Shown piece by piece: positions 1 to 64,000 of a DNA stretch of 64,000 nucleotides. Every line of letters begins with the position of its first letter. Within the stretch, counting starts at the first letter, position 1. This DNA is from Lolium rigidum (lineage: Eukaryota; Streptophyta; Magnoliopsida; Poales; Poaceae). The translations under genes were made by a program, and so were the position numbers. Where the stretch lies: positions 151,821,962 to 151,885,961 of the forward strand of contig NC_061512.1 of the NCBI RefSeq assembly GCF_022539505.1, in the 5' to 3' direction. The notes beneath the pieces are model-generated. The model did not search any database and was not told the origin of the DNA. It saw nothing but the letters and a program-made list of their open reading frames with translations.

Positions 1-1251
1 TGAAGACTTGATAATTCAAGAGTGGGAATTCCTCCTCTAGAATACGGAGAGATATACTGGAAACAGACTTTTGGCTCTTGGGTGCCACACACCCCCATAC
101 ACTAAAAAAATTATAGTAATTTAAAAAAAATTAAAAGAATCTTCCTGGAAACCAAGGATGAGCAAGTTTGTACTCATAAAAAAATAGTTGGAAACGAAAT
201 GATTTCCATGGTTTTCAGGGCAAAAAATAACAAAATTATGACGAATATATAGTGAATAGTACCTCACCATGGGGCGTTTCGATTTTGTTTTTGTTTTTAC
301 CCATGATACAATGAAATTAATTTTCTAGGGAATTTTTTTAATACAAGCACAATACCTGATCATCTTTGATTTCATAAAAAGTTTGAATTTTTTTAACCTT
401 TTTTTACTTTTTTTCCAAGTATGGTGGTGTGGAACCAGAGAGCCACTCTGGATGCACTGAGGTACTATCTTGGTATTATGATGTCATTGTATATTCTGAC
501 CAATACTTTGTAATGTTAATTACAATAACATACCATATGAGAAAGAGAAAGAAACCAGACCGCAGTTAACAAGTATAGTGATTAAGAGTTGAATCACGAG
601 CATACCGAAACTCTCACCTCACGCATTAATAATATTGTGAAGAAATATTATTGATAGTATAAGATATCCCTCTATTAGATATTGATCTGAAAGAGTTTCG
701 GAGTCATGCATGTGAATAATCGAACCTATCAAGGTCACACAACACCTACAAACCCGACAATGAGTGAAGATCAACACCCTCCCCTGCCCCCCTCCCCCCC
801 TCCCACATCAATTAGGAACTAGAAACATCACATACCCCGAGACACCAAATAAACGAAACATGAGTGCTCATTGGTCTAGCGACCTCTTAGAGAGTGCCTC
901 ATGGACGCGCTACATAAAGCAGTCACCGCCAACATCTCTGAGACATCTTGTGGATAAATAACCGGAAGGAGGTGTGGTGTAGTTGGCAAGGTGGATGGCA
1001 TAGTGCCCTCGACGCTGTCATCTTCGACCGCCAACTCCGTAGCAGCGCACAGACACTCAACTAGTTTAGCATAACATTGGGATGGATTCATATAAAAATA
1101 TTGATTCATTTACATAATGTGGCTATCTAATAAACAATAGAGAAAATTTCCATTTAGTTTCGACGCATCAAAGATGAGGCCCTTTATCAGGGCCACCGTG
1201 CTAGTTACGTCAAGCAACAGCTTTACCAGTGTTTGAAGAACCACTGGCACT
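1..1251. other. Left edge, no gene recognised
   Basis: I see no coding region here. The sequence is AT-rich with a C-rich tract at about 779-804. The last ~90 bases (from about 1165) lie just downstream of the minus-strand gene at 1252-2214 and probably include its 3' UTR. Short frames in this stretch look random. Confidence 0.5.
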
Positions 1252-2214
1252 TCATGCCGTTAGGGTGATGAAACTCAACGCCACACCAGCAACCGCCGCA
1301 ATGAAGATGTATATTCCGTGGGAGAGTTGCGATGAAATACCAAGTGTAGTGGCAGCAATACCAGCACAAGTCGCGAGCCGCAAGATGCGGCCAGCTCTCC
1401 GCTTGTGAAGCATCCCTATCAAACAGAACCCGAGAAGAGCAGGGAGCATCAAGTTGCCGGCTAGCTTCACAATGTCAGGAGCATCACTGAAGAAGTCACG
1501 GGCGCCCACAACTGCAGCTGGAAGAAGAGTGCCGATAACCGTCTCCAAAATCCTACCGGCCCAAGCGTTTTCACTCTCCTGAAAGACAGACATTTTGGTA
1601 ACTTAGCATTCTATGAATCCAAAACTGTAGTTCAATTTATCGACTGTTGGTTCCGGAAACATCTCATTTACCGTCTCTCTCAGTTCTTCTCCCTCAAAAT
1701 CTAGATACTGCAGCAGAAGGGCGGGAATGTCAATGGAGATATCGGCGTTCCCGGTTCCGGCGGCGGGGTCTTCTTCCGCCGACCAGTTTAGGGAGCTGTC
1801 AACGGAAACAGGAAGTACTGTGAACCATTTCCATCCTACATCTTCTCTATGTCCGGTCCCGGGTGTATGTTGGAGCATCATATCTTCAGCTCGAGGACTG
1901 GTGTCCCGGCTGAACCCGCGCCCCATTGGCGTCAAATGCAGACTTCCATCTATGTAGCTAAATTCTTCCTTGCCGTTGTCGTCCAGAAGCTGCAAGCCAG
2001 CGCTGTAATGGTTCTCTAGAGAGGCTGTGGAGTCACTATAACCGAGATGATGGAAGACAGATCTCCAAGATCCAACCTGCAGTAGCAGGCGAAGGAACAT
2101 CAATAGATTAACGGCAAAGCGTATAAAAGAGGAGTAAAAGAAACACATAAGGACAACGACAGAAGCCGGAAATGTCAAGATCCTGAATGGATGTATAAAA
2201 ACTTGAGTTATCAT
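1252..2214 (-). CDS. Hypothetical membrane protein, two exons
   Basis: Two adjacent minus-strand frames join across a plausible 93-base GT-AG intron (1579-1671). The donor reads ACG|GTAAAT and the acceptor TTTCAG|GAGAG, in phase 0, giving exons 2214-1672 and 1578-1252. From the first in-frame ATG (2214) the product is about 289 aa. The open frame continues upstream to about 2280 without an ATG, so a further 5' exon is possible. The N-terminal part has hydrophobic segments around VVLMCFFYSSF. The middle is acidic and Ser/Asp-rich. The C-terminal exon has about three hydrophobic helices (for example LAGNLMLPALLGFCLIG). I do not recognise a named family; it looks like a grass-specific membrane protein. 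The clean splice restores one frame, which favours a real gene, but expression is unknown. Confidence 0.5.
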
Positions 2215-2884
2215 TTTGACTAAAAAGCCAGTATAGTGTAAGTCCAGTTTTCTAAATTGCCGGTTCGTTCTGCCAAACAATTAGAGTTTTAGGGAGAGGT
2301 CAGAAAACGTTACTGTTTCTCCTTTAATTCCTGTTTGATTTCCTCAATTTCTAGGAAGTTCGTTTGCACAGTTGGTGCTCCACGCCCTTTGTAATTTTGG
2401 TACCCTTGGTTAATGAAATACCGCAAAAAAATCCTTCTTGGATTTTCATTTTTGAAAAATAAAGTACATTTAACAATGTAAATGACAAATATTTTTTACA
2501 TTGTACGTGCACCAGTGTGCAAACATAAAAGAGGTTGAAATACTCTCTTCGTCACCTTCATTCATTTCTCTCTCCTACATGCAAGATACTTTTTTTTTGT
2601 TCCAACATGTTTCTGAATGTTGGTCTTCTCTTTATCTTTTATTTTCTCTGCCACACGGTCATATACAATTTAATATTATGTGCTTTTCTTGAATTTTGAT
2701 GTTTAATCTTATTTATTTATTTATTTACTTGGCTGCACAGATACATATTGTACATGGTGTTGGAGTTTCTTGTCGTTAATTTGAAGAAAACGTTGTCCAA
2801 ATATGTTTGTTAAAGACTGCTTTTTCCTGCACTGGTTGTACGTTATGTTAGTTGCATACATTAGATACATATATTTCCATGGGA
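2215..2884. other. Intergenic, short coding-like remnant and ATTT repeat
   Basis: There is no complete gene. On the minus strand, about 2410-2310 contains a 30-residue frame ending in a coiled-coil-like Glu/Lys stretch (FLEIEEIKQELKEKQ) and a stop. It could be an upstream exon of the neighbouring gene or a retroelement gag remnant. A short (TTTA)n run sits at about 2709-2729. Confidence 0.35.
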
Positions 2885-3891
2885 GGTGATGTAGCGCTGG
2901 TGGAGGAAGCCGGACGGCACGGCTACTTGGATGGGGTCTGAGGCTCTCCGTCGGTAGCCATGGAGGATTCGGTGGAGCGGTGGCGGCCTCCGCCCCCGGT
3001 AACGGTTCAGCGGCGGTACGCATGATCCGCGTCGCTGTCATCTTCCTTGGTGATCCGTCATGAGGGATTGGCGGCGTGGGGCTGCTGATCTTGCTTTGTT
3101 TTTTGTGGCGGTCCTCGGATTTCTCGCATGCGAGGATGAAGATCTTCCGGAGGTCAGTTTGCTTTGATCTGGCTGGAGAGATGAGTTCCGGAAAGCTCCG
3201 CTGGTGAATGGGACAGTGCATCTTTTGACTGCTGTTTGCTGGATCGGGTGGTATTCGGTCACGCGCACCCATGTTTTTATTCCGACCGTTTTGTTTCGGA
3301 GGGAGCGGCGCGAAGCTCTATTCTGTGTTGACATCAGGTGACTTTTTGGTCCACGGTGAAGTCAGAAGAAGGAATATCATGAAGGCCGGATTGGTGGACT
3401 GGCTAAAGGAAGTTCGAGTCTCCGTGATGCTGAGCGATCTGCTTGGCGTTCCGGGCTCTGCAGCAGTGGTATGCATGTGGGGGCGGCATCATAGAAGAAG
3501 TTCAGAGTCTTACCTCTCAGGATGAAAACCCAAGGTATGGCCTTAACTGGTTGTGCCTGCAATGTTCTTGTTGGAGGCATTGTTTTGAGAGTGGGGACTA
3601 TCTTCAGGGTGAAAACCTAAGACCATTGGTCGGGCCACGACGGTGTTGGTGCACTGTTCCCTTCTTGGAGGCGTCGCTTTTGGAGAGTCTGTACTTCAGG
3701 TGTTGTCACGGTGGTGGTTGTATTGTTGTTGCTAGGTCTAGAATGCTGTAGCGGGACTTTTATTTCTTAGTTTTCTTTACTTTTCTTTGGTTGTGTGCAT
3801 CCTTACTGCCATTAGGGTGGAGTGTTATTGCAGAGGTTGTGTGTAATTGGTATCTGTTGATATTAATATATTCACTTTATCTATAAAAAAA
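2885..3891 (+). mobile_element. GC-rich non-autonomous retroposon, copy 1
   Basis: The 5' part is GC-rich and the 3' part ends in GATATTAATATATTCACTTTATC followed by an A-run at 3885-3891, as in LINE-mobilised retroposons. Long blocks match the reverse complement of the copy at 5951-7157, for example the segments around 3300-3450 and 3560-3620. No intact frame is present and I could not find a TSD, so the 5' end is approximate. Confidence 0.6.
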
Positions 3892-3984
3892 TACGGCACC
3901 TATCGATCTCAATGCTCAGGATATATTTTATCTGCCATAAAACGTATTTTTTCATAATAACCCTCTCATGGATAAGACTACACA

Positions 3985-5894
3985 ATATTGAATTGGTGGA
4001 GACCAGATGTGGGAAAGCAACATGTTAAGCGTGTTTTTGCTTGCCATCTTAATTGAAAGAGCAAAGAATGATGGTCAAGTTGGAGGGCTTATTCCTCATC
4101 TCGTTGAGGGGGGCATCTCTATTTTACAATATGCCGATGATACAATTCTTTTTTTGGAACATGACCTTCTAAAAGCTGTAAACATGAAGTTAATACTATG
4201 CATTTTTGAAGAGCTGTCGGGTCTAAAAATTAATCCATAAAAGTGAGCTTTTTTGCTTTGGTAAGGCAAAGGATGATGAGGACCAATATAAAGAGATTTT
4301 TGGTTGTGATGCTGGATCTCTCCCTTTTAGATATTTGGGTATTCCAATCCATTACAGAAAACTCAGGAATTCTGATTGGTATCCAGTCGAAACACGGTTT
4401 GAAAGCAAGATGGGTTGCTGGAAAGGAAAACTATTGTCTTATGGGGATAGATTGGTGTTAATTAATTCAGTTTTAACCAGTTTGCCTATGTTTATGTTAT
4501 CTTTTCTTGAGATGCCTGTTGGGGTAAGGAAAAGATTGGATTTTTATAGATCTAGGTTTTTCTGGCAATCTGATGAAATAAAGAAGAAATATAGGCTCAC
4601 CAAATGGAATATTGTTTGTCGGCCTAAAGATCAAGGTGGTTTAGGTATTGAGGTACTCGACCTTAAAAATAAATGCCTTTTGAGTAAATGGTTGTTTAAG
4701 TTGCTTAATGAGGATGGGGTGTGGCAGGAGTTATTACACAATAAATATATAAGATATAAGCCATTATCGGCTATTCAGCCTAAGCCCACAGATTCGTCTT
4801 TCTGGAAGGGTTTAATGCACGTGAAGGAGGATTTTTTTAAAAGAGGTTTTTTTAATATTGGTAATGGAATGAATACTCGTTTTTGGGAAGATGTATGGTT
4901 AGGAAAAACTCCCCTGGCTGATCAATATCCGTAACTATATAATATTGTGCGTCACAAAAATGTAACGGTAGCACATGTGTTTGCCCATACCCCACTGAAT
5001 ATTAGTTTCAGGAGGGCTTTGTTGGGAAACAGATGGACTTTATGGTTGCAGTTATGCCGAAAACTCATGACGGTAAATTTGAATGATGAACAGGATCGTT
5101 TTGTTTGGGATCTGACAACTAATGGTAAATTCACGGTGAAATCTATGTATGAAGATCTGATGAGTGATCACACCCCATATCTGAAAAAATATTTGTGGAA
5201 AGTTAAGATACCTTTAAAAATTTGAATTTTTATGTGGTTTCTTAGTAATAAAGTCTTGTTAACTAAAGATAATTTAGCTAAACGGAATTGAAACGGATGT
5301 ATGAACTGTGTTTTTTGTGGAGCACATGAAACAGTTGAACATCTTTTCATTGAATGTCCATTGGCTAAACTTCTTTGGCGAACGGTTAATTTTACTTTTG
5401 ATCTTCCACCTCTAACCAATGTTACAAATATGTTTGGAAATTGGTTAAATGGAGTAGATAGACAATCTAAAGCGTTCATCCGTGTAGGGATTTCTGCTTT
5501 ATGCTGGTCTATTTGGAGGGTTCGAAATGATCTTATCTTTAACAAAAAACATTCTTTCCATTATTTGCAGGTTATTCACATGATGGCTCACTGGGTCCAG
5601 CTATGGGCTCTCCTCTCGCCGGAGGGGCTCAGGGATGCCATGGTTTCTGGTTGCACACGGCTCCTGACGGTCGCTCAGGATATCTTGTGCTAGGCTGGTT
5701 GGCGTCATACTAGAAGGCTACAATGATGTGTAGTTTCTCTAGTTTTTTATTCCGCTGGTTGATTCTTGTATCAATTGTACGCGATGTTTGTTTTCTTTAG
5801 AATGTAAGACTGGATGAATCTTTTGGTTAATAAAAGGCCGTGTGCATCATCATGATGCAGAAGCCGGGGTTTCACTCCCCATTTCGAAAAAAAA
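3985..5894 (+). pseudogene. 5'-truncated, decayed L1-type LINE (RT and zf-RVT)
   Basis: This is the 3' half of a plant L1-type non-LTR retrotransposon. The reverse transcriptase core is visible with the YADD catalytic motif (ILQYADDTILFL, near 4120-4160), followed by the RT thumb region (RYLGIPIHYRKL, SYGDRLVLINSVLTSLPMF) and a C-terminal zf-RVT zinc domain (MNCVFCGAHETVEHLFIECP, from 5301). The coding region is broken by a frameshift near 4240 and by in-frame stops at 4932, 5223 and 5289, the last two probably Trp codons mutated to TGA. Endonuclease and the N-terminal RT are missing. The 3' end has AATAAAAGGCCGTGTGCATC and an A-run at about 5886-5894, typical of grass LINEs. It is inactive. 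Confidence 0.9.
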
Positions 5895-5936
5895 ATCACT
5901 ACTTTTTTGCATATGAAAATATAATGAGCATGGACT

Positions 5937-5950
5937 GTGGACCGTATATT
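5937..5950. repeat. Target-site duplication of retroposon copy 2 (left)
   Basis: GTGGACCGTATATT here is repeated exactly at 7158-7171. A 14-bp direct repeat with the A-tail on one side is the signature of target-primed (LINE-type) insertion. Confidence 0.85.
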
Positions 5951-7157
5951 TTTTCGATAAAGGAAATATATTAATATCAAAAGATAATCTAACCTCTACA
6001 ACAACGCAACACCCTAATGACAGTACATATGCACACAGCCAAAAAACATAAAAGAAAACTAAGAAAGAAAAGTCACGCTCTAGTATCCTAGGCCTAGCAA
6101 CACTAATACATCCATCCCCTAGACAATACCTGAAATACAGACTCTCCAAAAGCGACGCATCCAAAAAGGAAACAGTGCACCAGCGTCGTCGTCATCCGAT
6201 CAAAGATCTTAGGTTTCACCCTGAAGATAGTCCCCGCTCTCAAAACAATGCCTCCAACAAAGTCATTGCCCTGAAAGGTAGAACTCTGAACTTCACCTGT
6301 GCTGGCGCCCCCACTTTCGTACCACTGTTGCGAATCCTGGAACACCGAGCAAGTTCCTCAACATCGCAGAGACTTGAACCTTCTTTAGCTAATCCCCCAA
6401 TCCCGCCTTCATAAAATTCTCTATTTCTGAATTCGCCATGGACCAAAAGTATCTTGATGTCAACACAGAACAGAGCTTCGCGCCACTCCCTCCGGAACCA
6501 AACGGTCTGAATAAAAACATGGGTGCATGCGCGCGACCGAATACCACCCGATCTTGTGAACACCAGGCAAAAGATGCATTGTTTCATTCGCTGTCGGAGC
6601 CTTCCGGAACTCATCACTCCGGCTATATGAAGAAAGATCGGCTTCTGGAACATCTTCATCTTCGCGAAAGAAGAACCCTAGGACCACCACCATGAAAGCC
6701 GGAAGGGCCGGCCCCCATGCCGCCTCCATGGCTGGGAACTGTGTTCCATCTCCCTCCTCCAACGCGGCCAGTGGAGGTCAGCAGCGATCCCGCTGCCGCC
6801 CTTTCCCCACCGAGTTCCGCCCACCACCGTGCCTCCCGCCATGATCTAGGTGAAGTAGCCGAAGGCCACCGCCACCAGACCCGCCGTCCACCATCGCCGC
6901 CCCTGGAAGACCCCGCCTCCGCGCGAATGGGAGTCTATGGACGCGACACCACCGCCCCTGCCTTTGGCAGCCGGACGCGGCCTCCACCGCCGACCCCGAC
7001 GGCGGCAGCAGCTAGGAGGAGGAAGATGGGCCGCCTCTTCTTGGGTTCGGCTCGTCGCCCTGAGCAGCCTCACGCGAGACGAGCAGGGGCGAAGGTGGGA
7101 AGGGAGGAGAGGGGATGGGAGGGGCGGTGGTGGAGGGAGGGAGGGGCGGCTAGGTCC
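5951..7157 (-). mobile_element. GC-rich non-autonomous retroposon, copy 2, complete
   Basis: The element is bounded by a perfect 14-bp TSD (5937-5950 and 7158-7171). It reads on the minus strand: the GC-rich 5' end is at 7157 and the 3' end is at 5951, with TTTGATATTAATATATTTCC and an A-run. It matches copy 1 over most of its 3' two thirds. It encodes no recognisable protein. The size, TSD and tail fit a non-autonomous passenger of a LINE. Confidence 0.8.
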
Positions 7158-7171
7158 GTGGACCGTATATT

Positions 7172-10075
7172 AGCATGTTAATCAATTCAACTGCTTGCAT
7201 ATGAACTTTCTCCATTTCATCTTCATGGGCAGATTTTTACATTTAGATTAGCTGTTGTTTTACAAACCTAGGGAGTTGCTCATCTGGTAATTTTGCTTCT
7301 TCTCTATTCTAGGATGCGAAGCTGGCATTATATACTTGTGGGTGTCATGTATCTATTCTACTTCAACTTCAAATAGAGCAATTTCAAATAAAAACAACTT
7401 GTGCGTATAAACTTATCCCCATCATTCTCCAAAAAGAGAGAAAAACGCATCATCTCTAGTTCAAAGTGTAGATGACGCGGTCTGTGGTATGTCACCGAGA
7501 ATATGTATAATTCAACTAAGTAACCAGGTAAACCAAGATCTTACAGTTGCCCTGTCTTCTACTGGTGCAGTATAGTCACGGTGAACTAGAGACGGCCTCA
7601 CTCCGGCTCCACCTATCACGGCTAGATACATTTCCTGCCCCAAATAATAAACAGGCCCACAACAGGGCAAAATTTCAGAAGTTATTCTCAAAATATGTAA
7701 TATATGAACTGACGAGCTGAACTCACCTGCCGTCTCATCAGGACCTCCAACAAGGCGTAATCCTCAACTTCCGCGAGTCTACTACTGTGAACTATGCCCA
7801 TTCGATAGCCAAGATCTATCTGTATGAGACAAGCACAAGTATATTGGTTCACATATCCTCAGCCAGACGGGTAATTCCGATTTATTATGAGAAGAGACTT
7901 ACGGGGTTCCGAAGGAGACAGGTCGCGAATTCAACTTCAGACAAGCCGAAATGTCGGGGGGACTGGCGGGCAACAGTTTGCCCGAATTCCCCATTCATCA
8001 CCTGGAGTGACGGCCAATTTTCTAAGATCCGTCGCGGCCCCTCCATTTCTGCCTTCCTCGTCCCGCTTATTCCTTTCTCGCCCTTCCTTTCTGGGTTTTT
8101 GTTTTGACGAAGTTTTCCTTCCTTTCGAGTGAAAGAACCTACTAGTGAATCCAGCGACGCGCACAAGCTTATCTTCAAAATATTATTACGCCATTGTCAC
8201 AAACACCGGCTAAAGCTTTATCTAAAAGGACAAACAATTAATGGCGGTCGTCCCAAGAGTCCTTGGAGAAGAAGACGGAGTTTGTTTGCTTCTTCCACGC
8301 TGAAAGCAATGCAGGCCGGCCGCCACTTTGTGATGAAGTTAGGATTTAATTAGGAAGCATCGGCTTGTTTTCCTCTTGTTTGGAGCCGCGGCCAAAACAC
8401 GTTATGAACAAGCAAAGACTTCTCCACCTTCCAACAATGACACGAATTAGGAAGGCGACAAAGCCCGTCCTCCCTCTCTCCTTGCTCAAATTCTTTAGCC
8501 TCATCCACCTCCCAGGCACCTCCAGAAGTACAGACACCATGAATGGCGACTTCATCGGCTGCAAGGGTGATAGTAAGCTGGAGCGGCCGCTGGTGGAGTC
8601 CGGAGCATCCAGCCATCTCGGTGACACGATCTTCCATCTGTCCATGGTAACACATCAGATCCCTTCTTCTCCATGCATCATTTTCTTCCGATTCCGGTGG
8701 CTCAGCGCCTCAGCCAGCACCTCTTTTAAGAATCGTATATATGCTATTGCTCCTAGTCTCGTAGATATAGGCATGCTGGTTCATAGCTGACAGGGTTGAA
8801 GCCAGCTCGCATCCACGTTGAGTCGTTGACCTTAATAATCCATCCAGATTCAGGCCACTTTCATCCATTTTCTTACCCTTCTGTACATTAGAAGCAGGTT
8901 GCTAGCCAACAGATTTCGGTCAGGTCCATTTCATCCAGTCCACTGCACAGAAGAAGCAAAATATTGAAGGAAGGAGACGGAATGAGCTACGTACAGATGC
9001 CTTACGAGTCCCGACTCCCAAATATAGCATCATTATAACCCGCAAAAAAAATTAGCATCATTATCATACTCGTCGTGAACAGCTCCGAATATAGTCTATA
9101 ACTCTATATAATCAGCTAGCTAGGCTCGATCATACGCCTAGGGTTGCAGCAGGCATCCCGTATCCCGTCCTCTGAAAGAAGAATTAGAGCACACAAAAAA
9201 AAAGCCTTGTAAGTGATGCAGAACTAAAGCAGGAGTAATGAAATGATCCATCCCACCCCGTTTGCACCCGTACATTCGCACCACAGGAATATGATGCGTT
9301 ATCGATATCCACCCCACGAAATTAGTGGGCATAATCATTACTCCATATCTTTGCCCGTTGGGTCGAATATCCGTGGATACCTGGTTCCTTGGATAAAATT
9401 AGCATTCTTATACCACATCCAGCAGGAAGCTGGTGCAGGACACCGGTCAACTCGACGGCTAGGCTATCGATCACGTGCTAGATGGAGAGAAATCTCTCTT
9501 GTTTAGACGAGTTCTTCTTTGTCACCTCACCTGTATACATTCCAAATTGGAGTGTCCTTTCAACTGGTTAGGATTGAGTCTTAATTTAAAGAACCATCAT
9601 GTTCTTCTTTTTACCAAACAACACTATGTTCATGGAAAAGATCGAGGATGGAAGAATTCAAATGGAGAGAACAGAAAATAATTCAGGGGCCAGATTAGTT
9701 CCCACTTTAAACAAGAGTGGAATCAATTGCAACAAATGTATAACTGCCTAGCCCATGATTACGATTTTACCCCTTAGAATTTTGAAAGGGGAATACAGTC
9801 GGCGAGTTTTATTGATTTTCAAACACATTTAAATCATTTATGAGTTTCTAAAATAATAAGCTAGGCGGATCATCATCCAAAATGCAATTGATATGATTTA
9901 AAAACTATTCCTACCGAGTACATACTCTACCTCATTGGCCTCCCTTTGACATTCTAAAGAGATCTTCCAATATCCTGAAGCAAAAATTCTGCAATCATCA
10001 AAAATCGTTGTTGATGACGCATTGGAGAAGCCTCTACCAGCATCGTATCAATAACCTACACACAATCTAACTAAA
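7172..10075. other. Unrecognised intergenic stretch
   Basis: I found no gene or delimited repeat with support. Several short frames occur at 7787-8178 and 8346-8790, on both strands and overlapping, with no recognisable motif. The composition is mixed and the stretch may contain old transposon remains. Confidence 0.4.
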
Positions 10076-10372
10076 TTATAAATTTGTTATAGCCAAGTTC
10101 CTGAGCCAACCCTCTCTCAAAGCCTTAGCATCGGTCATCATTGCATCAGTAACTAATATTAGTTCCAGGCAGCTTGCGGAGATGAATCTCCAATTCTCAT
10201 CTCTTGCTACAGCTCTAATGTCACCCTTTCCTTGGTCGGCATTGTATGTTGCATCTACATTTATCTTCAGTTCTCCTACAGGTGGTTTGCTCCAGGACTC
10301 AACCTTCCTCACTTGTGGCTTCTCTTTTTCATTGTTGGTACTCTCCAATTGTGCTTGTGTAAAAGTAATCAA
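10076..10372 (-). pseudogene. RNase H-like (RVT_3) domain fragment
   Basis: The frame encodes a recognisable piece of the RNase H-like domain found at the C-terminus of plant LINE polyproteins and in many 'putative ribonuclease H' gene models. The W..PP.GELKINVDATYN start is followed by a GDIRAVARDENW stretch and a MTDAKALREGWLRNLA segment, which correspond to the usual NVDGA, G.V.RD and AE..A...G blocks. The fragment is about 98 residues, lacks the usual downstream part and has no other LINE domain beside it. It is most likely a degenerate LINE or gene remnant. Confidence 0.65.
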
Positions 10373-10565
10373 ACTACACCTATTAGGTTGATGGTAATGG
10401 ACGAATCATATTAACTTAAGCTTACAATGCATAAAAGGGATCAATGTTGCCCTATTCATCAACATAGAAACGTAAATCGTTCTGCATGCCCCATGCATTG
10501 GCATATGGTTTATATTAAATAGTTTTACGATTTACGATATGTTCTTGCTTCTTTTTTTTTTGCAG

Positions 10566-10721
10566 AGAGCCACCATCATCCTTGGGTCCTGCTATGTCGT
10601 TTTAGTTGGATATGTTGCAATGGCCTATCATCGTACCTGGGTGCAGGTGTTACAAGCACTACCACTTATAGTAGTTTCTATACTTATTCCGTTGTTAGCA
10701 TCAGTGATGATCGAAAAGTAG
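10566..10721 (+). other. Possible orphan exon with two hydrophobic helices
   Basis: A strong acceptor-like sequence (a T-run then GCAG at 10561-10565) precedes a 51-codon open frame. It encodes two hydrophobic helices, around IILGSCYVVLVGYVAMAY and LPLIVVSILIPLLASVMIEK, and then a stop. It resembles the last exon of a membrane protein gene, but no upstream exon could be identified. It may be a captured or orphan exon. Confidence 0.3.
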
Positions 10722-11670
10722 CATTCAAGAACATACAACTTTCCCAATCAGGTGGTTACCCTCGATGGGATAACTCGGTGTGATACAATAACAAATATTT
10801 GTAAGAAATAGAGTGAATTCGGTTTGTTGCACAATACTTCCTACTTGTGCATTATGACTGGCAATTATCCAATTTAACGAGAATTTCTCTTCCTTAGCCC
10901 ACTAAGGAGTAAAATTTCCACAATTTACCCATTTTAAGTTTTTGATTCGGTTTGGAAGCTTTGGTCCATCATTCTTGGACCTGAGGAGAACACACAATGG
11001 AAAATCAAAAGGGCAGTTCCCTTGAGGAAAAGGAGAGCCCCTTTGGGTGCCTCCTCCCCCCCTCTCTCTCTCTAGTTCTCTCTCCCGTGTGAGGTTCCTT
11101 GAAGAGCTGCGCACGGAGGGAGTCCGCTCCACCATCCGAATCCAGAAGATCTACTTCTGCACCTTCGTTGTATCGGAGACGGGAGCGTCATTGAGCACCG
11201 TATATGTGCAAAACTATGAGGTGATGTACTTGCGGCACTTGACGTCGTACGAGGAGGACTACACTCGAACCCGAGGTCGGCAACGAAGTGCGACTCCATC
11301 ATCCAAGTTCTAGCGGAATATTAACCACTTTCAGTCTACGAGGCTACATCACCAGAACCATCTCCGATAGTGCATTATTCCTAGGTAGATCTGGCCAAAC
11401 GGGATGCGCTAGTTAGAAAACTTTTGTTTTGTTCTACGAAACCCCTACAATATTTCCCCCTCCTTGAAGAGCATTTGAGCAAGTTTCTTCGAGCCATCAT
11501 CGAGCGTTTTATTGGAGATTGAATACTCCTAGGTGGCAGGAGTCACTGAGCGCATACGAGATGTTATTTGCGCCAGGAGGTTTTGAAGGTTGAAGGTCAC
11601 CTCGAGGTCCTCAATTAGTGGGATTGAGCATGTACTTTTTAGCGCCTGATCAAGGAGAAGGTGGAGATTA
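10722..11670. other. Unrecognised intergenic
   Basis: A CT-rich run at about 11054-11090 is followed by short frames without recognisable motifs. No gene is supported. Confidence 0.35.
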
Positions 11671-11931
11671 GACTACTCATAGTAGGTGTAACATAGGTAG
11701 TAACATCACACACTCCAAGACGTTTTTGGTGGCATGTCATGACAATAAATAAAGAAATAAAATGAGGTGGTAACTAGCTATGTTACCATAACATCACACA
11801 CCCCAAGATACGATAAGTCTACAACATAATAAATAACACAATGCATAAAACCACATATAAGTTACTACCCACTATAAAGGTAGTTACATATGCATGTTAC
11901 TAGTCTAAGTTACTCCCCATTATGACCATGC
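11671..11931. mobile_element. Grass MITE with inverted ends
   Basis: The left end (TCATAGTAGGTGTAACATAG, TAGTAACAT) and the reverse complement of the right end (TCATAATGGGGAGTAACTTA, TAGTAACAT) align as imperfect ~35-bp terminal inverted repeats around an AT-rich core with no coding capacity. This ending type is common in Triticeae and related grasses. I cannot assign the superfamily safely. Confidence 0.7.
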
Positions 11932-12189
11932 TAAGTTGTATTTTTTATATGTCCTCTCCAAGGGAGGTCAGTGTCCCATCAAGGAGTTGATCTTCAAGAT
12001 ACACAGTCTTTGACTCGGTGTGACTTTGTCCCCTTTGGTTATCTCTCTCCTAGTTATCATGTTGGCTCTGTTAACTAGCTATTTATCTTGTTCATCTTTT
12101 TTCTGGTGTAACATATTTCACATAGGATTGTACAACATAGTTGATCATTAGAGAAACTTTATATACCATAGTTTTTAAAATTAACAGAA

Positions 12190-13110
12190 AAATAAGAGCT
12201 TATGAGTTTTGGTCGCGTGCTAGATGTCGTCGGTGTTCTTCGAACTGTGGTCTAGGTTGTCTCCGGTAGTTGTTCTAGTGCTCACTCTACCTTCAACTAT
12301 AAACCAACTACTTGTGTCTACCAAGACCCTCCAACTCGTGCAGCAACAAGGATTCCTTAATCGTTTCTTGTAACCAAACAATGTCCACATTTTCTCGCCG
12401 CATATATAATATATTCCTTCAAATGTTGCTGGTGGTCGTCCGCCCCAAACCCTCTGATGTTCCAGATGATTGAAAAGAAGAGGAAACTCATTGGATACCA
12501 TCATTTGGGTGGTTCCCCTACTGGGAACTGAGCTGGCCCTACTCCGCGTCGAGGGTCGGGACGGCGGCTTAGGAGGTCTACACCGAGCCCCCCACCCCCA
12601 ACTAAGGGGCCCAGTATAGCCATCCACCGAGGTGGCACCTGATGTCGCATCCAGTCGGCGCGGTATCAGCCGTACTCGCACGCTCCAACTGAGCACGCGA
12701 CGCGGCCAACACACCATCAAAGATCTCCTTTGCCTTTATTGCCTCTATTTGCTCCGAACGCCCCACACACGCCTGTGAAGATTGCTCCACAATCGAAGCC
12801 ACCTGACCTAGGTGGTCGATCGATGCAGAAGCTAGCACCAAGAACCTAGACCTAGAAGAAGAAGAAGAACGGACGAAAGGAGATGGCTGGGGGAAGTCTG
12901 GTGTACCTGCGTCAAGGTTGCGGGCTGCAGCACACCGCTCCACCTGCACTGCCACCATCGACTCTAGCACCACGGAACGGGTGCGAGAGCAAGCTAGCCA
13001 GGCACTATGGCGGGAGGGCTGGGTGGCCTAGCGCTGACGACGCGCTGCTTCTATCTTGGTGCCAGCCATGGGGTTATAGGGGAAGACCGATACTGTCTCC
13101 AAGGTGACAG
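12190..13110 (-). pseudogene. LINE fragment: ORF1 tail and endonuclease start
   Basis: Read on the minus strand, 12973-12602 encodes a coiled-coil-like, Ala/Glu-rich segment (SEQIEAIKAKEIFDGVLAAS) of the kind seen upstream of the LINE endonuclease. At about 12478-12420 the frame changes into IIWNIRGFGADD, matching the conserved N-terminus of LINE AP-endonucleases (WNIRG motif). Frameshifts and stops separate the parts and no reverse transcriptase follows. It is a dead fragment. Confidence 0.6.
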
Positions 13111-13628
13111 GACATCTATCTAAGATGGTTAACAGTTGCAAAAAAACCTTAGTTCCTACTCCAGAAAAAGGAGCTTCGTTTGCTCAGTGCCAGGAGCCTT
13201 GCAGGAAGCCGAGCGAGAATTTGATGTGCTCCAAACTTGATTTGCTATTATCCGTTACTTCATTCTTACCTGGTCGAACTCTCTTACGTGGTCGACGGAT
13301 GTGATGACTGTTTGTGGATCTTTCATAATATGATCATTGAAAGTGAGCGGGAGCATGCAGTGCATGATATTAATGAACTCTATCACCGACAGGATCCTCC
13401 TCTTGCGGGACTTTAAGCACCATGTGTCGGCTTTATTTGGTTTCTTTCTCGCCATACGTTAGAAAAATATAGACTCAGCTACTCATCACCAATCACCAAC
13501 TACAAGACGGTATAGTAGATGGTTAAAGGAGAGATCTAGTTTCATGTGTTTCAAAATTTGTAAAACAATTTACAAACTTGCTTTGTTGAACTTTTAACTA
13601 TGATTTTCATTTCGCAGCCGTTTTTTTT

Positions 13629-13650
13629 GGGGGTGGGGGGGGGGGGGGGG
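13629..13650 (+). repeat. Poly-G tract
   Basis: Twenty-one of 22 bases are G, interrupted once by T. It lies just outside the TSD of the retroposon at 13688. It is a low-complexity tract and a possible G-quadruplex. Confidence 0.8.
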
Positions 13651-13671
13651 CACGACTGGAAAATCGCCCTC

Positions 13672-13687
13672 CAATACAAAATGTCAT
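13672..13687. repeat. Retroposon copy 3 TSD, left member
   Basis: CAATACAAAATGTCAT adjoins the A-tail of the minus-strand retroposon. Its partner is the exact reverse complement at 45157-45172, in the next contig but one. See the findings on contig orientation. Confidence 0.85.
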
Positions 13688-14595
13688 TTTTTTTTGAAAT
13701 GGGGGAAATATCGCCCCAGCTTCTGCATCCAAAGAATGCACACGGCTTTTTTATTAGATTATTCACAAAACCTTACAAGAAAAAATACAAAAGATCAAAC
13801 TCGAAGCAACCTTACTATACCTACAGTGGGATGAAGAGGGTGACAATACACCAACTCAAATCATCCAAAACTAAATGCCTTCTCAGACCGCCCAATAGCA
13901 GGTGAGAAACACATCCAGTCAAGCAGACTCTCAGCGCACGCCAACGCACATGCCACAGGAGTTGCTCCCGCCGTCTTCCTCGACTCCATCTCCAAGAGAG
14001 ATCAACGCATTAACCTTGCAAGACCTGCCGTCCATGCCACCATGACGCCAGATGGCTCCACCCTCCTGCACGTATACATCATCCTGCATCTGTCGTCGAT
14101 GCCCTGCAGCACCATGCCACTGAGACTCAGCTCCAACGATGCGGTAGATGAACACCACTCCACCGAATTCCGCCAACATCCAGCAGCTGCTCCAAAAATG
14201 ATGCCCCAAGAGGTAGAACGACGCAGGGCGTGCCGCCATCCTACGATCCGGGAGACCCGGACCTAGGGTTTCCCCCGGAGCAGCACGAGTGCGAAACCGC
14301 AGACTGCGTCGACGATGCCTTCAAGAAGGTTGTGGCGCGACACGTCGCCATCGTCCGCCAACCGAGGTCGGAACACGGTTTTCACCGGCAGCCGCGCATC
14401 CCCAACTCGCCGAGTGTACTGCCAAGACGGGCAAAGATGACGCCTTCGACAAGGTAACGACGTCGACCGACGCCGCCATCATCCGCCAAGACCGAGGTCG
14501 AGGCTCAGTTTTCACCGGCCGCCATGACACCCCGGACTAGATCACCATCGCCGGAAACCTGTGTGAGATCCCATGGTCCCCCACACAGGACTACC
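13688..14595 (-). mobile_element. Retroposon copy 3, 3' part (interrupted by Gypsy D)
   Basis: On the minus strand this ends in a LINE-type 3' terminus: AATAAAAAAGCCGTGTGCATTC, then ATGCAGAAGCTGGGGCGATA, then an A-run. Upstream (higher coordinates) it becomes GC-rich like the other retroposon copies. It is cut at 14595 by the LTR element D. Its 5' part is at 45173-45639, in the apparently misoriented contig. The last five bases (14591-14595, CTACC) are D's TSD. Confidence 0.75.
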
Positions 14596-14980
14596 TGACA
14601 AGGGATTAACTTGTCAATTCCTACGGGTTGTAGACTAGGGTTTAGTTGGAAGTAGAGGGCAAGTAGATCTCGAAGGTTTCAGCCGAAAAGTACTCGACGA
14701 TTATGAAAACTAGGGTTTGAGAAATAATGATTCGATGCTTTCTTTGTCCCTCGACTCCCCTTATATAGGAGGTGGAGCCGAGGGATTCGTATTGTACAAG
14801 TTACAGAGTCCGGGAGGGTTTCCACCTTATCCCGCAAGATTACAAACATCATCTCCTAATACAACTCTAACTTTCCTTAATATCAACTTGGGCTTCCGAT
14901 TCTTCTTATTCTTCGAGTCGTGGGCCTTCAGTAAACCACGGGTACTATCTTCGGCAGGCCCGTTGGGGATGCCTATGTCA
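14596..14980 (-). mobile_element. 3' LTR of Gypsy-like element D
   Basis: A 385-bp LTR on the minus strand runs from TGACATAGGCATCC (at 14980) to CCCTTGTCA (at 14596). It has a TATA-like CCTATATAAGG near 14757-14771. It is preceded in element orientation by a polypurine tract, CTCGGGGGCTAC (14981-14992). The left flank CTACC is the TSD. The first 85 bp of the matching 5' LTR are at 45640-45724, in opposite orientation as assembled. Confidence 0.85.
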
Positions 14981-15854
14981 GTAGCCCCCGAGATTTTGCT
15001 TGAATCGTAGAATCAGGGAAAATCTCCATTGTTTATATTTACTCGACAACTTTAAACTTCTCTATATTTCTTCACATGAGTTTCTATATTGTACAGGGAT
15101 AATGGTAGTTGGGGCTAGTTCATCTGACGGATCAGGTACTAGTTAACTGCTCTAGTGGCAATCCGCAAAAACCTACTTCAAGATCACGTCCCCGGACATG
15201 ATCTCGGGATACTGGTGTAAACTTCGACAGGTGCCGCTTAAGGTCTTACCATTCTGTCGAGTCCCAGTCATATTTATCGGGTACCTAACACGTCCGTTAG
15301 GATTTTTCTTCGTATCTGTTGATACGGATAGAAGTAGCAAACCGACGTCAGAGACGGCGCCACGCCACTCAGAACGGATCTGGGGTCTTACCTTCGCAAA
15401 GTTTTGCTGCATTCAGAAATTGTTCGCAACTTTGGCGTTCTGAGAATATATTGTCGAGTGCTTATTCGGCTGTTGGAATGGCACATTTTATTGAGTCAAC
15501 GGATGACTTATATTGCTCTCCCGATGGGAGTATATGTAGAGTTACTTATAACTCGAAATATACTCTCTTGTTCTTTTATCTTTCTTTTTTATAATTTCAT
15601 CGGGCACGCGAACAGCGTTCCCGATGGGAGTAGCCCCCGAGGCGACAGCCAAGGACTTTTGCTTGGATGTAGGCTCCACGCCTTATGCCACTATATTTTC
15701 TTTCTCTCCCGAAATTTTCAAATCTCTCGGGTGCGCAAACAGCGCTCCCGATGGGAGTAGCCCCCGAGGCTATGAGCAAATATTTGTATTTGATCATAGG
15801 CTCAAACCATTTCTATTTTGTCTTTCTCGAATTTTTCATTTTTCCAAAGTAGCC
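14981..15854 (-). mobile_element. Element D internal 3' region with tandem motif
   Basis: This is the non-coding region upstream of the D 3' LTR. The motif AGTAGCCCCCGAG, which is the PPT read on the plus strand, is present at the LTR edge (14981) and repeats at 15629-15641 and 15757-15768. The last two lie in ~128-bp tandem units (the CCCGATGGGAGTAGCC context). The region is interrupted at 15855 by element A'. The pol genes of D are not visible in the window. Confidence 0.65.
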
Positions 15855-17449
15855 TGATGCGTGTAATTGACACGTCCGTTGGGAACCCCAAGAGGAAGGT
15901 GTGATGCGCACAGCGGCAAGTTTCCCTCAGTTAGAAACCAAGGTTTAATCGAACCAGTAGGAGTCAAGAAGCACGTTGAAGGTTGATGGCGGCGGGATGT
16001 AGTGCGGCGCAACACCAGAGATTTCGGCGCCAACGTGGAACCTGCACAACACAACCAAAGTACTTTACCCCAACGAAACAGTGAGGTTGTCAATCTCACC
16101 GGCTTGCTGTAACAAAGAGTTAACCGTATTGTGTGGAAGATGATTGTTTGCAAGAAAACAAGTAAAGAACAAGTATTGCAGCAGATTTGTATTTCAGTAT
16201 TAAAGAATGGACCGGGGTCCACAGTTCACTAGAGGTGTCTCTCCCATAAGATAAAAGCATGTTGGGTGAACAAATTACAGTCGGGCAATTGACAAATAGA
16301 GAGGGCATAACAATGCACATACATGTCATGATAAGTACGAGTGAGATTTAATTGGGCATTACGACAAAGTACATAGACCGCCATCCAACCGCATCTATGC
16401 CTAAAAAGTCCACCTTCAGAGTTATCGTCCGAACCCCTCCGAGTATTAAGTTGCTAACAACAGACAATTGCATTAAGTATGGTGCGTAATGTAATCAACA
16501 ACTACATCCTCGGACATAGCATCAATGTTTTATCCCTAGTGGCAACAGCATAACACAACCTTAGGGGTTTCTGTCACTCTCCCAGGTGTCAATGCAGGCA
16601 TGAACCCACTATCGAGCATAAATACTCCCTCTTGGAGTTACTAGCATCAACTTGGCCAGAGCCTCTACTAATAACGGAGAGCATGCAAGATCATAAACAA
16701 CACATATGTAATAACTTGATAATTAACATAACATGGTATTCTCTATCCATCGGATCCCGACAAACACAACATATAGCATTACGAGATAGATGATCTTGAT
16801 CATGTTAGGCAGCTCACAAGATCCAACAATGAAGCACAATGAGGAGAAGACAACCATCTAGCTACTGCTATGGACCCATAGTCCAGGGGTGAACTACTCA
16901 CTCATCACTCCGGAGGCGACCATGGCGGTGTAGAGTCCTCCGGGAGATGAATCCCTCTCTCCGGCAGGGTGCCGGAGGAGATCTCCGGAATCCCCCGAGA
17001 TGGGATTGGCGGCGTCTCGGTAAGGTTTTCCGTATCGTGGTTTTTCGCCTCGGGGGTTTCGCGACGGAGGCTTTAAGTAGGCGGAAGGGCAACGTGGGGG
17101 GCCACACGAGGGCCCCACACCACAGGTCGGCGCGGCCAAGACCTGGGCCGCGCCGCCCTATGGTGGCAGCCCCTCGTGGCCCCACTTCGTATCCCTTTCG
17201 GTCTTCTGGAAGGTTCGTGGCAAAATAGGACCCTGGGTCTTGATTTCGTCCAATTCCGAGAATATTTCGTTACTAGGATTTCTGAAACCAAAAACAGCGA
17301 GAAAACAAGAATCGGCTCTTCGGCATCTTGTTAATAGGTTAGTTCCAGAAAATGCACGAATATGACATAAAGTGTGCATAAAACATGTAGGTATCATCAA
17401 TGATATGGCATGGAACATAAGAAATTATCGATACGTTGGAGACGTATCA
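15855..17449 (-). mobile_element. 3' LTR of Athila-like Gypsy A'
   Basis: A 1,595-bp LTR on the minus strand begins TGATACGTCTCCAACG at 17449 and ends TACACGCATCA at 15855. It is preceded by the polypurine tract CTTGGGGATGC (17450-17460). The sequence is of the Triticeae Sabrina/Fatima type (Athila clade); the family name is from memory and unverified. The left flanking 5-mer TAGCC (15850-15854) is the expected TSD, but its partner is not visible because the other LTR is interrupted. Confidence 0.85.
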
Positions 17450-20035
17450 GCATCCCCAAGGTTAGTTCTGCTCGTCCCGAGCAGGTAAAACGATAACAAA
17501 GATAATTTCTGAAGTGACATGGCATCATAACCTTGATCATACTATTTGTAAACATATGTAATGAATGCAGCGATCAAAACAATGGTAATGACATGAGTAA
17601 ACAAGTGAATCATAAAGCAAAGACTTTTCATGAATAGTACTTCAAGACAAGCATCAATAAGTCTTGCATAAGAGTTAACTCATAAAGCAATAAATCAAAG
17701 TAAAGGTATTGAAGCAACACAAAGGAAGATTAAGTTTCAGCGGTTGCTTTCAACTTGTAACATGTATATCTCATGGATAATTGTCAACATAGAGTAATAT
17801 AACAAGTGCAATATACAAGTATGTAGGAATCAATGCACAGTTCACACAAGTGTTTGCTTCTTGAGGTGGAGAGAGATAGGTGAACTGACTCAACATAAAG
17901 GTAAAAAGAATGGTCCTTCAAAGAGGAAAGCATCGATTGCTATATTTGTGCTAGAGCTTTTATTTTGAAAACATGAAACAATTTTGTCAACGGTAGTAAT
18001 AAAGCATATGAGTTATGAAAATTAAATCTTACAAGTTGCAAGTCTCATGCATAGTATACTAATAGTGCCCGCACCTTGTCCTAATTAGCTTGGACTACCG
18101 GATCTTTGCAATACACATGTTTTAACCAAGTGTCACAATGGGGTACCTCCATGCCGCTCGTACAAAGGTCTAAGGAGAAAGCTCGCATTTTGGATTTCTC
18201 GCTTTTGATTATTCTCAACTTAGACATCCATACCGGGACAACATGGACAACAGATAATGGACTCCTCTTTAATGCATAAGCATGTGGCAACAATTATTAT
18301 TCTCATATGAGATTGAGGATATTTGTCCAAAACTGAAACTTCCACCATGAATCATGGCTTTAGTTAGCGGCCCAATGTTCTTCTCTAACAATATGCATGC
18401 TCCAACCATTAACGTGGTAGATCGCTCTTACTTCAGACAAGACGGACATGCATAGCAACTCACATGATATTCAACAAAGAATAGTTGATGGCGTCCCCAA
18501 AGCATGGTTATCGCACAACAAGCAACTTAATAAGAGATAAAGTGCATAAGTACATATTCAATACCACAATAGTTTTTAAGCTATTTGTCCCATGAGCTAT
18601 ATATTGCAAAGGTGAATGATGGAATTTTAAAGGTAGCACTCAAGCAATTTACTTTGGAATGGCGGATAAATACCATGTAGTAGGTAGGTATGGTGGACAC
18701 AAATGGCATAGTGGTTGGCTCAAGTATTTTGGATGCATGAGAAGTATTCCCTCTCGATACAAGGTTTAGGCTAGCAAGGTTATTTGAAACAAACACAAGG
18801 ATGAACGGTGCAGCAAAACTCACATAAAACACATATTGTAAACATTATAAGACTCTACACCGTCTTCCTTGTTGTTCAAAACTCAATACTAGATGTTATC
18901 TAGACTCTAGAGAAACCAAATATGCAAACCAAATTAGCAAGCTCTAAGTGTTTCTTCATTAATGGGTGCAAAGTATATGATGCAAGAGCTTAAACATGAG
19001 CACAACAATTGCCAAGTATCAAATTATCCAAGACATTTTAGAGTTACTACATATAGTATTTTCCAATTCCAACCATATAACAATTTAACAAACAAGAAAC
19101 TTCGCCATGAATACTATGAGTAGAGCCTAAGGACATACTTGTCCATATGCTACAGCGGAGCGTGTCTCTCTCCCATAAAGTGAATGCTAGGATCCATTTT
19201 ATTCAAACAAAACAAAAAACAAAAACAAACCGACGCTCCAAGCAAAGTGCATAAGATGTGACGGAATAAAAATATAGTTTCAGGGGAGGAACCTGATAAT
19301 GTTGTCGATGAAGAAGGGGATGCCTTGGGCATCCTCAAGCTTAGACGCTTGAGTCTTCTTAGAATATGCAGGGGTGAACCACCGGGGCATCCCCAAGCTT
19401 AGAGCTTTCACTCTCCTTGATCATATTGTATCATACTCCTCTCTTGATCCTTGAAAACTTCCTCCACACCAAACTCGAAAGAACTCATTAGAGGGTTAGT
19501 GCACAATAAAAATTCACATGTTCAGAGGTGACACAATCATTCTTAACACTTCTGGACATTGCATAAAGCTACTGGACATTAATGGATCAAAGAAATTCAT
19601 CCAACATAGCGAAAGAGGCAATGCGAAATAAAAGGCAGAATCTGTCAAAAGAGAACAGTCCGTAAAGATGGATTTTATTAGGGCACTAGACTTGCTCAAA
19701 TGAAAATGCCCAAATTGAATGAAAGTTGCGTACATATCTGAGGATCACTCACGTAAATTAGCTTAATTTTCTGAGTTACCTACAGAGAATTAGACCCAGA
19801 TTCGTGACAGCAAAGAAATCTGTTTCTGCGCAGTAATCCAAATCTAGTATTTACTTTACTATCAAAGACTTTACTTGGCACAACAAAACATAAAACTAAG
19901 ATAAGGAGAGGTTGCTACAGTAGTAAACAACTTCCAAGACTCAAATATAAAACAAAAATACTGTAGTAAAAACATGGGTTGTCTCCCATAAGCGCTTTTC
20001 TTTAACGCCTTTCAGCTAGGCGCAGAAAGTGTGAA
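17450..20035 (-). mobile_element. Element A' long 3' untranslated region
   Basis: About 2.6 kb of AT-rich sequence without coding capacity lies between the A' ORF and its 3' LTR. It is collinear with the 3' UTR of element A at 31491-34080, read in the opposite direction, so it is a conserved part of this family and not intergenic filler. Short open frames here are matched in A and are probably not coding. Confidence 0.8.
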
Positions 20036-20680
20036 TCAAGTATTATCAAAGGGTGGTGCATCTACAGCGGGGTTTGGAGTTTTCTCAACCATGCATAGTA
20101 TATTGGATACATAAGTTTCAGCGTCTCCCTTTTCATTAGTCTTGGGCTTGCTACTCTTATCGAACAAATTTTCAGGAACAAGCCAAGCATAGTTATTTTC
20201 TAGTGCATCATTCATAGCTAGGAGTTTACATGGTATTGGTGCTTTGATCTCCCCACCATCATTAGTATTATTAGTGTATCTTATTCTATCCATGTCCATT
20301 TTTTCAAGGAGACCAACAAAATTAGTATGAGAACCAAGCATATTAAATTTAGCAAAGACCTTTCTAGCCTCTCTTGCTAGACCACCAAATTCTCTAAGAA
20401 GGGTTTCTAAAACAAAATCTTTCTTTTCCCCCTCTTCCATATCACCTAGTGTAAGAAACATGTGTTGGATTATAGGATTGAGATTAACAAATTTAGTTTC
20501 CAACATGCGGACTAAAGTAGCAGCAGCAATTTCATAAGTAGGAGCAAGTTCTACCAAGTGTCTATCTTCAAAATTTTCAACGGTACTAACATGACTGAAA
20601 AATTCTTCTATATTGTTTCTCCCAATGATAGACCCGCGTCTTACCGGTATGTCTTTTGTGGTAAAATTAAAAGGAAACAT
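20036..20680 (-). CDS. Element A' ORF, unknown protein (214 aa)
   Basis: This is an intact 214-aa frame between the primer-site leader and the long 3' UTR of A'. It starts MFPFNFTTKDIPVRRGSIIG and is predicted to be mostly helical and charged (MLETKFVNLNPIIQHMFLTL, LREFGGLAREARKVFAKF). It has no zinc knuckle, protease, RT or integrase motif, and I do not recognise a domain. The leader and 3' UTR match element A, which has a gag-protease region at this place. Only the last residues resemble each other (AVDAPPFDNT here, DVDASSLDNT in A). It is probably the product of a non-autonomous subfamily, with a possible role in packaging or none. The absence of stops suggests recent activity or selection. 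Confidence 0.7.
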   Translation of the reverse strand: MFPFNFTTKDIPVRRGSIIGRNNIEEFFSHVSTVENFEDRHLVELAPTYEIAAATLVRMLETKFVNLNPIIQHMFLTLGDMEEGEKKDFVLETLLREFGGLAREARKVFAKFNMLGSHTNFVGLLEKMDMDRIRYTNNTNDGGEIKAPIPCKLLAMNDALENNYAWLVPENLFDKSSKPKTNEKGDAETYVSNILCMVEKTPNPAVDAPPFDNT

Positions 20681-20883
20681 GATGAAATAAGTAAATGCAA
20701 GTAACTAATTTTTTTGTGTTTTTGATATAGAGTGCAAGACAGTAAATAAAGTAAAACTAGCAACTATTTTTTTTTGTGTTTTGATATAAGTGCAGCAAAC
20801 AAAGTAGTAAATAAAATAAAGCAAGAGAAAAACAAAGTAAAGAGATTGGGAAGTGGAGACTCCCCTTGCAGCGTGTCTTGATC

Positions 20884-20901
20884 TCCCCGGCAACGGCGCC
20901 A
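20884..20901 (-). promoter_or_regulatory. Primer binding site of A' (tRNA-Asp type)
   Basis: On the minus strand TGGCGCCGTTGCCGGGGA lies 10 bases downstream of the 5' LTR end. It matches the 3' end complement of plant tRNA-Asp, the usual primer of many grass Gypsy elements. Confidence 0.8.
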
Positions 20902-20911
20902 GGAATTTGCT

Positions 20912-21354
20912 TGATGCGTGTAATTGACACGTCCGTTGGGAACCCCAAGAGGAAGGTGTGATGCGCACAGCGGCAAGTTTCCTCGCTTAGAAACCAAGGT
21001 TTAATCGAACCGAAGAGAAGTCAAGAAGCACGTTGAAGGTTGATGGCGGCGGGATGTAGTGCGGCGCAACACCAGAAATTCCGGCGCCAACGTGGAACCT
21101 GCACAACACAACCAAAGTACTTTTCCCCAACGAAACAGTGAGGTTGTCAATCTCACCGGCTTGCTGTAACAAAGAGTTAACCGTATTGTGTGGAAGATGA
21201 TTGTTTGCAAGAAAACAAGTAAAGAACAAGTATTGCAGACAGATTTGTATTTCAGTATTAAAGAATGGACCGGGGTCCACAGCTCACTAGAGGTGTCTCT
21301 CCCATAAGATAAAAGCATGTTGGGTGAACAAATTACGTCGGGCAATTGACAAAT
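20912..21354 (-). mobile_element. 5' LTR of A', 3' portion only
   Basis: This is the last 443 bp of the A' 5' LTR, ending TACACGCATCA at 20912. It is interrupted at 21354 by the LTR of element E, whose TSD would be CAAAT (21350-21354). The rest of this LTR should lie beyond element E and is not visible, presumably in the gap at 27431. Confidence 0.8.
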
Positions 21355-22519
21355 TGTTGCGGTCGAAACCCACCGGCGGGCAGCGACGGGCAACACCGTA
21401 GAGGCTGGGAATCTCCCGAGATCTGCGGCTGGCCCCGGTCCCTCCGAGCGACGGCCCGCAAAGCCTTCCGCACACACGTCCGATGCTCGATGCAAGGGCG
21501 TGCCACCTGACCTATACCTGGTCGGAAGGTGTTGGATGATGCCTCGCTTAGTTTCCTGCATGGCATACACGTAAACGTTAAATACGAGCCTCGATCGGCT
21601 CTCGAGTTGTCCCGTGAATCGGCTCAAGGAGCCGATCCACCCATGATACGTACGAGGTGTACGATCGGATGGTGGTCCTGCTTGATCAAGATAAAGCTAA
21701 AGCGACCTACTACGATTTGGGGTTTTCACCGCATAATCGGAACGTCCTACTCGTGATTGGGCCTCGCGACCGCGTACGGTGATCGTAAGCCGATCCTAGA
21801 CAGGGCCTAAAAACCAACACGAGGTTGATCCCCGAACATCCTGTCTAGGGCTAGCAAACTACACCCTACACGCCGCTGGATCCTCCAACCCTTTGTAAGG
21901 CCTAACCATGCGGATATTAAACTAATCCTTGAAGAACAAGGAGCAACCATAACGGATCGGATCTACTAAACAATGATCAAGCGGGGTGCCGCCCTTACAC
22001 CCGTGATAGGCGTAAGGGCGGCTAGATGCCTAAGGGTTGCACGACGATAGCATATGATACGAAGAACAATGCTAACCCTAAAACATCTATGATAACTACG
22101 TTGCTCGCCATCAAAAAGGCTTCAGCACGAGCAACGCATGAACGACGAATAAACGTGTGCTGCCTAGATCGCAAGATGCGATCTAGGCAGCATGGTGTTT
22201 ACCCGGAAGAAACCCTCGAGACGGGGGAGTTGGCGATGCGCCGAGATTGGTTTGTGGTGAACGTGATTGTTGTTTATTTCGTAAACCCTAGATACATATT
22301 TATAGTCCGGGGGACTTTCTAATTAAGGCGTGCACCTAACCGTGCACGGGTTAAACTCTAACTTCTAACCGACACGTATCCTACTATGATACAGATACAC
22401 GGGCAATCTAGCCCAAACTTGGTACACAAGGCCGATTCATGTATTTCCTCTATGTATATTCTTCAAGCCCATCTTCAATCGCGGCCCACCTCTGATCCGG
22501 TCAAATTCTGGTGATAACA
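21355..22519 (-). mobile_element. 3' LTR of Tat-like Gypsy element E
   Basis: A complete 1,165-bp LTR on the minus strand runs from TGTTATCACCAGAATTTGAC (22519) to GACCGCAACA (21355). A polypurine tract, CCAGGGGGGCATG, lies just upstream at 22520-22532. A TATA box (TATAAATA on the minus strand) is at 22297-22304. The LTR is rich in the short motif ATCGGCT/AGCCGAT, which also recurs through the element's interior. It is inserted in the 5' LTR of A', so E is younger than A'. Confidence 0.85.
22158..22192 (-). promoter_or_regulatory. Perfect 16-bp hairpin in the E LTR
   Basis: TGCTGCCTAGATCGCA and its exact reverse complement are separated by a 3-base loop. It lies about 105-145 bases downstream of the minus-strand TATA box, so it would fall in the R/U5 leader of the element RNA. 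A role in dimerisation, packaging or 3'-end processing is inference. Confidence 0.6.
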
Positions 22520-22879
22520 CATGCCCCCCTGGTTTTGGAAATGACATTTCCAAAATCACTCTGCTTCTCCTTCGTCGGGTCATATCGTGGCGTCTTGCCT
22601 CCTTGACTTTTATCACCAATCTAAAAAATTCATCTTAAAATGAAGGAATGTCTTCACTTAACCTTGCCGATAGTCAGAGTCAAGCACTCTCCAAAAGAGC
22701 CGATGGTCTCACATCAGCCTTTATGATACAACAAGAGTAAGGCCAACCTAACTGCTCCTCCAAACGGTAACCTGCGCCCACCGTCTGAGAAAGCAAACTC
22801 AGATCCCCAAATCGCCGCCCAAGCAGCTCCACGATTCTCAGATCTTCAGCCGCGCCGCCTCAATTTCTCAGCGCATCAA

Positions 22880-25800
22880 ATGGCGGAATCATCCAACGCC
22901 AACGCCATGGTCTCCGGTCTGAAGGTAATCCTCAACAGCCTCTTCGTCATGCGAATTATTGTTAGGAGTAAACAGCAACGCCTGAATTAATGCCCTATTT
23001 CATTATCAATTCTAGGTTTCAGACATCCTGCTGCCGCATCCTTCTCTCCCAAACTCTATGTGTCTTGGCCCCCGTTCTTCCGAGAGTCCCGCTCACCTAA
23101 TCTCATGCGAGGCCAATAGGATCCCCTTCGTGAATCAGAATTTAGATCTGACTTCCTGGGCCGACTGCCTACGAGCCTGGCCTAATCCTCCCGAAGGTTG
23201 GGTGGCATGGTACAGTAGAGTGTCTAAAACACACTATGCTACCTGGGACTCGATAGGGATAGCCGACGCCTTATCGTTATCACTGTCTCCTCTCGAAAAG
23301 AACGAGAACATCTTGAAAACCATCGGCTACTTTTGGTCTGATGCCCTAAACTGCTTCATGTTCGGCCATGGCCCCATGACACCAACTCTGCTGGACGTGG
23401 TCATGATCACAGGCCTAGACATTTCATCCCACAGCCCTTCTGCCTTTAAATTGCCAAAGGTCCCTTTCACCCTTTCTTCCAAAATAGAGTGCACAAGCTG
23501 GGGTGCCTACCTCAGGCGTTATATGAAAACCAAAGGCCCTGTGACAGAAAGAGAGCACACGGCTTTCTTGAACTTTTGGTTGGAGCACTTCATATTTTGT
23601 GGTCCTTCACTCGCCCCAACCAAGAACTACCTTTCCCTGGCCTATGAACTCGCCAAAGGTACTCATCTTGGCCTTGGAAAACTGCTCCTTGGAGAAGTCT
23701 ATCGATCTCTTCAACTAATGTCTGTCAAACTGTTCTCCCAAAGGACAGTCAAAACAGGAGGCCCCTGGTGGTTTATTTAGTTATGGGCTCAATTGTACTT
23801 TCAAAATCAGATCCCAAATTTCCCACCTTTGGCCACCTGCACCTTCCCGGATGCAAATGGGAAGGAAATCCGATGTACTAGCTATGGCCAAGCTCTGTAC
23901 AGTCTCCTGTGCAAAGAGCTGATCTCCAAGGAAGCAGCAGAGTGGTTCAAGATTTTCTTCCAAGGCTTGGACAACCCCTTGTTCTTTCCCTATAGTGAAT
24001 CGGAAATCTTTGAGAACCCAGTCTCCTTCCGATTAGATAGTCTTGCCGATGACGCCAGCACCCGAACACTCGTACTCCATCATGATCCGTCCTTGCTTTC
24101 TCCCAGTTGGCATGAGTACCTCAAACAGGATCATAAAGCCTGGCTACGAGTCTTACCAACCGGTGGTAGTAGCCCGGCGGCTTGGCCTCGGGCAAGTGCC
24201 CCCACACTTCTTTCTCCACCACCTGACAGCAAGCAGGGCTGAATTGCCCGACATTATTACTGGCCAAAGGTGTTATACCTTCTTCGACGCTCTGGCCATT
24301 CCAATTCCTCATAACCTTCGTTTTACCACTACTACTGATGGCTTCGAGACCTGGTGGTCGATGTGGAAGACCCACGCCTTCAGAAGAGCTCTAGGACCGT
24401 TGCTGAAGCAACTTGATGCTGAATATGACGTCCCTGCACACCAGGTACCATTACATATAAATTACTTGCAATGGCTCATGATGATTGTCTGTAACCTGAT
24501 TTTATTCCTTGGCAGCAACAGGATGGCCCAGAGCCCACACAAGCCGACGGTTCCCCATTCGAGTTCCTTCCACCAGCCCCGGTAGTTCTCTTCTATCAGG
24601 GCTCGCCGCCCTTGAAAAAGGTCATAATGCAGAGCCAGCCGATTTCACCGAAATCGGCTCCCAAGAGTAAAGCATCCTCCGGGTCAGTTGCTGTAGGATA
24701 ACGTAGCATAGAAAACAAAAAATTTCCTACCGCGAACACGCAATCCAAGCCAAGATGCAATCTAGAAGACGGTAGCAACGAGGGGTATCGAGTCTCACCC
24801 TTGAAGAGATTCCAAAGCCTACAAGATGAGGCTCTTGTTGCTGCGGTAGATGTTCACTTGCCGCTTGCAAAAGCGCGTAGAAGATCTTGATCACGATCGG
24901 TTCCGGCGCCACGAACGGGCGGCACCTCCGTACTCGGTCACACGTTCGGTTGTTGATGAAGACGACGTCCACCTCCCCGTTCCGGCGGGCAGCGGAAGTA
25001 GTAGCTCCTCTTGAATCCGACAAGACAACGGCGTGGTGTCGGTGGTGGTGGAGAAGTCCGGCGGACACCCCCGAGCCTCGAACTCGTGCAGATCGGACGG
25101 CGAGGAAGGTGGCTGCCGGGAAGACCCCCGAAGCGCAGTGCTCCCGCCCAAGAAAGCTTGCACGTAAGTTGATTCGTGTCTTGACCGAACACATTTGCCT
25201 TCCCAACCTTTGTAACATGGTTGTACCTCTTCTTTCGACTTCCCTTCGAAGAAAACTCCAAGTGAGGAGCACAGTCCAGTCCAAGGGACTCCTCCCGGGC
25301 GACACAGAGAGATCGACTCACACGAGGAGCGTACGGACTCGCCAACGTTGGCTTCTAGGAAAAGGTCGACTCCCGAGCCTCGCCGACCTTCAAGCTCCGA
25401 TCAAAACGGGGTCACGCATGAAGCGTCGATGCGTCAAAAGGGCTCGCAAAGGCCCACGAGTCTCCTCGCCGAGCCGGGAAGTTTCAAATGTAATTACCTC
25501 AACGGCTCATATTCCACACCGTCCCGTTGCTAATTGGATTGGCTCACCATTTCCTTTGCAGACTAATGGGACCTCTAGCGGGGACGTTGAAGAGGTACCG
25601 ATGCCATCTGCCACACTCGGCCTAACCAACTCGCCGAGCGTGGCTGACCAAGTGGCTAACCTGGCCCAGTCCACCGCAAAGCCGATCGTCACAACATCGG
25701 CTGCCCTTCCTTCTTTGGGAGAGGTACGCTCCACTCTCTCGGGCCTACCCTTTTCCTTTGTTGCATGCTCATACGCTCTTGTTCGTCCGTCGGGGTTGTG

Positions 25801-26480
25801 ATCCTTCAAGCTTGCCGACGTTCGATCCCGACTCCATCGAGCCAGCCTACTTCCAAAGCGGGTGAAGAGCCAAGCCCTAGCGCGGTCCATGGCCCGCTCC
25901 AGACGTCTCAAGGTTTTGCTCTCCTCCTCGGTCGAAACCACTGGTCGAAAACCCCGAGGCAATCAAAGGCATCCTCGAAGACATCCAGCCCCATCTCCCG
26001 GTGAGCGCTGCAGGGTTAAGCTTTGGCCGGCTGTGACTTTGTCGGTTTTCGGAGTCAAGGGTGCGATCGGCTCGTCAAAGAATTACTCTTCGCCGCGCCC
26101 GGCTCCCGTTGAGAGCCGATATTGCGAGACAAATGTCAACGGCTCAACGAGAAGAAGGCAGCTTTAGACGCCAAAACCGACACTTCTACCCATAGTGTCG
26201 AACTCGAGACCTTGCGCAAGGAGCTCGGAGGACCTTGAAAAGAGGGTCGGGAGACCAAACAACTTATCCAAGACAAGGAAACCCTCATTGCTCGCTCTCA
26301 AGAGGAAGCAAAGGCCTCTCACAGCCGATCTCGAAGACCGATCTGGGCTGAAGTTCGTGCCTCTAGGCGAGTCAGCTGGTGATGGGGAGAGGACGAGGAC
26401 GACGAGGCTGAGATCGCCGAGGTGGATCGAATCCGTGCCGATGCCCTTCACGCCCTCGACGCTTTTCTTCGGTAGAGCCT
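22880..26480 (+). pseudogene. Plant mobile domain (aminotransferase-like) protein gene, broken
   Basis: This spliced gene lies antisense inside Gypsy element E. Exon 1 (22880-22924) joins exon 2 (from 23016) through a clean phase-0 GT-AG intron. Exon 2 encodes a plant mobile domain (PMD, PF10536 type) with the conserved FMFGHGPMTPTLLDVVMITG segment. The frame is broken by a TAG at 23778, probably a former Gln, and by a frameshift near 24115. It then continues with FFDALAIPIPHNL and WWSMWKTHAFRRALGPLLKQ. A further intron (about 24444-24515) leads to a Pro/Ser/Lys-rich region, interrupted at 24692 by a BARE-type LTR fragment. Remnants continue from about 25065 through 25560-25730 to a coiled-coil C-terminus near 26200-26480 (LIQDKETLIA, IRADALHALDAFL). 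PMD proteins are known both as host (MAIN/MAIL) and as transposon-carried genes; here the setting is the element. Confidence 0.8.
24692..25064 (-). mobile_element. Truncated BARE1/Angela-type LTR end
   Basis: On the minus strand this matches the last ~370 bp of the complete LTR at 45826-47608, up to and including the terminal ACGTTATCCTACA (at 24692). The match stops at about 25064, within the CGCCGGAG region, so the LTR start is missing. It splits the plant-mobile-domain gene. No clean TSD is visible, so a deletion accompanied or followed the insertion. Confidence 0.8.
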
Positions 26481-26559
26481 CTTTGTGCAAAGCTGATCGA
26501 CATGTACTTGCTTGCAACTTGTCTAAGGAGTCAGATGGCTCGTGCATCGTCGCTGTCGG

Positions 26560-27430
26560 ACGTTCTCAATCACTGCTATGACGTCTTTCTTTACGTGTAC
26601 GGTCGATCTTTTCCTATCGGCCACCAATATTTCTCCGCACATGTATCGCACATATTCACTCGACTAGGTGCCCCCTGAGCCGATTCTCGCAGTAACCGCC
26701 GATATCGGCTCTATGGTTAGCCAAGGCACTATGATGTGAACGTCGGCTCCGTTAGGACCAATGTCGACTTCTTCCACGGCTCATCAGCCGACGTAAACCC
26801 GCTGCCCATTAGATCGACGTTGAACACGGTGCCGTAACGTATGGCTGAGGGATCATCTTGGCCGATTTCTGGGATCGGCCTCCATGTTGATTAGAATCGC
26901 TCAAGGAAGGTTTCTCACAGATCTTTGGGGCCAATTCCCGATCGGCATTACCTCGTTTGCCCGTACATAGTGTCGGAGCCGATCGCGTGGAACGGCTTCT
27001 TCCTTGTACTTCGCTATGAGAGCAGCTGCCCTCATCTCCGTCCTTACCAGGTGGTGCCCGAGCCCTATCATGTTGATGTTGAACGAGAATCTTGGCTGGC
27101 ACCCTCCCTGGTAAGTGCACTCCACACCATGTTAACGGCGGGGAAGGGGTGTGTGTCGGCCGCCGTGGCGTGCTGGCTGAAAATTAGACGCCCTTGTTCT
27201 ATCGCCATTTGGACCTGCTGACGCCACACCCGCCGGTCGTTGGTGGCGTGGGGTGAACGTGTTATGCCATTTGCGGTATGGCTTTCCGTTCAGCTCCTCG
27301 CACCGTGGGGATCTTGTGGCCTTCGGGTAACTTTAGTCGCTTCTCCTTGAGTAAGAGGTCGAAAATTTGCTCAGCTTTGGTCACGTCGAAGTCAAACCCT
27401 TTGGAGGACCTTGTGGCTTAACCCATTTAC
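26560..27430 (-). pseudogene. Gag C-terminal region of element E, degenerate
   Basis: On the minus strand the interior of E starts at the gap with a gag-type sequence: TKAEQIFDLLLKEKRLKLPE followed, after a frameshift, by remnants of the KWHNTFTH.TND zinc-like box and RRVWRQQVQMAIEQGRLIF. Further on, FSFNINMIGLGHH is visible in another frame. This box arrangement is typical of Tat/RIRE2-type grass Gypsy gags. Multiple frameshifts and stops make it non-functional. Protease, RT and integrase are not found between here and the antisense PMD gene, so E has lost or never had pol. Confidence 0.7.
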
Positions 27431-27530
27431 NNNNNNNNNNNNNNNNNNNNNNNNNNNNNNNNNNNNNNNNNNNNNNNNNNNNNNNNNNNNNNNNNNNNNN
27501 NNNNNNNNNNNNNNNNNNNNNNNNNNNNNN
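27431..27530. other. Assembly gap (100 N)
   Basis: A run of 100 N, the conventional length for a gap of unknown size. The left contig ends inside the gag of element E. The right contig starts within one base of an LTR start. Confidence 0.99.
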
Positions 27531-29133
27531 CGATACGTCTCCGACGTATCGATAATTTCTTATGTTCCATGCCACATTATTGATGATATCTACATGTTTT
27601 ATGCACACTTTATGTCATATTCGTGCATTTTACGGAACTAACCTATTAACAAGATGCCGAAGAGCCGATTCTGTCGTTTTACTGCTGTTTTTGGTTTCAG
27701 AAATCCTAGTAACGAAATATTCTCGGAATTGGACGAAATCAACGCCCAGGGTCCTATTTTGCCACGAAGCTTCCAGAAGACCGAAGGAGAGTCGAAGTGG
27801 GGCCACGAGGTGGCGACACACCAGGGCGGCGCGGCCCAGGCCCTGGCCGCACCGGCCTGTGGTGTGGGCCCCTCGTGCCGCCTCTTTACATGCCCTTCCG
27901 CCTACTTAAAGCCTCCATCGCGAAACCCCCAGTACCGAGAGCCACGATACGGAAAACCTTACTGAGACGCCGCCGCCGCCAATCCCATCTCGGGGGATTC
28001 TGGAGATCTCCTCCGGCACCTCGCCGGAGAGGGGATTCATCTCCCGGAGGACTCTTCACCGCCATGGTCGCCTCCGGAGTGATGAGTGAGTAGTTCACCC
28101 CTGGACTATGGGTCCATAGCAGTAGCTAGATGGTTGTCTTCTCCTCATTGTGCTTCATTGTTGGATCTTGTGAGCTGCCTAACATGATCAAGATCATCTA
28201 TCCGTAATACTATATGTTGTGTTTGTCGGGATCCGATGGATAGAGAATACTATGTTATGTTAATTATCAAGTTATTACCTATGTGTTGTTTATGATCTTG
28301 CATGCTCTCCGTTATTAGTAGAGGCTCCGGCCAAGTTTTTGCTCTTAACTCCAAGAGGGAGTATTTATGCTCGATAGTGGGTTCATGCCTCCATTAAATC
28401 GCGGGACGGTGACGAGAAAGTTCTAAGGTTGTGGATGTGCTTGTTGCCACTAGGGATAAAACATTGATGCTATGTCTAAGGATGTAGTTATTGATTACAT
28501 TACGCACCATACTTAATGCAATTTTCCGTTGTTTTGCAACTTAATGCCGGAAGGGGTTCGGATGATAACCTGAAGGTGGACTTTTTAGGCATAGATGCAT
28601 GCTGGATGTCGGTCTATGTACTTTGTCGTAATGCCCAATTAAATCTCACTATATTTATCATGACATGTATGTGCATTGTTATGCCCTCTCTATTTGTCAA
28701 TTGCCCGACTGTAATTCGTTCACCCAACATGCTTTTATCTTATGGGAGAGACACCTCTAGTGAACTGTGGACCTCGGTCCATTCTTTTATACTGAAATAC
28801 AAATCTGCTGCAATACTTGTTCTTTACTGTTTTCTTGCAAACAATCATCTTCCACACAATACGGTTAATCCTTTGTTACAGCAAACCGGTGAGATTGACA
28901 ACCTCACTGTTTCGTTGGGGCAAAGTACTTTGGTTGTGTTATGCAGGTTCCACGTTGGCGCCGAAATCTCTGGTGTTGCGCCGCACTACATCCCGCCGCC
29001 ATCAACCTTCAACGTGCTTCTTGACTCCTACTGGTTCGATTAACCCTTGGTTTCTTACTGAGGGAAACTTGCCGCTGTACGCATCACACCTTCCTCTTGG
29101 GGTTCCCAACGGACGTGTCAGCTACACGCATCA
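27531..29133 (+). mobile_element. 5' LTR of Athila-like Gypsy A
   Basis: A 1,603-bp LTR begins at the contig edge (CGATACGTCTCC, first base substituted for T) and ends TACACGCATCA. It pairs with the 1,600-bp 3' LTR at 34081-35680. The two differ at several places, for example near 27665-27685 against 34210-34230, so the element is not brand new. It is the same family as A'. Confidence 0.85.
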
Positions 29134-29143
29134 AGCAAATTTC

Positions 29144-29161
29144 TGGCACCGTTGCCGGGGA
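29144..29161 (+). promoter_or_regulatory. Primer binding site of A (tRNA-Asp type)
   Basis: TGGCACCGTTGCCGGGGA lies 10 bases after the 5' LTR. It has one mismatch to the exact tRNA-Asp complement seen in A'. Confidence 0.75.
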
Positions 29162-29377
29162 GATCAAGACACGCTGCAAGGGGAGTCTCCACTTCCCAAT
29201 CTCTTTACTTTGTTTTTGTCTTGCTTGACTACTTTGTTTGCTGCATTATATCAAAACACAAAAAAATTAGTTGCTAGCTTTACTTTATTTACTATCTTGT
29301 TTGCTATATCAAAAATACAAAAAAAATTAGTTACTTGCATTTATTTTATCTAGTTTGCTTTATTTACTACTGCTAAA

Positions 29378-31490
29378 ATGGCCACCCCTGAAAACACTAA
29401 GTTGTGTGACTTCACAACCACAAATAATAATGATTTCCTATGCACACCTATTGCTCCACCTGCTATAACAGCGGAATTCTTTGAAATTAAACCTGCTTTA
29501 CTGAATCTTGTTATGCGAGAGCAATTTTCAGGTGTTAGTTACGATGATGCTTGCTGCCCATCTTAATAATTTTGTTGAACTATGTGAAATGCAAAAGTAT
29601 AAGGATGTAGATGGTGACATTATAAAATTAAAATTGTTTCCTTTCTCATTAAGAGCAAGAGCTAAAGATTGGTTGCTATCTCTGCCTAAGAATAGTATTG
29701 ATTCATGGACTAAATGCAAGGATGCTTTTATTGGTAGATATTATCCCCCTGCTAAAATTATATCTTTGAGGAGTAGTATAATGAATTTTAAACAATTGGA
29801 TAGTGAGCATGTTGCACAAGCTTGGGAAAGAATGAAATCTTTGGTTAAAAATTGCCCAACCCATGGACTGACTACTTGGATGATCATCCAAACCTTCTAT
29901 GCAGGACTAAATTTTTCTTCGCGGAATTTATTGGATTCAGCTGCTGGAGGTACCTTTATGTCCATCACTCTTGGTGAAGCAACAAAGCTCCTTGATAATA
30001 TGATGGTTAATTACTCTGAATGGCACACGGAAAGAGCTCCACAAGGTAAGAAGGTAAATTACGTTGAAGAATCCTCTTCCTTGAATGATAAGATTGATGC
30101 TATTATGTCTATGCTTGTGAATGATAGGACTAATGTTGATCCTAATAATGTTCCGTTAGCTTCATTGGTTGCCCAAGAAGAACATGTTGATGTAAACTTC
30201 ATTAAAAATAATAATTTCAACAACAATGCTTATCGGAACAATTCTAGTAATAACTATAGGCCATATCCTTATAATAATGGTAACGGTTATGCTAATTCTT
30301 ATGGGAATTATTACAATAATAATAGGAACACACCCCCTGGACTTGAAGCTATGCTTAAAGAATTTATTAGTACACAAACTGCCTTTAACAAATCTGTTGA
30401 GGAAAAGCTCAATAAAATTGATATTCTCGCTTCTAAGGTTGATAGTCTTGCCTCTGATGTTGATCTTTTGAAATCGAAAGTTATGCCTAATAAGGATATT
30501 GAAAATAAAATGTTACTACAGCAAATGCCATCCAAGTTAGAATTAATGAGAATATAAGATTAATGGCTGAACTGCGTGCTAGGTGGGATAGAGAAGAAAA
30601 TGAAAAACTAGCTAAAGAGAAAAATGTAGCTAAAGTTTGGACTATTACCACCACTAGCAATGCTAATGATTCACATGTTGCTGCACCTCCTACTATTAAT
30701 GGTAAAATAATTGGTGTTGGCAATGCTTCTACTCCTAGTGCAAAGCGCGCAAAATTACCCAAGCTGCTAAAGCTGCTGAAACTGCTGTGATAAAACTGCT
30801 GAAATTTTTTCCAACCTTGGGGATGATAATCCCATTGCTTTAGATTGTAATGATTTAGATTTTGATGATTGCCACATCTCTGAAGTTATAAAGTTCTTAC
30901 AAAAACTTGCTAAGAGTCCCAATGCTGGCGCTGTAAATTTGGCTTTCACAAAACATATTACAAATGCTCTCATAAAAGCTAGAGAAGAGAAACTAAAACT
31001 TGAAACTTCTATTCCCAGAAAGCTAGAGGATGGTTGGGAGCCCATCATTAAAATGAGGGTCAATGATTTTGATTGTAATGCTTTATGTGATCTTGGTGCA
31101 AGTATTTCTGTTATGCCTAAGAAAGTCTATGATATGCTTGACTTGCCACCATTGAAAAATTGTTATTTGGATGTTAATCTCGCTGATAATGCTAAAAAGA
31201 AACCTTTGGGGAAATTTGATAATGTTCATATTATGTTTAACAATAACCTTCTCCCCGTTGATTTTGTTGTCTTGGATATTGAATGCAATGCATCTTGCCC
31301 CATTATATTGGGAAGACCTTTTCTTCGAACTGTTGGTGCTACTATTGATATGAAGGAAGGTAATATTAAATATCAATTTCCTCTCAAGAAAGGTATGGAA
31401 CACTTCCCTAGAAAGAGAATGAAGTTACCTTATGATTCTATTATTAGAACAAATTATGATGTTGATGCTTCATCTCTCGATAATACTTGA
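29378..31490 (+). pseudogene. Element A gag-protease region, frameshifted
   Basis: The region begins MATPENTKLCDFTTTNNND and runs through three frames. A frameshift near 29560 leads into a retrotransposon gag core (KLKLFPFSLRARAKDWLLSL, FAWERMKSL-type region, an Asn/Tyr-rich linker at about 30200-30330, then a coiled-coil-like stretch). A second shift near 30540 leads to the MAELRARWDREENEKLAK segment. A third near 30790 leads to an aspartic protease domain with CDLGASISVMPKKVYDML (catalytic DLGAS at 31089-31103) and the flap-side IILGRPFLRT motif. The Athila-type DLGAS active site is normal for this clade. No RT, RNase H or integrase follows, so A is a non-autonomous element. The frameshifts make it inactive. 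Confidence 0.85.
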
Positions 31491-34080
31491 TATACACTTT
31501 ACTGCGCCTAGCTGAAAGGCGTTAAAGAAAAGCGCTTATGGGAGACAACCCATGTTTTTACTACAGTATTTTTGTTTTATATTTGAGTCTTGGAAGTTGT
31601 TTACTACTGTAGCAACCTCTTCTTATCTTAGTTTTATTTTTTGTTGTGCCAAGTAAAGTCTTTGATAGTAAAGTAAATACTAGATTTGGATTACTACGCA
31701 GAAACAGATTTCTTTGCTGTAACGAATCTGGGTCTAATTCTCTGTAGGTAACTCAGAAAATTAAGCCAATTTACGTGAGTGATCCTCAGATATGTACGCA
31801 ACTTTCATTCAATTTGGGAATTTTCATTTGAGCAAGTCTGGTGCCTCAATAAAATCCATCTTTACGGACTGTTCTGTTTTGACAGATTCTGCCTTTTATT
31901 TCGCATTGCCTCTTTTGCTATGTTGGATGAATTTCTTTGATCCATTAATGTCCAGTAGCTTTATGCAATGTCCAGAAGTGTTAAGAATGATTGTGTCACC
32001 TCTGAACATGTTAATTTTTATTGTCCACTAACCCTCTAATGAGTTGTTTCGAGTTTGGTGTGGAGGAAGTTTTCAAGGATCAAGAGAGGATTATGATACA
32101 ATATGATCAAGGAGAGTGAAAGCTCTAAGCTTGGGGATGCCCCGGTGGTTCACCCCTGCATATTCTAAGAAGACTCAAGTGTCTAAGCTTGGGGATGCCC
32201 AAGGCATCCCCTTCTTCATCGACAACATTATCAGGTTCCTCCCCTGAAACTATATTTTTATTCCGTCACATCTTATGTGCTTTGCTTGGAGCGTCGGTTT
32301 GTTTTTGTTTTTTGTTTTGTTTGAATAAAATGGATCCTAGCATTCACTGTATGGGAGAGAGACACGCTCCGCTGTTGCATATGGACAAGTATGTCCTTAG
32401 GCTTTACTCATAGTATTCATGGCGAAGTTTCTTCTTCGTTAAATTGTTATATGGTTGGAATTAGAAAATGCTACATGTAGTAATTCTAAAATGTCTTGGA
32501 TAATTTGATACTTGGCAATTGTTGTGCTCATGTTTAAGCTCTTGCATCATATACTTTGCACCCATTAATGAAGAAACACTTAGAGCTTGCTAATTTGGTT
32601 TGCATATTTGGTTTCTCTAGAGTCTAGATAACATCTAGTATTGAGTTTTGAACAACAAGGAAGACGGTGTAGAGTCTTATAATGTTTACAATATGTCTTT
32701 TATGTGAGTTTTGCTGCACCGTTCATCCTTGTGTTTGTTTCAAATAACCTTGCTAGCCTAAACCTTGTATCGAGAGGGAATACTTCTCATGCATCCAAAA
32801 TCCTTGAGCCAACCACTATGCCATTTGTGTCCACCATACCTACCTACTACATGGTATTTCTCCGCCATTCCAAAGTAAATTTCTTGAGTGCTACCTTTAA
32901 AATTCCATCATTCGCCTTTGCAATATATAGCTCATGGGACAAATAGCTTAAAAACAATTGTGGTATTGAATATGTACTTATGCACTTTATCTCTTATTAA
33001 GTTGCTTGTTGTGCGATAACCATGTTTACGGGGACGCCATCAACTATTCTTTGTTGAATATCATGTGAGTTGCTATGCATGTCCGTCTTGTCACGAAGTA
33101 AGAGAGATCTACCACTTTAATGGTTGGAGCATGCATATTGTTAGAGAAGAACATTGGGCCACTAACTAAAGCCATGATTCATGGTGGAAGTTTCAGTTTT
33201 GGACATATATCCTCAATCTCATATGAGAATAATAATTGTTGCCACATGCTTATGCATTTAAGAGGAGTCCATTATCTGTTGTCCATGTTGTCCGGGTATG
33301 GATGTCTAAGTTGAGAATAATCAAAAGCGAGAAATCCAAAATGCGAGCTTTCTCCTTAGACCTTTGTACAGGCGGCATGGAGGTACCCCATTGTGACACT
33401 TGGTTAAAACATGTGTATTGCGATGATCCGGTAGTCCAAACTAATTAGGACAAGGTGCGGGCACTATTAGTATACTATGCATGAGACTTGCAACTTGTAA
33501 GATATAATTTACATAACTCATATGCTTTATTACTACCGTTGACAAAATTGTTTCATGTTTTCAAAATAAAAGCTCTAGCACAAATATAGCAATCGATGCT
33601 TTCCTCTTTGAAGGACCTTTCTTTTTACTTTTATGTTGAGTCAGTTCACCTATTTCTCCCCACCTCAAGAAGCAAACACTTGTGTGAACTGTGCATTGAT
33701 TCCTACATACTTGCATATTGCACTTGTTATATTACTCTATGTTGACAATTATCCATGAGATACACATGTTATAAGTTGAAAGCAACCACTGAAACTTAAT
33801 CTTCCTTTGTGTTGCTTCAATACCTTTACTTTGATTTATTGCTTTATGAGTTAACTCTTATGCAAGACTTATTGATGCTAGTCTTGAAGTGCTATTCATG
33901 AAAAGTCTTTGCTTTATGATTCACTTGTTTACTCATGTCATTACCATTGTTTTGATCGCTGCATTCATTACATATGTTTACAAATAGTATGATCAAGGTT
34001 ATGATGGCATGTCACTTCAGAAATTATCTTTGTTATCGTTTTACTCGCTCGGGACGAGCAGAAACTAAGCTTGGGGATGC
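31491..34080 (+). mobile_element. Element A long 3' untranslated region
   Basis: About 2.6 kb of non-coding AT-rich sequence is collinear with the A' 3' UTR. It starts just after the DNT-stop of the protease frame with TGCGCCTAGCTGAAAGGCGT. It ends with the polypurine tract CTTGGGGATGC (34070-34080) directly before the 3' LTR. The tetranucleotide-rich phrase AAGCTTGGGGATGCCC recurs near 32127 and 32188. Confidence 0.8.
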
Positions 34081-35680
34081 TGATACGTCTCCGACGTATC
34101 GATAATTTCTTATGTTCCATGCCACATTATTGATGATATCTACATATTTTATGCACACTTTATGTCATATTCGTGCATTTTCTGGAACTAACCTATTAAC
34201 AAGATGCCGAAGAGCCAGATGCTGTTTTCTGCTGTTTTTGGTTTCAGAAATCCTAGTAACGAAATATTCTCGGAATTGGACGAAATCAACGCCCAGGGTC
34301 CTATTTTGCCACGAAGCTTCCAGAAGACCGAAGGAGAGTCGAAGTGGGGCCACGAGGTGGCGACACACCAGGGCGGCGCGGCCCGAGGCCCCGGCCGCGC
34401 CGGCCTGTGGTGTGGGCCCCTCGTGCCGCCTCTTTACCTGCCCTTCCGCCTACTTAAAGCCTCCGTCGCGAAACCCCCGGTGCCGAGAGCCACGATACGG
34501 AAAACCTTGCGAGACGCCGCCGCCGCCAATCCCATCTCGGGGGATTCCGGAGATCTCCTCCGGCACCCTGCCGGAGAGGGGATTCATCTCCCGGAGGACT
34601 CTTCACCGCCATGGTCGCCTCCGGAGTGATGAGTGAGTAGTTCACCCCTGGACTATGGGTCCATAGCAGTAGCTAGATGGTTTTCTTCTCCTCATTGTGC
34701 TTCATTGTTGGATCTTGTGAGCTGCCTAACATGATCAAGATCATCTATCCGTAATACTATATGTTGTGTTTGTCGGGATCCGATGGATAGAGAATACTAT
34801 GTTATGTTAATTATCAAGTTATTACCTATGTGTTGTTTATGATCTTGCATGCTCTCCGTTATTAGTAGAGGCTCTGGCCAAGTTTTTGCTCTTAACTCCA
34901 AGAGGGAGTATTTATGCTCGATAGTGGGTTCATGCCTCCATTAAATCTAGGACAGTGACAGAAAGTTCTAAGGTTGTGGATGTGCTATTGCCACTAGGGA
35001 TAAAACATTGATGCTATGTCTAAGGATGTAGTTATTGATTACATTACGCACCATACTTAATGCAATTGTCTGTTGTTTTGCAACTTAATACTGGAAGGGG
35101 TTCGGATGATAACTTGAAGGTGGACTTTTTAGGCATAGATGCATGCTTGGATGGCGGTCTATGTACTTTGTCGTAATGCCCAATTAAATCTCACTATATT
35201 TATCATGACATGTATGTGCATTGTTATGCCCTCTCTATTTGTCAATTGCCCGATCGTAATTCGTTCACCCAACATGCTTTTATCTTATGGGAGAGACACC
35301 TCTAGTGAACTGTGGACCCCGGTCCATTCTTTTATACTTGAAATACAAATCTGCTGCAATACTTGTTCTTTACTTGTTTTCTTGCAAACAATCATCTTCC
35401 ACACAATACGGTTAATCCTTTGTTACAGCAAGCCGGTGAGATTGACAACCTCCCTGTTTCGTTGGGGCAAAGTACTTTGGTTGTGTTGTGCAGGTTCCAC
35501 GTTGGCGCCGGAATCTCTGGTGTTGCGCCGCACTACATCCCGCCGCCATCAACCTTCAACGTGCTTCTTGACTCCTACTGGTTCGATTAAACCTTGGTTT
35601 CTTACTGAGGGAAACTTGCCGCTGTACGCATCACACCTTCCTCTTGGGGTTCCCAATGGACGTGTCAGCTACACGCATCA
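34081..35680 (+). mobile_element. 3' LTR of Athila-like Gypsy A
   Basis: A 1,600-bp LTR runs from TGATACGTCTCCGACG to TACACGCATCA. The next five bases, ACCGC (35681-35685), are the expected TSD; the partner would precede 27531 and is lost in the gap. The following sequence is the minus-strand gag of Copia element C, so A is inserted in C. Confidence 0.9.
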
Positions 35681-36425
35681 ACCGCCAAGGCAAGGTTGGA
35701 ACCTTTTGTCATCCCAAGAGCACGATTGCGAGAATCATGAGAGGTTTCCTCAAGCACCTTGAGAGCTTGCATCTCGTGCACGACTTGTTGAGAGGTGAGA
35801 GAGGAATAGCATTCCCTTCCCACAAGAGTCTTGACATCAATGGGTACAAATGGCATCATGCATTCAATGTACTTCTCCTTGATCCAAGTGTCATTGATGT
35901 GGGTGGCACCAATAAGCCGGAAGGCATCGGCAACGGTGAGAAGTCTTCCATACATGACTTCATGATCTTCATCTGGTAGCCTCATGAACCCTTCGGCTTT
36001 ATTCTTAAGAGCATTATACTTGTTCCTCCTTGTGCTCTCACTTCCAATGCAACTAGCGGCCAAACCATCCCAAGCTTCCTTGGCGGTGGTGTAGTTCCGG
36101 ACACGATGCAGTTCCTTTGTCCCCACACTAGTTTGAATCATGTGCAAGGCGGTGTTGTTGGGTTGACTATCAATCGCTTCTCTTCTAGTCAACTTGTCGG
36201 GGTTGTATGGTTTGAAGCCCTCCAAGATGATTCTCCATAGTTCATTGGAGGCACTACAAGCATGAGAGCGGAACTCAAATTGCCAAGTATCGAAATTATC
36301 AATAGAAAACTTAGGTGGGTCGCCCCGAATGTTCAAATGGGGATGGGGAACCGGTATATCGGGAGATAGGAAAGGTGGAGCTACTCGATTGTAGCTTTCA
36401 CCTCCACTAGTTCCCCTAGGAGATG
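35681..36425 (-). pseudogene. Copia element C gag (UBN2-type), main part
   Basis: The minus-strand frame carries a Copia gag of the UBN2/DUF4219 type: SIDNFDTWQFEFRSHACSAS, LWRIILEGFKPYNP, AKEAWDGLAASCIGSESTRR and DEDHEVMYGRLLTVADAFRL. The frame is open to the insertion site of element A at 35680. On its 5' side it is interrupted by the solo LTR at 36426, and the frame resumes in phase at 38105. The zinc knuckle and pol are not visible. The coding sequence itself looks intact, so the insertions, not point decay, inactivated it. Confidence 0.85.
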
Positions 36426-38099
36426 TGATGTCTACGGGTGCTTCTATTCTTGTAGACAGTGTTGGGCCTCCAAGAGCAGAGGTTTGTAGAACAGCAGCAA
36501 GTTTCCCTTAAGTGGATCACCCAAGGTTTATCGAACTCAGGGAGGAAGAGGTCAAAGATATCCCTCTCATGCAACCCTGCAACCACAAAGCAAGAAGTCT
36601 CTTGTGTCCCCAACACACCTAATAGGTGCACTAGTTCGGCGAAGAGATAGTGAAATACAGGTGGTATGAATAAGTATGAGCGAGTAGTAACGCAGCGGTA
36701 GTAACGCGACAGTAGTAACGCAATAAAACGAGTAAACAAGCAGCGATAGCAGATATTTAGGAACAAGGCCTAGGGATTAGACTTTCACTAGTGGACACTC
36801 TCAACTTTGATCACATAACAGAATAGATAAATGCATACTCTACACTCTATTGTTGGATGATGAACACATTGCGTAGGATTACACGAACCCTCAATGCCGG
36901 AGTTAACAAGCTCCACAATTCAATGTTCATATTTAAATAACCTTAGAGTGCATGAAAGATCAACACGACTAAACCAAGTACTAACATAGCATGCACACTC
37001 GTCACCTTCACACCATGTAGGAGGAATAGATCACATCAATACCATCATAGCAATAGTTAACTTCATAATCTACAAGAGATCACAATCATAGCCTACACCA
37101 AGTACTAACACGGATGCACACACTCGTCACCATTACACCGTGCGGGAGGAATAAAACTACTTTAATAACATCACTAGAGTAGCACATAGATAAATTGTGA
37201 TACAAAACACATTGCAATCATAAAGAGATATAAATAAGCACTTCACTACGCCATTCATAACGGTGAATAAGTATTCTGTGAAATATAGCCTAAGAGACCC
37301 ACACGGTGCACACACTCGTCACCTTTACACACGTGGGACAAGGAGTCTCCGGAGATCACATAAGTAAAACCCACTTGACTAGCATAATGACATCTAGATT
37401 ACAAGCATCATCATATGAATCTCAATCATGTAAGGCAGCTCATGAGATTATTGTATTGAAGTACATAGGAGAGAGATGAACCACATAGCTACCGGTACAG
37501 CCCCGAGCCTCGATGGAGAACTACTCCCTCCTCATGGGAGACAGCAGCGTTGATGGAGATGGCGGTGGTGTCGATGGAGGAGCCTTCGGGGGCACTTCCC
37601 CGTCCCGGCGGCGTGCCGGAACAGAGACTCCTGTCCCCCAGATCTTGGCTTCGCGATGGCGGCGGCTCTGGAAGGTTTCTCGTACCGTGGCTTTTTTGTA
37701 TCGAGGTTTTAGGTCGAGGGGCTTTATATAGGCGAAGAGGCGGCGTCAGAAGGTCAACGGGGCGACGACACCATAGGGGGGCGCGGGCCACCCCCAGGCC
37801 GCGCCGGCCTATGGTCTGGTGGGCCTGTGCCCCCTCTATGGCGGTTCTCGTGTGTTCTGGATGCTTCCGGGCAAAATAGGAACCTGGGCGTTGATTTCGT
37901 CCAATTCCGAGAATATTTCGTTACTAGGATTTCTGAAACCAAAAACAGCAGAAAACAACAACTGGCACTTCGGCATCTTGTTAATAGGTTAGTTCCAGAA
38001 AATGCACGAATATGACATAAAATGTGCATATAACATGTAGATATCATCAAAAATGTGGCATGGAACATAAGAAATTATCGATACGTCGGAGACGTATCA
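36426..38099 (-). mobile_element. Solo LTR of an Athila-like Gypsy family
   Basis: The 1,674-bp sequence starts TGATACGTCTCCGACG at 38099 and ends CGTAGACATCA at 36426 on the minus strand. It is flanked by a perfect 5-bp TSD, AGATG (36421-36425 and 38100-38104). The first ~200 bp of the LTR resemble elements A and A', but the remainder differs, so it is a related family. The interior was lost by LTR-LTR recombination. It splits the Copia gag. Confidence 0.92.
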
Positions 38100-38104
38100 A
38101 GATG

Positions 38105-38336
38105 CAATGGGAGATTTGATAGTGTTTAAGTTATCACCTTCCACGGGTTTGGTAGATGAGGGAAAGTCCGAAGCATCTCCCTCATCTAACGCACCCGTGT
38201 CTTTTACCTCTACACTAGGAGCCTTGGGAAGGGCCGGAGCCAAAAGCTCGGCAATCATCTTTTTCATGCTTTCCATTTGGGCTTCCATGGAGGACTTCAA
38301 CGAATTGAAGTCTTCCGTGGGATCCTCGTTCGGCAT
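38105..38336 (-). pseudogene. Copia element C gag, N-terminal part
   Basis: The frame starts at an ATG at 38334-38336 (MPNEDPTEDFNSLKSSMEAQ) and runs 77 codons to the solo LTR insertion. It is acidic with a coiled-coil start and a Pro/Ser/Asp-rich linker. Removing the solo LTR and one TSD copy leaves the frame in phase with the gag at 36425, which supports a single ancestral gag of about 330 visible residues. Confidence 0.8.
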
Positions 38337-38366
38337 ACTCTTAGGCGGTTAAGCCCGAAATAAGAG

Positions 38367-38383
38367 CCGAGGCTCTGATACCA
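38367..38383 (-). promoter_or_regulatory. Primer binding site of Copia C (initiator tRNA-Met)
   Basis: On the minus strand TGGTATCAGAGCCTCGG begins two bases after the LTR end. TGGTATCAGAGC is the classical complement of plant initiator tRNA-Met used by Copia elements. Confidence 0.9.
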
Positions 38384-38385
38384 AT

Positions 38386-39605
38386 TGAAAGGATCGTATG
38401 CCGCACCTAGAGGGGGGGTGAATAGGTGCTAACCAATTTTTAGTTCTTTTTCAATATAGGCTTGACACCAAAGGTAAATTCTCTAGATATGCAACTAAGT
38501 GAATTTACCTATATGACAAGGCTACCAACTAAGCAAGATTTAGCTAGGCAATATAAGATATAGAATAGGATAGCGGTAACCGAGTGGAGCACGCGATGAC
38601 ACGGAGATGATTCCCGTAGTTCCCTTCCTTTGCAAGAAGGTACGTCTACGTTTGGAGGAGTGTGGTTGCTACGAAAGCCAAACCAACAGCCACGAAGGCT
38701 TCACTCAAATCTCCGGTGAGCAACGCCACGAAGGCCTAGCCCACTTCCACTAAGGGATTTCCTCGAGGCGGAAACCGGGCCTTTACAAGGTTCTTGGGGC
38801 ACACATCCACAACCGAATTGGAGGCTCCCAAATCTGTTACAACACAACAATCAACAACAATACATCAACACAAATCAACTAGGTATCCAAAGAGAAACAC
38901 TAGCAAGGGGGCCCTCAACAAAATGAGGGGAAATGCAAATTGCTTCGGTGAAGATGTAGATCGGGGTCTTCTCCTTCGATTCTCCAAAGCACAAGGGATT
39001 TGGGTGGTTGCGGGAGGAGATCCGATGGATTTGATGTTCTTGGTGGCTCAACAATGGTGTATGTCCTTTTAGGAGGGGGAATGAGCAACCCTAGCACAAT
39101 GGAGAAGAAGACTTTAAGTAGTGGCTGCTGAAACAGCCGTTGCAGCCGTTGGAGAGGGGTGGCCGGTAGTACCGGCCAGTTTGGGCCGGTACTACCGCTC
39201 CTAGGCGACGCGCGCGACCATCAGGAGGAGGCCACGTGGCCAGAGGGGCTCGGTCCGGGAGGGGGGGCTGGAGCCTCCGGCCGGGGCTCCAACCCCCCTG
39301 GCTAGTATACTGAGCCGCCCCGCCGCCACCGGTACCTTGGGCGGTACCATGGCCGGAGCCTCCGGCCGTGGCCGGGCCGGCCGGTACCGCCCAAGCCTCC
39401 GGCTTCTCTCTTCTTTTCTTCTTTTCTTTTTCTCTTCTTCTTCTCATTTCTTTCTTTCTTCTTTTCTTTCTGATATCTTGCATACTCTTCACGCTTTAAG
39501 CATCTAGAGAATGTAATAACCTACAAATCTTATAAACCGAAATGTTCATATATTATCATTGTCATCAACACCAAAACTACATATAAAATGAGATATGATC
39601 TTTCA
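38386..39605 (-). mobile_element. 5' LTR of Copia element C
   Basis: A 1,220-bp LTR on the minus strand runs from TGAAAGATCATATC (39605) to ACGATCCTTTCA (38386). It is nearly identical to the LTR at 48753-49993 apart from a short GC-rich indel (GGCCGGTACC-type repeats). The outer flank 39606-39610 is GTGAC, the reverse complement of the GTCAC flanking the other LTR. SIRE/Maximus lineage is likely from the PBS, PPT and extra 3' ORF. Confidence 0.9.
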
Positions 39606-39847
39606 GTGACCCCACATAAAGCCATGTAAAATGTTGCTAGCTGTCCCCGCATGGCCCGACAAAGCTGAAAAAGTCCGCAGGTTCCAGCAGCCCGGAGCAT
39701 CTTATTCAATTTCAAAACTAAATCCAATAACCTCTGCTAGATCGACAAGTCAAGGAGCCAAACTAATACTTTAAGCCATTACAAGACTATAAGATACACT
39801 TATCATCTCACATAGATAAGTTTGCCAGATTAATTACATTTGAATTT

Positions 39848-39907
39848 CCATGTTAGTTTTAAATTGCTACCAGATTGGTGCTGACTAATTGCTAGGTTAG
39901 TTTTACC
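39848..39907 (+). repeat. Degenerate ~44-bp tandem repeat, left part
   Basis: Units of the form GGTTAgTTTTACC..GCTgCCAGATT.GcaCcgaCTgATTG start here and resume at 41275 after the retroposon. The last 13 bases (39895-39907) are the retroposon TSD. Confidence 0.6.
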
Positions 39908-41274
39908 CCGGAACGCTTCGCCCTCCTCGCGTCACTCCCTCCTGGCGACCGAGGAGGTGAAACCCTAGCCCCATGCCACCGCCGCTCCCCTCACCTATCC
40001 CCTCCTCCTCGTCACCCCCAGAGACGCCGCTGAGCTTGTCTCACGTCGCCGGTGAAGGGGGCGGCGGGGATCTGAGCTCTCGCCCCCCGCGCGGTGTGTA
40101 GGTGGAGGATCTCCGCGCCGGGATCGTCTTGACCGAGGCGGCGGCGCTGCGGACTGCTCTTGCTTCGACGGCTAGCGGCCTGAGGTAAGAGAGGTCTATG
40201 CGGGTTTCTTCCTCGGTGGGGTCTCCGAAAACCAGGGCGGTGGCCCTGGGCTGGTGGGCGGCGTCGACTCTTCGACAGGGTGGTGCGCTCGCGTGGTTGC
40301 TGGCCGCCATGCTTGGCTGCGGGGGCAGCGGCTCGGTGGCAGGTGCTGGTCTGGCGTGCTGATCTCTTCGGCGCCGCGCTCGCCGGATCTGAAGGCCATA
40401 CTTTTGCTGCCAGATCTGTGGATGCGCCGGTCGCCGAAGCTCGGCTGGGTGCGTCACGGTGGGTTGTGGGGCTGGGGCCTCCGGGAGAAATCCCTGGCCA
40501 GAGGCCATGACAGTGGTGACGCCTGCGGGCATCACTCCCTTGCTGGAGTCGCCGTCGAGGTGGTTCCCCTTCCTCCTACCAATCCTTGTGCCCGGGTGAA
40601 AACCCAATTCCCCTCGGAATGGGCGACATCTACGCCTCTGGCGTGGTGCCCCTCTTGAAGGCGCCGTTTTGGGTAAAGGGGGCAGTGTGATGTTGGTCCA
40701 TCTTGGAGGTAGTGGCGTGTTTCATATGCAGCGTTCTTCTTCGGTTCTCCGGCAAGGGCGCCTTTCCTTTCAGCGGCTGTTCCTTCGTGGCACCTTCAGC
40801 TTGCGTCAGGCCGGGCGAGTTCTCATGTCCGTCGGCGGAGTTGGTCTCGTGGTGTTCTCGGCTGTTCTTGGTGGCCAAACCTGGCGTCTGCTCTTTGTTC
40901 TCAGTGTCCCTGTCTTTGTTTCGAACTCTAGGGTGAGCGACTCCGGCCGACGATATGGCGCCCTTCGATCCAGGGCGAGGGAGCAGGGGCTTCCTTCTGC
41001 TTCAGAGACGGACCACGGTCTTTGGCCATTGGATTTACACGCAAGACGGTTTCTCCTTGACGATGAACCCCTTCCGAGTGTCAATTGCTGCCGCTTCAAG
41101 TGTAGGGATTTGCCTTGGTGGCTGAGGACTCCTACGAACAAGCTATGTGTCGTGTTTTCGGTGTGTGCTTGTGTGTGTTGGTGTCTTGTAAGCTGTTCTA
41201 CCAGCATCCTGTCATTTTGTGCCGTTCGTGACTTTATTAATTTAAAGCTAGGCTTAGGTCTTATGTTTAAAAAA
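39908..41274 (+). mobile_element. GC-rich retroposon, complete copy
   Basis: The element is 1,367 bp with a GC-rich 5' part (CCCTAGCCCCATGCCACCGC) and a 3' terminus GACTTTATTAATTTAAAGC.. ending in an A-run. A perfect 13-bp TSD, GGTTAGTTTTACC, flanks it at 39895-39907 and 41275-41287. Long frames inside lie on both strands, overlap and reflect GC content; I recognise no domain. It was mobilised by LINE machinery. Confidence 0.8.
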
Positions 41275-41480
41275 GGTTAGTTTTACCTAGCTGCCAGAAT
41301 TATTACTCATAGATTAATTTTACCAATCTACCAGATTTGCACCGACTGATTGGCAGGTTAAATTTACCTAGCTGCCAAATTAGCACCGGCTGATTGGCAG
41401 GTTAAAGTTTACCTAGCTTCTAGTACTAACTATTGCCAGGTTAGTCTTACCTAACTACCAGATTAACTTGTATTGGCTGC
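41275..41480 (+). repeat. Degenerate ~44-bp tandem repeat, right part
   Basis: About four to five units continue the array seen at 39848, for example GGTTAAATTTACCTAGCTGC followed by CAAATTAGCACCGGCTGATT. The retroposon landed inside this array. Confidence 0.65.
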
Positions 41481-42035
41481 TAGAGTTAGCGATCCCAATT
41501 GCATACAAGCCACCATCTCAACCATGGAGATGGAGATGTAGTGGAAAGAGGAAGCTTGCAAGCAACAAATCGATTGTGGACTTATGAGGTGCGGCGGCGG
41601 TCAGGTGTCCTTCAGGCTGCGCCTTGCCTATCCTCGACGACCGTGACCGGCCCAACGAGCGCCACCAGCCACGACCTCACGCTCGCAGACTAGCATCCAT
41701 GACCAGCCTGATGAGCCAATTGGCTGCTCGAATGATTCGAGTTGAATCCCTTTGCGAGGCGCCGACAGTTGGTGCCTCGCAAATCAGCGGTGGCCGGAAC
41801 AAGCACCGGCGGCCGCGATCTCAGAAATCGTCCACGTGCTCGACCAGCACCAGCGGCCTTGACCTCATCGAGTGATGTTGTTCTTGCAGCGGCGCTCCCT
41901 AGCAGACCACGACCGACGACCTCAACATGCCAGCATGGTGCTGCATCTTGCCATGAGAGGGAGGGAACTTGAGACGAGAGAGAAGCTAGTCATGTCATGG
42001 GTGGAGAAAGTGGGAGAAACAAGATGGGCGGATAA
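41481..42035. other. Unrecognised, moderately GC-rich
   Basis: Overlapping short frames occur at 41499-41975 without known motifs. It may be an old transposon remnant. I do not call a gene. Confidence 0.35.
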
Positions 42036-42196
42036 GGGCATGTATAATGGGATGACATCAGCTTTTTCTTCCGTTTGTCATGTTGGATTTTTGCGAAATT
42101 AAATGAGAGAGAAGAAAAAAAGAGAAGGTTGTCTTCCCTTAGCTAAGAGATGATCTCTTATGAGATAAGAGAAGAAAATTTTCCCCATTATACAAT
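42036..42196. mobile_element. Small MITE with TGTATAATGGG ends
   Basis: TGTATAATGGG at 42041-42051 is mirrored by CCCATTATACA at 42184-42194. About 130 bases of AG-rich, non-coding core lie between them, including a near-palindrome around GATCTCTTATGAGATAAGAG. The class is uncertain. Confidence 0.6.
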
Positions 42197-42470
42197 TTTT
42201 ATTTATCTTTCTTTAGCCACATAATTTCCTACTACTAAGTATAAGTAGTTCTCATTTATTGCAAGGGATACCCTAAGGTAAAAGTGGAGATAGAGCGGTT
42301 GACCATGCACTGCATGTAGCGATGAGAAAATATTACGCTCGCTCCCTATAGATACGAAGACACGCAACATAACTATTGTACGAGACACAACTAGGCGTGC
42401 GGCGATTTCCTTAACAGAATTGCAGCAGAGGATGCCAAAAGATAGAAAAACAGCACGAATAGTCATTTGG

Positions 42471-43281
42471 ACGGATATGAATTTGGTACACATGGGCACC
42501 AGTACTCTCGTTTGCTAAATAAATAAAAATATATTTTTGAGTTTTAAATAATTCTGAGAAAAAATCTGCATATAGCCAATAATGTATTCCATAAACGTGT
42601 AAAATCAATTTCAAATAATTTATATTTTAAGCTACACAAAAATAGCAAAACTGCAGATCTAACCAGTTATTTTCAAATCTGCAAAAACATATCATATTTT
42701 GTTATTATTTTATCACAAAGTAAATATAATTTTTGGTTAAAATTTTACATGATTGTGAGATGTATCACAATCTCCTGAATTATTTTCAAGTTTTTGATAA
42801 CTTATAAATATTTCTTTTAATTTTTAAAAAATAACGAGAGCACCGGAGCTTGGGAGCCAAAAACACTTTTCGACGGATAGAGATTTGGTGCACATAAACA
42901 CCAATGATACTGTTGTTTAATTAAAAAAAATCATATTTTTGTGTTTCAAATAATTCTAAAAATAAATTCGTATATAGTGAATGTTGTATTCCACAAACGT
43001 GTAAAATATCAACTTCAAATACTTTATATTCTGATTTACACAAAAATGATAAAAATGTAGATCTGAGTAGCTATTTTTCAAATCTCCTAAATATATCAGA
43101 TTTTGTTATTTTTGTCTAGCATAAAATAAAACGAATTTCAGGTTAAGATTTTACATGATTGTGAGATATATCATTGACAATTTCAAAATTATTTTTAGAT
43201 TTTTAGTAACTTATATAAATATTTTTTAATTTATTTTAAATGGCGAGAGGAGTGGAGCTCGGAAACCAAATACACTTTCCG
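42471..43281 (+). repeat. Direct tandem duplication of a ~405-bp AT-rich unit
   Basis: Unit 1 (42471-42872) and unit 2 (42873-43281) are head-to-tail copies. Both begin ACGGATA.AGATTTGGT.CACAT and end GGAGC..GGGAACCAAA.ACAC. They share ACAAACGTGTAAAAT.AA and TTTTACATGATTGTGAGAT blocks and have diverged by many substitutions. Neither codes for protein. Confidence 0.8.
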
Positions 43282-43944
43282 TTGAAACATAAGGAAACCA
43301 TAGAAAGAGTACCTCGATTGAACGTGAATGTGTATATATAAAAATTAAAATTTCTATGGGATTAGGCTGTAGGATTGCAACCCACAGGAATTTTGGAGGC
43401 CGGTGACATTCCTTTGATCCAAAGGACTTCTTTAGAAAAAGAAAATACTCTATAGATTGGAATCCTCCTAAAAATTATAAAAATCCTTTCCAAAGAGTCC
43501 TGAAATGAGAAGTCCCGCTGAGGTGGTTTGCACAAATAATAATCTTGGTACACCATGGGCTCGTTTTGCTAAAATTACTTCTGGCTAGTTCGAGAACATG
43601 TTTTGGGCGTTCCGAGACCGCTAGGTGGCCTATGCGCTGTACCGCCGAATGTAAAACTCACATGTGCACGCTCTCCGCACTCCGCAGACCACGCGGCGGC
43701 CGCCGGCGCCGCCTCGTTCGTCTCCTCTACAGCCTTCTTCCAACACGTACCCCCTCTACGTGTTGCGTTCTTTACACCGCCTCGCCACACACCTCACAAG
43801 CTCGCTCCGCTTACAACAATCGTTCCACAACACTGGATTCTCCACCGCGCACCACCACCAACAACACCAAGTCTCGCACGCCGGTGACAAGGTAGCTCAC
43901 GAAGGAGGGTAACCGAGAGAAGCTCCGTACGAAGCGCGCGCACC

Positions 43945-44310
43945 ATGGCGAAGAGCGGCACGGAGGAGTGGCGGAGCAACGCCGACACGCACAAGATGAG
44001 CCCGGAGGAGGTGAGGGCGGCGGGGGTGGAGGCGTCCAAGCGCCCGCCCGGCCGCGGCGGCAGCCCTGGGGAGGTCCTGCACCAGCGCGGCGGCCGCCTG
44101 CCGTACGGGCCTGGCACCATGGCGCTGATGGGGTTCGGCATCGTCGGCGTCATAGGCTACATGGTGCTGTACCAGAAGGCGAGGCCCGGCACGCCGGCCA
44201 CCGAGGTCGCCAAGGTGGCCGTCGGGCACGGTGACCCCGCCGTCGGCCGCGACGTCCAGAGGCGCCAGGACGAGGGGGCGCCGTCGCCACCGCCACGCGA
44301 TGGGAAGTAG
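43945..44310 (+). CDS. Small conserved single-pass membrane protein
   Basis: This is a 121-aa intronless plant gene. The N-terminal ~50 residues are hydrophilic and Gly/Pro/Lys-rich (EVRAAGVEASKRPPGRGGSP), with a conserved LHQRGGRLPYGPGTMA motif. A single transmembrane helix lies at about residues 58-77 (MALMGFGIVGVIGYMVLYQK), and the tail is short, soluble, with Ala/Val and then Pro. The LHQR..LPYSP.TM-membrane-helix pattern with a following VAKVA segment recurs in small uncharacterised plant proteins (Arabidopsis At3g27030-like, from memory). The start context CACCATGGCG is a good plant Kozak site. A possible poly(A) signal, AATAAA, lies at about 44335-44340. It is a gene island between transposons, with an organellar or endomembrane location possible but not shown. 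In the corrected contig orientation it would be on the minus strand. Confidence 0.85.
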   Translation: MAKSGTEEWRSNADTHKMSPEEVRAAGVEASKRPPGRGGSPGEVLHQRGGRLPYGPGTMALMGFGIVGVIGYMVLYQKARPGTPATEVAKVAVGHGDPAVGRDVQRRQDEGAPSPPPRDGK

Positions 44311-45156
44311 ATGACTGTACGAGTTAGGATTCCATAAATAAACGGTGGTAGAAGAGTTGAAGGATACGCTGTTTTTCTTCCAAGTTCAGCTCTGGTTACA
44401 CTGCTTTGGTCGCATTTTGTTGTGGACCACGCATGTATCTGAATTTCTATCAGAAATGACTGTTGAAAATAAATTATGTTACTTGCTACTAATGTTCATG
44501 CAAGCATATTCCTGCCTAACCAATTTTACATTAGAATCGCGCTAGGAGAGATGTTTTGGCTTCTGAGTGTATATGTTTTCCTTTACTTAATTTTAAAATG
44601 CATCTTTGATATATTTTGAAATGCAAAAATATTTAAATAAAAATCTCAGTTGTACATCTTCACATGCTCGTACGCATAAAGTTTTCATAAAGAATGAGCT
44701 TGTTGTTTAGGTTATGTAAAACAAAATTAGGTGCAAATATAAAGCTTTTTGTAGGACATGTTTATCTTTTGTATCTTTTACGTCCATTATAAAAAATATT
44801 AGATCTTTACGAAACTACAAGCGTACATAGATTGTTGGTTGTTGAGATGTATATGTGTACATAGATTGTGGATTGTCAAGATACAAACGTACATCGATTG
44901 TTGGTTGTTGAGATGCCTATACAAAATATTTTATTTAATTTTTCTTTACTTAGAAATAAAATAATTGGATGGAGGAAACATATGCACTTGGGATCTGAAT
45001 TGGTTTCCTAATCTCGTTTGTACAGTACATTAACATAATGTACTTTGTCCCCGCAGTTCTCCATTTTTATGATAATGATACATTTGTGACAGTTGCAAGT
45101 AGAACTTTTTTTTAGCAGAGGCGGTTGCAAGCTGTATATGTATAAAAAGGATCGGC
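44311..45156. other. Intergenic with a short minisatellite
   Basis: No gene is seen. Three imperfect copies of a ~32-bp unit (CGTACATAGATTGTTGGTTG then TTGAGATG) lie at about 44822-44920. The remainder is AT-rich 3' flank. Confidence 0.5.
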
Positions 45157-45172
45157 ATGACATTTTGTATTG
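45157..45172. repeat. Retroposon copy 3 TSD, right member (inverted as assembled)
   Basis: ATGACATTTTGTATTG is the exact reverse complement of 13672-13687. It directly precedes the 5' region of the retroposon half at 45173. Confidence 0.85.
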
Positions 45173-45639
45173 CTGATACATTGCTGATAGCCGCCCCCAA
45201 CCCCACCCCTCCCAACCCTAGCCGCCCCCAACCCCAACACTCCTCCCGCCGCCGCCGGCAGCGCCGCCGGGGCAAAGACCTCAGGGCGTGGCGGCGGCGG
45301 GGGCTTTCCCTCTTGACGCGGATGGGACGGCGGCTGGGTCATCCCCTCGACGGCGGCGGCGGTAGACCTCCTCCATCCCGTGTGATGGCGTGGCGGCGGC
45401 GGTCGGAGGAAGAAGGGGCGGCGGTGGCCAGAGTGTTGCGGCCTCCCCTGCCTCCCGTCGGTGGCACACCGGTGGTGGCTGGTGGTGGGACGGTTTGCGC
45501 CATCCCCTCCGCTTCTCGCCGGTGCGGGGTGGTGACCTTGGGTTTCTCCCGCGGTTCGAGGACGCCCGGGGCAGCAACCTCGGGTTCGATGGAGGAGGCG
45601 GCCTTCTTCTTCGTTGGAGGTGGTCGGTCAGGCTGGTAG
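45173..45639 (+). mobile_element. Retroposon copy 3, 5' part (truncated by element D)
   Basis: The 5' part is GC-rich (CCGCCCCCAACCCCACCCC and later CGGCGGCGG runs) of the same kind as the other retroposons. It stops at the LTR of D, with the 5-mer GGTAG (45635-45639) as D's TSD. It has no 3' end of its own; the matching 3' part is at 13688-14595. Long frames here are GC artefacts. Confidence 0.7.
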
Positions 45640-45724
45640 TGACATAGGCATCCTCAATGGACCTGCCGAAGATAGTACCCGGGGTTTACTGAAGGCCCAC
45701 GACTCGAAGAATAAGAAGAATCGA
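45640..45724 (+). mobile_element. Element D 5' LTR, first 85 bp
   Basis: TGACATAGGCATCCTCAATG onward matches the start of the D LTR at 14980-14896 with about five substitutions, then runs into the gap. The left flank GGTAG is the reverse complement of the CTACC beside the other D LTR. Confidence 0.88.
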
Positions 45725-45824
45725 NNNNNNNNNNNNNNNNNNNNNNNNNNNNNNNNNNNNNNNNNNNNNNNNNNNNNNNNNNNNNNNNNNNNNNNNNNNN
45801 NNNNNNNNNNNNNNNNNNNNNNNN
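45725..45824. other. Assembly gap (100 N)
   Basis: A second 100-N spacer. It begins inside the D LTR and ends one base before a BARE-type LTR. Confidence 0.99.
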
Positions 45825-45825
45825 G

Positions 45826-47608
45826 TGTTGGAGATATGCCCAAGAGGCAATAATAAAAGTGGTTATTATATATCTTTATGTTTATGATAAATGTTTATAT
45901 ACCATGCTATAATTGTATTAACCGAAACATTGATACATGTGTGATATGTAAACAACAAAGAGTCCCTAGTATGCCTCTTAACTAGCTTGTTGGTTAATGG
46001 ATGATTAGTTTCATAATCATGAACATTGGATGTTATTAATAACAAGGTTATATCATTGTATGAATGATGTAATGGATACACCCATATTAAGCGTAGCATA
46101 AGATCTCGTCATTAAGTTATTTGCTATAAGCTTTCGATACATAGTTACCTAGTCCTTATGACCATGAGATCATGTAAATCACTTATACCGGAAAGGTACT
46201 TTGATTACACCAAACGCCACTGCGTAAATGGGTGGTTATAAAGGTGGGATTAAGTATCCGGAAAGTATGAGTTGAGGCATATGGATCAACGAGTGGGATT
46301 TGTCCATCCCGATGACGGATAGATATACTCTGGGCCCTCTCGGTGGAATGTCGTCTAATGTCTTGCAAGCATATGAATAAGTTCATAAGAGACCACATAC
46401 CACGGTACGAGTAAAGAATACTTGTCAGGAGACGAGGTTGAACAAGGTATAGAGTGATACCGAAGATCAAACCTCGGACAAGTAAAATATCGCGAGACAA
46501 AGGGAATTGGTATTGTATGTGAATGGTTCATTCGATCACTAAAGTCATCGTTGAATATGTGGGAGCCATTATGGATCTCCAGATCCCGCTATTGGTTATT
46601 GGTCGGAGTGAGTACTCAACCATGTCCGCATAGTTCACGAACCGTAGGGTGACACACTTAAAGTTGGATGTTGAAATGGTAGTATTTGAATATGGAATGG
46701 AGTTCGAATATTTGTTCGAAGTCCCGGATGGGATCCCGGACATCACGAGGAGTTCCGGAATGGTCCGGAGAATAAGATTCATATATAGGATGTCATTTTA
46801 TGTGAATTAAAATGTCGCGGAAGGTTCTATGGAAGGTTCTAGAAGGTTCTAGAAAAGTCCGGAAGAAACCACCAAGGAAGGTGGAGTCCACATGGGACTC
46901 CACCTCCATGGCCGGCCAACCCTAGTGGGGGAGGAGTCCCAAGTGGACTCCCCCTTAGGGGGCCGGCCACCCCCCATATGGGAGGTGGAACTCCCACCTT
47001 TGGTGGGAGTCCTAGCTTGGCTAGGTTTCCCCTCCTTTTGGAAGGTTTTGGTCCGGGTCTTATTCGGAGACTTGGAGACCAACTCTTGGGGATCCACCTA
47101 TATAATGAGGGGCGAAGGGAGGGGGCCGGCCACCCCAAGACCACAACCTCGGCCGCCCCTTGAGTGGCCGGCCACCCCCTCCCAAACCCTAGCCGCCCCC
47201 TCTCCTCCATAGCTCCCGCGTGCTTTAGCGAAGCTCCGCCGGAGTTCTCCACCGCCACCGACACCACGCCGTCGTGCTCGTCGGATTCAAGAGGAGCTAC
47301 TACTTCCGCTGCCCGCCGGAACGGGAGGTGGACGTCGTCTTCATCAACAACCGAACGTGTGACCGAGTACGGAGGTGCTGCCCGTTCGTGGCGCCGGAAC
47401 CGATCGTGATCAAGATCTTCTACGCGCTTTTGCAAGCGGCAAGTGAACGTCTACCGCAGCAACAAGAGCCTCATCTTGTAGGCTTTGGAATCTCTTCAAG
47501 GGTGAGACTCGATACCCCCTCGTTGCTACCGTCTTCTAGATTGCATCTTGGCTTGGATTGCGTGTTCGCGGTAGGAAAATTTTTGTTTTCTATGCAACGT
47601 TATCCTAC
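45826..47608 (+). mobile_element. Solo LTR of a BARE1/Angela/WIS-type Copia element
   Basis: This complete 1,783-bp LTR runs from TGTTGGAGATATGCCC to GTTATCCTACA, the classic ends and length of the BARE1/Angela/WIS family. A TATA-like CTATATAATGAGG is near 47097. No primer site or interior follows; instead the sequence passes straight into a Copia C coding frame, so it is a solo LTR. The right 5-mer is AAGAG; only the last base (G, 45825) of the left TSD is visible beside the gap, and it agrees. Confidence 0.9.
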
Positions 47609-48202
47609 AAAGAGGTCTCCTGCCTTTGGTCCCTTCATCATGAAGCTTATTTCTGAGGTGTGGCGTCAGAAATTTGAGGGTGCCATTCTGGAACCATTTT
47701 CATCACTCACTGCTCATAAACGCAAGAACCTTCTTATCAAAGATCATGAGCTCCTAGCTTCTACCTCAGCCCCTGCAGCTCCTTCCGCCCTCAGCGAGCT
47801 CCTTCAGCAGGTCCTGCAGATCCTTCCACTGCTCCTGCTCGCCGGCTTGATGGCTTCATTGCTCATATGGCTCTTGGGGCACCTCCGGCTCACTCCGCAT
47901 ATGATCCCCTGCTCGAGCCCTCTTGGTAAACCAAGCTCAAGATCAAGGTAAAGAAGACCTTCTGCCTCCAGCTCGATATTCAGGAGCGTATGTATGACGC
48001 CTATGTGGCAGAGAAGAAAGCTCGACGCCGTCAGAAGAGCATCATGGCAAAGCTTGGTGTGGAAGTGTCTCCTCCAGGATCTGAAGAGAATATCCTTCCG
48101 AAGCCTCAGTGGATTTCTGCTCATAGCCAGTGGTCTGATGGCGAGGATGGACCCTCCTATGATGTCGACTCCGATATTGCCGGGGACTTCCTTGATGGCT
48201 AG
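47609..48202 (+). pseudogene. Copia element C 3' extra ORF (env-like position), fragment
   Basis: The frame opens directly after the solo LTR (SPAFGPFIMKLISEVWRQKF), continues through a Ser/Ala/Pro-rich stretch, and after a frameshift near 47850-47930 ends with IQERMYDAYVAEKKARRRQK and DIAGDFLDG before a stop at 48200-48202. It lies between the missing pol and the 3' LTR, the place of the env-like or extra ORF in SIRE-lineage Copia elements. I cannot assign a fold. It has a charged, probably coiled-coil middle. It is truncated by the LTR and frameshifted, hence inactive. Confidence 0.55.
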
Positions 48203-48752
48203 GGACGATGGCATCGCTCTTCAACCTTTTTGGCATCTTGATGTCAAAGGGGGAGAAGAGTTCTATTAGGTTCGGGATTTGCATGGGAAGTCACAAGCTT
48301 GCGTTTTCTTTGACTCTTTATGCTTGTGACTTATGGTTATCTATTGTTGAGAACTACTTATTATGCTTTATGAACCTTATCTGTGTGTGCGTCATAGGGG
48401 CTATCTATTTATGTATGAGACATTATCTATCTATCTATCTATGGTAAAGACTAAGTGAACTTCATGTGGTATGATCTCTAAACTCAACACTTGTCTTTAC
48501 TCACATATGGTTGTCTCTTCTCTCTACAAGTGATGAATTTTTTTGCTTACTAAGCATCTTTGCACTTGTTGGTGATTCGTATTTACTTGAGTAGTTTGAT
48601 CCTAGATTATGTGCCTCTTATTCAAATGTTAATTCTATTAGATGCACATGTCTAGGGGGAGTTTTTTATGCAAATCTTATATTTTCTCTGCTCAAATACT
48701 CTCATCTTTTGCAAATCTTATATTGTCATCAAGAAACCAAAAAGGGGGAGAT
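48203..48752 (+). mobile_element. Copia element C 3' untranslated region and polypurine tract
   Basis: A non-coding stretch contains several CAAAGGGGGAGA-like purine runs (48247, 48654). It ends with AAAAAGGGGGAGAT directly before the 3' LTR, which is the plus-strand primer (PPT). Confidence 0.75.
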
Positions 48753-49993
48753 TGAAAGATCATATCTCATTTTATATGTAGTTTTGGTGTTGATGACAAT
48801 GATAATATATGAACATTTCGGTTTATAAGATTTGTAGGTTATTACATTCTCTAGATGCTTAAAGCGTGAAGAGTATGCAAGATATCAGAAAGAAAAGAAG
48901 AAAGAAAGAAATGAGAAGAAGAAGAGAAAAAGAAAAGAAGAAAAGAAGAGAGAAGCCGGAGGCTTGGGCGGTACCGCCGGCCTGGCCACGGCCGGAGGCT
49001 CCGGCCATGGTACCGCCCAAGGTACCGGTGGCGGCGGGGCGGCTCAGTATACTAGCCAGGGGGGTTGGAGCCCCGGCGGTACCTCGGCCGGTACCCCGGC
49101 CGGAGGCTCCGGCCCCCCCCCCTCCCGGACCGAGCCCCTCTGGCCACGTGGCCTCCTCCTGATGGTCGCGCGCGTCGCCTAGGAGCGGTAGTACCGGCCC
49201 AAACTGGCCGGTACTACCGGCCACCCCTCTCCGACGGCTGTTTCGGCAGCCACTATTTAAAGCCTTCTTCTCCAATGTGCTAGGGTTGCTCATTCCCCCT
49301 CCAAAAAGGACATACACCATTGTTGAGCCACCAAGAACATCAAATCCATCGGATCTCCTCCCGCAACCACCCAAATCCCTTGTGCTTTGGAGAATCGAAG
49401 GAGAAGACCCCGATCTACATCTTCACCGAAGCAATTTGCATTTCCCCCTCATTTTGTTGAGGGCCCCCTTGCTAGTGTTTCTCTTTGGATCCCTAGTTGA
49501 TTTGTGTTGATGTATTGTTGTTGATTGTTGTGTTGTAACAGATTTGGGAGCCTCCAATTCGGTTGTGGATGTGTGCCCCAAGAACCTTGTAAAGGCCCGG
49601 TTTCCGCCTCGAGGAAATCCCTTAGTGGAAGTGGGCTAGGCCTTCGTGGCGTTGCTCACCGGAGATTTGAGTGAAGCCTTCGTGGCTGTTGGTTTGGCTT
49701 TCGTAGCAACCACACTCCTTCAAACGTAGACGTACCTTCTTGCAAAGGAAGGGAACTACGGGAATCATCTCTGTGTCATCGCGTGCTCCACTCTCGGTTA
49801 CCTCTATCCTATTCTATCTCTTATATTGCCTAGGTAAATCTTGCTTAGTTGGTAGCCTTATCATATAGGTAAATTCACTTAGTTGCATATCTAGAGAATT
49901 TACCTTTGGTGTCAAACCTATATTGAAAAAGAACTAAAAATTGGTTAGCACCTATTCACCCCCCCCCTCTAGGTGCGGCATACGATCCTTTCA
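48753..49993 (+). mobile_element. 3' LTR of Copia element C
   Basis: A 1,241-bp LTR runs from TGAAAGATCATATC to ACGATCCTTTCA. It is nearly identical to the reversed LTR at 38386-39605. The flank GTCAC (49994-49998) is the TSD. Its middle is built of GGCCGGTACC/GGAGGCTCCGGCC repeats. Confidence 0.9.
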
Positions 49994-50286
49994 GTCACAT
50001 CACGTCACGGGTGGTAGGCAGCGGCCGCACGGTGCAAAGTGAGGGAAAAGCATGGAGTTCTCATGTTTTCGCGTGTATGCCTATGAGCCACCGCACGGGA
50101 TCAATATTATGTGGCGCCACCGTCTATTTAAGTCTTTCCGTTAAATTCCTATGTTTTCTAATTATTCTATTTTGTAATCCTATGATCCAATAAAACCCTT
50201 AGTGGCTCAAAGCACGCGGCATTATCTGCTCTTGACAAAAGAAAAACCTTACTTGTCAAGTAGGGTTGCCGCTATTTTCTCTATTC
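49994..50286. other. Short intergenic stretch between Copia C and a Harbinger element
   Basis: No gene is seen. The first five bases are the TSD of Copia C. Confidence 0.5.
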
Positions 50287-50289
50287 TAA

Positions 50290-52685
50290 GAGCATCTCCA
50301 CCGGCGGCTCCCAAATATGCGCCGGCACTCACATATGGGGAACACCGGCACGCGTTCCTCCATTTGGGGAAGGCTTCCCCACACGGTCGGCCCCAATATG
50401 ACAACCCTAATAAACGTCAAAAATTCAACACAAATTGATGGCAAATTTCATTCGATTTCTACAAAATCCGGCAAATTTATACAAAAGACGGTTAGTTTAT
50501 ACAAAAGACGACGAGTACGAACTAAACTAGCGCCAGGGATGCGGGGCCTTTCGTCGTACGCCGCGAGCGTCCCATTGACGTCGCGGCCAAACCACCAGCT
50601 CCGGCGGCCCGTGCGGTTGAACCGCCCGGCCTTGGGGCCGGTGGACCTAGTGACCTCGACGTCGCGCTCCTGCTGGAACAGGCGGCGCCATTCTGGGCTT
50701 GTCGGTGCCCACATCGGGAGGCGGTGTTGGTCTGACGTCATCTACGACCGTCGCTCCTCGATGAGCGAGCGCAACTGATACCTTCGATCCGGATTATGGA
50801 TTGTAGTATTGTAAGCATTTTTCCTAGAAGACCTAGGTTTAATCGAACCTTGGGAAGCACTGCTAAAATGGTGTAAAGAAAACGTATACAAGACTTACTA
50901 GTTGGTTTAATTTTATGTTTACCGGACCTTTAGTTTACTTTGTTTTATGTTGTGTTCAATAAATGAAAATAGGCCAGGCTCAAGGATTTTCCTGCAGCTA
51001 TGCATACATATAGAAATGACGTATAAATGTGTAGTAAATAAAATAGGGATAAGATATTTCTGAGCAGCACATCCTTACATAATGTTGCCCCTAAAACGAG
51101 AGGTGAAAAGAGTCTATTGGTCCAACCATTGTCCCCGCAATCACGAGTAACAACAATTATTAAGTAAATGAATATAAACCAAAGTATTAAGCTAGATAAT
51201 TGCGCCGTTGATCCCGAGTGAATCACTAAACGTGTACCATTACTTTCCCTTTTGTCACTAAGATTTCGTGATATCACGCCGTTCTCCCCTCATCCCACCT
51301 CTTTCCTTGATCGATCTGATATATATGGGTACCTGTAGATCATCGAATCGAGGCAAAGAGACAAGGATACAAGATTGCAAAGCTCATATTCAATTCCTAC
51401 ACAAATTCATGAGCTTAGATGCATATAAACGCTGTGAGGATTCACCCCAATTCGCAGCCCGCGTGGACTACTCACACATGATAACTAGATCAAAGATAGA
51501 AATTATGTTTGCAAATACTTGGATTGAAATCACAATATTCTTAAAATGGTCGCCAATTCTCTAAGAGATCTCATTACAATGGTGATGGATGTGGCTATGG
51601 AGAAGATGGGAGATGAAATGGATGAATAATGGTGGTGGATCTTCTTCGGTGTGGTGTAGATTGATCTGATGAATGGCATCTCTGTTTGGTGACGAATGGC
51701 TACCTTTTTGGTGTGGCTCCCTTCAAATAACTTATAGAGTTTGACATCGGTAGCGCTGCGGCACACTGTACGGGCGGACGGTAAGGGTGGGGCTTACTTG
51801 TACTGGTGCCCGCTAAACTCCCTCGAACCGACTTTCGGCCTCTGGTTTATTTTGATGCCCTTGTGACGAGGTTTTTCTTTAGTAATTGCAGGTCCATTTT
51901 TCATTAAGACTTGATTTACTGCAATCCATTCAAAGATAGAAATGATTGCACATCTTTGCAATAAATAGTCATTAGTGACACACTTAGACACTTAGAGAGA
52001 AGTTTAGTGAAATTCTTGACATAGCAAAGGGTTTAAACGTGAGGAAAAATGACGTATTTCACAGCCATCAGCAGCTCTGGTCCATCCGGAGGAGGCAGCA
52101 ACACCGCGTAGCCGGCGGCGGACAGATGCCAGTCGTGCCGCAGCCGGTACTCCATCGGCACCGAGATGTGGTGATGGTAGCTAGAGCACATCGTCCTCGT
52201 TCAACGTTAGCTGGTGGGAATACTCGCTGTCGGCGCCGCTACCACGAGCCTCGTAGTTGTGCGCCATGGATTCGATGGTGGCTAGGGTTGGGCGGAGACG
52301 GTGGTGTCGACGGGGTTAATGTAGCCAAACCGGCCAACATCGTTGCCACGCGGGGAGTTAGGTCGCCGCCGCGTGGGCGTTCGTACGACGTCTGTTCTCT
52401 TTGTTCTACTTGCCGCCTCAGTTTTCGGTGACGCTTATTTAAAAACGCGATCTGCGCCATGTCTTGCTGATAGCCGGGGCCCATGGGCGTTTTCCTACGT
52501 GGCTCGAGGGGCCGGCGCGCCCGTTCGGCACCCCGCGCGAAGGGACCGACACGGTGTTGCTGGCGGTTTTATTGGGTTCGAAACGACGCCGGCACTTTAT
52601 TGAGCGCGTCGATGTGAGCCTAATTTTGCTGCCGGCCCCCAAATTACTATCGGGGGTGCTATTAGGCTCGCCGGTGGATATGCTC
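50290..52685 (-). mobile_element. PIF/Harbinger-type element with captured ORF
   Basis: The termini GAGCATCTCCACCGGCG (50290) and CGCCGGTGGATATGCTC (to 52685) form ~17-bp inverted repeats. The 3-bp TSD TAA (50287-50289 and 52686-52688) is the PIF/Harbinger signature. Minus-strand coding remnants lie in the GC-rich ends: 50741-50448 encodes APTSPEWRRLFQQERDVEV, and about 52160-52098 encodes MEYRLRHDWHLSAAGYAV. These join in frame once the internal solo LTR is removed. No DDE transposase is visible, so it is non-autonomous. Confidence 0.8.
50776..52097 (-). mobile_element. Solo LTR inside the Harbinger element
   Basis: On the minus strand the unit runs from TGCCTCCTCCGG (52097) to CGAAGGTATCA (50776), 1,322 bp. 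A 5-bp TSD, GCAAC, is present at 50771-50775 and 52098-52102. Removing it with one TSD copy restores a continuous minus-strand frame of the host element, which is independent support. The family was not recognised. The interior has no coding capacity. Confidence 0.75.
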
Positions 52686-52688
52686 TAA

Positions 52689-53104
52689 GGGTGTGTTCGG
52701 TTTGAGAACCAAGTGAAATATAATGTCATGGTTCCATTTCGGAAGAATGTGTTGGTTTAATTCTTGTGTTCAGTTTGAGCTAGAATATGGAATGGGTTGG
52801 TTTCGTTCTTCTGTTTGGTTGGAGAGTGTGTTTGGTTGGAGCCGCAGGATCCAAATTCTCTACAACAATATCAAAGCTTTTTAATTTCCCGAGCAAATTG
52901 ATCCAAATTCTCTAAAAATAAAATTACTAAGAAAGTAAATGCTCTCAAAATGAAGAGCAATATTTTCTTCAGACAATTTCACGTGTCGGCTAAGCATCAA
53001 ATTCAGGTAGTACAACAAACAGGACCCCAGGAAAAGAAAATTGCAACGAAGATAAGTCTTATCGGTGCAATTCCTGCTATTGCTCTGTGAAAAGCTTTAA
53101 ATTA
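52689..53104. other. Downstream flank of the receptor kinase gene
   Basis: The start GGGTGTGTTCGGTTTGAG resembles the end of a hAT-type MITE, but I could not find its partner. The part nearest 53104 is probably the kinase 3' UTR. Confidence 0.4.
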
Positions 53105-57563
<4,459 letters not shown>

Positions 57564-57660
57564 AAGATTGGGTGAAGATGGAGAGAAATTTACGTTGAAC
57601 AAAAACTAACCTCACAACTGAAATAGGTGCATCGTTGTTCCAGTTTAATCCTGTCAATAG

Positions 57661-57663
<3 letters not shown>

Positions 57664-57716
<53 letters not shown>
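57664..57716 (+). repeat. (AG)n microsatellite upstream of the kinase gene
   Basis: About 26 AG units lie 100 bases upstream of the kinase start codon, in its likely 5' UTR or core promoter (CT-rich on the sense strand). CT/GA tracts are common in plant 5' leaders. The length is probably polymorphic. Confidence 0.95.
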
Positions 57717-57719
<3 letters not shown>

Positions 57720-58028
57720 GTGAACAGGGTACTGTTTTTCAATACTGCGTGATTGAAGTGGTGGAATGGTTCGTAATACTATCACTATCGGCATATGAAC
57801 AGTCGGACTGGAAAATACCAGGAAAGTGACAAGCTGACTATCAGACCAAGCAAGCAGTGACTAGCAGAAAAATACTTATGAAACAATTTATTTACTTCTA
57901 ACTTTAGGGATATTAGCAGTATATGTGTATCTAGATTATATTGGACGGTTACTAATTTCCTAGGAAAGTATGAATTTTGCAGAAGAGAATAATATAATTA
58001 TAACAAACTACAAAAAAATAGCAAGCAC
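57717..58028. other. Likely promoter region of the receptor kinase
   Basis: AT-rich sequence without a gene. It is bounded on the right by a Harbinger-type element, so the undisturbed proximal promoter is only about 0.3 kb. Confidence 0.4.
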
Positions 58029-58031
58029 TCA

Positions 58032-59264
58032 GAGCATCTCCACCGGCGCGCCCCATAGAGTCGCCGGCAGGGGCGCCGGCACTGCCGTATGGAGGTCGCC
58101 GGCAAAGCATCCTCTATTTCGGGATGCTGCTCCTACACCGGCGCCCCCATAGTGTAGCCCTAATAGAAATTTAAATTTAAAATGATATTTAAAAATCGAA
58201 ATTCATACAAAATTTATACAAAAGTAACTTGAATTTAAACAAATAAAACTTAAACTTAATCCTAATCTACTGGCCGTCGGTTGGGGCGCGCGATGCGTCT
58301 GCCTTGTCATCGTTCTACGCCTTTGCCGCCTGCGTCCGTGTCCGTCTCTCGTACCTTGTTTCACGCATCTGGCGGTGGAGTCTGGCGGGCGGCGTCGCAG
58401 GAGCTTGCCGGCGGCGCTGTCCCCGCGCTTCCAGCCTTTGCCGAGAAGCCTCGTAGCGCGAGATCTCGAGGGCGTGCTCGAGGTTAGCATCGTTGACAAA
58501 CTCCCTCTGCTCCTCCTTCAACTTCCGGAAGCGCTGCGTGTTCAACGACGCTAGGATCACCGCCTGCTTCGGGTCGGTGGGGGCCTGTGGCTGCTCGCCC
58601 CACTACTCCGCCTCCTCCGCCGCATCAACTTCTGTGTCTGAGACGTAGGCCTCGTGCCATGCCGCGAACCGTGGGTCGTCGTCGTCGGAGTTGTATTCCA
58701 CGTCGGGCTGCGGCTCCGGCTCCGGCTGCGGTGGTGGTGGAGGCGCCGCAGGCAGCGCGCGGCCGTTGAGGCCAAGCATGGAGTACGTCGTCTTAAGGCG
58801 GCGTGGAATTTTTGAGGTGGAGAGAAGAGAATGGCGTGGCGGCGATGGTGGAGATGAGAGGATAATACCGCGGTGGTGGATGCCATACGTACTAAATAGT
58901 GGTGCCAACTACCCGCATTTACGGCGGCGTAGGCGACTGGACGCCACGTGGCCAGTCGCTGCCCTCGTTGCCGCCTCGGCTTCCGCATGGGAGACCATTA
59001 AACGCCGACGACCAACCTTCCCGCGTCGCGGCAGATGCAAACCATCGCGTCCTCTCACTGACAAGGCGCCCCCACCCGTAAAAACCGTCGTGCCGCAAGG
59101 CGCCGGCGCGCCCGATTCGGCCCTACGCGAAGGGGCCGGCACAGGGATGCCGGCGATTCTATTGGGCTCGATGCCGTTTAGGGCGCACCGGTGCGAGCCC
59201 AAAAACCACGCCGGCCCCAAAATCGCTATCGGGGCCACTATGGGGCGCGCCGGTGGAGATGCTC
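58032..59264 (-). mobile_element. PIF/Harbinger-type non-autonomous element
   Basis: A 1,233-bp element has ~25-bp inverted termini (GAGCATCTCCACCGGCGCGC at the left, the complement at the right) and the 3-bp TSD TCA (58029-58031 and 59265-59267). It shares its termini with the element at 50290-52685. It carries one ORF (separate entry) and no transposase. Confidence 0.85.
58315..58908 (-). pseudogene. Element-borne ORF with one premature stop
   Basis: One minus-strand frame runs from MAPLFSTYGIHHRG (58908) to the stop at 58315, broken only by a TAG at 58603-58605, so about 197 residues apart from the stop. The N-terminal half is Pro-rich then acidic (YNSDDDDPRFAAWHEAYVSD). The C-terminal half is a charged helix (ILASLNTQRFRKLKEEQREF). 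Similar acidic and coiled-coil ORFs occur in related grass Harbinger-like elements. The function is unknown; I recognise no DNA-binding or DDE motif. Confidence 0.6.
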
Positions 59265-59267
59265 TCA

Positions 59268-62055
59268 TAGCCTTGTTTCAACAGCACAATCAAGATTCAA
59301 GCCCCCAATCTGAACAAGATAAAAAAGACTGAAAGATGGTGGCTGCATTTGGCATTGCGTTTGATTATTATATTCCCAATTGACCGTGCCACTTTTCGTA
59401 TTTTACAGTTTGTCTACCTGGTTTGAAATGCTTCAGAGAAAATAAATTTGATGTCTGGCTATCAGACAAATACGAATTCTACCTTTGTAAAACACTACTA
59501 ATTCTACCTTCAAGGTAACACAACATCTGTGACTAATTGTCGGATAGCACCATTACCACTGTTTTCCAACAGGGCGTCAACTTGTCACAACTACTGTTCC
59601 GTAGAGCTTACAAGATAAGTTTCAGCACAGCACAGTTCAACAACTGGAAACTGAGCCAACATGATGTCACAATTGTTTATCACATTTGATTAGTTGCACC
59701 CCCAAACATCATTAGAAATATTCTTCATTGGCAAAAACTATTCCTAGTCTTGAGCCACAACTAAAGCTCACCATCGCAATCCAAAAGAGCAACATCCAGT
59801 GCAGAGGTAGTAATGCATGCCATATTATCTTGAGAAGAAAAACATATTGCTCATTAGTTCATTACTCAAAAGCCAATTGAATTACTCTGGGATCATGGTT
59901 CTGTTGTGATGAACATATTGGCTCAGCAATGTTTCATGATTTCAAATGGTCAAAACCCCTGCCATATCATTTTCTCACAATTTGTACAAAGATGAGCATG
60001 CTAGTAAAAGGCCAAAAACCGGAACATGTGGGAACAGAAAAGACAAAATATAATGATATCGCTGCAATGAATTCCTCAATCTTGAATTGGTATCTCCTAT
60101 GCATCTAACAAATCTAGAATGCAGCGAGATTGGCAGGCAACGGGGATGATCCTACATTAGTCTTAGTACTAGTGTTATGCGCAACCTGTTCCTTTTTCCC
60201 ATAGTATCAAACAGTTATGATCAGTCGATCTCAAATATTTCAATCTGTATATCAACATGAACAATAGCTTTTCCTGGAAGCCTCAAGCCTTGGGCTCTGC
60301 ACAAATATATCCTTTCCCACTTGAAATCAGAACCGGAAAAAATACTTATGTGCCAAAAGCAGGAAAATTGAGGAAAAATCAAACTAACTTGAATTCGCTC
60401 ATGGATGAGGTTTTGTTATTGGTGTGACCAGTCAGACAAATAATGGGCCTATCCTACAGACTGGAATGTGGCTGAAACCTAAATGATACCTAATTTTTAG
60501 GTATCTGAGACCAACTAGAGAAAAGAATGAAGTCGAACAGAAGAAGTGAAGAACAACCAGGATAAAGTTGGAAGTTCGAATAAATGTTAAATCTTAAAAG
60601 TAACCTCACAGATCTTGGCAGAGTGGTAATGATGCAATCCGACTGCTAGTCGCAGATGTTATGTTTCCTTGAAGGTAGAATTCAGTAGTGTCAAAGCTGA
60701 CATGCTGACATTTTAAATTAGTAGATAAGGAATTTTCCCAAAAATTAGTACTACATAGCAGCCTTGCTGCTGGAGATAACTGGATGTACTAATAATTGCA
60801 TGCATAAGTGCATTAGCAACGTCTTCAAGTGAGACTCGGCGATTTGTCCATCTGTAACACCGATATTCAATTCAAAGGAACTGCCTGAATACCAATTGCC
60901 TAACTAACAAAAATACCAGTTTGATTGCACATGTGCAACGAACAAGAATGAGAAACAGTCAACAACATTGAAGTATGAGGGATAGAGTTCTGCTCAGCTG
61001 AGAAAATAGCAGATAGTTGGGCTCCATTTTTCCCATGCTGACCAAAGTTTAGCATGGAGACCCTGCTCCTCCAGAACACGTTAGGCCACGGCAGAACACA
61101 GATGGCTTCATTGAGGTCTTAAGACCCCACCGCACCAGAAATTTTGGGGGCGCCGAAATGACGGAGCCGAAGAATCAACTCAGCTCATCCTTAGCGACTC
61201 CTCCAGTGGTGTCTTGATTACCATCCGCACCGTTCAGGTCGGCGAAGGAGCAGGCGATGGTATCAGGATCGAATCCGAGATGAACAGAGACAAAAGTCCG
61301 GGGTGGGGGGGGGGGGGGGGGGCAGCTGGGACCGTCACTAGGAAGCTAGGACGATGCTAGCGCAGGAAGAAGAAGCAGGCAATGCCAGGAAGGCACGAAG
61401 GGGGCTCTTTCAGGTAATCAGGCATCACATTACGCAGGGTTCTGAGAAAAATGTGTGGAAAATAACAACCCTTTCCAGAGAGTTCAGACGCATATGACCC
61501 GTCTTCTGAACTGATCGCCGATCTAACCTTTTATCCTATATATGGAGGCGTTGAGGTTGAAGTACTCCTTCGGTCTCGCCAATTATACAAAGAGCTTAGG
61601 CCCGTTCCACAACTGTACAAAGAGCTCGTTCTTGCCAATTCAGTAATATTAGCACTTACTAATATGGTGCTAAATTGATGTCATTAAATTCATATGAAAA
61701 GTACTCAGCGATGCTTACGATCTGTGGAAATTATATCATAAAACAAGTTCCCACGATGCACACCTGTGTATTTGATTCCATCCTATACTTAGTGTTTCAT
61801 AAAACAAGTCAGATCATAAGAGAAATTTTGAGCATTACCCATTTTCACGATCGCAGACTTCTATAATCAACTACATGGCATGGATCACAGGCAGACGTAT
61901 TGGTCTATGCAGCCAAAAGAGCTTACCTACAATTATCCTATGTCTATGTACATACAAGAAAGAAGGAAAAAAAAATCCCTACGCACAGGAGTTAATCAAC
62001 CTACATGTCCCACTGGCCACTGACCACTGCACATTTGGCTCCCTGAGATCAAAAC
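59268..62055. other. Intergenic / downstream of the ASG1-like gene
   Basis: No gene is supported over 2.8 kb. A poly-G tract lies at 61305-61322 in a GC-richer patch (61020-61560), which could be a first exon, a UTR or a transposon relic. The part nearest 62055 is presumably the 3' UTR of the minus-strand gene. Confidence 0.4.
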
Positions 62056-64000
62056 TCACAAGAAATGTGGAAATGATGAGATGCGCGGCAGATGGGTAAG
62101 GAGATCCCCAAATGGTTCTTGCCTTGGAGGCAATGAGCCACTGTCCTCTTCTGCTCCAACCGAAGGCGCATAAGGTTGGGGCTTTCTCTCATACATCTCA
62201 TTATCACCATGAACACCAGCATTTACCTGGCTTTCACCTGAATCTCTGTGGATCAATGAACACAGAGAATTGACCCTTGACATGAGCATCCTCTCATCGG
62301 CAGAGGCTGTGATTTGGGAATCATTCAGAAGTTGTCGAGTCACCTCATCAAATGCTAGTTCACCCGCTGAGTCAAGGTCACCGTTGATGATCTGAGAGTC
62401 ACTCAGTAGGTACTTGGTGATGTCGTCTAACACAAGTTTACCCGATGTGCCAGCACCACCATGAGCTGTAGGCAGGTTCCCTGAATACATCTGTCTGTAG
62501 ATGTGGTTCCCAATGTGGTTTGCTATCTCACTCTTGGACATGGATCGCCGGATCCCAGGCAACTTAAAACCGTTCCAGCTAAGGATGCTTGTTTGTGGCT
62601 CGCACATACCAGAAGCCCCGTCTTGTTTAATCATTTCACTGCCAGTAACTGGAATGGAAAAAAATGATGAGAAAAGACATTCATAGTACATGCCACAATG
62701 ATCCTAGTGGTAATTTGTGCCATTGGTAGTACAAGAGAAAACAATTTCAAATTGGACAGCATCTTTGATAACATAAAGAACTTATTTGCTCCTAATGCAC
62801 CTGAACATAGACCTCGTGAGTCAAGAATACACATGAAGGTTAACATGGATACAGTATAGATTGAGCAGCACATTATACCATGGTTCTGTAGCATAACTCG
62901 GCATAAATTAGAATTGCAATTTTTTTCTTCAGAAACCATTGCATTTTAGTGAGAATGAACTAAGAGAAACTACTTTTATAATTGTTAAATTCACCTGAAT
63001 TCGAGAAATGTGGAGGCAAGCCATCTGATGCTCCAGCTTCCTGTCTTCTTTCCGCATCTAGCCTGCTGGATGCAGAATGGTGCGATAAAAGTTCTCTAAA
63101 TCTTTGGGGTCCTAACTGATCATCATCAAGTCCATTAGGATCAAAATCTTGGCACTTTACATCATCTGGATCTTCAAATATAGAACACCTTGATTCAAAG
63201 TAAGGATTCTCCAAGGTGATGTCATTTTTCTGGCTTAGCGACAGTAGACGTAGGTCACAGTGAACAAGTTTCTCCATGTGCCTATTCATCATTCCTGGGG
63301 CACACTGAAGAAAGTGTCTCCTGAAACAAATAAACTTCAGAAGTTAAGGCACCAGTGTCACTTAGCATACTATCACAATTACTTGATTGTGATGTCAGTC
63401 TGAATCTGTTTTTCACTATAATTTCTCAAGAAATCGGGTTAAACTGCACTATTTTGGGCCAAAGAGTGGAATATTTAGATGTGAAATCATTGGGTCTAAG
63501 ATAAAAAAAAAGATCATTTGGCACAAGAATGACTTCATGTACCTGTGCATGCTGGCCTGTCCAGCGGTAAAATCAGAGGTTGCCTGCCACAAAGTGTGCT
63601 TCCTTGGCTGAGGGTTGGTTTCTCTGAAGAAAAGTGGTTGCCTGGACAACTGGACAAAGCAAGAAAAACATGATGAGCAACAGGAACAGTGCCCCCAGAA
63701 GGCCAAAATAGACATAAATTTACTACTCTACAAGATCCTTAACACTCCTGTTAATACATGATGATGTGATTCCTTGTGGGCATAAACTATTTTAGCTTTG
63801 CCGTGAGTTGCATTACTGATTCAGTGTATCTACATGTACTTACTGCAATCTCCAAGGTTCCAGGTTCAGTTTCTGGACAAACCAGCTTAAGTGCACAGAT
63901 ATCAGACCACTGTATCTCAATTTTGCTCTTCAGACCACCATCCAGTACTTCCCACACGAGTTTGTGCTTTGCAAAATAACATTTCACTACCAAATCTCCT
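62056..64000 (-). CDS. ASG1-like protein (At2g24100 family), 3' part of gene
   Basis: The last four exons of a minus-strand gene continue beyond the window: 64000-63844 (partial), 63649-63543, 63320-62995 and 62648-62056. All have GT-AG introns and compatible phases, giving about 393 visible residues. The first exons encode the most conserved part of the plant family of ALTERED SEED GERMINATION 1: VVKCYFAKHKLVWEVLDGGL, KSKIEIQWSDI, GTLEIA, LSRQPLFFRETNPQPRKHTL and WQATSDFTAGQASMHR, then RRHFLQC. The C-terminal half is acidic and Ser-rich with short conserved patches (LVLDDITKYLLSDSQI, ELAFDEVTRQLLNDSQI, PPRQEPFGDLLTHLPRISS). ASG1 relatives have been linked to abscisic acid and stress responses; the biochemical role is unknown. 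No break is visible. Expected length beyond the window cannot be judged. Confidence 0.88.

What the first reader, a model, noticed from the sequence alone, without database searches (positions are those of the whole stretch)
27431..45824. The contig between the two N-gaps is almost certainly assembled in reverse orientation
Three unrelated insertions are cut by the gaps, and each has one end outside and one end inside 27531-45724. As given, their two ends point the wrong way and their TSDs are reverse complements. Reverse-complementing 27531-45724 restores all three at once: a 16-bp LINE-type TSD, a 5-bp Gypsy TSD and a 5-bp Copia TSD. It also makes the two Copia C LTRs and the two element D LTRs direct repeats, rejoins retroposon copy 3, and puts elements A and A' in the same orientation. 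The breakpoints coincide with the gaps, so a scaffolding error is far more likely than a real inversion. Gene order and strand of the 43945-44310 gene change accordingly.
Basis: partly seen in the sequence, partly recalled or inferred. Interest (0 to 1): 0.9.

Follow-up and report, generated by a model that had tools for sequence, protein, structure and literature searches.

The report
Misoriented contig between two gaps
An 18-kilobase piece of a grass genome assembly most likely sits backwards between two gaps, because transposon insertions cut by the gaps match up only when the piece is flipped; this is an ordinary assembly error rather than a biological inversion.

Summary
Confirmed, and ordinary. 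Two gaps of exactly 100 N enclose contig I (27531-45724, 18,194 bp). Three insertions have one end in I and one outside. A LINE-like retroposon has target-site duplication (TSD) CAATACAAAATGTCAT at 13672-13687 and, reverse-complemented, at 45157-45172. LTR element D, nested in it, has CTACC at 14591-14595 and 45635-45639. Copia-like element C has GTCAC at 39606-39610 and 49994-49998. As given, all three TSD pairs are reverse complements and both LTR pairs are inverted; flipping I repairs all. Of 24 signed arrangements, only +L -I +R satisfies 3 of 3; the given one satisfies 0. Retroposon and D test one junction, Copia C the other.

A real inversion ending in both gaps is unlikely: between 2-kb visible flanks the only inverted match is 13 bp. 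Short-contig misorientation is a documented Hi-C problem (passages); how this assembly was scaffolded is unknown. The gaps probably hide more than 100 bp. No reads or second assembly could be examined; the own-genome search was unanswered six times. The source is probably a Festuca/Lolium grass.

The parts
27431..27530 (.). Gap 1, 100 N (probably a placeholder; true size unknown)
45725..45824 (.). Gap 2, 100 N (probably a placeholder; true size unknown)
27531..45724 (-). Contig I, 18,194 bp, placed in reverse orientation; strand given is the inferred true one
   Evidence: only +L -I +R satisfies 3 of 3 insertions
13672..13687 (+). Retroposon TSD, outside copy CAATACAAAATGTCAT, followed by poly-T (the poly-A tail seen from the other strand)
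13688..14595 (-). LINE-like retroposon, 3' part, up to and including the D target site
45157..45172 (-). Retroposon TSD, inside copy (reverse complement as given)
45173..45639 (+). LINE-like retroposon, 5' part; + as given, opposite to its 3' part
14591..14595 (+). Element D TSD, outside copy CTACC
14596..14980 (-). Element D LTR, 385 bp, TGACA...TGTCA; the bases next to it inward look like a polypurine tract on the - strand, so probably the 3' LTR (inference)
45640..45724 (+). Element D, outer end of the other LTR, cut by gap 2 as given: 84 of 385 bp plus one non-matching terminal base; + as given, opposite to its partner
45635..45639 (-). Element D TSD, inside copy (GGTAG as given = CTACC on -)
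39606..39610 (-). Copia C TSD, inside copy (GTGAC as given = GTCAC on -)
38386..39605 (-). Copia C 5' LTR, with PBS-like TGGTATCAGAGCC just inside it (PBS identity recalled)
48753..49993 (+). Copia C 3' LTR, preceded by purine-rich GGGGGAGAT
49994..49998 (+). Copia C TSD, outside copy GTCAC
35681..38336 (-). Copia C gag-coding stretch, interrupted by a probable solo LTR and cut at 35681 by A'
36426..38099 (-). 1,674-bp probable solo LTR inside Copia C gag with TSD CATCT on both sides (within-contig control)
27531..35680 (+).
15855..21354 (-). Element A, relative of A', opposite to it as given
45826..47609 (+). 1,784-bp probable solo LTR (BARE/Angela-like; name recalled), followed by AAGAG; only one base (G, 45825) of a left TSD is visible
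43945..44310 (+). Gene-like ORF (121 codons and stop), + as given; would be - after the flip

Best explanation
Contig I (27531-45724) was put in the right place but in the wrong orientation when the scaffold was built, with 100 N written at each end. Shown: three transposon insertions are broken at the contig ends, and their TSDs and LTRs agree only if I is reversed. Inferred: the cause is scaffolding, because an 18-kb contig gives little orientation signal, and the gaps hide more than 100 bp each.
For: Retroposon TSD 16 of 16 bp, D TSD 5 of 5, Copia C TSD 5 of 5, all in the flipped sense only. Anchored 16-mer: 0 of 300 shuffles; 5-mer frequencies 0.00067 and 0.00072. 1 of 24 signed arrangements satisfies all three; the given one satisfies none. 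PBS-like and purine-rich tracts give the Copia C LTRs the 5' and 3' roles that the flip requires. Both ends of I demand the flip. The only inverted match between the four visible 2-kb flanks is 13 bp. Literature, passages only: orientation errors rise as contigs get shorter; a ryegrass assembly was re-scaffolded because order and orientation errors were suspected.
Against: No reads, contact map or second assembly seen; the own-genome search was unanswered six times. Copia C LTRs differ less (16 of 1,210 sites) than those of A', which is inserted in Copia C (37 of 1,592): the reverse of the expected order (Fisher p = 0.068). A' gives no support: its second TSD is not beside 27531 in either orientation, so it must lie in a gap. 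The LTR at 45826 contributes one base. Without anchoring, 6 of 100 shuffles also share a 16-mer. Of 5 within-contig elements tried as TSD controls, 3 showed no TSD, so TSDs are not always readable here.
Confidence: 0.96

Rival explanations
1. A real inversion of about 18 kb or somewhat more, younger than the three insertions, with both breakpoints inside the gaps.
For: It would break the same TSD and LTR pairs in the same way. Small inversions occur in grass genomes (recalled).
Against: Both breakpoints must fall in gaps by chance. The only inverted match between the visible 2-kb flanks is 13 bp; the hidden gap sequence cannot be tested. Recombination between the inverted pair A/A' would put breakpoints inside A and A', not at the gaps (inference).
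Confidence: 0.03
2. Contig I belongs elsewhere and was placed here by mistake.
For: Much of the sequence near the gaps is repetitive.
Against: Both ends of I have exact TSD partners in the flanking pieces on the right sides, one of them 16 bp long.
Confidence: 0.005
3. Chance: the insertion ends are unrelated fragments and the TSD agreements are accidental.
For: 6 of 100 shuffles share at least one unanchored 16-mer; two of the TSDs have only 5 bp.
Against: Each agreement sits at an element boundary marked independently by LTR homology with TG...CA ends or by a poly-T tail. Multiplying the two 5-mer frequencies already gives about 5 in 10 million, before the 16-mer.
Confidence: 0.005

Closest known systems
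Orientation errors of short contigs in Hi-C scaffolding (PMC7672694 and PMC6719893; passages read)
   Same: A short contig, right place, wrong strand.
   Different: Here the error is read from sequence alone, through gap-crossing transposons. The scaffolding method of this assembly is not known.
Kyuss v1.0 ryegrass assembly, revised in PMC10940895 (passages read)
   Same: A related grass in which order and orientation errors were suspected and the assembly was re-scaffolded with Hi-C.
   Different: There the suspected cause was scaffolding against barley, and the differences named in the passages seen are large-scale.
LTR Assembly Index (PMC6265445; passages read)
   Same: Uses intact LTR elements with TSDs as a reference-free measure of assembly quality.
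   Different: It measures continuity; the word 'orientation' does not occur in the main text held.

Membership tests
Contig misorientation in a scaffold | Breakpoints coincide with gaps of placeholder size | tested here: met
   Both gaps exactly 100 N
Contig misorientation in a scaffold | Features cut at both ends become whole on reversal | tested here: met
   3 of 3 insertions, two junctions
Contig misorientation in a scaffold | Reads or contact map join the reversed ends | not testable with these tools
   No reads; own-genome search unanswered
Real inversion by recombination between inverted repeats | Inverted repeats at the two breakpoints | tested here: not met
   Only a 13-bp inverted match between visible 2-kb flanks; hidden gap sequence could not be tested
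LTR retrotransposon, copia (Copia C) | Paired LTRs with TG...CA, 5-bp TSD, PBS-like and purine-rich tracts | tested here: met
   met only after the flip
LTR retrotransposon, copia (Copia C) | Copia-type gag | tested here: inconclusive
   Pfam copia-type gag 21.8 bits, below its cutoff of 27; named relatives in Lolium multiflorum, some called CCHC-type domain-containing
LTR retrotransposon, copia (Copia C) | Copia-order pol domains | tested here: inconclusive
   No Pfam match in the two ORFs tested in or overlapping 47610-48752; the rest may lie in a gap
LTR retrotransposon (D) | Paired LTRs with TG...CA and 5-bp TSD | tested here: met
   met only after the flip
   No Pfam match in the two ORFs tested near 27430
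LINE-type retroposon | Poly-A tail and long TSD | tested here: met
   Poly-T at 13687-13695 on the + strand, 16-bp TSD
LINE-type retroposon | Reverse transcriptase or other LINE protein | not tested
   Probably a short non-autonomous or truncated copy (inference)

The most novel reading that the evidence does not exclude
A genuine, recent inversion of roughly 18 kb whose two breakpoints both failed to assemble. It broke three older transposon insertions, two of them nested one in the other, and might be polymorphic among fescues and ryegrasses.
Probability: 0.03. Interest if true: 0.3.

Novelty: not a real feature. Interest (0 to 1): 0.15.

Why it matters
As biology it is ordinary: the apparent inversion is most likely an assembly artefact. 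It matters to users of this assembly, because strand and order of everything in 27531-45724 (including the 43945-44310 ORF) are probably wrong, and a survey of structural variants would report a false inversion. It also shows that transposon insertions crossing gaps can orient contigs without reads, a check that could be automated on repeat-rich plant assemblies.

Tried and rejected
The search of the window's own genome was answered 'busy' six times; that question stays open. Rfam gave 0 matches. A sensitive BLAST of the two retroposon pieces against the window found, besides themselves, an internal repeat of the first piece, a 110-column match (69%) of its tail end at 5787-5893, and a 68-column match of the second piece at 47176-47242; no second copy covers both halves, so their contiguity could not be shown from a relative. 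A' was tried as a fourth witness and dropped: its second TSD (ACCGC / GCGGT) stands at neither candidate junction. The LTR at 45826 gives one matching base only.

Within-contig TSD controls, 5 elements examined: two show direct TSDs (retroposon 5937-7171, GTGGACCGTATATT; solo LTR 36426-38099, CATCT); three show none (retroposon ending near 3890; inverted-repeat pairs 58031-59265 and 59492-60691). Inverted TSDs were not searched for in these controls. Recombination between A and A' as cause of a real inversion was rejected because its breakpoints would lie inside A and A'. Pfam gave no name for the 43945-44310 ORF; the protein search used the ORF on the other strand, so its 2 hits say little about the gene.

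Papers: PMC7672694, PMC6719893, PMC10940895, PMC12625059, PMC12764793 and PMC6265445 were seen as search listings and passages only. Two searches touching on TSDs and contig orientation (15 of 24 papers listed, 1 of 1) showed, by titles and starts of abstracts, nothing that I recognised as use of TSDs to orient contigs; that does not show that none exists.

Full report
What was claimed.

Layout. The window holds two runs of exactly 100 N, 27431-27530 and 45725-45824. I call the pieces L (1-27430), I (27531-45724, 18,194 bp) and R (45825-64000). The best protein relative of the S-domain lectin ORF at 56184-57605 (-) is from Festuca glaucescens (97% identity over 91% of the query); the first relative from another named genus is from Lolium rigidum (84%). 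The source is therefore probably a Festuca/Lolium grass (inference).

Junction L/I, witness 1: a LINE-like retroposon. CAATACAAAATGTCAT stands at 13672-13687 in front of a poly-T run, and its exact reverse complement at 45157-45172. Of 18 inverted L/I exact matches of 13 bp or more outside the masked repeat pairs it is the only one above 14 bp. Anchored at the element boundary, 0 of 300 dinucleotide shuffles of I gave 16 bp; the best was 13 bp, in 2 of 300. Without the anchor 6 of 100 shuffles shared at least one 16-mer with L, so the evidence lies in position as well as length.

Junction L/I, witness 2: LTR element D, nested in the retroposon. Its left LTR is 14596-14980, preceded by CTACC. 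The outer 84 bp of the other LTR lie at 45640-45723, with 80 of 84 bases identical, and CTACC on the minus strand at 45635-45639. As given, both halves of D run rightward from their TSDs, which one insertion cannot do.

Junction I/R, witness 3: Copia C. Its LTRs, 38386-39605 in I and 48753-49993 in R, are inverted as given; the TSD is GTGAC at 39606-39610 and GTCAC at 49994-49998. A PBS-like sequence lies just inside the I copy and a purine-rich tract just before the R copy, so on reversal I carries the 5' LTR and R the 3' LTR, both on the + strand. What these tracts are is recalled knowledge of copia elements.

Joint test. I enumerated 24 signed arrangements of L, I and R, mirror images counted once. 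Only +L -I +R makes all three insertions whole; five make two whole (the retroposon and D), five make one whole (Copia C), and the remaining 13, the given one among them, make none whole. The retroposon and D test the same junction, so the evidence is three insertion events at two junctions. CTACC and GTCAC occur at 0.00067 and 0.00072 of positions in the window.

Weaker or neutral witnesses. A (15855-21354) and A' (27531-35680) become parallel on reversal, which has a chance of one half. The second TSD of A' is not visible in either orientation. The LTR at 45826-47609 is followed by AAGAG and preceded by a single G before the gap.

How much is hidden. A' cuts the Copia C gag frame at 35681. 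Three Lolium multiflorum relatives (P0124, P0125, P0126) go on for 131, 161 and 130 residues past that point. At E of 1 or less none of these tails matches L, I or R, except the last 39 residues of P0125, which match A-type LTR sequence. In one search the whole-protein alignments ran on to 35605, that is about 25 residues into the A' LTR; I take this as chance extension. The junction I/R therefore probably hides more than 300 bp, unless Copia C is internally deleted. At the other junction D's LTR lacks about 300 of 385 bp. Both gaps are thus probably larger than 100 bp.

Result against the reading. A' lies inside Copia C and should be younger, yet its LTRs differ at 37 of 1,592 sites and those of Copia C at 16 of 1,210 (Fisher p = 0.068). 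Rate differences or gene conversion might explain it; neither was tested. Of five within-contig elements tried as TSD controls two showed a direct TSD and three none.

Real inversion or assembly error. A real inversion would need both breakpoints to fall in gaps. Between the four visible 2-kb flanks the only inverted match is 13 bp, so recombination between inverted repeats has no visible substrate, and the A/A' pair would give breakpoints elsewhere. PMC6719893 says that inversions are common when input contigs are short, because contacts span the whole contig (passages); PMC7672694 says that shorter contigs are harder to orient (passages). How this assembly was scaffolded is not known; a Hi-C origin is an inference from gap style and contig size.

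Consequence. Everything in 27531-45724 should be read in reverse: the gene-like ORF 43945-44310 is on + as given and would be on -. The S-domain lectin and kinase ORFs in R (53431-57605) are not affected.

Verdict. Observation confirmed, interpretation supported at about 0.96, biological interest low. Direct proof needs reads or a second assembly, which were out of reach here.

Noticed in passing
27531 and 45724: The first and last base of contig I each differ from the LTR copy they adjoin, and the contig starts exactly at an LTR's first base: contig ends seem to fall at or near repeat boundaries.
   Followed up: partly
27531-35680 within Copia C: The inserted A' element has more diverged LTRs (37 of 1,592 sites) than its host Copia C (16 of 1,210), the reverse of the expected order.
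   Followed up: partly
53431-57605: S-domain lectin receptor kinase-like gene on the minus strand (B_lectin, S-locus glycoprotein, PAN and kinase pieces); closest named relative from Festuca glaucescens, 97%.
   Followed up: partly
23016-23780: ORF with a Plant mobile domain (PF10536) between element A and gap 1; possibly transposon-borne.
   Followed up: no
5937-7171: Another retroposon copy bounded by a 14-bp direct TSD (GTGGACCGTATATT); part of it is about 76% identical, inverted, to 3105-3896.
   Followed up: partly
58031-59265 and 59492-60691: Two stretches bounded by inverted repeats (28 bp exact, and about 70 bp at 87%); no clear TSD seen.
   Followed up: partly
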